Shown here: piece after piece, positions 1-64,000 of the stretch
Numbering within the stretch: position 1 is the stretch's first letter
Layout of the letters: each line of letters begins with the position of its first letter
Assembly (NCBI GenBank): GCA_963965975.1
Contig: OZ014418.1
Location: 632,501-696,500 of the forward strand
Source: Xestospongia bergquistia
Lineage: Eukaryota; Porifera; Demospongiae; Haplosclerida; Petrosiidae
Reading direction: 5' to 3'
DNA: 64,000 bases
The notes under the pieces: model-generated
What the model saw: the letters and a program-made list of their open reading frames with translations, nothing else
Databases searched by the model: none
What the model was told of the DNA's origin: nothing
Position numbers and translations under genes: made by a program

Positions 1-2500
1 AGACGTTGTTCACACAAATTTGCTAATTGAGCAACAGCAGTTTGCAAAGAACCCATTGTTGATCTCATACGAGTGAGAAAGTTTTGTAAGTACCACTGGA
101 AGAGTTTTCTTCTTGGTAGAAAATGTGGCAATAACAACGACAAGAGATACCAACTTTGTAGAATACAGAAATTTTCTAAGTTAGGAGGACCTGATATTTG
201 TCTTAACATTTGACAGTATAGTTCATCACGTAGTTCAGGGTGTGTGAGACATTTGTTAGCTAACTGCTGGACAGAATGTATGTGATAATCAAGACAGAGA
301 GGATCAAATTGTGTTGTGATGAAGAGATGTACAGTCTGAGGATAAGAAAATTTTTAAAGTTATATAAATATCATATGATCATCATTTACTTTAAACATTT
401 GGATAGCTTCTGTACCAAGAGCAGCTGAAGATATAAGTGGTTCATGAATCGTTTCTTTTGTGTAATTTAGTACAGGATTACACTACAGGGCAGACGCTTT
501 AGGAGGAGAAAATATAATGTTACATTTCATTACATTTACAATACATGTACTTACATGTAGTGAGACCTTCTCGTTCAGTACGCCAAAGTCTGGCTACTAA
601 TTTCTCTGTCAGTGTGAGCTCAGGTCCTGTTTCACCACATGAAGCTGACACTAAGTGATAATACCATAAGTCCTGTGTGTGTGAGAGAGAGAGAGAGAGG
701 CGGGCACTGATTTATAACAGACACTATAATTACTAACCTTTTCATCTTTATTTGACAGAGATATTGAGATCCAGTCATCTCCGTCATTGAGTCCACTTCC
801 TCTTTCATTTCCAGCTCCTCCCATTTCGACAACAATAGTGAACTCCTCTTTGACTTGGCTAGAGAACAATGTTGAAGAGGAACGACCACGTTGATCTGGT
901 ACATCAACACTATGGCGTATCATAGCATCAACCAAAAGAAATTTCTGCATAGGCTCTGCATTAGGGTCTTGGTAGACCAGTAACGATTGATCAACAAGAG
1001 TAATCCACATTTTTTGAGGGACATGAGACAAAATTAAATTAAATTGATTATAATACTAACCACTTTAGCCCAACCAGCTGGTAAATCTTTAGTAGACGAT
1101 GATGATAAATTTATCTGACACATTCTCATAACAGTCTGTAACACTAGAGAATGAGTATATTAGAATATGTAATATATACACTATTATATTATATTATATT
1201 ATATTATATTATATTATATTATATTATTATTATATTATATTATATTATATTATATTATATTATTATTATATTATATTATATTATATTATATTATATTATA
1301 TTATATTAATTATATTATATTATATTATATTATATTATTATATTATATTATATTATATTATATTATATATTATATTATTATATTATATTATATTATATTA
1401 TATGTGACCATAAATACGAAAATGGTACCTAACGCACAAGCAAATTTCGAAGAAATGCTTGTTTAGAAACGGTTGCTACGCATTCATCTTCAACAGGAAA
1501 TCAATATAATTTGGTATTCATAAAGGTTAATCAGTGATCCTGTCGCATACTAAATATTAACAACTTCCTGTTTAAAATGGCTGCATAGCAACAGTTTATA
1601 TGCAAGTGTTCATTCAAAATTTGTTTGCACGTTAGGTACCATTTTCGCATTTATGGTCACATATTATATTATTATATTATATTATATTATATTATATTAT
1701 ATTATATTATATTATTATATTATATTATATTATATTATATTATATTATATTATATTATTATATTATATTATATTATATTATATTATATTATATTATTATT
1801 ATTAATGTATATACTGTCTCTATTGTACCTTTAATCCATTCTTCACAGTCAGCATTGCTATCGGCAACAAAATGATAGGTTCTGGTGGGTGTGGCCAGCT
1901 AATGAGGGAGAGCATGATATAGGAATGGTAATATTTCATTGAGTCTTACTTGAAAAGAACTTGTCATTTCATGTCGAGTTATTTTACACCAAGCAGCAAG
2001 ATTGATCACGCCCTTTGCTCTGCAGTTAGGACTTTTCTACATTAAACATAAACAGATCAAATGTCAAATTGAATTGGTCTTTTCTGACATACTTTTGAGA
2101 AATATTTTAACTCCTTTCCTTTGAGAACAAACCAGCGTCTTGTCCAGTGTTTCAAACAAGGACCCAACTTGTGCGAGTAACCTTGTTTCTCACATAAAAT
2201 CTGATGTAGGAAAATCACTCAATCTTAACATTTTTAATTGTAATATGATGTAATATGTTGTGTATGACATAAATATGATGTAATGTTAATACGTGATGTA
2301 ATATATTGTAATATGATGTAATATTATGTAATCATACACTGTTTCATGATGCACCAGGTAAAGTAGTTGTGTATTTATGATCACGACTGGAATCTGGAGG
2401 TACAGATGGATCATGTTGTACAGGCTCTACATAACCTAATGAGGCGTCTGGTGGTATCACATAATCATCACTATCAGAGTCTGAACTAACACTAGAATCT
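1..2500 (-). CDS. PLEKHH/MAX-1-like PH-PH-MyTH4 protein (partial, 3' end off window)
   Basis: Spliced minus-strand gene read through short exons. An acidic Ser/Asp linker (about 2500-2350) is followed by a PH domain (about 2210-1830; GYSHKLGPCLKHWTRRWFVL then TRTYHFVADSNADCEEWI). A second PH-like segment lies at about 1139-740 (KMWITLVDQSLLVYQDPN). A MyTH4 domain follows at about 650-1 (NPVLNYTKETIHEPL, GTEAIQMF, LDYHIHSVQQLANKCL, HPELRDELYCQMLRQ). The order PH-PH-MyTH4 and the MyTH4 wording match the PLEKHH/MAX-1 family, which normally ends in a FERM domain; that part would lie before base 1. Family members are cytoskeleton- or membrane-associated adaptors without a myosin motor. Myosin-X-like proteins share PH-MyTH4-FERM, but no motor is visible here. 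The 5' end is unresolved: exon phases between the linker and the first PH exon do not join cleanly. The largest intron holds the 1.4-1.8 kb repeat block. Confidence 0.72.
1172..1402. repeat. (ATATT)n microsatellite, left half
   Basis: Long run of the 5-mer ATATT with occasional ATT slips, inside an intron of the PLEKHH-like gene. It resumes at 1662 on the other side of a MITE-like insertion. Confidence 0.95.
1403..1661. mobile_element. MITE-like foldback element inserted in (ATATT)n
   Basis: The ends are inverted copies: TGTGACCATAAATACGAAAA at 1403 and its complement, with one change, ending at 1661 (CATTTATGGTCACA). The inverted similarity runs imperfectly for roughly 100 bp inward (GTTGCTACGCA/GTTGCTATGCA, then AACAGGAA). 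TA flanks both ends (1401-1402, 1662-1663), as expected for a TA target duplication. There is no coding capacity. This is the build of a non-autonomous DNA transposon of Tc1/mariner-type target preference; the family assignment is inferred. Confidence 0.8.
1662..1804. repeat. (ATATT)n microsatellite, right half
   Basis: Continuation of the ATATT array interrupted by the 1403-1661 element. A 69-residue Ile/Tyr/Leu frame through it is repeat-derived, not a gene. Confidence 0.95.
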
Positions 2501-2727
2501 AGATGAATGGATGAATGAATGGATAAATGGATGTATACTTCATACCTGCTTTCTGCTGTTGTTATGATGAGATTGGATAATGGACATAACACTAACAACC
2601 ATGAATACAGCTTGTACTCGACAAGCCCCTCCCTACAATATCAATGAAATATGAATATTGTTGTTTGTGGGTGTGCATTACTCTCACGCCTTACGGCAAC
2701 TAAAGGTCGGCGAACACAGAAACAGTT

Positions 2728-5700
2728 ATGGCAAAGAAACAAGTTGATGCAAAGCTATTAATATCCTTTCTGAGTCAGGTTCAACTAGGTAAGTAGATAG
2801 TTAATTGTCTTCTTTACTATTAAGTATGAGGATTGACTGTCTGAGTCTTTATTGAGTATTTTAGTGCTGTTTGAGTACTTTTAATTTTTAATTTGTTTCT
2901 TAGATATCACTCATTTAAGTGATGTATTAGAAGTCTTGAACATGTTTCCATATCAAAGATGGTTCAAGTTAGGTCTGTTGTTGGGTATACTACAGCCTAC
3001 ACTAGCAAAGATCGAAATAGATCATCGTAATGATGTAGGTCGATGTCTTCAGGAGTGCATGACTTGTTGGTTGAGAAGAGTTGACAAAGTAGATGAGAGG
3101 GGAAGACCATCATGGGATGTACTAGCTAGTGCTTTGAAGAAGATGGAAGAAAATTATGTGGCTGAAAATATCACTCAAACAGGTATGATATGATCTTAGG
3201 ATTATGATATTTATGATTTATTTATTAGTGGAGGAACAAATCCAGTCTGCTGGACAAGTTCTGATATATCCTGCACAAATGTCACAGCTGTTATATAGTG
3301 AGAGATGCATCAATGAAGTGACCCTTGATGAGGTGGAGACACTAGAGGGCATGGTTGACAATAAGAGAAAAACCCTCTTGTCCGCTGTACGTAATACAGT
3401 GTCTTCTGATCTCAAGAATATCAAAGTGCTAGCTAAAGTGTTGTCTGAATTTGAAGAGACAAGAGAATTAGCTGATAAACTACTCAATGAATATGGTAAG
3501 TTATCAGTTGTTAATTAAAGATGACATTTCTCTCATTAATTGTGTAGCTCAAAAGTTTCCAGAAGATGACGACATTTCAACAATTCCTCAAAATACATGT
3601 AGTTATCAACAATCTGCTAGTGATATTCTTCGTTGTCACTATGGTACTTTGTCCAAGTCTCTAGATGATCCTAGTAGAGTTGGATGGCTACTTTGTGAAC
3701 AAGATCCAATGATAATATCAGAAGAAACACTTACTAGTGTTGAGTTTATAAGGAAATGTGAGTCAGAGAAAAGGGTAGTCTTGTTGAGAGCTGTACGTTG
3801 TGCTGTTCGTAGTAATTCAAATAACTTGGAAATATTTATTAATGTGTTATTAAAGTTCTCTGAGAATGTGTTAGTAGCTAAAGCTATTCAGAGTGACTAC
3901 AGTAAGTAATTGAATTACATTAATGAAATATTAAAAACTTATGTCCATAGATAAAGAGATTGAAATAAAAAAGAAAGATGAAGAACCTTCAACAGATGAT
4001 GGTATAATCAATATAACATAATAGTTATAACAGATATAGGAGGGCTACATTATTTGATACTCACCTTAAGATGAGGTGGATCAGTCCTCTTAGATTTGTT
4101 ATCATGTATTATAATGAGTGACTAGCATAAAAACTATTATATGTGAATATTATTATAGTAACCAATATTCATAGTCCATCCACCCACTCAATAAAAATTT
4201 ATAATTCAAGTACATAATTTGTGAAATTTTGTACCACATTTAGTTACAACAGAAGTATTGGTACCTTTGGATATGGCACCAACATTTACATCAATCAGAG
4301 GAGAGTTTGCAAAAGCTGTTTTCAATATCCGTCTTTGTATTAATAAGAGCCAAGCATCTGTAAAACAAGTTAAAACCTTACTTAATGGTTTCCCTGAACT
4401 AAAGCCAGAGTTATCTAATGCAGAAACAATGGATGATATATTGGATATTGTACGTGACAAATGTACACTGATTAATATTAATTATTTAGAAGTTGTTGTG
4501 GACCAGTTTAACATTGAAGATGCTAAGGCATACATCAAAAGTTACAAGAATATTGTTGAAAAGTTCTCTGATGAAGTATCAGTTGAACTGTGTCTTGGTA
4601 AGCATTTCCACATGGCACAAATACCCTCTTGTCTGAAATGTGAGACAGCTAAATTTGTTCTCGACTGGAACCCAGACAACACCACTTTGAATGATATTCG
4701 TGATATTTTAGCTGTCTCATTAAAGAAATTAGCCAAGTCTGTAAAAATAGATGTCATCAAAAAAAGCAACTCCATCACTGTAATATGCATTTTTCCTCTC
4801 CATCTACTTGGACGACTCATTACCATTGCTCAAGAGACTGTTGAGGTTGTAAAGAAAAAAGGATTAATTCAACTCTCTATTGGCCCTTGTATTATTTGGG
4901 ATATCAACATTAGAGATCAGGTATATATATAAATTTACACTACAACAGTATCCATGTGTTGTTGATATAGGAGATGAAATCTTTGGCAATGGAGATAAAA
5001 GAGAAGCAAACACACTTTGAGAAGCAGTTGGAGACACAGTATGCAATTAGCAGGAGAAAGACCGTGGAAATTGAAGATTTGAGAGCTAAACTCAAACAGC
5101 AGGAAGGTAACAGGACTATAATTGTAAAAATCACACAGTAAGACATTGACTATGAAAAGCTTGCATAAGATATCCAGAGGCTAGCAACAAAGAAGAAAAC
5201 TATACTCTATCTGAGTTAAGAAGAGCTACCCAGACATGTAAATAACTTTGCCATTTTACGTGCTATCCACATGGGTCTTGTACCAATCAATTCAGCTTGT
5301 AAATGCCCATTTTATATATAAAATTCGGCTTTCTAGTGCTACGAGAAAGTAGCAAACTATAAAACTCCATACAATTTCAATGACATACCTTTGACATACT
5401 TAAAATTTTGCACCTTCGAGGATTTAAAGATAACATTTTTTGCCTTGAGAAGTCAGCCGTCTCTCATGTGGCAATTCAAAATTACAGTTCTAATTATATG
5501 AACAGATGTTCTATTATAACAATTATTATTAAAGTAATAACCAAGTATTGTCTTTTGTGATTTAAGGCAACTATAAAGACACCAAGGTTCTGAAAAAACC
5601 TTTTAACAAAGAAGGAAGACTGATAATGCCTGATAGAGGTAGTAGATTTTCATCTGATGGCTTCACGATCAAAATCATAAACTAACAGGTGTCATTTCAG

Positions 5701-8647
5701 AGATCTTTGAGTCTGTTTAAGCTTGCTGAGTTCTTTGAATAGTCATAGATATTTGTAACAACCTCCTTTGTTTATGATCTCAGTCTCTTTCCCTTTGCGA
5801 TCTTCATGAACATGAGAGAAAACGTGGTGTGTTCACATGCCACCCACGTGAACAAATAATGAATAAAATTAAAATGTACTTGAGCGCTAATTGCATATAA
5901 TAGGAGAGGAAATACCTCACCTTACATTGCATGCATAAAACCCCCTTTTCTTAATGAAGGGCTCTTTTATACTCAGACAGACTGTAGTTAGAAGCCTCCA
6001 ACTCTGACAAGTCACACGACCATTAATATAATGCTTGTATGCATAATAGAGGATCTTAATCATTGAGTGTACATATGTAGTTTGAATATATGTAGTTAAT
6101 AATTTGTTGTTTTAAATTGTCACATTCAACAATATAAGCTGATAATATAGTAATGTATATATATTACTATATAGCTCTAAATAACTGTAGGATTGTTTAC
6201 ATGTCAGGTAGTAAAGGTATTAATGTTTATTGTTATATTGTAATTGTTACATTATAATGTTTTGTATTATTAGCTGATAAAGTGGAGTTCAAGTCAGAGA
6301 AACAAATGTCAGAATTGATGGAGAAAGACAAGGAGATTAATGCATTAAAATTAACCCTTAAAGAAAAAGAAAGTAAGGAAACATGAATTGTCTTTGACTA
6401 ATACTACATAGTGTAAACATGTACATATGTACTTAGACCACACCTATAGTACATAATGTTGTCAAAGAATATAATATTTTAATTTTAATATTTCTTATAA
6501 ATGGAAATAGAATCTGATGACATTGAATTATGTGAGCCAATTGTTATGCAGTCATCATTTTCCAATATAAAGGATCCTATTGAACATGAACCAGTGTATC
6601 ATATGGAAACTTTTTACACTAGTAGTAGTGGTTTAAAACGAAAAGGTGATCATAATTTGGAAGATGAAAAACCATCAAAGAAACAATGTGAGTATAAATA
6701 CATAAGATATTCTTAAGATAATATAATTAGCATATACTGTGAAAGTCTATTTTATCTTGTTATATTTAATTATATTTTTTGTCAAGGTTTAACAATTTAG
6801 GGTTTAGGTTCAGAAATTCAGAGTTTGGTTAATACTTCACATACTAAGCAATGACTCATTGTTTTATGATTGCTTATCAATTGTTGTATCTAGAGTTTGT
6901 TCTATAAACAAACTCAACTTACATAGCAACAACTAGTTTACAGTCAGGCTACATATATATCTCTCTATAGTGAAATTTCTTTTCACTGACAGCTTATAAT
7001 AATCATCACTGTATTATATGTGTATATTTTATTAGTACTAGGACACAGTATGGACAGAGAAGGACCACAAGATCAATCATCAACTGACACTTTATCAGGT
7101 ACATGTACATTAATTGAGATATAACTATGTACCTAATGTAAACAGAGAAGCTGAAACTATCAGAGAAAATGAATAAGGCAAAGACGTTAGAGATAGATGA
7201 GTTAACCAGACATAAAGAAGGTGAGCTAAAATACTGATAGTAGTACATACCATATATGGTTATGTTCTATAGCTACTGATAAAGTGTTAGTAGAGAAACA
7301 AGAAAAGATTGAGGCATTACAAATGGAACTAAAATCACTAAATGTAGAAGTAATGGAGAGAGAAGAAAGTGGAATCAGTCAGTTAATGGAGAAGATTAAA
7401 GGTAAGTAAAATAGAAAATGTTATTACGGAAGCTGAAGGCAGACATCCAATTCTACTTTGTAATATCATATTCTGCTTTGAAGTTTTCTGAAAATATTCA
7501 ATTTTACTTTACAGTTTTATCCTAAAATTCCAATTCTATTTTCTATCCTTCAATGGAATATTAAACAACTAAAATCCTATACCCCACCCTAACTGGAAAC
7601 ATATCCTTTCACTCCATTCTAAGAGACAGCTCATAGTGCTTGCACTCTGCGCTTCACTTCAGTGAGACTTCATTGAGCAATGGAAAATAGAATTGGAATT
7701 GGATGTCTGCCTTCAGCTTACCTATGTTATGACATACAAAGTTATATACAATTATTCTAAATAGAATTCATTTAGCATTTTAATTATCATTAATATAATT
7801 ATTGTAGATCCAAGAATTATTGACATAAAATTGAAGAAGACAATGTCATTAGAAGTTAGTCAGTTAAAATCTACACAGAAAGGTGAGAACTTAACAGATA
7901 TTATTAACATTTCATGCTCCTTCCATTTATTGTCTTTTCTCATTATGTGCTCCTGTTGTTATATATAATTATTATGTTTAAATCTAATATAAATATACAT
8001 GTGCTGTACATGTGCTTTGTATTATATAGAATTACAGAAGGAGCTACAATCATTACAAGAGATAATAACATCTCTTACTTTACAACTAAGAGAGAAAGAA
8101 GAAAGAAATGTTCATTTAACAGAGAACATAAAAGGTATATTAACAACATGTATAGTTCTTTACTTTATCTATTGTAGATCTGAGGTCTAGGATATTAGAG
8201 GTGAGAGATCTCCTTAAAACTAGTCATCCACTTCTAAGTCAAAAACTTGAGGAACCACTTGCTAGCAAACAAGAAGGTATATGTACACCTGTTCTTTATA
8301 TAACTTATCTACTCCTGTACATTCTTTATCACTTCATATTTCAGACATAGAAGCATATGAGTTGGTTGACAAGATGAAAACACTAGAGGACCTCACATCT
8401 ACTGTCCAAGAAAGAGAAGGTATTATATAACTACTCAAAATGTACAACATCTTATATTGTGTATTGTGTAGCTACTGACAGACAACAAGAGATTACAAAA
8501 TTACAGGAGATGATTAGTTCACTAACTCTTCAATTGACAGAGAAAGATAAAATCATTACTCAGTTAACATCAATAGATACAGATAAGGAGGACAGCCAAG
8601 AGGAATCATCAGATGATGAAGAACTACCAAGTAAGCTGCCATTATAA
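2728..8647 (+). CDS. Gene A: Death-domain / CARD-like / coiled-coil protein
   Basis: Start chosen at MAKKQVDAKLLISF (2728), whose donor joins in phase to the exon at 2904. Residues about 20-115 (2904-3182) form a Death domain: YQRWFKLGLLLGIL, RNDVGRCLQECMTCWLRR, RPSWDVLASALKKM, ENYVAENI. Exons 3229-3495 and 3548-3900 encode two helical segments resembling each other and Death-fold/CARD domains (RKTLLSAVRNTV and KRVVLLRAVRCAV at matching positions). The exon at 4244-4919 encodes an unrecognised module of about 220 residues, also present in gene B. From 4971 on come many small exons (for example 6274-6371, 7146-7220, 7272-7402, 7808-7882, 8030-8133, 8178-8278, 8345-8420, 8471-8647) encoding Glu/Lys/Leu-rich coiled coil. 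Introns are 45 nt to a few hundred nt, nearly all phase 1. The protein ends in an acidic EESSDDEELP tail, but a GTAAGC donor just before the stop leaves room for more exons. A role in Death-fold signalling is inferred only from domain type. Confidence 0.75.
7428..7722. mobile_element. MITE-like element with terminal inverted repeats in gene A intron
   Basis: Left end AAGCTGAAGGCAGACATCCA (from about 7430) and right end TGGATGTCTGCCTTCAGCTT (to about 7719) are reverse complements over about 26 bp. The element is about 290 bp, non-coding, and lies in the intron after the exon ending in KIKG. A copy occupies the same intron of gene B (53359-53659). Confidence 0.75.
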
Positions 8648-8745
8648 CTTTAGTAATATTTAAAACATGTCATTAAACTACAATGTATATATGGTACAGT
8701 ATGTAGTGGTTTGTAGTACACTCTTATAACATATGATAACTCATT

Positions 8746-8776
8746 AATTTCACATACAACAACTGTATGTGAAATT
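8746..8776. repeat. Perfect 13-bp inverted repeat, 5-nt loop, downstream of gene A
   Basis: AATTTCACATACA, loop ACAAC, then TGTATGTGAAATT: a perfect hairpin about 100 bp past the stop codon. The same hairpin is at 54686-54716 after gene B. Function unknown; a 3'-end structure is possible. Confidence 0.75.
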
Positions 8777-8874
8777 TATTACATAAAGTCTATTTCATTA
8801 GTTGCTTTCATCATCACTACCTGTTGTTAATATTGAGTAAGAATGAGTAATGGATTCATCATTGATGACTCAGT

Positions 8875-9074
8875 NNNNNNNNNNNNNNNNNNNNNNNNNN
8901 NNNNNNNNNNNNNNNNNNNNNNNNNNNNNNNNNNNNNNNNNNNNNNNNNNNNNNNNNNNNNNNNNNNNNNNNNNNNNNNNNNNNNNNNNNNNNNNNNNNN
9001 NNNNNNNNNNNNNNNNNNNNNNNNNNNNNNNNNNNNNNNNNNNNNNNNNNNNNNNNNNNNNNNNNNNNNNNNNN
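8875..9074. other. Assembly gap, exactly 200 N
   Basis: 200 unknown bases, the same length as the second gap, so probably a placeholder. It swallows the 3' end of MTIF2, which needs over 1 kb of coding sequence, so the real distance must be much larger than 200 bp or the flanking contigs are not truly adjacent. Confidence 0.97.
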
Positions 9075-9698
9075 CATGACCCATTACAGTCACTATAGGT
9101 GGGCGTGGTCTAAGATATAGGCATGATAACAAATAGCATATAGTACACTTGTTACTTTAATGCATCTTTAGATCGGATTATGGGTGTGGCATCTTTTATT
9201 TTGGTCTCTTTTATGGGATGTCCCATTTCCATGGTAACAAGTTCTGATAGCTCCAATGACATGCCTAGAAAGGGGTATAATCATGTATTAATGGGTGGTC
9301 AACTAACGAGTGTTGGGCATGTGACTTTTTTCACCCATTTCTTGCAATGTCTTAATTATACCAGCTAAAATAGAGATACCATAATATCACTTATTTCTAA
9401 TTATTAGCGACAAAGTAATTTTGAATCCACACGAATCGGTACTTACTTGTTTTTACATTAAGTTGTTTTGCTAACTGACGAACAGTCAGTCCATTTTTTA
9501 ATGTCACGGGAATCTTCTCCTGAATACAATGACATTGCAGTAATGATAATATAATGTTAGCCACACCTACTTGATTGGTAGCATATGATCTTATTTGAAG
9601 TGAATACTTTAATATTTTGAAAACCTAAAAAGTTACAAAATTAAAGAAAAAGTATTTTTAAAAAAACTTACATTATTCCAGAGAGCCATTATTGACAT
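9075..9698 (-). CDS. MTIF2: Mitochondrial translation initiation factor IF-2 (5' part only)
   Basis: Exons read on the minus strand: MSIMALWNN (9698-9672), VFKILKYSLQIRSYATNQ (9624-9571), a segment with KIPVTLKNGLTVRQLAKQL (from 9519), a segment with LELSELVTMEMGHPIKETK, and finally PRPPIVTVMGH running into the gap. PRPPIVTVMGH is the start of the IF-2 G1 loop, which in the family continues into the GTP-binding P-loop. The KNGLTVRQLAKQL segment corresponds to the N-terminal IF-2 subdomain. The basic, Arg-bearing N-terminus fits a mitochondrial targeting peptide. All of the GTPase body, domain II and C-terminal domains are missing because of the 200-N gap. The start codon is 29 bp from the divergent BCKDHA start. 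Confidence 0.85.
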
Positions 9699-9727
9699 GT
9701 GATGCTTAGGGCCACACCTCCAGAAAA
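9699..9727. promoter_or_regulatory. Presumed shared MTIF2/BCKDHA bidirectional promoter core
   Basis: Only 29 bp separate two divergent start codons. Transcription starts must therefore lie within or across the neighbouring gene's 5' end unless undetected upstream exons exist. It includes GGGCCACACCTCC. Inferred from geometry only. Confidence 0.4.
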
Positions 9728-11434
9728 ATGGCTGGCAGGCTGTTGTTTCTAACAAGAAGAGCAGGTAACAGTTATCAGTTATGTCTCAACAGATTATGTT
9801 GCAAGAAGGTAAAAGAATTTCTCTATACCCAAATGAGTGCATTTTTCCCTATAGCAACTGCATTATACAATACCAGTACTATCAGATGAGGTTAGTCCAC
9901 GAGGTCCTCCTTATACAACTGATCTAACACAGGCCAGTTCACCAGATAAGAATCTTCATCTACGACCAATATATCGTATACTGAATAATGAAGGGATAGT
10001 ACTTGACTCCACCCAAGACCCAAATGTATTCAAATATTATAATATAATTATGTCATGTACTTCAATAGGAAATTAGTACTAGATCTATTGTTAATGATTA
10101 TTGTTAATAGACATACTCAGATATAAACTGTTTTTCTTTCTAGCTTGATAAAGATCTTCTGTTACAAATGTACTCCAAAATGCTGACATTGCAGTTAATG
10201 GATCAATATCTTTATAGAGCACAGAGAATGGTACATATTATGTACATACAATTAACCATACCCATTCTGTTTCCATGACAACAGGGTCTCATATCATTTT
10301 ATATGATGAATTATGGAGAGGAAGGTACACATTTTGGAACAGCAGCTGCGCTGGATTCGGAAGACGTGGTATATGCCCAATATCGTGAAGCAGGTGTCCT
10401 CATGTGGCGAGGATTTACCCTCGATGACATGATGAATCAATGTTTCTCAAACAATTTGGATAAAGGCCGTGGACGTCAAATGCCAGTCCATTATGGAAGT
10501 AAAGAACATAATTTTCATTTTATCTCATCTCCTTTGGCTACTCAAATACCACAAGGTTAGCTATTTCCTCAGTACATTGTACTCCTCTCGTGTTCACGTA
10601 CTTCATTCTAGCACCTGGATATGCGTATGGCATGAAAATAGCTGGTTCCAAAAACTGCGTCATTGTCTATTTTGGAGATGGGGCGGCTCAGGAAGGAGAC
10701 TGTCATGCTGCAATGAATTTTGCTGCCACCTTAAAATGTCCTGTCATTTTCCTCTGTCGTAACAATGGGTATGCTATATCTACTCCTGTTGAAGATCAAT
10801 ATGCAGGAGATGGAATTGTCGATCGTGGGATAGGCTATGGTATGGAAGCCATTCGAGTTGATGGCAATGATGTATTGGCGATGTACAATGCTACAAAACA
10901 CGCTAAACAGGTTTGTGTTGAGGAAGGAAGACCAGTACTTATTGAAGCTATGACATATAGGTATTTAACCCTTTAAGACACTTAATAATATTTAACTCCT
11001 TTATTTCAGACTCGGAAGTCACAGTACTAGTGACGATCAGAGCTTATATCAAGATATGGATGCAGTAGAGTACTGGAAAAACAACCTATATCCTGTTACT
11101 CGTCTTAAACTTTATCTCGTCAACAAAGGATGGCTGGAAGAGGAAAAGACGGAGGAACTAGTGAAATCTATAGACGAAGATATTAAGGTACATCCTGTAC
11201 TACTACATGATTGAGTAACATATTACATTATATTGTTCTGGTTGTCTCTAGGCTTCGTTTCAACAAGCTAGGAAAATTAAGAAACCTCCTATTAATGATA
11301 TGTTTAGTGATGTTTATGACACTTTGTCTCCTCGTTTGAGACAACAACGTCAAGAATTGTGGGATCATTTAAAAGAGTATGGTCACCATTATCCAATGAA
11401 AGATTATGAACCTTCTTCAGATAGCAATGTATGA
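9728..11434 (+). CDS. BCKDHA: Branched-chain 2-oxo acid dehydrogenase E1 alpha subunit, mitochondrial
   Basis: Thiamine-diphosphate-dependent E1 alpha of the mitochondrial complex that oxidatively decarboxylates the keto acids of leucine, isoleucine and valine. Start [15 protein letters not shown] looks like a targeting peptide. Visible family blocks are [55 protein letters not shown], and [19 protein letters not shown], a His-rich catalytic loop. The ThDP/Mg motif begins at [19 protein letters not shown] and ends in [11 protein letters not shown]. The phosphorylation-loop region reads [11 protein letters not shown], with the regulatory serines conserved. About 440 residues in several exons, normal for the family. 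Ends at 11434, 66 bp before the YIF1 start on the same strand. Confidence 0.96.
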
Positions 11435-11500
11435 TATGAATATCTTTAATAATAAATAATTGTAGTGGGGCACTAATTAGAGCATATTGACAAAGACAAA

Positions 11501-12964
11501 ATGGCTTATGAAGGAGGAGAAGGTTTGTCATGAAGGTCCTTCTCATGTATTGTTGTTATATTTACCATAGCTTCTTACCGTGGTGGCGGTAATGTATATG
11601 GCGTGCCCAGTGCTCCTACAGGACAGGCAGCTCCGCTATTTGAAGACACGAGGTACTTTGTATTGCTATTATTTTATTTTAGTATTGTATTGTTTGTAGT
11701 AGTAGACCTTCTTTTCCTTCTATTGGAGCAGCTCAACAGTTCTTATCTAATCCAATGGTTACTGAGGCAGCATTACAATATGGACAAGGACTAGTGTATA
11801 TGGGACAATCATATTTAGATAGAGGGGTATGTTAATACAATGATATTACACTCACTTCTCTCTCTCTCTCTCTCTCTCTCAGGTCAATAGATTTGCACCT
11901 GGAATCAAACAATATTTTTCTGTAGATACAAATTATGTACTTAACAAGTTATGGATCATTCTTTTTCCTTATACTCATCGAGTACAGTCATATTTAATCC
12001 TCATGATCAGTCCACTAACATCTCTCTTCCTATAGGACTGGTCTCTACAATATTCTGGTAATGATCCTGTTGAACCACGCCGTGATATCAATGCACCTGA
12101 CCTTTATATACCTGGTACATTACTGTATTTATATTGTGTACAATGTCATATATATTGTGTATATTAATATATAATATATTGATATTATATGACTTTTATA
12201 TAGCAATGGGATTTGTGACATATGTATTATTAAATGGATTTGTATTGGGCACCCAAAAGAGGTAACTCCTATTAATTAAAGTAATTATTAATAACTTATA
12301 ATTATCTCATTTTCAATTATTTATTAGTATGTATTGATCGTCTGTTTTCTTTAGATTTACTCCTGAAGTACTCGGTATTAGTGCTAGTTCACTCTTCGCT
12401 TGGCTAGTTATTGAGGTCTTGTTAATATGGTTAAGTATGTTTCTTTGTCGAGTGACAGCTCGTCTTACATGGATGGATATTTTGGCATACTGTAGTTACA
12501 AGTATGTGAGGTGAGGATTATAATTATGGTTACCATGGTAACATGTTTGTATCCTAGTATGATTTTCAGTGTGGGTGTGAGTTTAATGGGCGGGGCCATA
12601 GCTTATTATATTGCTCTTGCATGGTCAACAGCTGCAATAGCTTACTTTGAGGTAAGTATCCTCATTATATATTCATTAATAATTGTCATAGTTACCAGTA
12701 TTGGCATTATAAGAATGAGTATTCTATATGTTGCTTATTATATATTCATTAAAAATCACCATGGTTACCTAATACCTGCTATGATTACAGGTACAGACCT
12801 TGAGATTACGAGTACAACCAGATATCACAGAAGGTTCTAGTCGTATTCGGAATTATCTCCTCTTAATAATTGCTATCATACAACCTCTGTTAATATTATG
12901 GTTGACGTGGTCACTTGTCAAATATCAACCTCCACCCACTCTAAATAAGTGGGAAGGATTCTAA
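11501..12964 (+). CDS. YIF1: YIF1-family ER-Golgi membrane protein
   Basis: Yip1-interacting factor homologue, a multi-pass protein of ER-Golgi traffic. Starts MAYEGGE, then ASYRGGGNVYGVPSAP, GAAQQFLSNPMVTEAALQYG, FAPGIKQYFSVDTNYVLNKL, WIILFPYTHR, PRRDINAPDLYIP and AMGFVTYVLLNGFVLGTQKR. Four more hydrophobic segments follow and it ends near KYQPPPTLNKWEGF. The SVDTNYV...LFPYTH and DLNAPDLYIP-type blocks are diagnostic of YIF1. The length (about 300 residues) and the cytosolic N-terminus with a C-terminal membrane bundle match the family. A palindrome GTTACCATGGTAAC sits in an intron at 12529. The stop is 98 bp from the convergent PACS stop. Confidence 0.93.
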
Positions 12965-13062
12965 TTTACAATAATTCCTTTAATATTTTGAGACCAGACA
13001 ATTCAATCACTATCTACAAACATCAATTTAAAAAATGAAAAAAATTGTAATTATATTATAAG

Positions 13063-16000
13063 TTAAGAAGGAGGGGTTAACTCTGAGGGGGTGTGGCATG
13101 TTGCTCTTGGAAACAAAGACGTTGCCGTATATTCCCATTGTGCTGATAACTTAACATTCACTAATGATAACCACTCCACTCCATCGACCACACCTACAAA
13201 ACAGAATTTTAAGATAATAGAAAGAATTTTGTACCTGTTATGACATCATTTTTAGTATTCCGACAAGAGAGATGTGATGCCGTTACACTCATTATAGAAC
13301 CTTCTCCTGTTGCATCTTTAGATCGTCTTATACGAATACCTCTCTTGCGTATAATAGCAGTTATATTTAGTAAGGGACCAGCAACTACAGTCACCATTAT
13401 ACTGCGTACTTTAACACTTGACTAAGAAGATAGGATTAAACAACTTGTTTGTTAATCAATTGTCTCACTTTTTGACTATCTTTCTTTCCTCCCCAATATT
13501 CCAACAATAGTTCATAATGTTCACTAAAACAAAACAAAAAATAATAAAAGGATCCCTTTAATTTGGCATATGCTCAAGACTATAAGTGGAATCTAAGTCT
13601 AAAAATACCCTATATTCTAAAAATAGAATTTTATATTCTAAAAATAGAATTTTATATTACTATTTATAGCTACAATTTGTATATGACATAATTTTTAATA
13701 AAAGACCAAAGCATCTTAAAAAAAGAAAAGAAAGCTCCGCCTCTAAACTATACACAAACAACTGAACCAATAACCTTACCTTGTTGGACTGGACGGGGAA
13801 TTATAATGACCTAAGTCAGTATCCGTTTCCCAAGGACCCATCACTACATTCTGAATACACCAGAAGATATATATTTTAAAAGTATACTATGTACTTACAT
13901 ACACAAAGGGTACATAGCGACTTGTAGTCTCAGTACTGAGTTCTGCCTGTGCTATTGGTAATGGTCGATATACTAAATGCTTGTTCAAGTTGCCTAGCAA
14001 CGTAACTAAAAGAAGCAAATATTATAACTTAAGTCATTAGGTCATTTTTCTTACTGATGGATTGTTGCGTATCTTTTAATTTATCATCAGTTGTTTGAAG
14101 AGAAGGCCTTGGTGACGCTTTCTTCTCCATATCGGACCAAAGGAATATCCAAAAAGGGAATGATACTCTAGTGATATACGCTCTTAGAATAGCAGATAGG
14201 AGAGTACAATCTCCTGCCAACATTAAGAGAAATGGTTCGGTTTTGTGCCTAGAAAATGAAGGCTGATAAATGTACTAGATAACACAACTGACGTTCTTTA
14301 CCATAAATTGTGCAATGTATTGAAAAGTGATAGGAGAGACGAGGAGGTGCATTGAGTGGGTGTGGCCAAAAGAGGCTCTCCAAGTGATTGCAAAGTATTT
14401 TGTAATGCATCATTGTCTTGTACCAACCAGAGACGACCTTTAATTAATGCTGACTCAGGCATATCTAAAGGTTCAAGTACCTACAAGAAAAATAGTCTCA
14501 TTCCCATACTCCTTTGACACTGAAATTTGAGAATGAGATTAGATAACATTACACATGCCTCTGAGGGGGAGTGGCTTCTTGTTCTTCCATGAGTTATAGC
14601 AAGTTCCAGTGACCCATACTTTTGGACTGTACCCTCAACTGGTCCATCTGTCTCTCCTGGCTATATATATGTAATTATATAGGAAATATTTATCAGATGT
14701 AGGTGTGGTTTGTAGTTAATACCTGAGGCATACTAATAAGACTAAGAGTATCAGAGCCAAAAAAGGGTCTTAGTTTAGGACGTGGTGTAGTTTGACCATG
14801 GCTCAATGTCTCTTCTTCATCGTAAGAATCTGACAGAGATGTTGCAATAGACTCTATGCCTTCCCCTTCTTCTTCTGCTAATCCCAGTGTCACTTCAACA
14901 GGTACTCTTGTTCTCCCCTGTCCCCCAAGTGCTCTCAACCGCAAAAGTCGAAGGACAGATGAAGGTTGCTAAGAAAATAAACAATTTCAGTAGAATTATT
15001 AAATTATAGTTGTCTTACCTTCAGACTGATTTTGGGGGTCTGTGTTGTCTCCACTTCATAATTTGACTAATGGAAAAAAATATGATTGATTGATATGATT
15101 TATTTATCTGTAGTAAACTAAAGTTATTAAAGTTGTTAAGATGTTTTGTTTTTAACATATTAGTGTATTTTTATCAGATAAACAAAGAGTTCTTGATTGT
15201 CTCTGAATTTTCACATCCAACAATATCATATACACACTTAAACTATTGTAGGACTGGGGGCTTTCTTGTGAGAAATGCAATTACCAATATGCCATCTTAC
15301 TGGGTCTATATTCTCATCCAAGCTATCTGAATCACTCCCGCGCTCATCAGAGAATATTATCTCATCCTCTTCATCACTAGAAGCTATAAAATTAATAACA
15401 GCTGTTAATATGACTTCCAATTATCTCTTCTTACCGCCATCAGCAGTTTGATGAGCTTCAAAATCAGCAGCTGGTGTACTTGTTAAAGAGCCAACAGTCA
15501 CCATAGCAACCGGTTCTGAATTTTTCTCAGTGAAAAGTTTAACAACTCCCTAGATATAATAATAACATTAATTGTTCCTGATATCTGGTATTACATACCT
15601 GAAAACTTCTCTGTAATACTAGTCCCATATTGACCTCTCCTCGTGCTAGAGTTTTATAGCCTCTAATAGTTCTGTTCCGATAACGTTTCCTTCTTTGAAG
15701 ACGTATTTGTAAGTCATTACCTCCTCTTTTGAGAAAATGTGGATACTACAGACATACAAATAAAATTGAACTGTTCTTTTAAATAGAAAATATTCTACCT
15801 CCAATGAAAAAGTAAGATTTAGTGATATATTCATTACTCCAGTAATGGGTACTTCCAATTCATTGGATCGTAATGATCTATGTGGTGTCTATACAAAAAG
15901 AATTTACATTAAATACGTTAGAGTGTCTTATTATCTGACCTTCATTGATACTGATAGTACTACTGACTGTAATCCTGGTTCAATTGACTGAAGCATTTCT

Positions 16001-16210
16001 AATCTTGTAATAGTCAGTGTACAAGATCTATTAATAAAGAAAGTAATATGATAATTATTGTTCCAATACATACCTAGAGACACAGTTTGGTTGAACTTTT
16101 CTGACTTCCCAAGTAGAGAAAAATTTCATAGGGAGAGGTCCTCCATCTCTGTGGTCAGTGTCTGTTACTTTCTCTGTATCTTGTATTGTTCCCTCTGGTG
16201 GTGTAGACAT
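13063..16210 (-). CDS. PACS: Phosphofurin acidic cluster sorting protein (PACS1/2 type)
   Basis: Cytosolic sorting adaptor that binds acidic-cluster cargo. Start [15 protein letters not shown] (16210), then [52 protein letters not shown], and [20 protein letters not shown] followed by [20 protein letters not shown]. This is the furin-binding region, nearly word for word as in vertebrate PACS. An acidic Ser-rich middle ([19 protein letters not shown]) and [16 protein letters not shown], matching the PACS 'PKLKPFF' motif, follow. The C-terminal half includes [33 protein letters not shown] and [18 protein letters not shown] and ends TPPS. Many introns. One gene stands for the two vertebrate paralogues. 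Its start codon is 95 bp from that of STPG4. Confidence 0.93.
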
Positions 16211-16305
16211 CGTTGAATAGAGACTTAGATAAGCCACACCTTCAAGCCACGCCCGTCACTTTTGGGTGGAGCTCATTTATTTGCAGCAATTATCACTAAC
16301 ATACT

Positions 16306-17592
16306 ATGTCTGCTTTAGAGAGAAGAAGCAGTCTAGATAGCACACTTATACGAAGAACAACGAGTGCTGTGCAAAGACCAAGAACAACGTCAGCACGACC
16401 TTTCACGTCTTCTAGGTCCAGACGTCCGTACAGTGCATATACTAAACGTGGTACAGAGGAACAAGCACCTCGTTTTGATGCACCTGAGACAAACAGAGAG
16501 TGGTGGAGACATTACGTCAAGGTGCGAACGAAGTGACATTATAATGTATTTATCAATTACATACTATTACTTCACTAAATCTCATAGCAGCATTTTTAAT
16601 GTTATCACACTAGGAGACACCTGTCCCTGGTACTTATCACCACAAAGGATTTGTGGACGACTTACAAGATCAGACAACAACCTATGGATTTCGAGGTAGT
16701 GGTCGTAGACCCACTAGTGCAAGATTCCACAGTGCAGGAGAAGTCCTATTACCTGGAGCATATGAGCAACAGGATTTCTTAGATGAGTTAGTTAGTCGAC
16801 CAGCTACATATAATTTTAGAGGATTGAATCGTGACAGTGGACCTAAGATAGGTCATGGATATGGAGACAAAGTAAGATACATATATCATAACATTTTTAT
16901 TGATGGTCTATTATAGGAGTTAGATACTAGCCCAGCATGGTATGATTTGAGAGTAATTGAAACAAGTCAAATTGAGAGAGAAAAAAACTTAAAGTATGAA
17001 GAACATTAATATTTTATCAAATAGTTAAGATTTCATCTGTCTAGTGGGAAAATGCTAGTTTATAAATCATTATTAATGTAATTTAATAATAGGGACAGCA
17101 ATTACAAGTCACGAGTGGTTCGTAAACTCGAGGGCAATCATCAATTCAGCATTGTAAGTTTAAAAAAACATTTTTGTCCATTTTAGGGCATTGCTTGTTT
17201 TGATTATGTATAGGTTCAAGGACCTGGTCCTGGATTATATGATGACAAGAATACAACTAGACCAAGTTCAGCAACAATAAAATCTGTTTTTGTATCTAAA
17301 GTACCACGCTTTTCTGGAAGGGGATCAGTAAGCAGCCTGATTATATATAGACACTTATATATCAACATGTAGCTGTAATAGTTTGTCTCACACCTACATG
17401 TGTAAAGCTCTTTGATCATTTGAAACCACCTGTCTTATACACTATCATAACTTAAATATACTATAAATTCTTTTTTAGAGGGTTCCAGGTCCTGGAGCTT
17501 ACAATATCAGTACATCTGGTTTTGGTGATCCCAAACCTCTCCCTGCTACTTCCTATCATTTTAAAAAGAAGACAGGCATAGCAGCAACGTGA
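16306..17592 (+). CDS. STPG4: STPG4-like sperm-tail PG-rich repeat protein
   Basis: Start MSALERRSSLDSTLIRRTTS with a basic Ser/Arg-rich head. WWRHYVK joined to ETPVPGTYHHKGFVDDL follows, which mirrors the WWR...DTPVPGTYH block of STPG4 (C2orf61). Later blocks are PATYNFRGLNRDSGPKIG, VQGPGPGLYDDK, SVFVSKVPRF and VPGPGAYNISTSGFGDPKPL: the Pro-Gly-Pro 'SHIPPO' repeats. Ends KKKTGIAAT. About 250 residues in six exons, the family's size. Relatives are linked to sperm and axonemal structures and to germline chromatin; no catalytic motif. Divergent from PACS with 95 bp between start codons. Confidence 0.88.
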
Positions 17593-17740
17593 TCAAACAA
17601 TATTCTTGGCAAAGGATATCAAATTTGTAGACATAACATAACTTGTATTATATTTGATTGTACATTTATTTTATATTTACACAAAAATATATTAATTAGT
17701 GTTATTGTTCATCAGCCTTTGTAATAAGTTTGATTTGGTG

Positions 17741-18116
17741 CTATTTTGCAAATGCAACATTAAAAAATTCTGAGGATCAAACATAAAGAACCATCACACT
17801 GATATTCCACAACACCTCTCTTCTCACCTTCATAATCCACTTTTCCATCATGATTGGTGTCTGCCCTTTCTAACAAGTCATCAATTTCTTTCTTTGTCAA
17901 GGAATTGCCTACAGCCTCTCTGATTTCACTCTTAGATAAGTACCCGTTCCCGTCCTTGTCAAACTTGCGACAAAGCTCCAAGGCTCCCTCTTCCATTTCG
18001 GGTTTTGCTTTTGTCTGGTTTGCAGCCTGTAATTCCTGATATAAAGGGTAGTCTCAATTTGCTGTACTTACCATTGAGTCAGTAGTGGTGTCTTCGAAAC
18101 AACAAAGTAAATTCAT
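17741..18116 (-). CDS. Small two-EF-hand calcium-binding protein with MNLLCC N-terminus
   Basis: Three exons, about 92 residues. MNLLCCFEDTTTDSM is spliced to ELQAANQTKAKPEMEEGALE, then LCRKFDKDGNGYLSKSEIRE and LLERADTNHDGKVDYEEFF. Both EF loops have the calcium ligands (DKDGNGYLSKSE, DTNHDGKVDYEE). The third exon is short (FFNVAFAK). The last intron splits the Glu at loop position 12 in phase 1, exactly as in the adjacent calmodulin gene, so a local duplication from a calmodulin-like ancestor is likely. The Cys pair at residues 5-6 could be palmitoylated; this is speculative. Orthology not recognised. Confidence 0.85.
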
Positions 18117-18368
18117 TCTTTAGAAAAGCGCCAAGTGATACCTTATATTAGTTAGTGTAAAGGAATTATAAAAATGAAGAATTAAAGACGCAACCACAGC
18201 ACTTTTATAATCGCCAACAATGCAATTATGACGTTATATGATGTAATTATTTTTTAATTAATGAGAAATAATAAATCAGATTTTTGTTAAGGTAAATATT
18301 ATAAAAACAATACTGCTAATAGGATAGCGTGTTCATAATCAGGGTTTTAGACACTTGTAGCTAGATAC

Positions 18369-18918
<550 letters not shown>

Positions 18919-19752
18919 TATTGTTAGTGCTAACTCGAGATACTTGTGCTTTATCACCACTCACTCGCTGATTGAATCTACAGGCGGGAAATCGTGAGGT
19001 TTTATCCACGCAACTGCTACATTAACTCTAGTTGCAACACAAGTGAGGTCAAATCTGATTGGCTGAAGACGACACCAACATAGATTCCAACTTTGTTGTC
19101 CTAGTAACAAATAAATTGTTTCCGGTGATGAATTTAGATAATAGCTATGTTTTGACTCGGATAATTGGGTAACGTTACACACAGCCTTACTCCCTAGAGA
19201 TTATGCATTGAACTGTTATCAAAACTTAAATGATGTTTTTATATTTAAAGAAATGTAATATAGTTATTGCTAAACCGTATGAATTAAGTGTAAAATTTAT
19301 CTTAATGTCTGAATACAATCAACATTTATAATTAAAGTGTATATGTGTTTATATGTACGTGTATTATGCAATATTGAAAGCTGTTCTATTAATAAAATTT
19401 TCCTTCTTACATTAACCCAAACAAGGAAAATGGTAATTAAGTTTTTAGTTTACTCCTAAGTGAGCATTAATTAGAGAGGATATCATTTGTTGTGCGCATG
19501 CTCAAAAGACCTCTCTCCACGTGAAAGTAAAAGTTAATAAAGGTTTTAGAGGAGGTGAGGAAATATATTTATTGTTCATAGACTAGTTGTAATTTTACAT
19601 CCTCTAACTATGTGGTTGATAGATGAAGATATGAAGTTAATATAGGTATAAAAAGGAAGGAATTATATATTTATTTTAATGGTCTATTACCGATGTTCTG
19701 TCATGATATATTTTACTTGAAGTGAACATTGTCTTTGTTTCAAGGGGCAAAG
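18919..19752. promoter_or_regulatory. Divergent intergenic region between CALM and RPS27A
   Basis: 834 bp without a supportable ORF. It contains TGCGCATGCTCA (19493-19504), an NRF1-like motif also found before RAB1 and SPATA7-like, and an E-box CACGTG (19518-19523). TAGAGGAGGTGAGG near 19550 could be the donor of an untranslated first exon of RPS27A, with TTTGTTTCAAG at 19733-19743 as acceptor. Confidence 0.5.
19493..19504 (+). promoter_or_regulatory. NRF1-like motif TGCGCATGCTCA
   Basis: Shares the exact 11-mer GCGCATGCTCA with sites at 40530 and 48958, all near gene starts. NRF1 (alpha-Pal) binds GCGCATGCGC-type sites; binding here is inferred. Confidence 0.45.
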
Positions 19753-20372
<620 letters not shown>

Positions 20373-20604
20373 TTTGTTGCTGTTATCTCATTTTTTGAAT
20401 TGTTGTCTGGAGACAGTAACTGTCGTATTTCAAGCAAGAAAATTAATATTTTAATTATAAAAGAGTATCAAAAAATGATTTGTCTGACAAAAAGTAGGTT
20501 CACAACATGAGAAATGGGTGTGGTTTAAATGGGAAATGACTATATAGCAATGTTCAATAACACAACACAAAATGGGTGTGGTTTGTTTGGGAAGGTCCAG
20601 TACA

Positions 20605-23600
20605 TCACCACTGATACTTGAAGTTCATCTTGAGAAGATATTTCATACTGATCTGGGCTACATCGTAAACAATATATCTAGTTAAACAATAGGTTAAAGA
20701 TACCAACAATAGTATTACACAACAAGTATGATGATTATTATCACAAGGATACTCATTGTAAAGCAATGATGTGTAAGTTGTTGAACTCGATGTCCCTTTG
20801 CCCATGGGTATCACAGCTCCAGTATCCATCACGAAATTTCCTTCAGGATTTGGGGTAGTACGTCCGATTCCTTTAGTACTGTGTTTACCAGGAGGAAGTT
20901 GAGTCACAAATTCTGATTGGGTTTTCTCATACCTAAAATACGTGTAATGTCACAACATTGCACGTGACACTTCAAGACTTACATGTTACCAAGGGCAACT
21001 TCACAGAGTAACATAAGACCAATTGGCTCCCTAGAAGATGTACGACAATAGTTAGCACTTTTAGATACCATGTCCGCAAAATAAACTCCTTTTCCAAACA
21101 TGTATCCTGTTGCAGGAGCCTCTGGAGGTGCAATACGAAGACCTTGAGAAAGTATACCAACGAAATTGGTAACACGAGAGCCGTGCCAAAGAAGCATACG
21201 ATTGTGGAGTTTTGAGAATGGTTTGTAACGCTTGTGTTCTCCATGTCGCAATATGTCAAAGACTTCCATTACTTCAAGTTCATACTGGTTGTGTGTGACT
21301 GCGTGTGTGTTGGTGACATAATCCACAATTCTCTGGAACTCATCACTATCTTTAGGTAAAACGGACATATCTGTTTTGAGCTTCTCAAAGTGAATATCTA
21401 AAGGATCTTTCTCCTTGTCTGTTGTCTCTTCTCCTGATTTCAACAGAGAGTAGGCTACTTCGATTTCCATTAAGTTATCTAACATCATAGTTTTAGATTT
21501 AATGATATCTTCAGTGTCAAGAAGTGGAGGTTTCTGCATGCCAAAATCATGTGGAATTAGTGTGTAGAATCGGTTGGAGCCATCAAGAAGTCTCGCGGGA
21601 TTTTTTTCTCCTGTAATTTCAGACTGAAGTTCGTTTAGAACAGTGTAGGCAGATTGGATCTGTCGCTTTGAGAGTTTGCCAAGAGGCATTTTCTTCATGT
21701 CAATCTAAAAGAATTGAAATGGAACGACACATCCAAATGCTCTTCACTTTCTCTCTCTCTCTCTCTCTCTAACCTCAAATTCCATCATAGCTTTTTTCAT
21801 GGACTCAATATCAAAAATCATACGAACTAAATCCTGTATTTCTGATGCTAACTTGGAATTAGATCCAGCTGTACATAGTGTTACAATAGCATCATCATCA
21901 TCACCATAGTCTATCTCTAGAGGATAGAACTTGCCAGGTACTTTATTCGATATTTTTCTATTATGCCAACTATTACCAGTCTTCTCCTCATACAAACGAT
22001 GGAACTCAAAAATAGCTGATTCACGACTATTACCAAAATTCTACAAAACAAGTTGACAAAACTGGTTTGACATGTATTATTGTAGTACCTCTATTTTATT
22101 CCCACCAATTGTGGTGCCGACACGCCCCCAACTACGAAACAGACTATATTTTTGACCACTATCAGATTCTAGGAGTTGTAGTTTGTAATACGAGTTAGTC
22201 CCTCTTACAATGTCTACCATTCCTAATACTGCACTGTAGACAGTACCAGCTGGGTATTCAAGAACGTGATGAGTGTCCTCTAGATCTGAACAAACCAGTT
22301 TAGCAGATGAAATTAGATTGTTATGGATAGACAATTTGATTCACAGATTATAAATGGATGCATAGGTTAATAAATGGATGGATGGACCACTTACTACTAT
22401 CGGGATCTACTACAGCTGCTCCCTTAATTTTCATTTTCATTTTTTGAGGTGCTATAAAACACAAACCATAACAATCTCATACAATGACAACATTACTTTA
22501 CCTTTTTCAAACAGTTTATCTAATGATCCAGCATCTATTTCTTCTTTGCCAATAAGAGTATGACGTGGTGCTCCCCAGGAACTAATAGTATGAGGTGGTA
22601 TCTTAACAAGGGCACCACCCTGAGCAGCGTCATCTAAGAACTCCACATCAACAACAGGTACATCACACTCCTTGATTTTATCTATGACCTTGGTTCTTTT
22701 GTCTAATTCTGCTTTATTACTGATGCATATTGTAGTATCAATGTTAGGGGTCCCTATCACCTCACCACCCAAACTCTTTATTTGAGCTGTTAACTGAGCC
22801 TTTGTCTTGCTAAGTCGGCCGAGAATGACAACTTTAAAACCTGCCAATGTTTTACTGGGATCTCTACAGGGATATTAAAGGAGTTGAAGCTGATAAGAGA
22901 TAGTATTGGAATGGAAGAGTACAGAATGAGATAATATTGGAATGAGAGAGTATAGGAATGGAATTCCACTTACTGAGATACAAGGGACTTTGAACTAGAG
23001 GGGAGGCTACTGTCTAAGCTAGGTGTTGGAGTAGGCGGAGCTTTAGGAAATATTCTATCTTTAGCTTGATATTTATATTTCTTTCTATAAAGAGATCAAT
23101 TATTAGAAAATAATAAATAACACATACTTACAAGAAGTTAAAGTCTTTCTTCAGTTCACTTGGTATAGTCCATTTTCTTCTCTTAACTTCAGTTGTTGCA
23201 ACAGTACATTTAGTCCATCCAGATATATTACCAGTACATTGATAGTGATGAGTAAGTACAACTAACTGTCCTCCACATGTATCACAAGGTTCTATAGCTC
23301 CAAACACCATCCCATCAGAACAACGATCCAATAACTACAAATAAATGTATACAATAAAGTATAAAAATAGTAAACATTGTACTTTGCTTTCTCCTGAAGG
23401 TACAGCCTGATGGTTGGTCTCTAACATAAGTCTTAATTCAGCTGTTGACAAATTATCTTGTAGCTCGTCTCGTATCTTCCAAATAAGTTCATTTTGTTCC
23501 TAATAGAGTACAATGTCACATGACAATTACATGACAGTCATGTGATATACCCTGAGTGCCTTTTCTTCAGGATCTTCAACTTTAGGCTTCTTAATGGCTT

Positions 23601-24765
23601 TACTGTCAGCCTTTCCTTTTGATTTACGTTTAGTACTACATTCATGAGGGAAGATACCAGCTGTTAATTTTAAAGGCTAACATACCCAGCTATTTGAGTT
23701 GGAAAGGTGTCTATTAATTCTTTCTGAGTCTCTTTGCGTAAGCTTTTAAAACCAGATAATTGTTGAGGGACTAACCCTATAATAAAGTAATTAATTTACA
23801 TATGAGTTTTCCTTTTGGTAGAGTGATCTAAAATAAAGTAGTACAGAAGTAGGTATCAATTGTTTCCAATGTTCCTGTACAATGTTGCTTAACTTCAGTG
23901 ACAATTCAGTAGTTAGACTCCATTGACAGTTGAATAACAATATTGATAGTGCTATTGTCATATTGTATGTATTAATAGCAAGTGCTATTAATATACCTTT
24001 CCTTTGTCTTACCGACAGCATCCATTTCTGGTAGTTTCTCAATAAAACATTTTACATGATGCCAATAATCTACAGACCCCTCATAATCATCTCCACTGTG
24101 ATACTGTACATGTGAGATACGAGGAAGCCCCTATAATAATATATAATAATTATTTTGTGCATACAAGGAAAGACATACAGAGTTGTAATATTACACAATC
24201 TAATTACATTTAATTATACGCCAAACCCCTATAATAATCTCTTTTAATTCCATAATAATTTGCACCTTTTCAATTTTGTTAGTACAATGACGACATGCTG
24301 CTCGTCCAGATGGAGCATATTCTACTTTAAAATTCTCGTTCATTTTAAAATCTTCTACACTCGGTCCATCAGTTGCCTCTTGTCCACTTCCCTCCACTTT
24401 TTCTTGTATTTTCTGTTGATCTTCCCAACGTATTCCTCCTAATCCACTAATTTGTCCCATAGTATCTACTTTGGCGATTTTAAAGAAGCAGCTGAAATGA
24501 TACCAATTTGGTATCTAAATAAAGTGGACCATTAACATGTCATTACATGTATTATAATGGAGTATTACCTTTCCATCAAAATGAGGTGACTGTTGTGAGT
24601 GTGTGAAAAAAAGGTGAGAGGAATAGCAGAATAAAAAAAATTACTTACCTGCACCATTTTTGCCATTCTTAGGCTGTCTTTATCGATGTTATTCTTGCAC
24701 AGTTTGCAAGCTGAGCGATTAGATTTTGCATATTCAGTGCGAAAAGGCAATTCTCCTTCCGCCAT
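20605..24765 (-). CDS. PARP1: Poly(ADP-ribose) polymerase 1
   Basis: Nuclear DNA-break sensor that makes poly(ADP-ribose) from NAD+. All family domains appear in order. Zinc finger 1: [28 protein letters not shown] and WYHFSCFF. Zinc finger 2: [16 protein letters not shown] and DYWHHVKCF. The third zinc domain is [10 protein letters not shown] ... [13 protein letters not shown] (23331-23128). [24 protein letters not shown] (22847 on). [20 protein letters not shown] then [17 protein letters not shown]. The helical regulatory domain begins [16 protein letters not shown]. Catalytic domain: [36 protein letters not shown] and LLYNE|YIVYD across an intron. The His, Tyr and Glu of the HYE triad are all present. 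Ends [13 protein letters not shown]. About 1,000 residues, full length. Start codon 99 bp from that of BROX. Confidence 0.97.
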
Positions 24766-24864
24766 ACTTCCAAAGATGCTTCAATTGTTAGGGGGTGTGG
24801 CGATTAAAAATTAATGGGCGTGACAATCATATGACAGGATCTTGACTTTCAGAACTTACTGACA
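24766..24864. promoter_or_regulatory. PARP1/BROX divergent promoter region
   Basis: 99 bp between two divergent start codons. Contains GGGGGTGTGGCG and TGGGCGTGACAATCATATGAC, GC-box/CACCC-like words on an AT-rich background. Shared promoter inferred. Confidence 0.45.
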
Positions 24865-26708
24865 ATGGCTCATTGGTTTCATCGTAATCCTCTCAAAGCC
24901 ACTCAGCCACTCAAATTTGAAGCTTTAAAAAAGGCAGCCAAAGGATCTAAATGCGACGAATTGCTCACGTGAGTCAAACCTTTGTTATTGGAGACCCAAT
25001 CATCTTGGTCATTTTCCTGCAGAAAACTACGTGCAACTAGACAAAGGTTAATAGAACTGTTTGGTAATCCAGAAAATTCAGTTGATGACATCACTGTTGT
25101 CTTTACAGAGTATGTGGGATTAATACGTGGGTTAGTTGATGCCCCCACAGGAGGGGACAGTAAATTACGCACATTGACTCCATTTAAGTGGACCAACTCA
25201 TTAGGTGGGCGTGTCCCAAGGTATGCCTAATATGGTGTGATAATAGTGAGTTAATGAACTCTTTTTTTAGCATTCATTCAGACGCCATGTTTGAATTGAT
25301 TGCCGTGGTGATGAACATGGCAATTTGGCACTCAAAACATGCAATGCAAGTAGCATCCACAGACAGTATCACAATGGAGGAAGCTAAAGAGGTTCATCGT
25401 AGTCTCAAGATTTCAGCGGGAATGTTCCTTAATATCAAAGAGGTACTTCTAACTCGACTTCCAGCCTCACCTGAAAAAGGAGTTGACACAGACCCACGCG
25501 TTATTGAGGCATACGCTCAACAGTCTCAAGCTGAAGCACAAGAAGGTTGGTTCCTATGTTTTCATGTTTACATTAACTCATTCTCCTAATATAGTAACAT
25601 TGGCTAGAGCATTAGAACTTGGACACAAACCAGCTATTGTATTTTCTTTAGCAGCTGAGACTTCTAGTTTATTTAATTTAGCAGGTAATTAACTCATTTA
25701 TTAACTGGGGTAATAATCTTTGTTCGTTTAGCTAATGCTCTCAAGACCCTTGATCCAGCTCAGTTTGGTAAATGGACTACATATTTACAACTCAAAGGAG
25801 CATTTTATGAATCTTATGTAAGTAAAAAAACCCTGACATTATTAATAATGGACACTTGGGGACCTTGAAACCTGTACAGTAATACAGTAATTGATTATTA
25901 ATATAGGTTATATACTGTTTACGAGGTTTATATGCGTATTTATAAACTCGAGGAAACCTATATAGCAACCGAGCGCGAAGCGCGAGGTTGCTATGGGTTT
26001 CCAAGGGTTTATAAATACGCATATAAACCGAATAAACAGTATCTAAGGTATTTATTAAATAAAAAAGCTCACAATAGCAACTAGCCTAGATACAGTGCGT
26101 CCATAGCAACTAGCCTAGAAACATTGCGTCTCCAGAATTAACAATTTCAGAATTAAGAATGGAAGTTTCTTTGACGACATTTTCTCAGATTTGAACACGT
26201 GTTGCCCCCTCCCCACGACGACTACTTCTACTACAAGATACGCCCTTCCCAAATCCGACGAAGATGTTGTCCGTGCAAGAGAAAGTTCTGTGCCAGTGTC
26301 AACGAAACACGACACCAACTACTGCTTAAAAACATATTTTATATTTTATTTCATATTTTATCATTATTTGAATAAAATTATCAACAACTACTGATAATTA
26401 CATTATCTCCCGCCGGACTACCCGGTAGGTATCATAAGTGAGCCCGGACTGCCCGGTAGGTATTATAAGTAAAATAATGAACCCGTAATTCTGCAATTTG
26501 ATTGGTCTATTCTAATTATGTATATAATAATTATTATTATTACTATGGTACTATAGGAGTTTTGGCATATGCTAAATAAAAATGCTGTTTTTCTTTAGTC
26601 TTATTGCTTCTTTGGTAAAGAATTACTTGAACAAGAGAAATGTGGGGAATCAATAAGAATATTACAACACAGTCAATTCTGTAAGTAAAATGACTTGTTA
26701 TTATTATT

Positions 26709-26780
<72 letters not shown>

Positions 26781-26784
26781 GATA

Positions 26785-26827
<43 letters not shown>

Positions 26828-27373
26828 GATATATTATTATTTAGTGAGTGAGTGTGCTACAAAATTATGTGCAAGATATGCCAAAACAAAGGGTCCTGGT
26901 AGTATTGCTAGACCAGAACATCACCCTTTCTTTCAGAAATTAGCTCCGATGGTCAAACTTCATTTAGACAAAAGCGAAAGAGAAAATGGTTTCATGTAAA
27001 GAAGTCTTTATAAATGTCCACTATAACAGCTGCTCTTTTCTCTTCGATAGATATTATCAAAAAGTTCCTGATGAATTACCTGAAATCCCAAAGAAAGAAG
27101 TGTTTGGTCTAGCAACACCAGAAGACTTCACTCTTCCACCTCATCATCAACTCTGGACAGAAGAGGTCTACGCTGCATTTGAAGTTGCTGAAGGGCAACA
27201 AGAAGGAACAAAATATGATTCTACAGTAAGTTATACTAAATATAATTTAAAACTCTCTCTTTCTCTCTCAGTCTGCTGCTAGTCATGAAGAAATAGCACC
27301 TGTTCCAGAGCCCAATATTGCTCCAGCCAAACCTCCTCAACCACAGACTAGTTCTGGCTGTACCATTCAATAA
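24865..27373 (+). CDS. BROX: BRO1-domain and CAAX-motif protein BROX
   Basis: Start MAHWFHRNPLKATQPLKFEA, as in vertebrate BROX. BRO1 blocks follow: KLRATRQRLIELFGNPENS, LTPFKWTNSLGG, SDAMFELIAVVMNMAIWHS, AAETSSLFNLA, FYESYSYCFFGKELL, KLCARYAKTKGPG and ERENGFIYYQKVPDELPEIP. The C-terminus SSGCTIQ is a CAAX-type prenylation site, the hallmark that separates BROX from ALIX and HD-PTP. About 420 residues. BROX binds ESCRT-III CHMP proteins and acts at membranes, including the nuclear envelope. One intron (25819-26599) is far longer than the others and is filled with repeats (see 25911-26472). Stop is 183 bp from that of convergent PAXX. Confidence 0.95.
25911..26042. repeat. Long foldback palindrome in BROX intron
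   Basis: Arms of about 62 nt: ATACTGTTTACGAGGTTTAT... and its complement ending ...ATAAACCGAATAAACAGTAT. Both contain TATGCGTATTTATAAAC and the inner GAGCGCG/CGCGAG. The loop is only a few bases. MITE or foldback element; no ORF. Confidence 0.8.
26073..26134. repeat. Two-copy direct repeat
   Basis: ATAGCAACTAGCCTAGAT/AACA...GCGTC occurs twice in tandem (about 26073 and 26103). Adjacent to the foldback; possibly part of one larger element. Confidence 0.65.
26410..26472. repeat. GC-rich two-copy direct repeat
   Basis: CGGACTACCCGGTAGGTAT and CGGACTGCCCGGTAGGTAT, each followed by CATAAGT/TATAAGT, about 30 bp apart. ACCCGGT/ACCGGGT-like dyads inside. No gene. Confidence 0.65.
26697..26842. repeat. 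(ATT)n/(ATC)n microsatellite
   Basis: Runs of TTA and TCA triplets in a BROX intron. The poly-Met/Ile frame through it is repeat-derived. Confidence 0.95.
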
Positions 27374-27556
27374 AAATAGTTAATTCTTTGTATTAATTTA
27401 GACTCAATGTTTGTGTAATGTGCCATGATGTTACCATGGTAACACATTTATTGTTGTATTGTATATACAGTATTATTTTGGTCACTGATTTTTATCTTAA
27501 GATATTGAGAGTAAGTGTGTGGAGAAACAAACAGAGAAAAGAGAGGAGTTTGTCTG

Positions 27557-28892
27557 TTAGTCTTCTGACTCTTCATCACCAAAAACTACCCCAGCTGCAG
27601 CTTTCCGCCTACAAACATAATTACACATACTTGTGTCTTCTAAACAGATTGTATACCTTTTGGTACTTGGATTTATCAAACTGTGTCCAGCTGGTTTCTT
27701 AGGACGAGTCTGAACTTTTCCACTAGAACGACCGCTAAGATCTAATGATAATAATGTTATTAACAATTAATAAAACATTGACATACAAACCAAACAATGT
27801 GTCTTGTTTTGTTGTTTCCTAAAATATAAAAATAATAACAATAATGTGATATAAATCAATTGACTTAACTCTTTGTCTCTGAGCATCAGCTAACTTTAAT
27901 TTGTAATCTATAAAATAAAGATTATATTACATATAGATGTAGTCAGCCCCTTCTTCTTATGGGAAAAAAGGGGAGGGGCTGCATATGTTATTATATATGT
28001 GAACTTTGTACTATTATAATCAAATATATTAATTGTATACTATTTATAGTATCAGGAGTGCATAATTGTATACTATTTATAGTATCAGGAGTGCATAATT
28101 GTATACTATTTATAGTATCAGGAGTGCATAATTGTATACTATTTTTAGTATCAGGAGTGCATCGCTAAAAAGTCTAAAAATAGTAACTGATTCAACCATT
28201 CTCTAACTGCAGATTTCAATTATTTGAGTGGGAGTTGCACATTCCTTCCCATTTTTATTGATGTACTCCTTATAATGTATCTATCATTAATAATAAAGAT
28301 ATTGGCATTCCCTTTTTTACTTACCATTTAAATTGTCTTGTAATGTCGTTACATAACCAGCTAATAAGAAAATCAATTTTTTCATTTCTTCTTTCTTATC
28401 AGCAGCTGACAATTCTAATAGGTTGAGATCAATACTGTCTTGAGGACAAGTCAAAGTAAGAGCTAGTGAATTAATAGCTGGAGATGCTTGAACATCACCA
28501 CTGTGTAAACAATCCCTGAAGATAAATACCAAGAATATGGAAATTGAATGAAGACAAATTCATTTCGTTACCTTATTTGGGAGAGAGGTACCTTTAGTTC
28601 TACCTACAGGTAAGGTAATAGGAGACAGGTTTGTTTGAATAAAACTTACCACATATCTTTCTGCCAGTCCAGTTCTCCAGACACTTACTCCATCAGTAAA
28701 CCTGAGAGAGAGAAAGTTATTCCACACTTCCACCTCCCCTCGAAATGAGGTGTATCTTCTCCTGTAAGGAACTCACGTGATAGTCCATTCTCCAGAAGTG
28801 TCAGAGAACCCAGTATAACAGAGATATGATGATATTTCTCTCACTATCTCTAGAGCTCCAATAGTTTTCAAATTCTCTTTATAACTGCTCAT
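27557..28892 (-). CDS. PAXX: PAXX, XRCC4-superfamily NHEJ factor
   Basis: Start MSSYKENLKTIGALEIVREI, then SSYLCYTGFSDTSGEWTIT and FTDGVSVWRTGLAERYV, matching the PAXX head domain. A helical stretch follows (NSLALTLTCPQDSIDLNLLE, MKKLIFLLAGYVTTLQDNLN), the XRCC4-like stalk. The C-terminus has KPAGHSLINPSTKR and RKAAAGVVFGDEESED. This corresponds to the PAXX Ku-binding tail, where vertebrates have a SLINP...KKPAGGVDFDE-type sequence. About 200 residues. Role: binds Ku at DNA ends and stabilises non-homologous end-joining complexes. Lies in the same neighbourhood as PARP1. One intron carries a 33-bp tandem repeat. Small, fast-evolving protein, but both the head and tail signatures are clear. 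Confidence 0.88.
28031..28162. repeat. Four tandem 33-bp units with internal palindrome
   Basis: Units start at 28031, 28064, 28097 and 28130. Each has ATACTATTTATAGTAT, a 6-bp inverted repeat around TTTA, followed by CAGGAGTGCAT. The fourth unit has one change in the palindrome (ATTTTTAGTAT). In a PAXX intron. Confidence 0.93.
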
Positions 28893-29002
28893 AATTATTT
28901 AATTTTATTCATGAACAACAACTACTATGAATATCATTATCTTAAATACTATTTATAATACATTATTAATTTTTTATAAATTATATTTTATATAATATTA
29001 AT

Positions 29003-31832
29003 TTATTGTATATTTGTTTTTAACAATGTTTGTGTCCGAAGATAATGAAATGCATGATTCAAATCTCTCTCAGGAAATAGAGCACAGAGGAGAGCTTCAA
29101 CAATACGATAGAGCAGCTGTAAGTTAAATTTTTCATGTTGAAACATATCGAAGAGTCTAAGAGACAGAGACAGAGAGAGAGAGTAATTTAATAATCATAT
29201 GTTCTTACCTAATGATTCCTTTATGAGTAGTACTAGAACCTAACAGTCGTTTTAAATCATCAGGGACACTCCCAATTAATTTAGTTCTAGCTAATAACGA
29301 AGTCAAATGTAGGGTCTCAGGAGATGGAGGTTGTCTTGACTCAGCTCGATATCCATCTGGCCATAATGAAGTACGTAACTGACCAATCAAATCAGCTATA
29401 TGATCTCCAGAGGCATAGTTATCTAGTGCCTCCATCATTCTTTTACCCATCTTGTCTGAGAGCATAGAACCAAGGAGTTGACGTAGTAAGTGAGATAACT
29501 GACGTTGTATCCATTGGTCAGCTGCTACATCAAAGACCTCATCAAGAAGAGTTAGAAGAATGGCCACACCTTCTTCTTCCTGCAAACATTCATTGTAAAA
29601 CACACACACAATACAGTCGATAAAAACTAACTTCTTCCTCTTCCTCTTCAGCTTCTTCAAGGACAGATTTATGAAAAAGTGCAGGAGAAGATGGCGATGT
29701 AATTTGTACTTTTCCAATATCAGATTTGGCACGTTTCAATGGTTGAACAAGTTTGTCTACCTACAAGATATATAACTGTCATCCGTCCATTCATTCATTC
29801 ATCCATCTATCCATCCATCTATCCATCCATTCATCCATCTATCCGTCCATTCATTCATTCATCCATCCATCCATCCATCTGCCCATCCATTCATCTATCT
29901 ATCTGTCCATCCATCTATCCACATACTGTTCTAGCTATCTCAGTACTATGTCTAATATATGATGACTCAGTTAAAAAGAGGATAATATGTTCAAACAAAT
30001 TTAAATGAGAATTAAGAAATTCCTGTGACGATATACTTTGTAAATATAATTGCATTCTCTGTTTTCTGTGTTCTAGAAATGTTGGATCTACTTTACTGAA
30101 TGCTATTGTTTGACTAGGAAGAGTTGGAAGATCAGCTACTTGAGTAGACTCCTGTAATAACTTTTAATAACTCCATTTTCCATAGGACATATTACTTTGA
30201 GTTTAAGATGAAGGTCATGAAGGTCCGAGAAACTACGCCAAGTGTTCCATTCTTCAACAGGTCCTTGTTTATGCTGACATTGCACAATAATTTTGTAGTC
30301 AACATGTTTAACTCGACCTTCTGTTACTAGTCCTGCAGGTTATGATAACTGGATTGACAAGATATTGTGATAGAACTCACTATATTCTGGTATAGAGACT
30401 TTAAGAGATGGAATATGGTCCTTGTACTTAACTTCATCAGCTTCTCGCTACAGGATAATGCATCAAATCTTTAATGTAGATTTGTACGTCAACCTATTCA
30501 TCCATCCATCCATCCATCCATTCATCCATACCAATCCTGTTTCCTGTATCTGAGAGAGGTGGTTTGAAAGATCTGTCAAGCTATTTAATTGAAGCTGATC
30601 CAATTCTAAGTTAGATGAACAAAGAACATGGTCAAACACTACCCCTACATCTAACCTGTCTTTCCTCTCTTTTTTAAAACCTTTATCTCTTCAGCTGTCA
30701 AACTCAGTGTTAATGCTATCTCCTCTGTTGATGCACGAGACAATGCAATAAGCAATGACTCTCCTGTCAGTGAAGTATCTTTAGTCTAATAAGATATTTA
30801 ATTACGAGATTATTACATAGGGACTGTACCAATGAGACAACAGCGGAGTTAACATAGTACGAGGTAGTACAATAGTGTGCTGTTGGTAATAGGATTTGCT
30901 CTGCTATTAAATCTTGTGCCAAGCTACGAAAGAGAGGGTTAGAGAAATCTTCCAAGGGGAGTATTAGATTTAGTGCATATTCAGTAACACCACGGAGATA
31001 TGCTATGAGATAAAGTTTTTTTATCTGTTACTCATTGGCCCTCTATCCACTTGACTATACATCCATTCATAGGTCCATCCGTCTATCTATCCATTAATTC
31101 ACAAATACCTAGTTCTGCCTCCCCACCAGCACATATTACACTCCATCCTTCACTATCACATTCCATGATACATTTCTCAATGCTCTTCTCTATAAAATAA
31201 TTATAACAATAAATAAAAGAGAAAGAGACTTCAACATTTACCAGCTGTAACCTGTGATAAAGCTCCTTTGTATAACTTGAAATGACCAATTAGAATATCA
31301 ACAAGAGCTTCCATGAAGAGAGGGAGAAACTCTGGTTCCTGGCACCGCCTACTGACTGTAGAAACAACAAGAGAGGAAGTTGCTTTAGCTTCATCTAACA
31401 ATGCAGTGCTCCCAGTAACGAGTGGGTGGTACCACGATTGAAGATAGTCTCGTAGACACAGGTCCACCACCTGCAATGTAAATAGACTAACAAAAGTGGG
31501 CATGGCTCACCAACCTTATCTAATTCTTCATCTACACGAGGGGAACCTGATCCCATCCCTTTTTGTGCAGAAGGCGTGGTTTCTTGTTGCAATAGCTCAC
31601 ATTTTTCTCGTACTGGTTGAAGAGGTACAGCCTCAAGAAGACGCTTTGCCTGTTGAGTGGCAACATACCATACCACCATTAAAAATCTATAAAAATGAAC
31701 AAAAAATGATATGAGAGAAGAGATAGAGAGAGAAGCTGACCCTAGGGAGAAACTGAGGAGACAGGAGAATAACAGACCATACCAGCCAAACGCCTCCCAC
31801 ATTTTCAAATTTGAGAGTAAATCAAAATTCAA
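29003..31832 (-). CDS. SNX25: Sorting nexin with TM, PXA, PX and nexin-C domains (SNX25-like)
   Basis: Start [19 protein letters not shown] (31832; the Met at 31802 is an alternative). A hydrophobic segment [17 protein letters not shown] joined to [12 protein letters not shown] follows. PXA region: [73 protein letters not shown] domain: [38 protein letters not shown] and [20 protein letters not shown]. After an acidic stretch comes nexin-[34 protein letters not shown], then [20 protein letters not shown] ending near QTLLKTNIQ. The C-terminal wording is closest to SNX25; SNX13 and SNX14 are the alternatives. No clear RGS domain was seen. Members are endosomal or ER-anchored lipid-binding proteins. 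Confidence 0.78.
29778..29922. repeat. (CCAT)n-type microsatellite
   Basis: Interrupted CATC/CATT/TATC tetramers in an intron of the SNX25-like gene; a shorter run is at about 30495-30530. Confidence 0.92.
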
Positions 31833-31843
31833 GACTGATTAAA

Positions 31844-33859
31844 ATGGCGGCTATGGACGAGCTTTGTCGTCTTGTCAGTGATAACGAGCTCGATGCTGCT
31901 GGACAGCTAGCTAGAGAACAATGGACACAGATAACTAGTATCGATCGTACTCGAAGAGAAGCACTGTTGGTATCTTTATCTCCTGGAGAACACTCTCTGG
32001 TCTGGATAGCAGTAATGTAAGTACTACCTTTAATTAATTACTCTTAATTACAGAGTTTTACTCTTTTTAAATTGCAGGACAATGGAAATTAAACAATTTG
32101 ATTTAGAATGGGCAACACTTGTGAGGCGCATGGCATCATTTGCCGCTAACTTTACTCCGGAACAAGTCAGACTCCACCCTAATGCTTGTAAGTATCACAC
32201 CCTCTAACAACTGACTGTTGGTGCCATATGCAATAAAAGTCATTATTGTTAGTTTAATTAGGGGTGTGGCTTAATTAGAGAGACTGAGTACATATGTTTT
32301 ATTGTATCTTCTTTTTTTAACCCCTCTAGTCTGTGAATTAATTCATCAATATACTGATTTATTATGTGTTAACAGAAAGGTTAGTGGCCCCACCCTCTTT
32401 CCGTATATTATAACTTCTTTTCCTTATAAGGCAATATTAGGTATAACAGCTGTACGAGATGCTGTACGACGCTACCCTCCTAATGATCAGACATTAACAG
32501 CAATACACAGTGATCTAATTCAAGTTAGATACCATCTATTTACATGTACATGTGTAATATGATGAATTGTTTAGCTGTGTTTGGCTGCAAAATGTGTCAA
32601 GCCATGTCTTCCTTTTCTTGAAAAAGATTTTACAACTCTTTCAACAGAGGTGAGTAAACTTGTGTTTAATTGTTTTTGCGTCACTTCATCTCTAGAGATC
32701 ACAATTAGATTCTAAACACGTTGTTTTATTCTTTTATTATGGTGGTATGGTCTATACTTGTCTCCATGACTACTTGAAAGCTCTTCAAATGTTCACCATG
32801 GTAACAGTGTCACATGACTATCACATGATATTATATTGGTGTTTTCATTGGTCAGTGTCTGTGTGTTCCATCCATAGCAGTCAGTGCTGTCATGTTAGCT
32901 GCTTATAGAAAGTACATTTTAGTATGTTTGTTAAAATATGGCAAGGTATGTCCATTTTTGTCTGACCATTGATCCATTCTTTTATCCATTCATCCATTAA
33001 TCTCATTTCAGTTGGTCCCATTACCACAATGTTCTGCACATTTAGTAGAGAAAGTCTTCAAAGTAAGCTTCATTATTTTATTAGGACTTCTGGGTCTCAT
33101 AATATTATTTTTATTTTAGAACCCTTGTGCTCCATACTTAGAATTAGCTCGCTCATATTCTGCCAGAGAACATACTACAGTGAGACAGTTAGTCACTGGA
33201 TTCTCAGAATCATTTGTAACGGTAGGAGCTCAGCATTGACCACACCCACTTTGAGTTATGCTCCTTTATTAGGAAGGTAATTATGGACTTGTTAATCGAG
33301 TGGTGAGTCAATTAGTTCGACATTCTGTACAGAGATTAACAATGGTATAGGAAACCCCCTTTAATTATGATGTCATATCTATCAATTAATTTTCAGTCAT
33401 TTTTAACCCTACCACTAGAAGATGCAGCACAACGTGTAGACTTATCAGGATCATCTGAAATGGAGAAAATGTTAAGAGACATGGTAAGTCTATATTGTAC
33501 ATTCATCTTTCACCTCTATTTTCCTTTCTCAAAGATTGAAGATGGTGAAATTAATGCATCCATTAGTCAACAAGGAGGGATGGTTGTCTTCAGCGATGAA
33601 GGTGATCAACGCGATATCACAGACAGTAGCAGAATAGAAATACTAGAGAAACGATTACAAGAATGTATTGCTTTACAAAATGAACTAAGTAAAGCCAATT
33701 CACAACTAGCGTTGGATCCAAGATTTGTACAAAAAGTGAGAGTTTCTCTCCCTAAATTTGTAATTTTACACGTACACACACATATTCTCTTATCTCTAGA
33801 GTGGCCATGGTGGAATTGGATTAGAGGATGATCCCCTCTCTGAAGATCATTTAATGTAA
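31844..33859 (+). CDS. COPS3: COP9 signalosome subunit 3
   Basis: Start MAAMDELCRLVSDNELDAAG. Family blocks follow: SLSPGEHSLVWIAVM, FCELIHQYTDLL, LCLAAKCVKPCLPFLEKDF, FFYYGGMVYTCLHDYLKALQ, VSAVMLAAYRKYILVCLLKYG, EGNYGLVNRVVSQLVRHSVQ, RLTMSFLTLPLEDAAQRVDL then SGSSEMEKMLRDMIEDGEIN (the PCI winged-helix region), ASISQQGGMVVF and LDPRFVQKSGHGG. About 400 residues, as in other animals. CSN3 is a scaffold subunit of the complex that removes NEDD8 from cullin ligases. The start codon is 11 bp (or 41 bp) from the divergent SNX25-like start. Confidence 0.95.
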
Positions 33860-34177
33860 AGCAGAGACTCAGTTAAATTGTTGCCATGGTTACTATGTTG
33901 CTATGGTTATCATGGTACATGTAATTACAATTTATAACTATTATAGTTTATGTCACTTTCAAATATTTAATTAATTGATATTAATTTGATAATGATAATG
34001 AGAGGGGCTTAACATTTGTATTTTTAAAATAATAATTATTCCCAATTAAGTGGTCATTTTATAGGTATATACAATATTACAAATATACATTAAAACACAT
34101 ATTAATGATATATTTCACATAATAAATTGATAGATTGTATTATAGTAACAATAACAATAAATGTGCTTTTTATTATA
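33860..34177. other. Convergent intergenic, COPS3/TIMM23 3' flanks
   Basis: AT-rich, no ORF supported. Clustered CCATGG words near 33883-33915 (GTTGCCATGGTTAC, GTTGCTATGGTTATCATGG) resemble X-box half sites. Otherwise nothing seen. Confidence 0.7.
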
Positions 34178-35253
34178 TCATGAAAATAACAAAGAATGAT
34201 TAGCACCAAAATAATAAGAGGACAGAGAATATAGACCAAGTCCGACACAACCCACAAGACCAGCTAACCCCATTGCTCGAAAACCAGCTAGAGAGAGACA
34301 GAGAGAGATAAAGAAAGATAATAATATATTATCTTGCCTGTTGATTTGTATAAAAGGCCTGTAATGGAGGCAGCTGCTATTGAATTAAGATTGTCATCTA
34401 CACCACGGTAACGTGCCAGTGTTGATCGTAGAGGTGAATACATTAATGCTATAAAGATAAATAACTATTAATAACTAGTAGCAATAATAATTAATAACTA
34501 GTAATAATAACAATTTAATAACTAGTAATAACCAGTAAATATTGCTGACATTGCAGTTAATAATTATAAGATAGTGAAATTAATTCCATACTTCAATACT
34601 TCATACATTCATGTTTCAATACTTCATACATTCATGTTTCAAAGGTTATGATTTAAAGTTTAGCATTAATTGAAAGTATTCTATTTACTGCTAAGACTTT
34701 TGAACATCATGTTAATAAGACAATATTAAATGTTACAATAAGTGATAGTACCTAGTACAGCACCAGTGTTAGCGAGGAAGGGCCCTCTTCTAGTACATCC
34801 ATTGATAATACTAGTAACCCTCACTCTTGTACTTGTACCTTCAGGACGTCTTAGACCCTCCCATAATCCCCAGGTACCACCTACCACAAGACCTTAACAA
34901 ACGATACAAGTTTAGTACAAAACTGGAAAAACAGGTTATTATTTTGGTTTACCTGTCAAATAACATGTTCCTGTACGGTCAAACATTTGTTCATTCCAAC
35001 TCTTTTTACGAACTTCTACCGGAAAGATAAATTCAGGACCCTGCAATGAAATAAAAGATATTGTTACCATGACAACATGTGATAAGTACGAGTACTCACT
35101 TGTGGTAAGTACCCTGGGTCTATAGAGTATGGAGAATACAAGTTTGGAACATCACTTCCTACAAGATGGTAATAAATCTAGAGGGATATCAAGTAGAATT
35201 GGTCACTAACCTGGAATTGGAGCCTCTTCTTTCCAGCCATGTTGTGCCATCAT
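34178..35253 (-). CDS. TIMM23: Mitochondrial import channel subunit TIM23
   Basis: Start MMAQHGWKEEAPIPGSDVPN then LYSPYSIDPGYLPQ, GPEFIFPVEVRKKSWNEQ, DRTGTCYLT, GLVVGGTWGLWEGLRRPEG, TSIINGCTRRGPFLANTGAV, ALMYSPLRSTLARYRGVDD, DLNSIAAASITGLLYKSTG and AGFRAMGLAGLVGCVGLGLY, ending NHSLLFS. Gly-rich Tim17/23 membrane helices and the intermembrane-space head are as in the family, about 200 residues. Forms the inner-membrane presequence channel with TIM17. The start lies 44 bp from that of MKLN1. Confidence 0.95.
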
Positions 35254-35297
35254 GCTTACCTTGGAAACACGTCCTAAATGAAGAGGGTGTGTCCATC

Positions 35298-38783
<3,486 letters not shown>

Positions 38784-38883
38784 CACCTCAATTTCATATG
38801 TTTATATCAATCTTTAAGTGACCACACCCCTCCACTTGACCCTGATTATAAAAAACTGATGATAACAAATTATAATAATTTAA

Positions 38884-40423
38884 TTAACTAGAGTTAATAA
38901 CAAGTGATGCACTAGCGTAGCTCACAGAACTGTCTGAATTATGCTTGCATTTATTAGATTGGTCGTACTTTAGAAATCGAAGGTCAAAGGTCGTCGTTGC
39001 TTCCTTTAATCTAGCACATTCTATTGCCTAAGACATAAAATGACAATATATAATAGAATCTTGTGATGTATTATCCCAGAAAGTAATTGTTTTTGTCAAC
39101 CCACTCATTTAATGAGTACACTATGCATCCACCCACTCATTTAATGAGTATGTTATAAATGAGTACGCTATACACTCCACCTACTCATTTAACTACTTAC
39201 ATGAAGTAGGACAACAATAGGATGTCTACCACATATTGTGTTCTGGTATTCTTGTAAGTAACTAGAAAAACCTCTAGGATCCATGGCCTCTATCTTGGAC
39301 ATTCCCTAATGAGACACAGTCACTAAACAAGTCTTAGGAACTTGTAATACAAACCAGTTTGTCCAGTGCTTCAATTGATGCATGAATTGGCCCATGTTCT
39401 TTATTGTAGTAAGTATATCGAAATCTCTTTCCTAATTAAAGGAACAGTAAGAAATACCATAATAATTTTTATTGTGTTACTAACCCCAATGACAAAAGTC
39501 TGACGAGACAACAAAGAGATTGTTAGGATCAAGGAGATATTTATGTAATAAATGACCATATTCTGCTTCTTTGTCAGGTTTAAGGGCTCCTACCAATATA
39601 GGCACAATAGTATAAGACCCTCGTCGTCTAGAGAAGAGACATTGTTAAAATAAACAATAACATGAGGTAATTCCTCAAACCTCTCCATGATCTTTGCAAT
39701 GTATGGTAAATGCATTTCAACACTATGTTCAGCTTCATCTGTTTCTTTATTCATACGACTAAATTTACCAGTTTGGTCAAGTTCACGATATACTAAAAAG
39801 AATGGATGCATGGATAGACTAATAGATACATGGACAGACTAATGGGATATATTGATAGACTAATGGATGTATCCTTACTGTCCATATCAATGTCTAAGTT
39901 ATAAAGCGGAGTCTCGTAACATGTTTGAGAGGATAAGGCACAATCAGGAAGAAAAAAATGATGGGAGGGGCCAAGAATAAATATCCTCTTTCTGTAATAT
40001 AAAATATTATATAGTGCATATGTCATTAAACTCCCTAGGCATTCCAAATATAGTAACATTTATTACTCATTGCTATAAATAGTAACATACGTACACTACA
40101 CTAGGATCAATTTGTTTATAAGCAAAGGCAGCACATGGTCCGGAATAAGAGTAACCAGCATGACTAATGAGAGAGTGTTAGGGAGATAATCTATGTGTAA
40201 ATTATACAATTAAAAAAATTCAAAATACTGTTGCCATGGATACGGAGCTATAATAGCTCTAGCAGGCATATGAGTACCATCGGCTTTAGATAACCAGTCA
40301 TCGAGTTGTGAACTCAATACGTCTCCTAGGAAACAGATCAACAAATACAATTATTATTGTTGATATTTTACTTGATCCAGAATACCAGCTGCCAGCATGA
40401 AGAGCTATCCTTGTGGATGACAT
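38884..40423 (-). CDS. MEMO1: MEMO1 family protein
   Basis: Start [17 protein letters not shown], then [92 protein letters not shown], and a last exon reading [19 protein letters not shown] ... [10 protein letters not shown]. The conserved PHAGY, GPSHH and HSVEMHLPY blocks carry the metal-site histidines typical of MEMO1. About 290 residues. The protein links receptor tyrosine kinase signalling to the cytoskeleton; copper binding is reported for the family. Divergent from RAB1 (263 bp between starts). Confidence 0.95.
39103..39195. repeat. Palindromic CCACCCACTCATTTAATGAG repeats
   Basis: The word ACTCATTTAATGAGT, a 7-bp dyad, occurs twice, followed by degenerate copies (AAATGAGTACG, CCACCTACTCATTTAAC). 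In a MEMO1 intron. Confidence 0.7.
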
Positions 40424-40529
40424 ACTTAATTACCTCATTGACCAGAGGGGATATCCCCTTATATTTAAAATTGAATTCATTCTTAATTTTTTTACTTCAA
40501 AAATCTGAACATCACATGATTTCCTTTAC

Positions 40530-40541
40530 TGCGCATGCTCA
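40530..40541 (+). promoter_or_regulatory. NRF1-like motif between MEMO1 and RAB1
   Basis: TGCGCATGCTCA in the 263-bp divergent region, identical to the site upstream of RPS27A. Inferred binding only. Confidence 0.45.
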
Positions 40542-40686
40542 GTACTAATTGGACCCCACCATTTTGTTTCCTGTGGGGTTGGTTGTAAGCCATTTTCACA
40601 GCGACCTTTTATTCGGCTCTTGGTGACTGGTCCTCATACAGAGCGGCCATAATACTCGGAGATTTGCGTGTAACTCAAAAGTCAAA

Positions 40687-42498
<1,812 letters not shown>

Positions 42499-42996
42499 AA
42501 GGTTCCTCATTAGTGTGAAAGTTTTTTTTCTTATCTGATTCTACTTACAATATGACTTCTTTAACTGTATGTTTGTCAAGAGCTTTAGATCTTATTTAAT
42601 TAATACTACATTTTATTAGGTTATAATACCTTGTCACTCATTATTTATATGTGTAATAATATGTATTAATTATAATGCTGTTGGTATTGCTACAGACAGA
42701 ACTTTAATTCATGTAGTACAACGCAAGAATGAGAGACCTTTGTTACATGTTGTATTAATAATATATACTGCCATTTTTTCCAACACTGTACTAATATTTT
42801 CTTAATAAGGGTTGTTGTTGTACACATTATGAGTTTTGGTAGTATAGTTTTGTTTACGTTTGTTTCTTTCTCGTGTTTTGGAATATATTATGACGCTGAG
42901 TGTGTGTGTGTGTGGGAATTATCAATAATATTTTTAACCCATTTCTGGGTCAAGTAATAAATAGGGGTTTACTCATTAGCTATCTATATGACCAAG
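42499..42996. other. Convergent intergenic RAB1/AK7
   Basis: AT-rich 3' flanks with a short (GT)n run near 42901-42916. No further gene seen. Confidence 0.7.
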
Positions 42997-45900
42997 TCAG
43001 TCAATTTGGGGATTGTGTTTAAAGAGAAACTCCGCCTACAAAGATGAGTGTTTAGTTTTAGTACATTTGTTATAACCTTACCAAGTAGTCCACAGGATCC
43101 TCAGGTCGTACTTTACATATCTCCACTAGTCCTTCCGTCAGTGTTGGCATTATGTGACGCATAAGATAGTTCCGTAAAGGAATGCTATGAGTCTCTAACA
43201 TTTCTTGTTCCTCACGTTGTACTTGAGCCAAACGTTCACTCTAAAATATTATAGTATAATATGTAGTGTATTAAGTCACTAACCCATTCAGCCTCTCTTT
43301 TAGACCTTAATTCTTTCTCTAATGCTTCTTGTCTTTCCATTTCTTTTCTTTGACTTTCTTCTCTATTTGTCTGCATATGATGTTAACTTAAAGCAAGGAA
43401 CTTGTAAAGGTCATTTACCTTCTCTTCTAATGCTTTTCTCTCCATCTCTCTTTTCTCTTCTTCTGTTGGACCTAATGTGTTTTAAAATAATACATTGATA
43501 TTATGACATTGTACTTACCATAGTTTCTTGGTTCCTTGATTATCTTCTTAATGTGTTCAACTGTTTTCTCCATATTTGGACTGGTATCCTCTGCTACATC
43601 TAGTGACATAGGAAATACGTTCTTGAGTCTTTCTCTCTCTCTCAGACAATACTTACTTATATTTTCTGGATGTATTTCTAATTCATCAAAATAATTTAAT
43701 ACAGTAACATCTTCTTCATTTTGTTCTCGAAATATTTTCAGTCGTCTTAAGATACCTTAAAACAAATTATGTCTCACCTAGACTAAGAGTCTTAAACCAT
43801 GTACCTTCTTCAGTATTGTGAGTACCAGCAACTTGATTTTGAGGCAAATTCATCACTCTCTGTTTTAGAAAGTCATTGTTTCCATTTAACGAAACAACCA
43901 ACTCTAAAAACAAAAGTCTAATGTAAAGAAATAATCATATTTTACACTGACCAGGCATTAGTAATTTGTTATAACTGTTTTGTTGACTATCATCATCGTC
44001 TGTATCTTGAGCTAAAATAGAGGTGATATTTACATGAACAATTTATTATGAAACTCACGAGCAAAAAGTTCTTTCGCTTCCTCTTCAGTTTTTGGAAATC
44101 CATCCAAAACAAACCCTTGGTTTTGACAAGGCATTGATTTTAATTTAGCTTTATAAAAATCAATAATATGCTGAGTGCTGTAGCGACCTAAAAAGGAGAT
44201 AGCCATTCACTCAGAAATCTGACACTATACCTTTGTTTTCTTCTTTGTCATCTTCCAAGACACTAAGATGATCCTTGGCTTCTTGTGCCTTATCATCATC
44301 GTCTTCATCTTCGTCATCAACATCTGCTCTATTTGCTCTACGTTTCAACTTCTCCACTGCCTCTTGAATGACATCAGCTATCTTGATATGATGCAGTTTG
44401 TAATATTGACAGAGTTGAGCAGCTACTGTTGATTTTCCAACGGCTGGAGGACCCAGTATGCATATTCTAATAGGCTAATGTGGGTGGGGCTGTAATGACT
44501 AGTAATGTGAAGATGATCTTACTAGTAAACCTCTAGTCTGTTTGTATTCAGCAATAATGTCATTGATATTTTCTACAAGTCCAGTCTAAAATGGATAGAT
44601 GAATTGATAGATGGATACATGGATCATGGATGGACAGATGGTTACTGCATAGATGGATTGATTGACAATATTTAATATTTACTTCAGATTTCCAGTCAAT
44701 TTTCATTATTTCTTTAATACAAGTAGCTTCCATTTGTATATTAACTAACAATTGATCATAATGACATTGCTATAATACCAAATAAGGTAATATATATCAC
44801 TGAATTATCAGATCTTACTGAAAGATCAGAAATAAACAACGCATCCTCTTTTGACATCCTTTTCACTTGACCTGTTCCGAGATTTTTACTAATACTCTAA
44901 ACAGAAAAGGTTACTTTTAAAATAAAGTTTGAATTTATTTCTACCTTCACTATCTCTTCTAGAGTGTTCTTAGACTCATCCACACAAACTATATACTTTA
45001 CCTTTGGCCTAATATCAGCTATATTGACAACAACACTACAGTATATAACATCAACTCAATAATAACAATGCATTACTGGCTAAACTCACCTGGCCAAGTC
45101 CCGTACATGTATCATGGGTACGGTATTCTGTCCATCTCCAAATACATAGAGGACACTGTCTTTACCTAACCAAGCACTCTATAGAGAGAACTATTAAGAC
45201 ACTTATAAATGATGTGGCTATGTTACCTTAAATAGAAAGTGGAATATGTCTTCACCACACCCATATTGAAGTCCACTGGCTATAACATAAGTTGAGAACT
45301 TAGACTTATCCTAGTATACAAAATGAAAGAGAAATATCTTTATCATGACTTACAGTCTTCCCTAATTTGATCACCAGCTTCTCTGCAGTTATATGCTCTT
45401 TAAAATTAGGGTGACATCGTCGTCGACGATAGTCTTCCTCTGTGAAGGGAACATCAGGTTCATCCTGTATAAATAATATAATGTTTAGCAAATATATTTA
45501 ATTAACAAGTACTGGATTAAAGGGTTTGGTTCTAGCCCATGTCAATATTGTTGATATACAGATGAAGACTTTTTGACTAGCAAAAGAGGAGAGTTGATCG
45601 TGGACTGCCTGTACTGCCCATGTCAGTTCCTCTACTAATTCTTCTGATCCACTGATATCGTAAATGATAACATCACATGATAGGAGAACTGACAGTAATT
45701 GGTCTCTATTAGCCGGCTATTGGACAAGTTATAAAAATAAATGCATAAATAAATTACAAATGATGAACTAATAGATAAATGGATGGATGAACAGACAAAT
45801 GGATGAATGGTTCACTTCTGACCGCTATTGTCTCCTTGATCCAAGTTGGCACCTCAGACCAATCATTTGCTAGTGTACCCACAACCTCATAGTTCCCTCC

Positions 45901-46104
45901 ATTGTTGCTTTCAGCTGCTTTACCCTCACCAACCTCACCCTCTCCTTCATCCTCTTCATCATCACCTCCTGTTGCTCCGACAACAGACTCACTCAACACC
46001 TGCAAACCACATGAATATCACAAGATCAAATTATCTAAATGACTTACTTTGCCAATAATTTTTCCTGTGTACTTGTCCACATGACTTACAAATACTTTGG
46101 CCAT
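42997..46104 (-). CDS. AK7: Adenylate kinase 7, ciliary
   Basis: Start [19 protein letters not shown]. An acidic stretch, [20 protein letters not shown] and [20 protein letters not shown] follow. The NAD-epimerase-like N-terminal half includes [50 protein letters not shown] and [14 protein letters not shown]. The kinase P-loop is [18 protein letters not shown], then [20 protein letters not shown] and [21 protein letters not shown] long Glu/Arg-rich coiled coil leads to a Dpy-30 motif: [20 protein letters not shown] then [21 protein letters not shown]. The last 13 residues lie in a separate exon (43035-42997) after a 50-nt intron. Reading through that donor gives a premature VRL stop. Axonemal adenylate kinase tied to motile cilia. 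Confidence 0.96.
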
Positions 46105-46124
46105 CTTATTTATCCAGAGGGCCA

Positions 46125-46137
46125 GTTGCTAGGATAC
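46125..46137 (-). promoter_or_regulatory. X-box-like site upstream of AK7
   Basis: GTTGCTAGGATAC, 20 bp before the AK7 start codon, resembles the RFX X-box variant GTTGCTAGGCAAC found at ciliary genes. Two of 13 positions differ. Binding inferred. Confidence 0.35.
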
Positions 46138-46298
46138 AAGATCACGTGATATTCCTATAGTCACATGATAATTATGTACTTTTGCAGAGTAGTCTGTTAA
46201 ATATTGTCAAGAATAACTTCCTGTAGTTGCAATTTTGTGATCTCTTTCCCTGTGTTGTTCGAGCACTCATCGAGTGCAGGCATTAAATAAAGTGAGTG

Positions 46299-47604
46299 AT
46301 GCATTTCGTCTTAAGTGAAGAATGCAAACCCAACGATCTTTCTCTAGTTATGGCTGCCCTGCAGACAATCAAGGAAGGTCATCTTTATAAGAGAGGCAAA
46401 ATCAATACAGACTGGAGACAGAGATTGTTTGTATTAAATGGCAAACAGCTCTCTTATTTCAAAGGAGGGGTAAGTACTATCAATATGGAATATAAGCTTG
46501 CCATACCATTCATGGCTATAACCAGAGTTTACTGCCTGTACCAGTGGAATATGTTACTGTACTACACCAGTCAGAATGTTAATTATCCACATTTAGTATA
46601 TTCAGGTGCTTGCTGACCTCTTAAACAAGCAATATTGAGATTATTAATTGGAAAACACTGTTATTCTTTCATTTCCTTGATCTTTATGCCAAATTAATCA
46701 GGAAATGATAAATCATTTAGTTGTGCTTGCCAACAGAATCCTCACTGATGACTAAGTGCTAAATTAATATTGATTATCTTGTTAATAGATGTTATTGATT
46801 GTATTTTTCTTTTTAGCGTCATGCTCCATCAGGTATAATAGAACTCAAGGAAGTCAGAGAAGTTAGTGATATTAATTCTGACGGCATTTTTTCAGTAAGT
46901 TGTGAATCGCTAACTATTCCTTTTTAAAAATTCAAAACATTTTATAATTGTCTCCACTATTTCAAAAGGGTAGCTCCTTTAATCTAAGAATCAAGAGACT
47001 TAATAGTCCCTCTTTTAATATTCATTTGTTTATTTCTAGTTTTGTAGTGAGTCAATAGATTAGTAAACTATTTGTACTATTTATAATAACTAAGTTGTGA
47101 TAGCATTCTTAGCAGTAATTTTATTGTTATTATATGACTATGAGTCTTAGTATAAAGAATCTAATATTGTCATTATGGACATATTATAAGGTGCTATAAG
47201 CTTAATACTGAAACTGTAGTGGTCTCTTGTTAATACACTTTATATAAAGTTTGTTATTTTCAGAATAGAAAAAAAAACTGAAATATGATAACTTAGTTGT
47301 TTGTGATAACATATAAAGTTGAATAAACTCTCTCTCTCTCTTTCTCTCTCAACACACCTTTTTTAGATATCAACACCATACAGAACATTTGAAATTAGAG
47401 GAGGTTAGTCACTTTGTATAATAGAAATTGATGTGGTCATTAAATGGAATAGTCCATTGATTATTATTTAATTAATTCCATTGATTATCATCTAATTATT
47501 CCATTGATTATCATCTAATTAATTCTCTTTGTTCTCAAGAATCAAGAGAAGAGTCACAAAGTTGGATTGACAAAATAAGAGAAACAAAGGCACTGTTAAA
47601 ATGA
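46299..47604 (+). CDS. Small stand-alone PH-domain protein
   Basis: Exon 1 may start at MHFVLSEECKPNDLSLV (46299) or at the inner MAALQTIKEG (46350). It carries EGHLYKRGKINTDWRQRLFV then LNGKQLSYFKGG, a PH-domain first half. Further exons give RHAPSGIIELKEVREVSDIN, ISTPYRTFEIRG and ESREESQSWIDKIRETKALL, ending in the C-terminal PH helix with its Trp. About 115 residues, essentially only a PH domain. KRGK...WRQR is the usual basic phosphoinositide-binding loop. Ortholog not recognised. Divergent from AK7, 194 bp between starts. Confidence 0.8.
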
Positions 47605-47914
47605 ATCCATCTCTCTCTTGATATTGTGCACTGTTAGTTCATCCTTTGTACCCAATTATTATTATATTAATATAATTGAATGTAGTGTTTTGTTTGTAAC
47701 TTTTCTTTCTTTTTTTTGACGCTAAATGTCTCCAATATAATTTAGTGCATCAGATCATATTACTATAATCGTGACTCATAGTTCTAAGTAGTTTCAAACC
47801 CAGTCCTTGAGTTCAAGATGTTGGACTTAGTCCTAGCTCTGTCCTTAACCACGCTATTTTACTCCACATTAAGTCCTAAATTAAGAAATGCTTTAATAAT
47901 TGTTACATTGATAA

Positions 47915-48928
47915 TTAGAGGAGAACCTCTCGTAACTTGTGGTGGTTATTGGTCACATGAATTTGAAATAAATCATTTAAGGCGGAGTCATCGAGAATTC
48001 CATTTGAAAGGATCTCCTGAGTGAGAGTAGAAAGGAACTCCAGATACTTCTGCTCATGACAACTAAATGTTTAAATCCACCATTTTATTTCTTTAACTAT
48101 TTTGAACAAACCTGTCTTCAAGTCTCTGCTTTGTTTGTGCATTTTCTTCAGCTAAGCACCTGCTAAAGTTATATAGCAAGGAGGCCTAACAAAGTTATAG
48201 TTACCTCCTTTGTTTAATGTGATAAATCTCACTGGCATTGTCCTCTCCTTCCATATAATCACACAGTGTCTCTTGAACATTTTGGGAGAGATTAGAAGGT
48301 GGCATTTTTACAGCATCTGCTCTACCAGCTGAGTTATTTAAAGAGGGATACAATGTGTGTAATGAATGTCTTGAATTGGTGTTGAAAGCTGGTTTCCATG
48401 GAGTTATTTTAACATCTTTCTTCTGTGTCTTTTGAAGTTGTTGCTTTTTCAATTGTGCTGTTCTACGACCTGTTTCTGAGTGATATAGGTCCTCTTTTGA
48501 AAGAAATGATGTTGCTTCCAAACTGTAATCCATGACCAGATCTAACTGAGTAGTAGCATCACAACTGTTGAAAGTGGAATTGTCTCTCTCTGCTTTCCTT
48601 GTAGAATGATTTGATGAACATTTTATGATCTTATGTTTCTGATCTGTTTCAATGAAAGAAGAATTTCATTTATTAATGCACAAAGAACTTACATTTTATA
48701 TGTTTCATCATGGCAGCTGGTGTAGAAGTGTCAGTTCTTCCTAAGAAGGAAAAACAGATTTCAGAATGATCTGATTGTCTTGTTGTGTAATTGTATACCT
48801 TTTACAGTATTTATTCTTCTATAGTGAGATTGTAAATGTCGTGAGATAATCCCATGTTCACCCATCCACACAGGATCACAGTTCAGCTTCGACATCAGCT
48901 CCACCCAAAATTGTGTCTGTGTAAGCAT
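47915..48928 (-). CDS. SPATA7: SPATA7-like protein
   Basis: Start MLTQTQFWVELMSKLNCDP (48928; MRVCARIIIFNP at 48964 is an upstream in-frame alternative). Then HLQSHYRRINTVKG, a Ser/Lys-rich middle exon (RRTAQLKKQQLQKTQKKDV, ITPWKPAFNTNSRHSLHTL), and a last exon HEQKYLEFLSTLTQEILSNG then ILDDSALNDLFQIHVTNNHH. The last exon resembles the conserved SPATA7 block (YLxFIxDVTxEILxLGLFSxRxLxxLFxxHI). The first resembles SPATA7's ...LVKNHMxxHYNKI. SPATA7 is a ciliary/centrosomal protein of the photoreceptor connecting cilium. Assignment rests on short matches, so it is moderate. About 250 residues. Confidence 0.55.
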
Positions 48929-48957
48929 TGGGTTAAAAATTATTATCCTCGCGCAGA

Positions 48958-48969
48958 CGCGCATGCTCA
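48958..48969 (+). promoter_or_regulatory. NRF1-like motif at the SPATA7-like start
   Basis: CGCGCATGCTCA. Shares GCGCATGCTCA with the RPS27A and MEMO1/RAB1 sites. It overlaps the alternative upstream start codon at 48964. Confidence 0.4.
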
Positions 48970-50177
48970 ATTAGTTTACCCGCGACAATCATGGCATTGA
49001 AATCCTGGAGTGCCTCTTGCAATGCACCTATACTATAGTTACAGGAAGACGTCTTTCTACAACCTCCTATCACAGTAAAACTTCTCATTGAGTGGACTAT
49101 TATTAGTAAACAAACACCTCAGTGTTGTTCATTTCTAAGTACACACTATGTAGTTGTCTCATGTATTGGGATATATGGCTATAGACAGGAAATGTTTCTA
49201 TCAGAAATTCATTAAATGGGTGTTGTGATTACAGATGACCATGAATAATAAGTACATGACACTACAATTAGCAAAGGCTGCAAGGTTGAAGCCACACCTA
49301 CAACCACAATCAATTACTATGATCCAACTAAATTTCTAACCAAGAAGCAGTACATTAACATTAAAAATACAGCTGTTTACAAGCTGTTTGATGATGCTCA
49401 CATATTTAAAGACAACATCAAATCGATAGGATTTGCTAGCAGCACTTCTAACTCTTTATAAATGAGCCAATGGAAATATACACATTATCAAATTATGTTT
49501 ATTATGGTGTCTCTGTCTCTGTAATTATTGTAACCTCCTGCTATTTTTAGTGCTTGTAAACAATTGATTTTTAGCCTATATGTAACCTTATATTAATATA
49601 CTAATACTTACCATGTTAGGAGACAAAAGAATAAAAACAATTTAAATACAAAGAAGTGTAGTTTTAACATAACACTCAAAGGGATGATTATTCAAACATA
49701 AGATAGTTATTGACATACAGCTTGTTAAATGAATAAATAAATGAATTATTGTTTTAATAGCTTATATAAGACATTTATTAAATGTAACATTATATAACAT
49801 TATTATTATTAATGACTATTAATAGTTATTAAGCAGAATGACATTGTCTCAGAGAGATGGGTGGAGCTTTCAAACTCTGGAACAATGCATAGAAGTTTCA
49901 ACTAGAATACTAGGTGAAAATTAAGTTCAATTTGTCACATTTTGTTCAAAAAGTCACTGAAAAAAAGAGAGGGAAAAGAAAGGTAATTATGATAATTCAT
50001 TGTTATTATCACTAGCTGTTTTTTATATATGTATGTGTAATTAAGTAGTTTTTTCACTTTCAGTGCTGTAGGTTTTTTGGTTAGCATGTAAAAATATCGT
50101 GTTTTATATTATTCATAGCTGTCAAAATAGGGTGGGGCAATTCAAATTTACGAGCCCCACCCTTCTTTGTGACCACA
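48965..50177. other. Gene-poor interval with one exon-like open frame
   Basis: Mostly AT-rich. At about 49261-49460 (+) an open frame without an ATG reads TISKGCKVEATPTTTINYYD then PTKFLTKKQYINIKNTAVYK and LFDDAHIFKDNIKSIGFASS, to a stop. It follows a plausible acceptor (TGTGATTACAG), but an in-frame stop lies just upstream. Family unknown; it may be a remnant exon. Nothing else supportable. Confidence 0.4.
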
Positions 50178-53100
50178 ATGGATGACTCACTCGAAAGCTA
50201 CAGGAAAGCCGTTATTGATACCTTTAATTCTCAATATGCCAACCTCAGTTCAGCTCTACAAGGATGTATGACAAAATTTACTGAGGAAGCATTTGCCGTT
50301 AAGCTGATATCTGAGTCTGTTATGAGAAGTGAGAATTTTGCTGACATAGCTAACGAATTTAAAACTGGATTGAAGTTGAGGAAGACAGTAGAGGAAATAC
50401 AGACACATTGTCATTGTCTTGTTAGAATTCTTGAGGATCTTGGTGGACCAGCAGCAATTGTTGGTAGTAATCTTGCTACAGAGCTGTCAACATTAACTGC
50501 ACAGTATCGTGGTATGTCACGTTAGAATGGAATAATTAAGTGTACCTTTAATTGGAGATTATGTTTAGGAATTAGGAACTTGTGCAAAAAATTTGAAAAT
50601 TCCATTGTTATGGAACTAAACAAGCTTTAGTTATAATGTCATAGTTAACACTAGTATTATTTAGTCTCATTCCCAGACTGTATACCCCCTTAGGGAGACT
50701 TGCTTCAAATTCTTGGTCCTAGTGTCATTAGCATGATGTGAGTGATCATATGACCTTGAGAAAAAATGTGTGATTAGTATATAACAGACTACCTTTTATC
50801 TGGTGCATATGGCAGTCTAGGGATGATATTATAAGTCAATTCTATTGTTATATTAACATTACTTTAATTAACACTGTATAAATTGATCTGTTAATTTTAA
50901 CAACCAACTAATAGTTTACATAAGTGGTTACTATGGAATCTATAATTAATATAAACTACTCATTTATTATATAATTTGTTGTTATGTTATTATAAAGTAA
51001 CTAGTTAAAGTAATAATATTAATTTTCATAATGTTCATGAACTTAACTTTCACATTTTAATTATCTATACTAATNNNNNNNNNNNNNNNNNNNNNNNNNN
51101 NNNNNNNNNNNNNNNNNNNNNNNNNNNNNNNNNNNNNNNNNNNNNNNNNNNNNNNNNNNNNNNNNNNNNNNNNNNNNNNNNNNNNNNNNNNNNNNNNNNN
51201 NNNNNNNNNNNNNNNNNNNNNNNNNNNNNNNNNNNNNNNNNNNNNNNNNNNNNNNNNNNNNNNNNNNNNNNNNNGAGAATCACACAAATAGTTAAATAAT
51301 CATCATATTATGAGATATTAATCAGTTCTAGTATCATTATAAATCATTTAAAGTACTGATATATTATCATGTTATACACTATATATTGTAATTAGGGTGT
51401 GTCTTAATGGTCATAGCTTTGCCTAGTGAGATATTGACCCCACCCATTATTATACAATGATACCTCTTGTATAACTAGTAAATATGCTAATTTAAATAAG
51501 AATTATATATTAAAGATTTCTTATATTGTCTTTAGTATAATATTATTGTAATGTCTCTTTAATTACATTAGATCTTTCCAGTCTATTCAGTCAGTATGGT
51601 CTATCATATGAAGAAGTAGATAAAGAGTGTGATGATGGAGTTTTCATTGAGGTCTCACAACATATGAATGATGACTATATAACAGCTGGTCATTGTCTTG
51701 GTTTATCAACTGAAAAAGTGTGTCACATTTCACAAAGTGATAAAAATGATGTACAAAAGAAGAATGAGTTGTTGTGGACATGGAAAAGGAAAAATGGGAG
51801 TGGAGCTACTTCCAAAGAATTGGTGAAAGCTTTCTTGAAAATGGAAGATCGATTCATAGCTGAATCTATATTAAGATATCTTTCTAAGAAATTTAAATCA
51901 GATTTAAGTCCAAGTGGTTGTATTCTTAATCCACAAAAGGCTAAAAAGAATTGGGAAGAATTAACACCAAGTGAAAAGGAAGCAGTGCGAAATAAGCTGA
52001 TGGATGAAAATCATGATGTACGTAAAGCATACACTGTTTTTGTTGCCCAACTAGTACATTCTTTTAAAGAGCGCAAAGTGGACCCAATGGATATTCAGTG
52101 GGTGGCAAATAGCTTTGGTCCTTTAGAAAGCAGGCAAAAAAACACCACCATCTTCAATTTTAGTAAAGATGACAGTATTGCTGCTGTTTTTTCAGAGTTA
52201 ACCAGGTATTGTACGTGGTTTAACTATGAGATGCTTCAAGTTATCCTTGATATTTTGGGCAACAATTGTGAGAAACAGTACTTAAAGTTATATGAAGAGG
52301 AGCATCTCATCCCATACTTAACTCGCTCCATTTTTGACATACCATGTACTCCATTACAAGACTCTCAACTTACTAGTGTTCTTCTTAAAGTGTCTGCAGA
52401 TCTTGTCATAACTGGAGGAGAAGTAAAAGCTATTCAACGTAACCTTGCCAAATTACTGGGTTTTCAAAGTAGTGCTATCTTACACTTCCATAATTACAAT
52501 GAAGGTTGTATTGAATTAGTATTTAGTCTTCCTACAGTAGTATTGGAGAATAGCTCTCCTAAATCCAAGCTGTTCACTTACATTGAATGGGACAAGTCAA
52601 GTCAATCTTACAAAGTTAATGTTGATCTAGTGACTGTATTGTAAGTATTATTTTAAATATATTCTCACTTTATGACCATATTTCAGAACATATTGTGAGA
52701 AACCAGAAGTATCTCTACTTGTTAAGTTGCTGCATGAAAAAGAGGATGCTCTTAATGAACTTTTAGAGAGAGAAAAGACAAAACAATGTTAGTTATTTTA
52801 TATGTATATATTCTGACTGATACTACATTGTGTTATCAATTACATACATAACTACTAGTTGGCCATCAAGTTATCATATTATATTCTAAACTCTGTATGA
52901 TTACTTTCACTGACAGCTAATAATAATAATCAGCACTCACTGTATTATATGTGTATATTTTATTAGTACTAGGATGCAGTTTGGACAGAGAAGGATCACA
53001 AGATCAATCATCAACTGACACTTTATCAGGTACATGTACATTAATGGAGATATAACTATGTACCTAATGTAAACAGAGAAGCTGAAACTATCAGAGAAAA

Positions 53101-54585
53101 TGAGTAAGGCAAAGACCTTAGAGATAGAGGAGTTAACCAGACATAAAGAAGGTGAGCTAAAATACTGATAGTAGTACATACCATATATGGTTATGTTCTA
53201 TAGCTACTGGTAAAGTGTTAGTAGAGAAACAAGAAAAGATTGAGGCATTACAAATGGAAATAAAATCACTAAATATAGAAGTAATGGAGAGAGAAGAAAG
53301 TGAAATCAGTCAGTTAATGGAGAAGATTAAAGGTAAGTAAAATAGAAAATGTTATTACGGAAGCTGAAGGCGGACATCCAATTCTACTTTGTAATATCAT
53401 ATTCTGCTTTGAAGTTTTTCGAAAATATTTAATTTTACTTTACAGTTTTATCCTAAAATTCCAATTCAAATTCTACTTTCTATCCTTCAATGGAATATTT
53501 AACAACTAAAATCCTATACCTCACCCTAACTGGAAACATATCCTTTCACTCCATTCTAAGATACGGCTCATAGTGCTTGCACTCTGCGCTTCAGTTCAGT
53601 GAGACTTCATTGAGCAATGGAAAATAGAATTGGAATTGGATATCTGCCTTCAGCTTACCTATGTTATGACACACAAAGCTATATATAATTGTTCTAAATA
53701 GAATTCATTTAGCATTTTAATTATCATTAATATAAATTATTGTAGATCCAAGAATTATTGACATAAAATTGAAGAAGACAATGTCATTAGAAGTTAGTCA
53801 GTTAAAATCTACACAGAAAGGTGAGAACTTAACAGATATTATTAACATTTCATGTTCCTTCCATTTATTGTCTTTTCTCATTATGTGCTCCTGTTATTAT
53901 ATATAATTATTATGTTTAAATCTAATATTAATATACATGTGCTGTACATGTGCTTTGTATTATATAGAATTACAGAAGGAGCTACAATCATTACAAGAGA
54001 TAATAACATCTCTTACTTTACAACTAAGAGAGAAAGAAGAAAGAAATGTTCATTTAACAGAGAACATAAAAGGTATATTAACAACATGTATAGTTCTTTA
54101 CTTTATCTATTGTAGATCTGAGGTCTAGGATATTAGAGGTGAGAGATCTCCTTAAAACTAGTCATCCACTTCTAAGTCAAAAACTTGAGGAACCACTTGC
54201 TAGCAAACAAGAAGGTATATGTACACCTGTTCTTTATATAACTTATCTACTCCTGTACATTCTTTATCACTTCATATTTCAGACATAGAAGCATATGAGT
54301 TGGTTGACAAGATGAAAACACTAGAGGACCTCACATCTACTGTCCAAGAAAGAGAAGGTATTATATAACTACTCAAAATGTACGACATCTTATATTGTGT
54401 ATTGTGTAGCTACTGACAGACAACAAGAGATTACAAAATTACAGGAGATGATTAGTTCACTAACTCTTCAATTGACAGAGAAAGATAAAATCATTACTCA
54501 GTTAACATCAAAAGATACAGATGAGGAGGAAAGCCAAGAGGAATCATCAGATGATGAAGAACTACCAAGTAAGCTGTTATTATAA
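50178..54585 (+). CDS. Gene B: Death-domain / coiled-coil protein, paralogue of gene A
   Basis: Start MDDSLESYRKAVIDTFNSQY. The first exon (to about 50511) is an all-helical domain resembling Death-fold/CARD segments (KLISESVMRSENFADIANEF). Across the 200-N gap an exon at about 51571-52642 follows. It encodes a Death domain (DDYITAGHCLGLSTEKVCHI, ELLWTWKRKNGSGATSKELV, RFIAESILRYLSKKF) and the same unrecognised module as in gene A (NPQKAKKNWEELTPSEKEAV ... TYIEWDKSSQSYKVNVDLV). Short exons with coiled coil follow (YCEKPEVSLLVKLLHEKEDA). From 52907 they are almost identical to gene A: for example QKELQSLQEIITSLTLQLRE and RQQEITKLQEMISSLTLQLT. The end has EESSDDEELPS. A GTAAGC donor in that last exon is in phase 1 and could splice to the LRR exon at 56263. 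Domain order differs from gene A: a helical domain precedes Death here, but two follow Death there. Confidence 0.72.
51075..51274. other. Assembly gap, exactly 200 N, inside gene B intron
   Basis: Separates the first exon of gene B from its Death-domain exon. Further exons could be hidden here. Confidence 0.97.
53359..53659. mobile_element. MITE-like element, same insertion as 7428-7722
   Basis: Ends AAGCTGAAGGCGGACATCCA and TGGATATCTGCCTTCAGCTT are inverted repeats. It sits in the same intron position as in gene A, so it was present before the duplication. Confidence 0.75.
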
Positions 54586-54685
54586 CTTTAGTAATATTTA
54601 AAACATGTCATTAAACTATACAATGTATATATGGTACAGTATGTAGTGGTTTGTAGCACACTCTTACAACATATGATAACTCATT

Positions 54686-54716
54686 AATTTCACATACAAC
54701 AACTGTATGTGAAATT
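54686..54716. repeat. Perfect 13-bp inverted repeat downstream of gene B
   Basis: Same hairpin as 8746-8776 (AATTTCACATACA / TGTATGTGAAATT). Confidence 0.75.
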
Positions 54717-54997
54717 TATTACATCAAGTCTATTTCATTAGTTGCTTTCATCACCACTACCTGTTGTCAATATTGAGTAAGAATGAATAATAGATTCATG
54801 ACTCAGTAACATAAAAATACAACTATCAAATATTTCTCACTAATCTATAATAGATCTCTATGATAATATCTGTCATAATAGTACTTACACATGTACCAAT
54901 TAATGTAGTCCAAGTTATTGTTTACTTCAAGATACTTTCACAGCTTGAGTATAATATACCTAGGATATTATACTTAGATTCCTGTACCTCATCTTTA

Positions 54998-54998
<1 letters not shown>

Positions 54999-55036
<38 letters not shown>
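54999..55036. repeat. (AT)n microsatellite
   Basis: About 19 AT units. Confidence 0.95.
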
Positions 55037-55038
<2 letters not shown>

Positions 55039-56149
55039 TAGTATAGTTGTATACAACTTACCATTAATTGACACAACAAATAAAATAACAATAAGTCACA
55101 TGATCATTAGAGATCAAGAAGTCAACAACAAACACATTATCAAATAATACAGGAATAGTTATTCTTGATATCAGTACCTAGGACTACCACTGCATGGTAT
55201 TATAAATAATGTTTACAGGATGGAGAAATTGAGTATATAATTTGAAGACTATTTGTCACTTTGTTCTAGTAGACACAAACATTGACTGCTGAACTTTACT
55301 TCATATAAGGAATATACCAGTATATGATACTTTGTAGTGAATAATATTATAACTATGTCCATACATGTACTGACATGATGTATAATACATGTAATATAGT
55401 GGAAATATTGGAGAGAATAAAATTTAAAGCTTACAATGTATTATGTAGAAGTTGTAGACTACAATAATCACTAACATGATCAAATTAATTCCTCACCAAT
55501 ATTTTCAGTTATATGTAGACATGTACTATCATGTATGATGATAAGAAAAGCCAAAAAATAGAGAAAAGTCTAACTACCAGAAGAATAGTAAACTTGAGCT
55601 GATATGAAAATACTGTTATGATATCTTTGAGTTAACTAGTGTTTATTAGCTGACAGAGAAATGATGTCACTGCAGCTTCAATGTTGATAGGATTGTTTCC
55701 AATAAATTATATATTTTTCAAAAATATTAAAGTACATTATAGACGACATAACTTACATTACAATATGATATCACAATTAACACTAAATATAATGTTTTAT
55801 TAGATTATGACATTTGTAAAGGAAAAGAGAAATGTCAATCAGTTAATATAAACACACAAATGACAAGTCAAACAAAACTTTGTTACCAGGGTGATTACTT
55901 CATCCTTGAGCGTTGTTTCTTAATTGTGAATCATCTTGATTAGTGATATGATTGAGTCATCCTCAATGACAGCTATATGACAGTTCATTATCTTGTGTGT
56001 TCGTCTCAGTAGTAGATAGTTATGTCCCCATCTTAGCTCAGATCTTCTAATACAGTAAATTATTAGTATAACACTCAGTAAATTTAACTCCGTTTTTGTA
56101 GAATCCGTTCATCTCCGTACATCGTTGTTATAGTAACCTAACACTAGTA

Positions 56150-56825
56150 ATGGCGTCATCTTCTTTGTTAGGCCTTGACAATCGTATTTGAGCATGTTAG
56201 AGTGTGTGTATAACTATTGTTGTGTATGTAAAATATTATATAGTAACTATATTTTATTATAGGAGACACTGGAAGTGTTAAGTGGGAGAGTGATAGAGTT
56301 ATACTTACTTCATCTACTGTGGCAGAATGTAAAGAAGTGATACATCAATTAAAGAGACGACAACATACAACATGGAGTATTGAACTCTACAGATTATCTC
56401 CTCAAAGTTTACTAACACTATTAACTGATATTAATGAATGTAAAGTGAGGGTACTTGAGATATGGAACACTCATTTTGATAGTAACTGTATCAGTCAACT
56501 ATTACAAGTAATAACTTATAACAAAACAATGGAGTACCTACATCTTTGGTCCTCACCTCTCTTACCAAATACTTACCAATTACTAACAACAGCTCTAACT
56601 AATAATACAATAATCAAGGTATTAGTCTTGTGGGATGATCCTAACATTACTGATAATGATATACCACATTTCTCTCATTTAATTAATAAAAATAATACAT
56701 TACAATCACTATATCTCTATGACTGTACTAATATTACTAAATTTGGTATACAACAATTACAAAATGTTGTTGTTAATAATAATAGTTTGAATGTATTGTT
56801 TGTTAATGGTAATACACTCCGTTAA
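56150..56825 (+). CDS. Leucine-rich-repeat protein or LRR exon (NLR-type LRRs)
   Basis: Main exon 56263-56825 encodes about 187 residues. TVAECKEVIHQLKRRQHTTW and SIELYRLSPQSLLTLLTDI are followed by ribonuclease-inhibitor-like repeats: VLEIWNTHFDSNCISQLLQV, MEYLHLWSSPLLPNTYQLLT, VLVLWDDPNITDNDIPHFSH, LQSLYLYDCTNITKFGIQQL and LNVLFVNGNTLR. As a free gene, exon 1 would be MASSSLLGLDN (56150-56183) with a weak GTATTT donor, joining in phase 1. Alternatively this is the last exon of gene B, whose final donor is also phase 1. Such LRRs occur in NLR and related receptors; no NACHT or kinase domain is seen nearby. Stop at 56825. Confidence 0.7.
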
Positions 56826-58144
56826 TTATTAGTTATTTTTGTACTATTGTTATTGTTGTATTTTTTAATAAAAATAAATTATTTTAAATTCCAATAAGTC
56901 AATTATTAATTAAATACTTTAGTTTCCAGTTCTTTGTCTTCTAAAAAAGTTAACAATTTTTATAATTCACTTCTTCTCTAGAAAAACTCAACTTCTCTAC
57001 TTGACAATTGACCACGCCTACATTAATTAATAATAAAAGCTTCAATATTGTTATTTCTAATATTTACAAATACAATTATAACAAACAAACTAGACTAAAT
57101 TGTACATTAATAGTCCTCTAGTTAGTAGATATATAAAATTAAATATTATCGCTACGTCTAATACCACTAATTACTACTGCTAATAAAAAATCCATTAATT
57201 AAAGCCAATTAATTTGTCAAATCACTTAAAAACTTATTTCCTACACACAAAATTCACTTAACAAGTTGTTATATTTAATAACACGTTCTATTTAATAATA
57301 CACTCACTTTTAACAATTCCATTAAAGTACTGATCCATACAACATCAGATGATTTCTTGATAACATTACAACTATTGACTTACTACTAAATAAACTTAGT
57401 TTATATTAACAGTAGTAGACTGTATCTAGTAGTTAGCAGTTTTGCTAGTTAGTTATCTTCTATCATTAGTAGTTTCTAGTAAAGAAGACTTAAAGCAGTA
57501 GAGACTTAAGCAGCAAACTTTTTCTCACCGACAGCTGCTGGTTTCTCCAGCTGCTACTTTAATGGGTGTGGTCTGTAACTATGGAAAAATGCAAACCCGC
57601 AAGTAAAGATGGCGGTAGGAGTGGTGTTTTATTATTAAACAAACTACAGTCTGAAGGAAGAGGAGAAGACAAAGGAATATTATATCAATAGTTCATATGA
57701 TGTCTGTTCTAGTCATGTAATAATGAAAACTATTAGTTACAGGTAGTTATCATTAACAGTGGAACATTTTCATACTCCAGTTAGTTGAAAATACTACTAT
57801 GACCTGTGAACTTGATATTAACTGGAAGTCTGGAACATAACAACAGTTGTGTCTTTTCTACCTCAGATATCCAGTCAGTTTGAGATCTAGTGAGTTGTTC
57901 AGATATAACATAATAAAGGTAAGTTTATCATATTATCTACAAACATGACCTATTTTTACAACATCAATTAAAGTCTATAACATGTTTACTATTGACTAAA
58001 TGTAAGTTTGTCCTTCTGATATTACTTTGACATATATCTACATTATGTAGCTATTCAAGTGATGTCCAGTAACTTGAACAAGTGAATAGTTTCTCTCTTA
58101 AAGATAAAACAGACACACTTCAATATCATATACAATAAATGTAG
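56826..58144. other. AT-rich interval without clear gene
   Basis: No supported exon. A 36-codon frame at 57581-57691 (MEKCKPASKDGGRSGV...) follows a GGGTGTGGTC word and could be a short first exon, but has no recognisable homology. Confidence 0.55.
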
Positions 58145-58919
58145 GTCTTTATATACCAGTACTGACTATTGGATTAAATCAAGTACTAGGTCTATATCAT
58201 CAGAGATTAGTTGATATTGATAAACAGGTACATTATGTAACATTAACATGTACATATAAAATAATACATGTTTAAATGTAGTGTATACTACTTGATGTCC
58301 TATGATCTGTGAACTTGATATTTACTGGAACATGACAACAATTGTCATTTACCATTATCACATGTTCAGTATAAATTTGAAGAGGTTATATATTATCATT
58401 TTCTGTCCATCAATATCATCTATTTATCCATTATCATTCCATATATCCATCAGTTCATTAATCCCTCTGTCCAATTTTTCCATTCATCCATTGTTTGTCC
58501 ATATATCCATTCATTTATTTTAACTCTTTTCTCTCTCATTTTATAATCTCATTTTCTCCTACTATCATTAGATACTACTATTAAACATAATATATTAATA
58601 TATAAGGTAATTTATATAGTGTTAATATATTGTATTAGTTAGTTGGTATTAAAACATCAAATGAACAATGAATGGATGAATGAAAGGACAACTAGATGTA
58701 TCTATGGATACATAAACAGATATTACTCAATATTACATATCATATTGTCATTATATTTAGTCTCCTGTATACATGTCATGATGTCCTATATAAACAGCTA
58801 TCTAGTTGGATAATTCATGGACTACTTAAAGATGACTATAAGAAATTCTTCATAGAACCTGTTCATTCTATAGAATCCCAAAAAGAGGAAGAAAATGTGG
58901 AGATAGTGATAGAGAAAGA

Positions 58920-58967
<48 letters not shown>

Positions 58968-59122
58968 ATCAGCTGAAGGAACTCTCTCTGTTACCTAGCT
59001 ATTTTCCTATGACAGTATCAGAGAAGGTCAGTTAATTCTTATTATGTACAGATACTAACTGACTATGTCACATCTAGATAGTGTTAATAAGAGAAGGTCT
59101 TCAGATCTTTTTAGGAAAATAA
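58145..59122 (+). pseudogene. TUBGCP4: Truncated TUBGCP4-like (gamma-tubulin complex) fragment
   Basis: Four exon-like pieces match consecutive parts of GCP4. LYIPVLTIGLNQVLGLYHQR (58145-58227) corresponds to GCP4's GIYLRAFCTGLDSVLQPYRQ region. CHDVLYKQLSSWIIHGLLKD (from 58761) matches CHGVMYKQLSAWMLHGLL. LKELSLLPSYFPMTVSEK (58973-59026) and IVLIREGLQIFLGK (59078-59122) follow and end at a stop. The GCP4 stretch between the first two pieces is missing, as are the N-terminus and the whole C-terminal GRIP2 half. A (TG)n run forms the intron at about 58922-58965. Beyond it lie (ATT)n and a retrotransposon. A decayed or truncated copy is the best reading. A short expressed gene or missed exons cannot be excluded. 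Confidence 0.6.
58922..58965. repeat. (TG)n microsatellite
   Basis: About 20 TG units within the TUBGCP4-like fragment. Gives a spurious Cys-Val repeat if translated. Confidence 0.95.
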
Positions 59123-59265
59123 TTATAAAGTTTTGTCAAAATATTTTGTCAGTGAACTAATGAAAGTAAAATTAAAAATTTGACAGCTGATAAAATTAAA
59201 TTAATAACTAATTAATTAACTAATTTAAACTAAAGAAATTAAAACTTCTATTTAATTAAGTAAAA

Positions 59266-59331
59266 CAATTATTATTATCATTATCATTATTATTATTATT
59301 ATCATTATTATTATTATTATTTTTTTTTTTA

Positions 59332-59395
<64 letters not shown>

Positions 59396-59400
59396 TTTAT
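59266..59400. repeat. (ATT)n array, left of retrotransposon
   Basis: ATT triplets with some ATC and a T tract. Same motif and strand as the array at 61338-61414. Confidence 0.95.
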
Positions 59401-61337
59401 AAGTTCAATTGTTCTCATATGATACCATCCTCCGATGGTAACTGAATGGGTACTCTTGAGGCCCACATACCGGCATTGCCTCGCCATAAGGTGATGGACA
59501 GCCGTTGGAACAAATGGGAGATGGAGTGAGAGAGGGGCAAACCGAGACGATGGGCTCGAAGCTTTCCAACTTCTTTAATTACATTAGCAGCTTCCCTGCT
59601 CCAGCCCCCAAATGACTCAACCACCAATGGGATGAAGGAGATTCCAGCTTGATGGCAATCGTTATCATGCAAGCGACGTTTACGCTCCTCTGCCACAGAA
59701 ATAGCATAACCTTGAGTGACAGCAGCATTATTGATGGTAAGTTGCTGGACAGGCAAGACTACAGTAACATCAAGAGCAGCAGAACGACCACGTTTCCAAC
59801 AAGGGAGAAAAACATCAGCAGGGCGACTACTGGAACCAGGAACAAGGGAGGGGACTTCTTTCTTAGGGGCCAAGGCAGCAGACTGTGCAGCAGAAAAAAT
59901 GACATCACGCAGGTTGTCATGCCGACGAATCATGTCCCCATTACCTCTACAGGTAACAAGGTGATCACCCATACTGTCAGCCTCTGTGTCACAAACTGGA
60001 CAAGAGGAACCTTCCTCGACCATCTGCAAGCCAAGCCAATACCTAAGGCAGGAACGAAACTCCCAATCTACTAGGTGTAGGCCAAGAGCAGAACAAGGCA
60101 CAACATTCAACCAGTCACCTGCATGGCGGATAGAGGAAGACAAAGCAAGAGCCCTGGAGCGAATATCTGGGGCCTCCTGAAGGAAAGATTCAAATCTGGC
60201 TTGGTCAATTATTCTACTGAGATGGTGCTGATGAACTGGAACATCTATATCCTCAATAGAAGACCAATCAGAACGATCAACAGCTGATGTCAGAAGGAGC
60301 AGTGCATCATTGGTATGAGGAGGTGGGGGTGGACTTCGATCCAAGATCTCAGCAACAAGATGGGCAGATTTCGAAACAGAACTGATGAATGCGGCTGAGG
60401 CATGAGAGGTTGCCAAACGAAAACCCAGTCCGCCAAATGAGACTGGAAGAGTTGCTTTTTTCCAAGCCCAATCTGGCAGCGGAGCTCCAACAATCTCAGA
60501 AACAGAATCATACAAAGCTCTGTCAAGATTCTGAATAGCATCCTCAATGAAGGAGGGGGGACATGTGCGCAAGATAAAAACAAACTTGGGGAGAGACAAA
60601 CAGGAGCGTAACAAGACATATTCCATCTGTGAATCATCCAACTCAGGCAGTAGGTCTAGTGCACTTTGAATCTTTTCTACTCTCTTGCAGGCCTGTGAGG
60701 AACAGAATGTAGTTGAACCAACTGGGGCACCCAAAAGCACAAAACCATCTCTAGCAATTGGAATATCAGAGGGGAGAAGGTTCTCAGACAAATCAGCATC
60801 TGCAGGAACAAACAACAAAGATTTAACTCGGTTGAGTTGGAGACCTCTCGCAGGACCATCTTCTTCAATGATGCGTAAGGCCTTTAACAGATCCTCACTA
60901 GAGCCACAAAGAGTTCCATCATCTAGATACCAGGCATTCATCTGTAGGCCAGGCACCTCCTCCGCTATTCTCTCAACAATGGGGTGAAGGGCCAGAGCAA
61001 AGCAGAGGGGACCCAAAGGGTCACCTTGCTGTACACCACAACAACTCTTTATGGTACGCTTACCAAGGTGAAGAATGGGCTGAGAGCCATAACAGCACTC
61101 TGTCCATGCAGCCATAGAAGGAATACGAGCTCGTACTTCTTCAAACATACAGTGACGATCAATTGAATTGAAGGCATTACAAAAATCAACTTGCAAGACC
61201 CATTTACACCTTAAAGGAATGGTATCATCACCTAAAATAGTGTTAACCGAATGAACAATAGCTTCACAACCAACTGGGACTCCAACACCAACTTGTAAGG
61301 GAGAAAGAACCCGCACTGCTTCAAGAGATACAACTGC
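59401..61337 (-). mobile_element. 5'-truncated non-LTR retrotransposon inserted in (ATT)n
   Basis: A single retrotransposon body flanked on both sides by the same-strand (ATT)n array. On the element's own strand the target is (TAA)n. Only about 15-20 bp lie between the ORF stop and the repeat. The 5' side enters the reading frame directly from the repeat, so the N-terminus and 5' UTR are lost. No poly(A) tail other than the AAT repeat. The restriction-like endonuclease and TAA-repeat target recall the R4/Dong group; the clade is inferred. Confidence 0.85.
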
Positions 61338-61378
61338 AATTATTATTATTATCATTATTATTATTATTATTATTATTA

Positions 61379-61382
<4 letters not shown>
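59415..61382 (-). CDS. Reverse transcriptase with C-terminal CCHC and restriction-like endonuclease
   Basis: Intact frame of 655 codons; the first 15-20 (poly-Ile/Met) are read from the microsatellite. RT motifs in order: VLQVDFCNAFNSIDRHCMFE (motif A), CCGVQQGDPLGPLCFALAL (motif B), AWYLDDGTLCGSS (motif C, YLDD) and FVLLGAPVGS. After a thumb/linker region comes a zinc knuckle, CPVCDTEADSMGDHLVTC (C-x2-C-x9-H-x4-C). The endonuclease core RPADVFLPCWKRGRSAALDV follows, with the Asp pair expected of PD-(D/E)xK enzymes. This zinc-knuckle plus endonuclease order is typical of R2/R4/NeSL-type LINEs, which lack an apurinic endonuclease. N-terminal DNA-binding domains are missing. Absence of stops suggests recent insertion. 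G+C content is visibly higher than the surroundings. Confidence 0.9.

Positions 61383-61414
<32 letters not shown>
61338..61414. repeat. (ATT)n array, right of retrotransposon
   Basis: ATT/ATC triplets continuing the array found at 59266-59400. Confidence 0.95.
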
Positions 61415-61415
<1 letters not shown>

Positions 61416-63151
61416 GGTAACATTGGAACAGCTGGTTTTGAAACAGATGGTTCAAGTAAATATTTTGTTTGTTACAATGGATGCATAATTCCCTGAAATA
61501 GATTAATAGAAAAGAATAAATGGATACATAATACAATGGATCAACCTGTTCCATTGCTACAGAGTAACTCTCCAATATTTATGACAATAAAATTCATTGT
61601 GCAGCCACACCTTCTATGTCACGTGGAGTTCAACTTTCTAATGACATAACTGGTTTCTCGACTTTACAGAAAATTCAAAAGTTATTGCAAAACAAAGAAT
61701 TTATTAACTGTTAGTTTTCCTGATGTTTTCTGTTTTCATTGTTCTTCACCAAGGTTCCAAGGAGTTGGTAAACTATCTTCTAATTACTTAGTACTTTGTG
61801 TGTGTGTGTGTTGTGCTTGAAAACATAAGAAACTAAATTCGAATGGCCTACATTTTAACCACAAACACACTACGTTAATAATTTTAATTTAATGTAAGGG
61901 GTGGAAAGATTGGAGGGGACAGTCTTTTTAGTGGACAGACCTCAGGTAATCATTGGACCCAAAGGTAGAGTCATGGGAAGAGGAGGAGAAGTTGGAACTG
62001 ATATTGGTAATAATACCAACATGTTCTCAGGTGGAATGTCTTCAACATGTAGGAACCTCTCCTGTTAATTTTACTCATTGTAATATCTCTTGTAATTTAT
62101 TTATTCATCCATTATCCAGCCATGTATCCATTTTCTCTATACATCTATTTTTAGGTACCAGTTTATTTACAAGTCAAACAGATGATATGTTAGGTACAAC
62201 TGGAGGTCTAGGATGGAAGTGGTCTTTGAAGTAGTGCTGGCATGTTTGATCTGGACTGTTTGGATTTGTAAGCAATTTTGGGGGTGGAGTCAGAACTAGT
62301 TCAAGTGGTCTTAGTTGGAAGTTGTCTTAACTTTACATGAATGTACTACATTGGTGAATTATATTTGTTATAATCTCTGATTGATTTAGAACACCTATAT
62401 ATCTTATTAAAAGGTATATATTATGTTCTATGAACTATTGTTGTTATACAATATATCTAATAGACTTACTATATTACTGTATGGGTAAAGCCAATGGAAC
62501 TGGTCTATTTTCTGGTAAAGGAACATGTAATAAAGATTGTATATGTCATTTGTATATATTACACTGTTTGTGTAATATTGAAAGTAAAGTGAGAGACTCA
62601 GGTTAGTATACCTGACCTAATTATTATTATATTTATATTTATTATTTTATTATATTGTTATATACTATTATTAACATTAACTGACAACATACATTACAAT
62701 CAATAAAGTTAATTAATTATTACTGTGTGTACTCCCAATATGATATTGTGAGTAATACAAGAATTAATTACATTGACATCATTAACTATTACAACTGATA
62801 AACTTAATATACTACTCCCAGAGTACTATAAGTTAAATGTGTATATATTACAACAGATATCAATATACAGATAATTGTAATTGTTTTTTAAAAATGGAAA
62901 ATTGGGTGAAGTCATCCAATCACTTGAAACTTTTTATGAAGTTGCTACTCTAAGATGTTAATATTTTAAAAAATACAAACGTGCTCCTTGTATGAACTCA
63001 ATTGAATTTTTTGAGGTTGTGTTCAATTGATTTTTTAAAGATAGCTTACGATTATTAAATTCAAATCTTTAAAGACAACTTTATGTGGACAAAATTTTTG
63101 AATCGAATCTAAAATTTAATTGTTTTTCTAAGTAGTGGGAGTGGCTCAGAC
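61415..63151. other. Interval with unassigned exon-like frames
   Basis: At about 61563-61712 (+) an open frame reads HCAATPSMSRGVQLSND then ITGFSTLQKIQKLLQNKEF to a stop. The next frame continues SFPDVFCFHCSSPRFQGVG then KLSSNYLVLC into a (GT)n donor-like run (about 61790-61812). Both look more protein-like than their surroundings but match no family I recognise. At 61890-62240 Gly-rich frames (GTSLFTSQTDD, TTGGLGWKWSLK) are weaker. The rest is AT-rich with nothing supportable. Confidence 0.35.
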
Positions 63152-64000
63152 ATGGAGTCTTCATCTATAATTCTCCTGTTCACTGTAAGTAATACACTAA
63201 CAAATATAATTAAATGTAATTACAATTTGTCAGGAGTTTCAAAAGGAGTTAGATTTGAAATATGATAAATATGAACGCCTAGTAAAACTAAGTCGTGACA
63301 CCACTATTTTCAGTAAGAGGATCATCTTTCTTCTTCATCGTGTCTCAGAGCAACAACATAAAAACAGTGAACGTTCTAGTTGAAGCTCAAGAGAAACTGT
63401 CTACTGTTATAGAGCTCCTTCGTCAAATAGCATCTGAACTTACAAACGAGGACCCAGCAAAATTCTATAAATCATACACTAATGGTGTCCAAGAATTTGT
63501 TGAAGCATTTTCTTTTTTTGTTTTCCTGAAAGAAGGTAGGTTGATATCTTTTATTGAGATGCAACAATGGTTGACATTCTCAAAGAAAGAGTCAATTGAA
63601 GAACAAGAACAATCTAGAGAAATAATAGAATATGGTGACAACTTTGACCAATCAAATATTCTTACCACTAACAATGAAGAGAAACAATTTGTCTTTCCTC
63701 TAACAGAATTAGAGTATGTTCTTGGTGTTGCTGATTTAACTGGTGAGCTAATGAGATTGACTGTCAATGCTGTTGGTAATGGTAACTGGACATTACCTTT
63801 CTCTATTCTTTGCTTCATTCGAAGCATCCAAAGATGTTATCAAAGTCTACGGCCCATCACACGAGAAATACCACGTAAATTGCAGACAATGAATGACAGT
63901 GTCTCTAAGATTGAACAAGTGTGTTATTCTATTAAAATTAGAGGTTCTGAACAACTTCCTAAACATATTTTACCAGTAGAGTCACAAACTCTTCAAGAAA
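63152..64000 (+). CDS. TSNAX: Translin-associated factor X (TRAX), with apparent frameshift, partial at window end
   Basis: Exon 1 [11 protein letters not shown] (63152-63184), a 49-nt intron, then [20 protein letters not shown] and [19 protein letters not shown], the diagnostic TRAX N-terminal helices. At about 63351-63376 the frame breaks: one extra base, most simply in the A5 run at 63360-63364. Coding resumes as [75 protein letters not shown] and [20 protein letters not shown]. The acidic residues of the C3PO endonuclease site (E..E in EFVEAF, D in GVADLTGEL) are kept. TRAX is the catalytic partner of translin in C3PO, which cleaves RISC passenger strands and tRNA fragments. The last few residues fall beyond base 64000. 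The break may be a sequencing error, a 28-nt pseudo-intron, or real. Confidence 0.88.

Follow-up and report, generated by a model that had tools for sequence, protein, structure and literature searches.

Near-identical tails and the gene family that carries them

The stretch of Xestospongia bergquistia DNA analysed here (the window, 64,000 nucleotides, C8:632501-696500) holds two plus-strand copies of a tail made of eight coiled-coil-like exons, T1-T8. Copy 1 (6981..8874) comprises these exons and part of the 3' flank and is truncated by a 200-N assembly gap (8875..9074); copy 2 lies at 52905..54816. By BLASTN, copy 1 (6981-8859) and copy 2 (52905-54799) were 96.8% identical over 1895 columns, and when 6981-8874 was aligned globally to 52905-54816, the two agreed at 1840 of 1894 aligned bases, with 18 gap columns. 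The shared tail has a sharp left edge (6981/52905), and its eight exons have AG/GT borders in each copy, the introns being part of the shared block. The near-identical, collinear blocks through eight exons, introns and a MITE that had been described in the original prediction are therefore real. Their continuation into the 3' flank was borne out for the part of the flank present in copy 1, but the right edge of the block is the contig end at the gap and not a biological edge.

The eight exons amount to 259 codons free of stops, in which the two copies differ by 12 amino acids. Introns are as alike as exons, with 9 substitutions in 517 intron positions (MITE excluded) and 14 in 777 exon positions, the exon borders being approximate. 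The third tail intron contains a MITE-like element (7425..7724) with 34-nt inverted arms (7425-7458 and 7691-7724); among the 15 loci of this family (family A) that were examined, matches to it were present only in g1, g2, t699, t712, t719 and t797. As a separate observation, several comparisons with the tails of family-A loci on C3 (7098-8177) showed introns more alike than adjacent exons; copy 1 and the C3_9.834 tail, for instance, differed at 0/46 positions in intron 1 and 0/43 in intron 5, but at 11/49 in exon T1 and 8/77 in T2.

We searched the whole genome (146.5 Mb, 21 contigs); all loci compared come from one assembly. A Death-domain search gave at least 150 matches (the best 150 of 983 candidates were scored), and a tail search at least 93 (the best 40 of 501 candidates were scored). 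At least six near-full tail copies lie on C8, at 639k (copy 1), 685k (copy 2), 699k, 712k, 719k and 797k (minus strand), and, among the matches listed, more distant copies occur on four other contigs, C1, C3, C4 and C7. The copy-1 tail differs by 2.2-4.6% from the five other MITE-bearing tails. Thus, the two Death-domain genes of the original prediction do share a near-identical tail, but as a pair they are not special. By eye, a head of the copy-2 type stands directly upstream of 16 of the first 26 tail places and is missing from ten, including copy 1; this latter number is an upper bound, because the head search scored the best 40 of 54 candidates. One of the ten, L026, has a family-A N-terminal exon nearby (C3:6292716), and its head may have escaped the search.

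The copy-2 gene starts with an N-terminal exon (50085..50525, +) that, by sequence matches, marks family-A genes; it was also found upstream of the family-A genes at C8:699k, 712k, 719k, 797k and 872k. Its head exon (51541..52644, +) is an open frame with a Death domain (PF00531, E 1.9e-10), a DED-like helical block and an alpha/beta block, as assigned by the Pfam match, a predicted structure (pLDDT 84.5) and structure matches. Within the head exon, windowed identity delimits a swapped block (51890..52380, +, residues ~118-276): in 100-bp windows it is 57-77% identical to other family-A heads, vs 83-100% in the three preceding windows and 93-100% in the following ones, and its nearest relative is in a different protein group. 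In this respect copy 2 is typical of a group of genes that were duplicated whole, its head being 96-98% alike to theirs over 1.4 kb; dS values for the heads of copy 2, 699k, 712k and 719k are 0.016-0.049. Uniform identity across the whole gene, which the original prediction held to be incompatible with its proposal, is not found between copies 1 and 2; it does roughly hold when copy 2 is compared with these three duplicates (699k, 712k and 719k).

The last exon of copy 2 (56247..56825, +) is LRR-like and, by its matches and by a tree, common to family A and to a second family, B. It matches LRRs of ribonuclease inhibitor and NLRP proteins (best E 1.3e-4) and has at least 40 copies (the best 40 of 181 candidates were scored). 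Its phase and its position downstream of ten genes on C8 suggest that it is spliced to T8. The layout of family A is thus an N-terminal exon, a Death domain, a DED-like block, an alpha/beta block, coiled-coil exons and an LRR-like exon; the family is expanding and forms a young cluster on C8. The head protein P0029 equals the 872k head over 329 residues, P0033 equals the 797k head over 330 residues, and P0001 matches the 719k head at 384 of 395 residues; these three proteins perhaps come from one contig of another assembly of the same species.

A second 200-N gap (51075-51274) lies directly upstream of the copy-2 head exon, so that both gaps in question (8875-9074 and 51075-51274) adjoin family-A genes; recent family-A copies probably broke the assembly at these places. 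Directly after the copy-1 gap, exons at 9855-10560 (+) encode what we take by eye to be a branched-chain alpha-keto acid dehydrogenase E1 alpha-like protein. Related simple tandem repeats occur at three sites of the window (26695-26843, 59268-59401 and 61339-61415).

A family-B head between two pieces of a family-A gene

The upstream halves of the two genes had been regarded as those of strongly diverged paralogues, but at the DNA level the heads belong to two different gene families. A diverged family-A head was ruled out for copy 1, the DNA of the copy-2 head having no match in window 1-8874. We also rejected the reading of copy 1 as an allele of copy 2 or as its duplicate from the other haplotype, given the different upstream DNA and the unique segment S (below).

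What stands upstream of the copy-1 tail is an insert of 6540 bp (C8:632353-638892) with family-A fragments on either side. It consists of about 35 bp of filler, then a segment copied at C8:435275-437427(-), then a family-B head. The left family-A fragment (C8:630.1-632.352k) includes the N-terminal exon (C8:630202-630633) and the first part of the Death exon, in which it is 97% identical to copy 2, and ends at the equivalent of window 51824. The whole family-A 5' piece differs by 5-8% from the array genes, and its Death-exon remnant by 3% from copy 2. Since family-A fragments flank both the B head and the segment from a neighbouring gene, a family-A gene was split and lost about 1 kb to the incoming DNA; since family-A sequence lies on both sides of the foreign head, it was the head that came to the tail. 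The proposal that a young tail had been placed behind an unrelated head was therefore correct in outline but reversed in direction.

The first foreign segment (1..2577) is part of a minus-strand gene, with a PH-like stretch recognised by eye, whose other copy lies at C8:435-437 kb. The search covered 1-1150 and 1820-2577, the part between them (1151-1819) being simple repeat. Window 1-1150 has a single other match in the genome, C8:436136-437314(-), at 92%; 1820-2577 matches C8:435275-436049(-) at 93%, and the stretch immediately left of the window matches C8:437305-437427(-) at 99%. By eye, a long TATTA-type repeat (1156-1812) is interrupted by a stretch of about 250 bp with inverted-repeat-like ends.

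The second foreign segment (2578..6392, +) is the head of a family-B Death-domain gene, with predicted exons 1-8 and an ATG at 2728. We placed its left border at the start of B homology (2577 for the copy on C1, 2634 for B456). It shows about 80-95% DNA identity to six B loci (C8:446k, 456k, 592k, 606k, C1:13.756M and C3:5.765M) and 78% to two further loci at C3:9.81-9.82M. Compared with B456, the B part extends over 608 codons without a stop or an exon indel, at dS 0.068 and dN/dS 0.46. The closest copies of the two insert parts appear to lie at C8:435-437k and 446-459k, though the exact source is ambiguous: the introns of the copy-1 B head are nearer B446 (3.7%) than B456 (6.9%), whereas its exons are nearer B456 (dS 0.068 vs 0.150). 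Towards its right end, B homology covers positions 4200-5202 and 5985-6392, and the jump from 5202 to 5985 is filled by a transposon-like multicopy insertion of about 790 bp in a B intron (5200..5985) with many genome matches at 79-87%. The ends of this element look imperfectly inverted by eye; a repeat finder reported no such inversion.

The fusion point of B and A (6392..6393, +) lies within an intron of both parents, as determined by aligning five B and three A members: B homology stopped at 6392 in all five B members, and family-A sequence followed from 6393. The sequence shared at the junction is at most about 3 nt, judged by eye. The A side begins with segment S (6393..6980, +), an intron followed by a predicted exon (6511-6687, phase 1-1) that carries a basic patch, KRK...KPSKK. 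By its matches to A genes, which begin at 6395, segment S is 83% identical to C8:872537-873158 and 78% to C3:5472195-5472769, both of which are joined to the same tail. The copy-1 sequence stands alone among 12 matches, since the closest of the others reaches 83%. We also considered the possibility that the B tail is a form of the A tail; this was ruled out, a comparison of the A tail with two B loci giving one 44-base match.

The predicted chimera has 17 exons and 960 codons without a stop, with GT-AG at all 16 introns; its splice sites were predicted from sequence and comparison. Exons 8-17 are all of phase 1-1, and all junctions have phase 1 apart from exon 6/7 (phase 0). The last B exon before the fusion is exon 8 (6274-6372) and the first A exon after it is exon 9 (6511-6687); as both parts were joined within introns whose neighbouring exons have phase 1, the chimera is in frame. 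Both parents are thus identified on either side of an intronic junction that keeps the frame, as in a chimera formed by segmental duplication and intronic recombination, and the inserted B head retains its introns, whereas a retrotransposed fusion would have lost them.

We propose that a family-A gene was split and that about 1 kb of it, reaching from mid-Death exon into the intron that precedes exon S, would have given way to 6.5 kb of DNA in which a fragment of a neighbouring gene is followed by the front of a family-B gene; both parts have close copies at C8:435-459 kb. The product would be a B head joined in frame to an A coiled-coil tail. The chimera is presumably transcribed and would end in an LRR exon, its 3' end being lost in the gap. 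The low divergence of the tail may owe something to gene conversion or crossing-over among the at least six tails.

Proposed exchange among tails and last exons

To assess recombination among the tails, we used our own scripts rather than published programs, following published ideas. These ideas are those of PHI and of Sawyer's runs. The six MITE-bearing tails have 46 biallelic informative sites, of which 533 of 1035 pairs were incompatible and clustered (p 0.0002, 5000 shuffles). Clustering persisted when sites were thinned to at least 10 or at least 20 bp (p 0.0004 and 0.001), and also without copy 1 (p 0.0005), so the signal is independent of that copy. Without 7725-7780, p rose to 0.007, and without both the MITE and 7725-7780 it was 0.59, with 203 of 351 pairs still incompatible. 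It is therefore the third intron, with its MITE, and the border of that intron that supply the spatially clustered signal. Among the four C3 tails, clustering of incompatibility was not significant (p 0.13).

Copy 1 itself has the look of a mosaic, like t719 at 7237-7489 (p 0.004) and like t797 at 7442-7657 (p 0.003). The longest concordant run between copies 1 and 2 is 7958-8446 (permutation p 0.043); the p values of runs are uncorrected, 15 pairs having been tested. Furthermore, the t797 tail resembles that of copy 2 (intron divergence 2.2%), yet the dS between their heads is 0.385. Tail exchange or conversion, as originally predicted, is thus supported by site conflicts among six loci, but it is not private to copies 1 and 2. 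What likely took place is partial exchange among tails, in a multi-locus network with one insertion, rather than a swap between two old paralogues.

The LRR-like exons were examined in a tree of 22 copies, one of them partial. Ten C8 copies, six from family A and four from family B, grouped at 94/95 without separation of A from B. Together with a B copy on C1 they grouped at 100/100, apart from the A copies on C1 and C3; with a C1 copy of family B among the C8 copies, chromosome alone does not explain the grouping. Monophyly of the five B copies was rejected at a p-AU of 0.007, which is only indicative because the groups were named after identities had been seen. The last exons thus suggest that A and B genes on C8 have exchanged DNA much as the tails have. 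One old transfer of an LRR end from B to the C8 family-A genes, followed by mixing, fits as well as continuous conversion.

Taken jointly, insertion into a duplicated family-A gene, an in-frame B/A chimera and exchange among tails at several loci form the account that we regard as probable. We considered the possibility that no conversion occurred and that the copy-1 tail simply belongs to a recent family-A duplicate that took the insert. The low tail divergence to copy 2, even across exons and introns, would agree with this, as would the dependence of the clustered signal on the third intron, the 3% difference of the Death-exon remnant from copy 2 and the 3.7% difference of the B introns from B446. 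Yet more than half of the informative site pairs are incompatible at a divergence of 2-5%, and the first insert segment (7-8%), the B introns (6.9% to B456) and the family-A 5' piece (5-8%) all exceed the tail introns (1.7-4.7%). Lost source copies could account for the higher divergence of the insert parts. We consider duplication without conversion unlikely.

It is slightly less likely still that copy 1 is an assembly artefact, namely a mis-joined or haplotype-derived contig end. Its block does end at a 200-N gap, with the other gap just before the copy-2 head exon, and none of the 40 LRR exons scored (of 181 candidates) is spare for copy 1. However, no N occurs from C8:630100 to the gap, which places the two junctions within a single contig. 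The lack of a close second match to segment S also argues against an artefact, and the divergence of the copy-1 tail from the five other MITE-bearing tails, together with its different head, indicates that it is not the copy-2 allele.

A swap or conversion between the tails of two old paralogues, as first suggested, is improbable. The concordant run at 7958-8446 and the equal divergence of exons and introns are in its favour, but the copy-1 head belongs to another family and stands between two pieces of an A gene, by which the two-gene form is already contradicted, and the stronger tracts link copy 1 to t719 and t797. As for the suggestion that conversion keeps the coiled coils identical in favour of hetero-oligomers, only the coiled-coil-like sequence itself speaks for it, and we give such selection hardly any credence: the introns are as alike as the exons and 12 of 259 tail residues differ, so nothing points to coiled-coil-preserving selection, and these 12 differences arose with 14 exon substitutions (nearly the same exon borders). 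Insertion with exchange at several loci accordingly remains our preferred reading.

Domain identity, known systems and significance

In the sponge Amphimedon, a large lineage-specific expansion of Death-like + TRADD-N proteins with many architectures is described (eLife 2021, PMC8195603). The family resembles it as there characterised, with N-terminal Death-like domain(s), an alpha/beta module and a variable C-terminus possibly with LRRs (PMC8195603). Here, a Death-superfamily domain is likewise N-terminal, and the last exon of copy 2 provides a variable C-terminus with LRRs, that of copy 1 being lost in the gap. In contrast to the retrotransposition proposed there for some fusions (PMC8195603), the present fusion is at the DNA level with introns kept; the alpha/beta block is a putative TRADD-N.

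This block is predicted in both heads, and no Foldseek match was found at E up to 0.001. Pfam TRADD-like_N matched one of 23 A members (E 0.08) and none of 15 B members. TRADD-N is not in the VIA list of structure matches, an absence that is no evidence against it, and the B-module model (pLDDT 65.8) was uninformative. An NCBIfam search and a PDB sequence search with the B module returned nothing informative. When the head alignments of the two families were compared as profiles, E was 0.00011 over 133 columns but the probability only 56%; the A and B middle modules may be very distant relatives.

The locus also recalls zebrafish NLR-B30.2 genes, for which exon shuffling has been proposed (Open Biol 2016, PMC4852459): according to that account, C-terminal exons are homogenised across N-terminally different groups, mainly within one chromosome. 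Those genes are described as NACHT + B30.2 (PMC4852459), whereas here coiled-coil-like and LRR-like exons are the shared parts, and neither the copy-1 frame of 960 codons (E 0.01) nor seven window exons (E 0.5) gave a NACHT match. Sponge NLRD of Dysidea avara similarly has a Death domain in front and LRRs at the back, but is described as Death-NACHT-LRR (PMC12909245), unlike the copy-1 frame and the window exons scanned. Among the literature titles listed, we found none naming such a sponge chimeric Death-domain locus.

By analogy with the Death-like/TRADD-N proteins as described for Amphimedon (PMC8195603), the products are likely cytosolic immune-type signalling proteins. In such a protein, the Death and DED-like domains would assemble, the coiled coil would oligomerise and the LRR-like exon would bind. 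The process is largely explained by known events, i.e. segmental duplication, intronic recombination and partial conversion, of which the locus is a good instance.

More tentatively, the cluster might be a combinatorial germline assembly line, a view that we hold as possible rather than probable. Phase-1 introns mostly lie between the heads of different Death-domain families, a swappable DED-like block, the coiled-coil tail and the LRR exon, and segmental insertion and conversion at the DNA level, without retrotransposition, would go on producing in-frame immune-type receptors with new head-tail pairs and homogenise back ends within a cluster and across families. Retrotransposition has been proposed as one source of fusions, from the neighbourhoods of the DEDD2 clade, and the published proposal for sponge Death-domain architectures leans partly on retrotransposons (PMC8195603); the present fusion is a DNA-level case. 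As its two parents and two flanks are identified and its introns are intact, it makes a DNA-level route of domain shuffling directly testable. Whole-sequence trees of such proteins mix histories, in that head, middle block, tail and LRR exon can differ in their nearest relatives. By gaining a new head, an old tail would keep its role in oligomerisation and binding but serve another signalling front, and the locus preserves well one case of the mixing of immune-type protein parts in animals.
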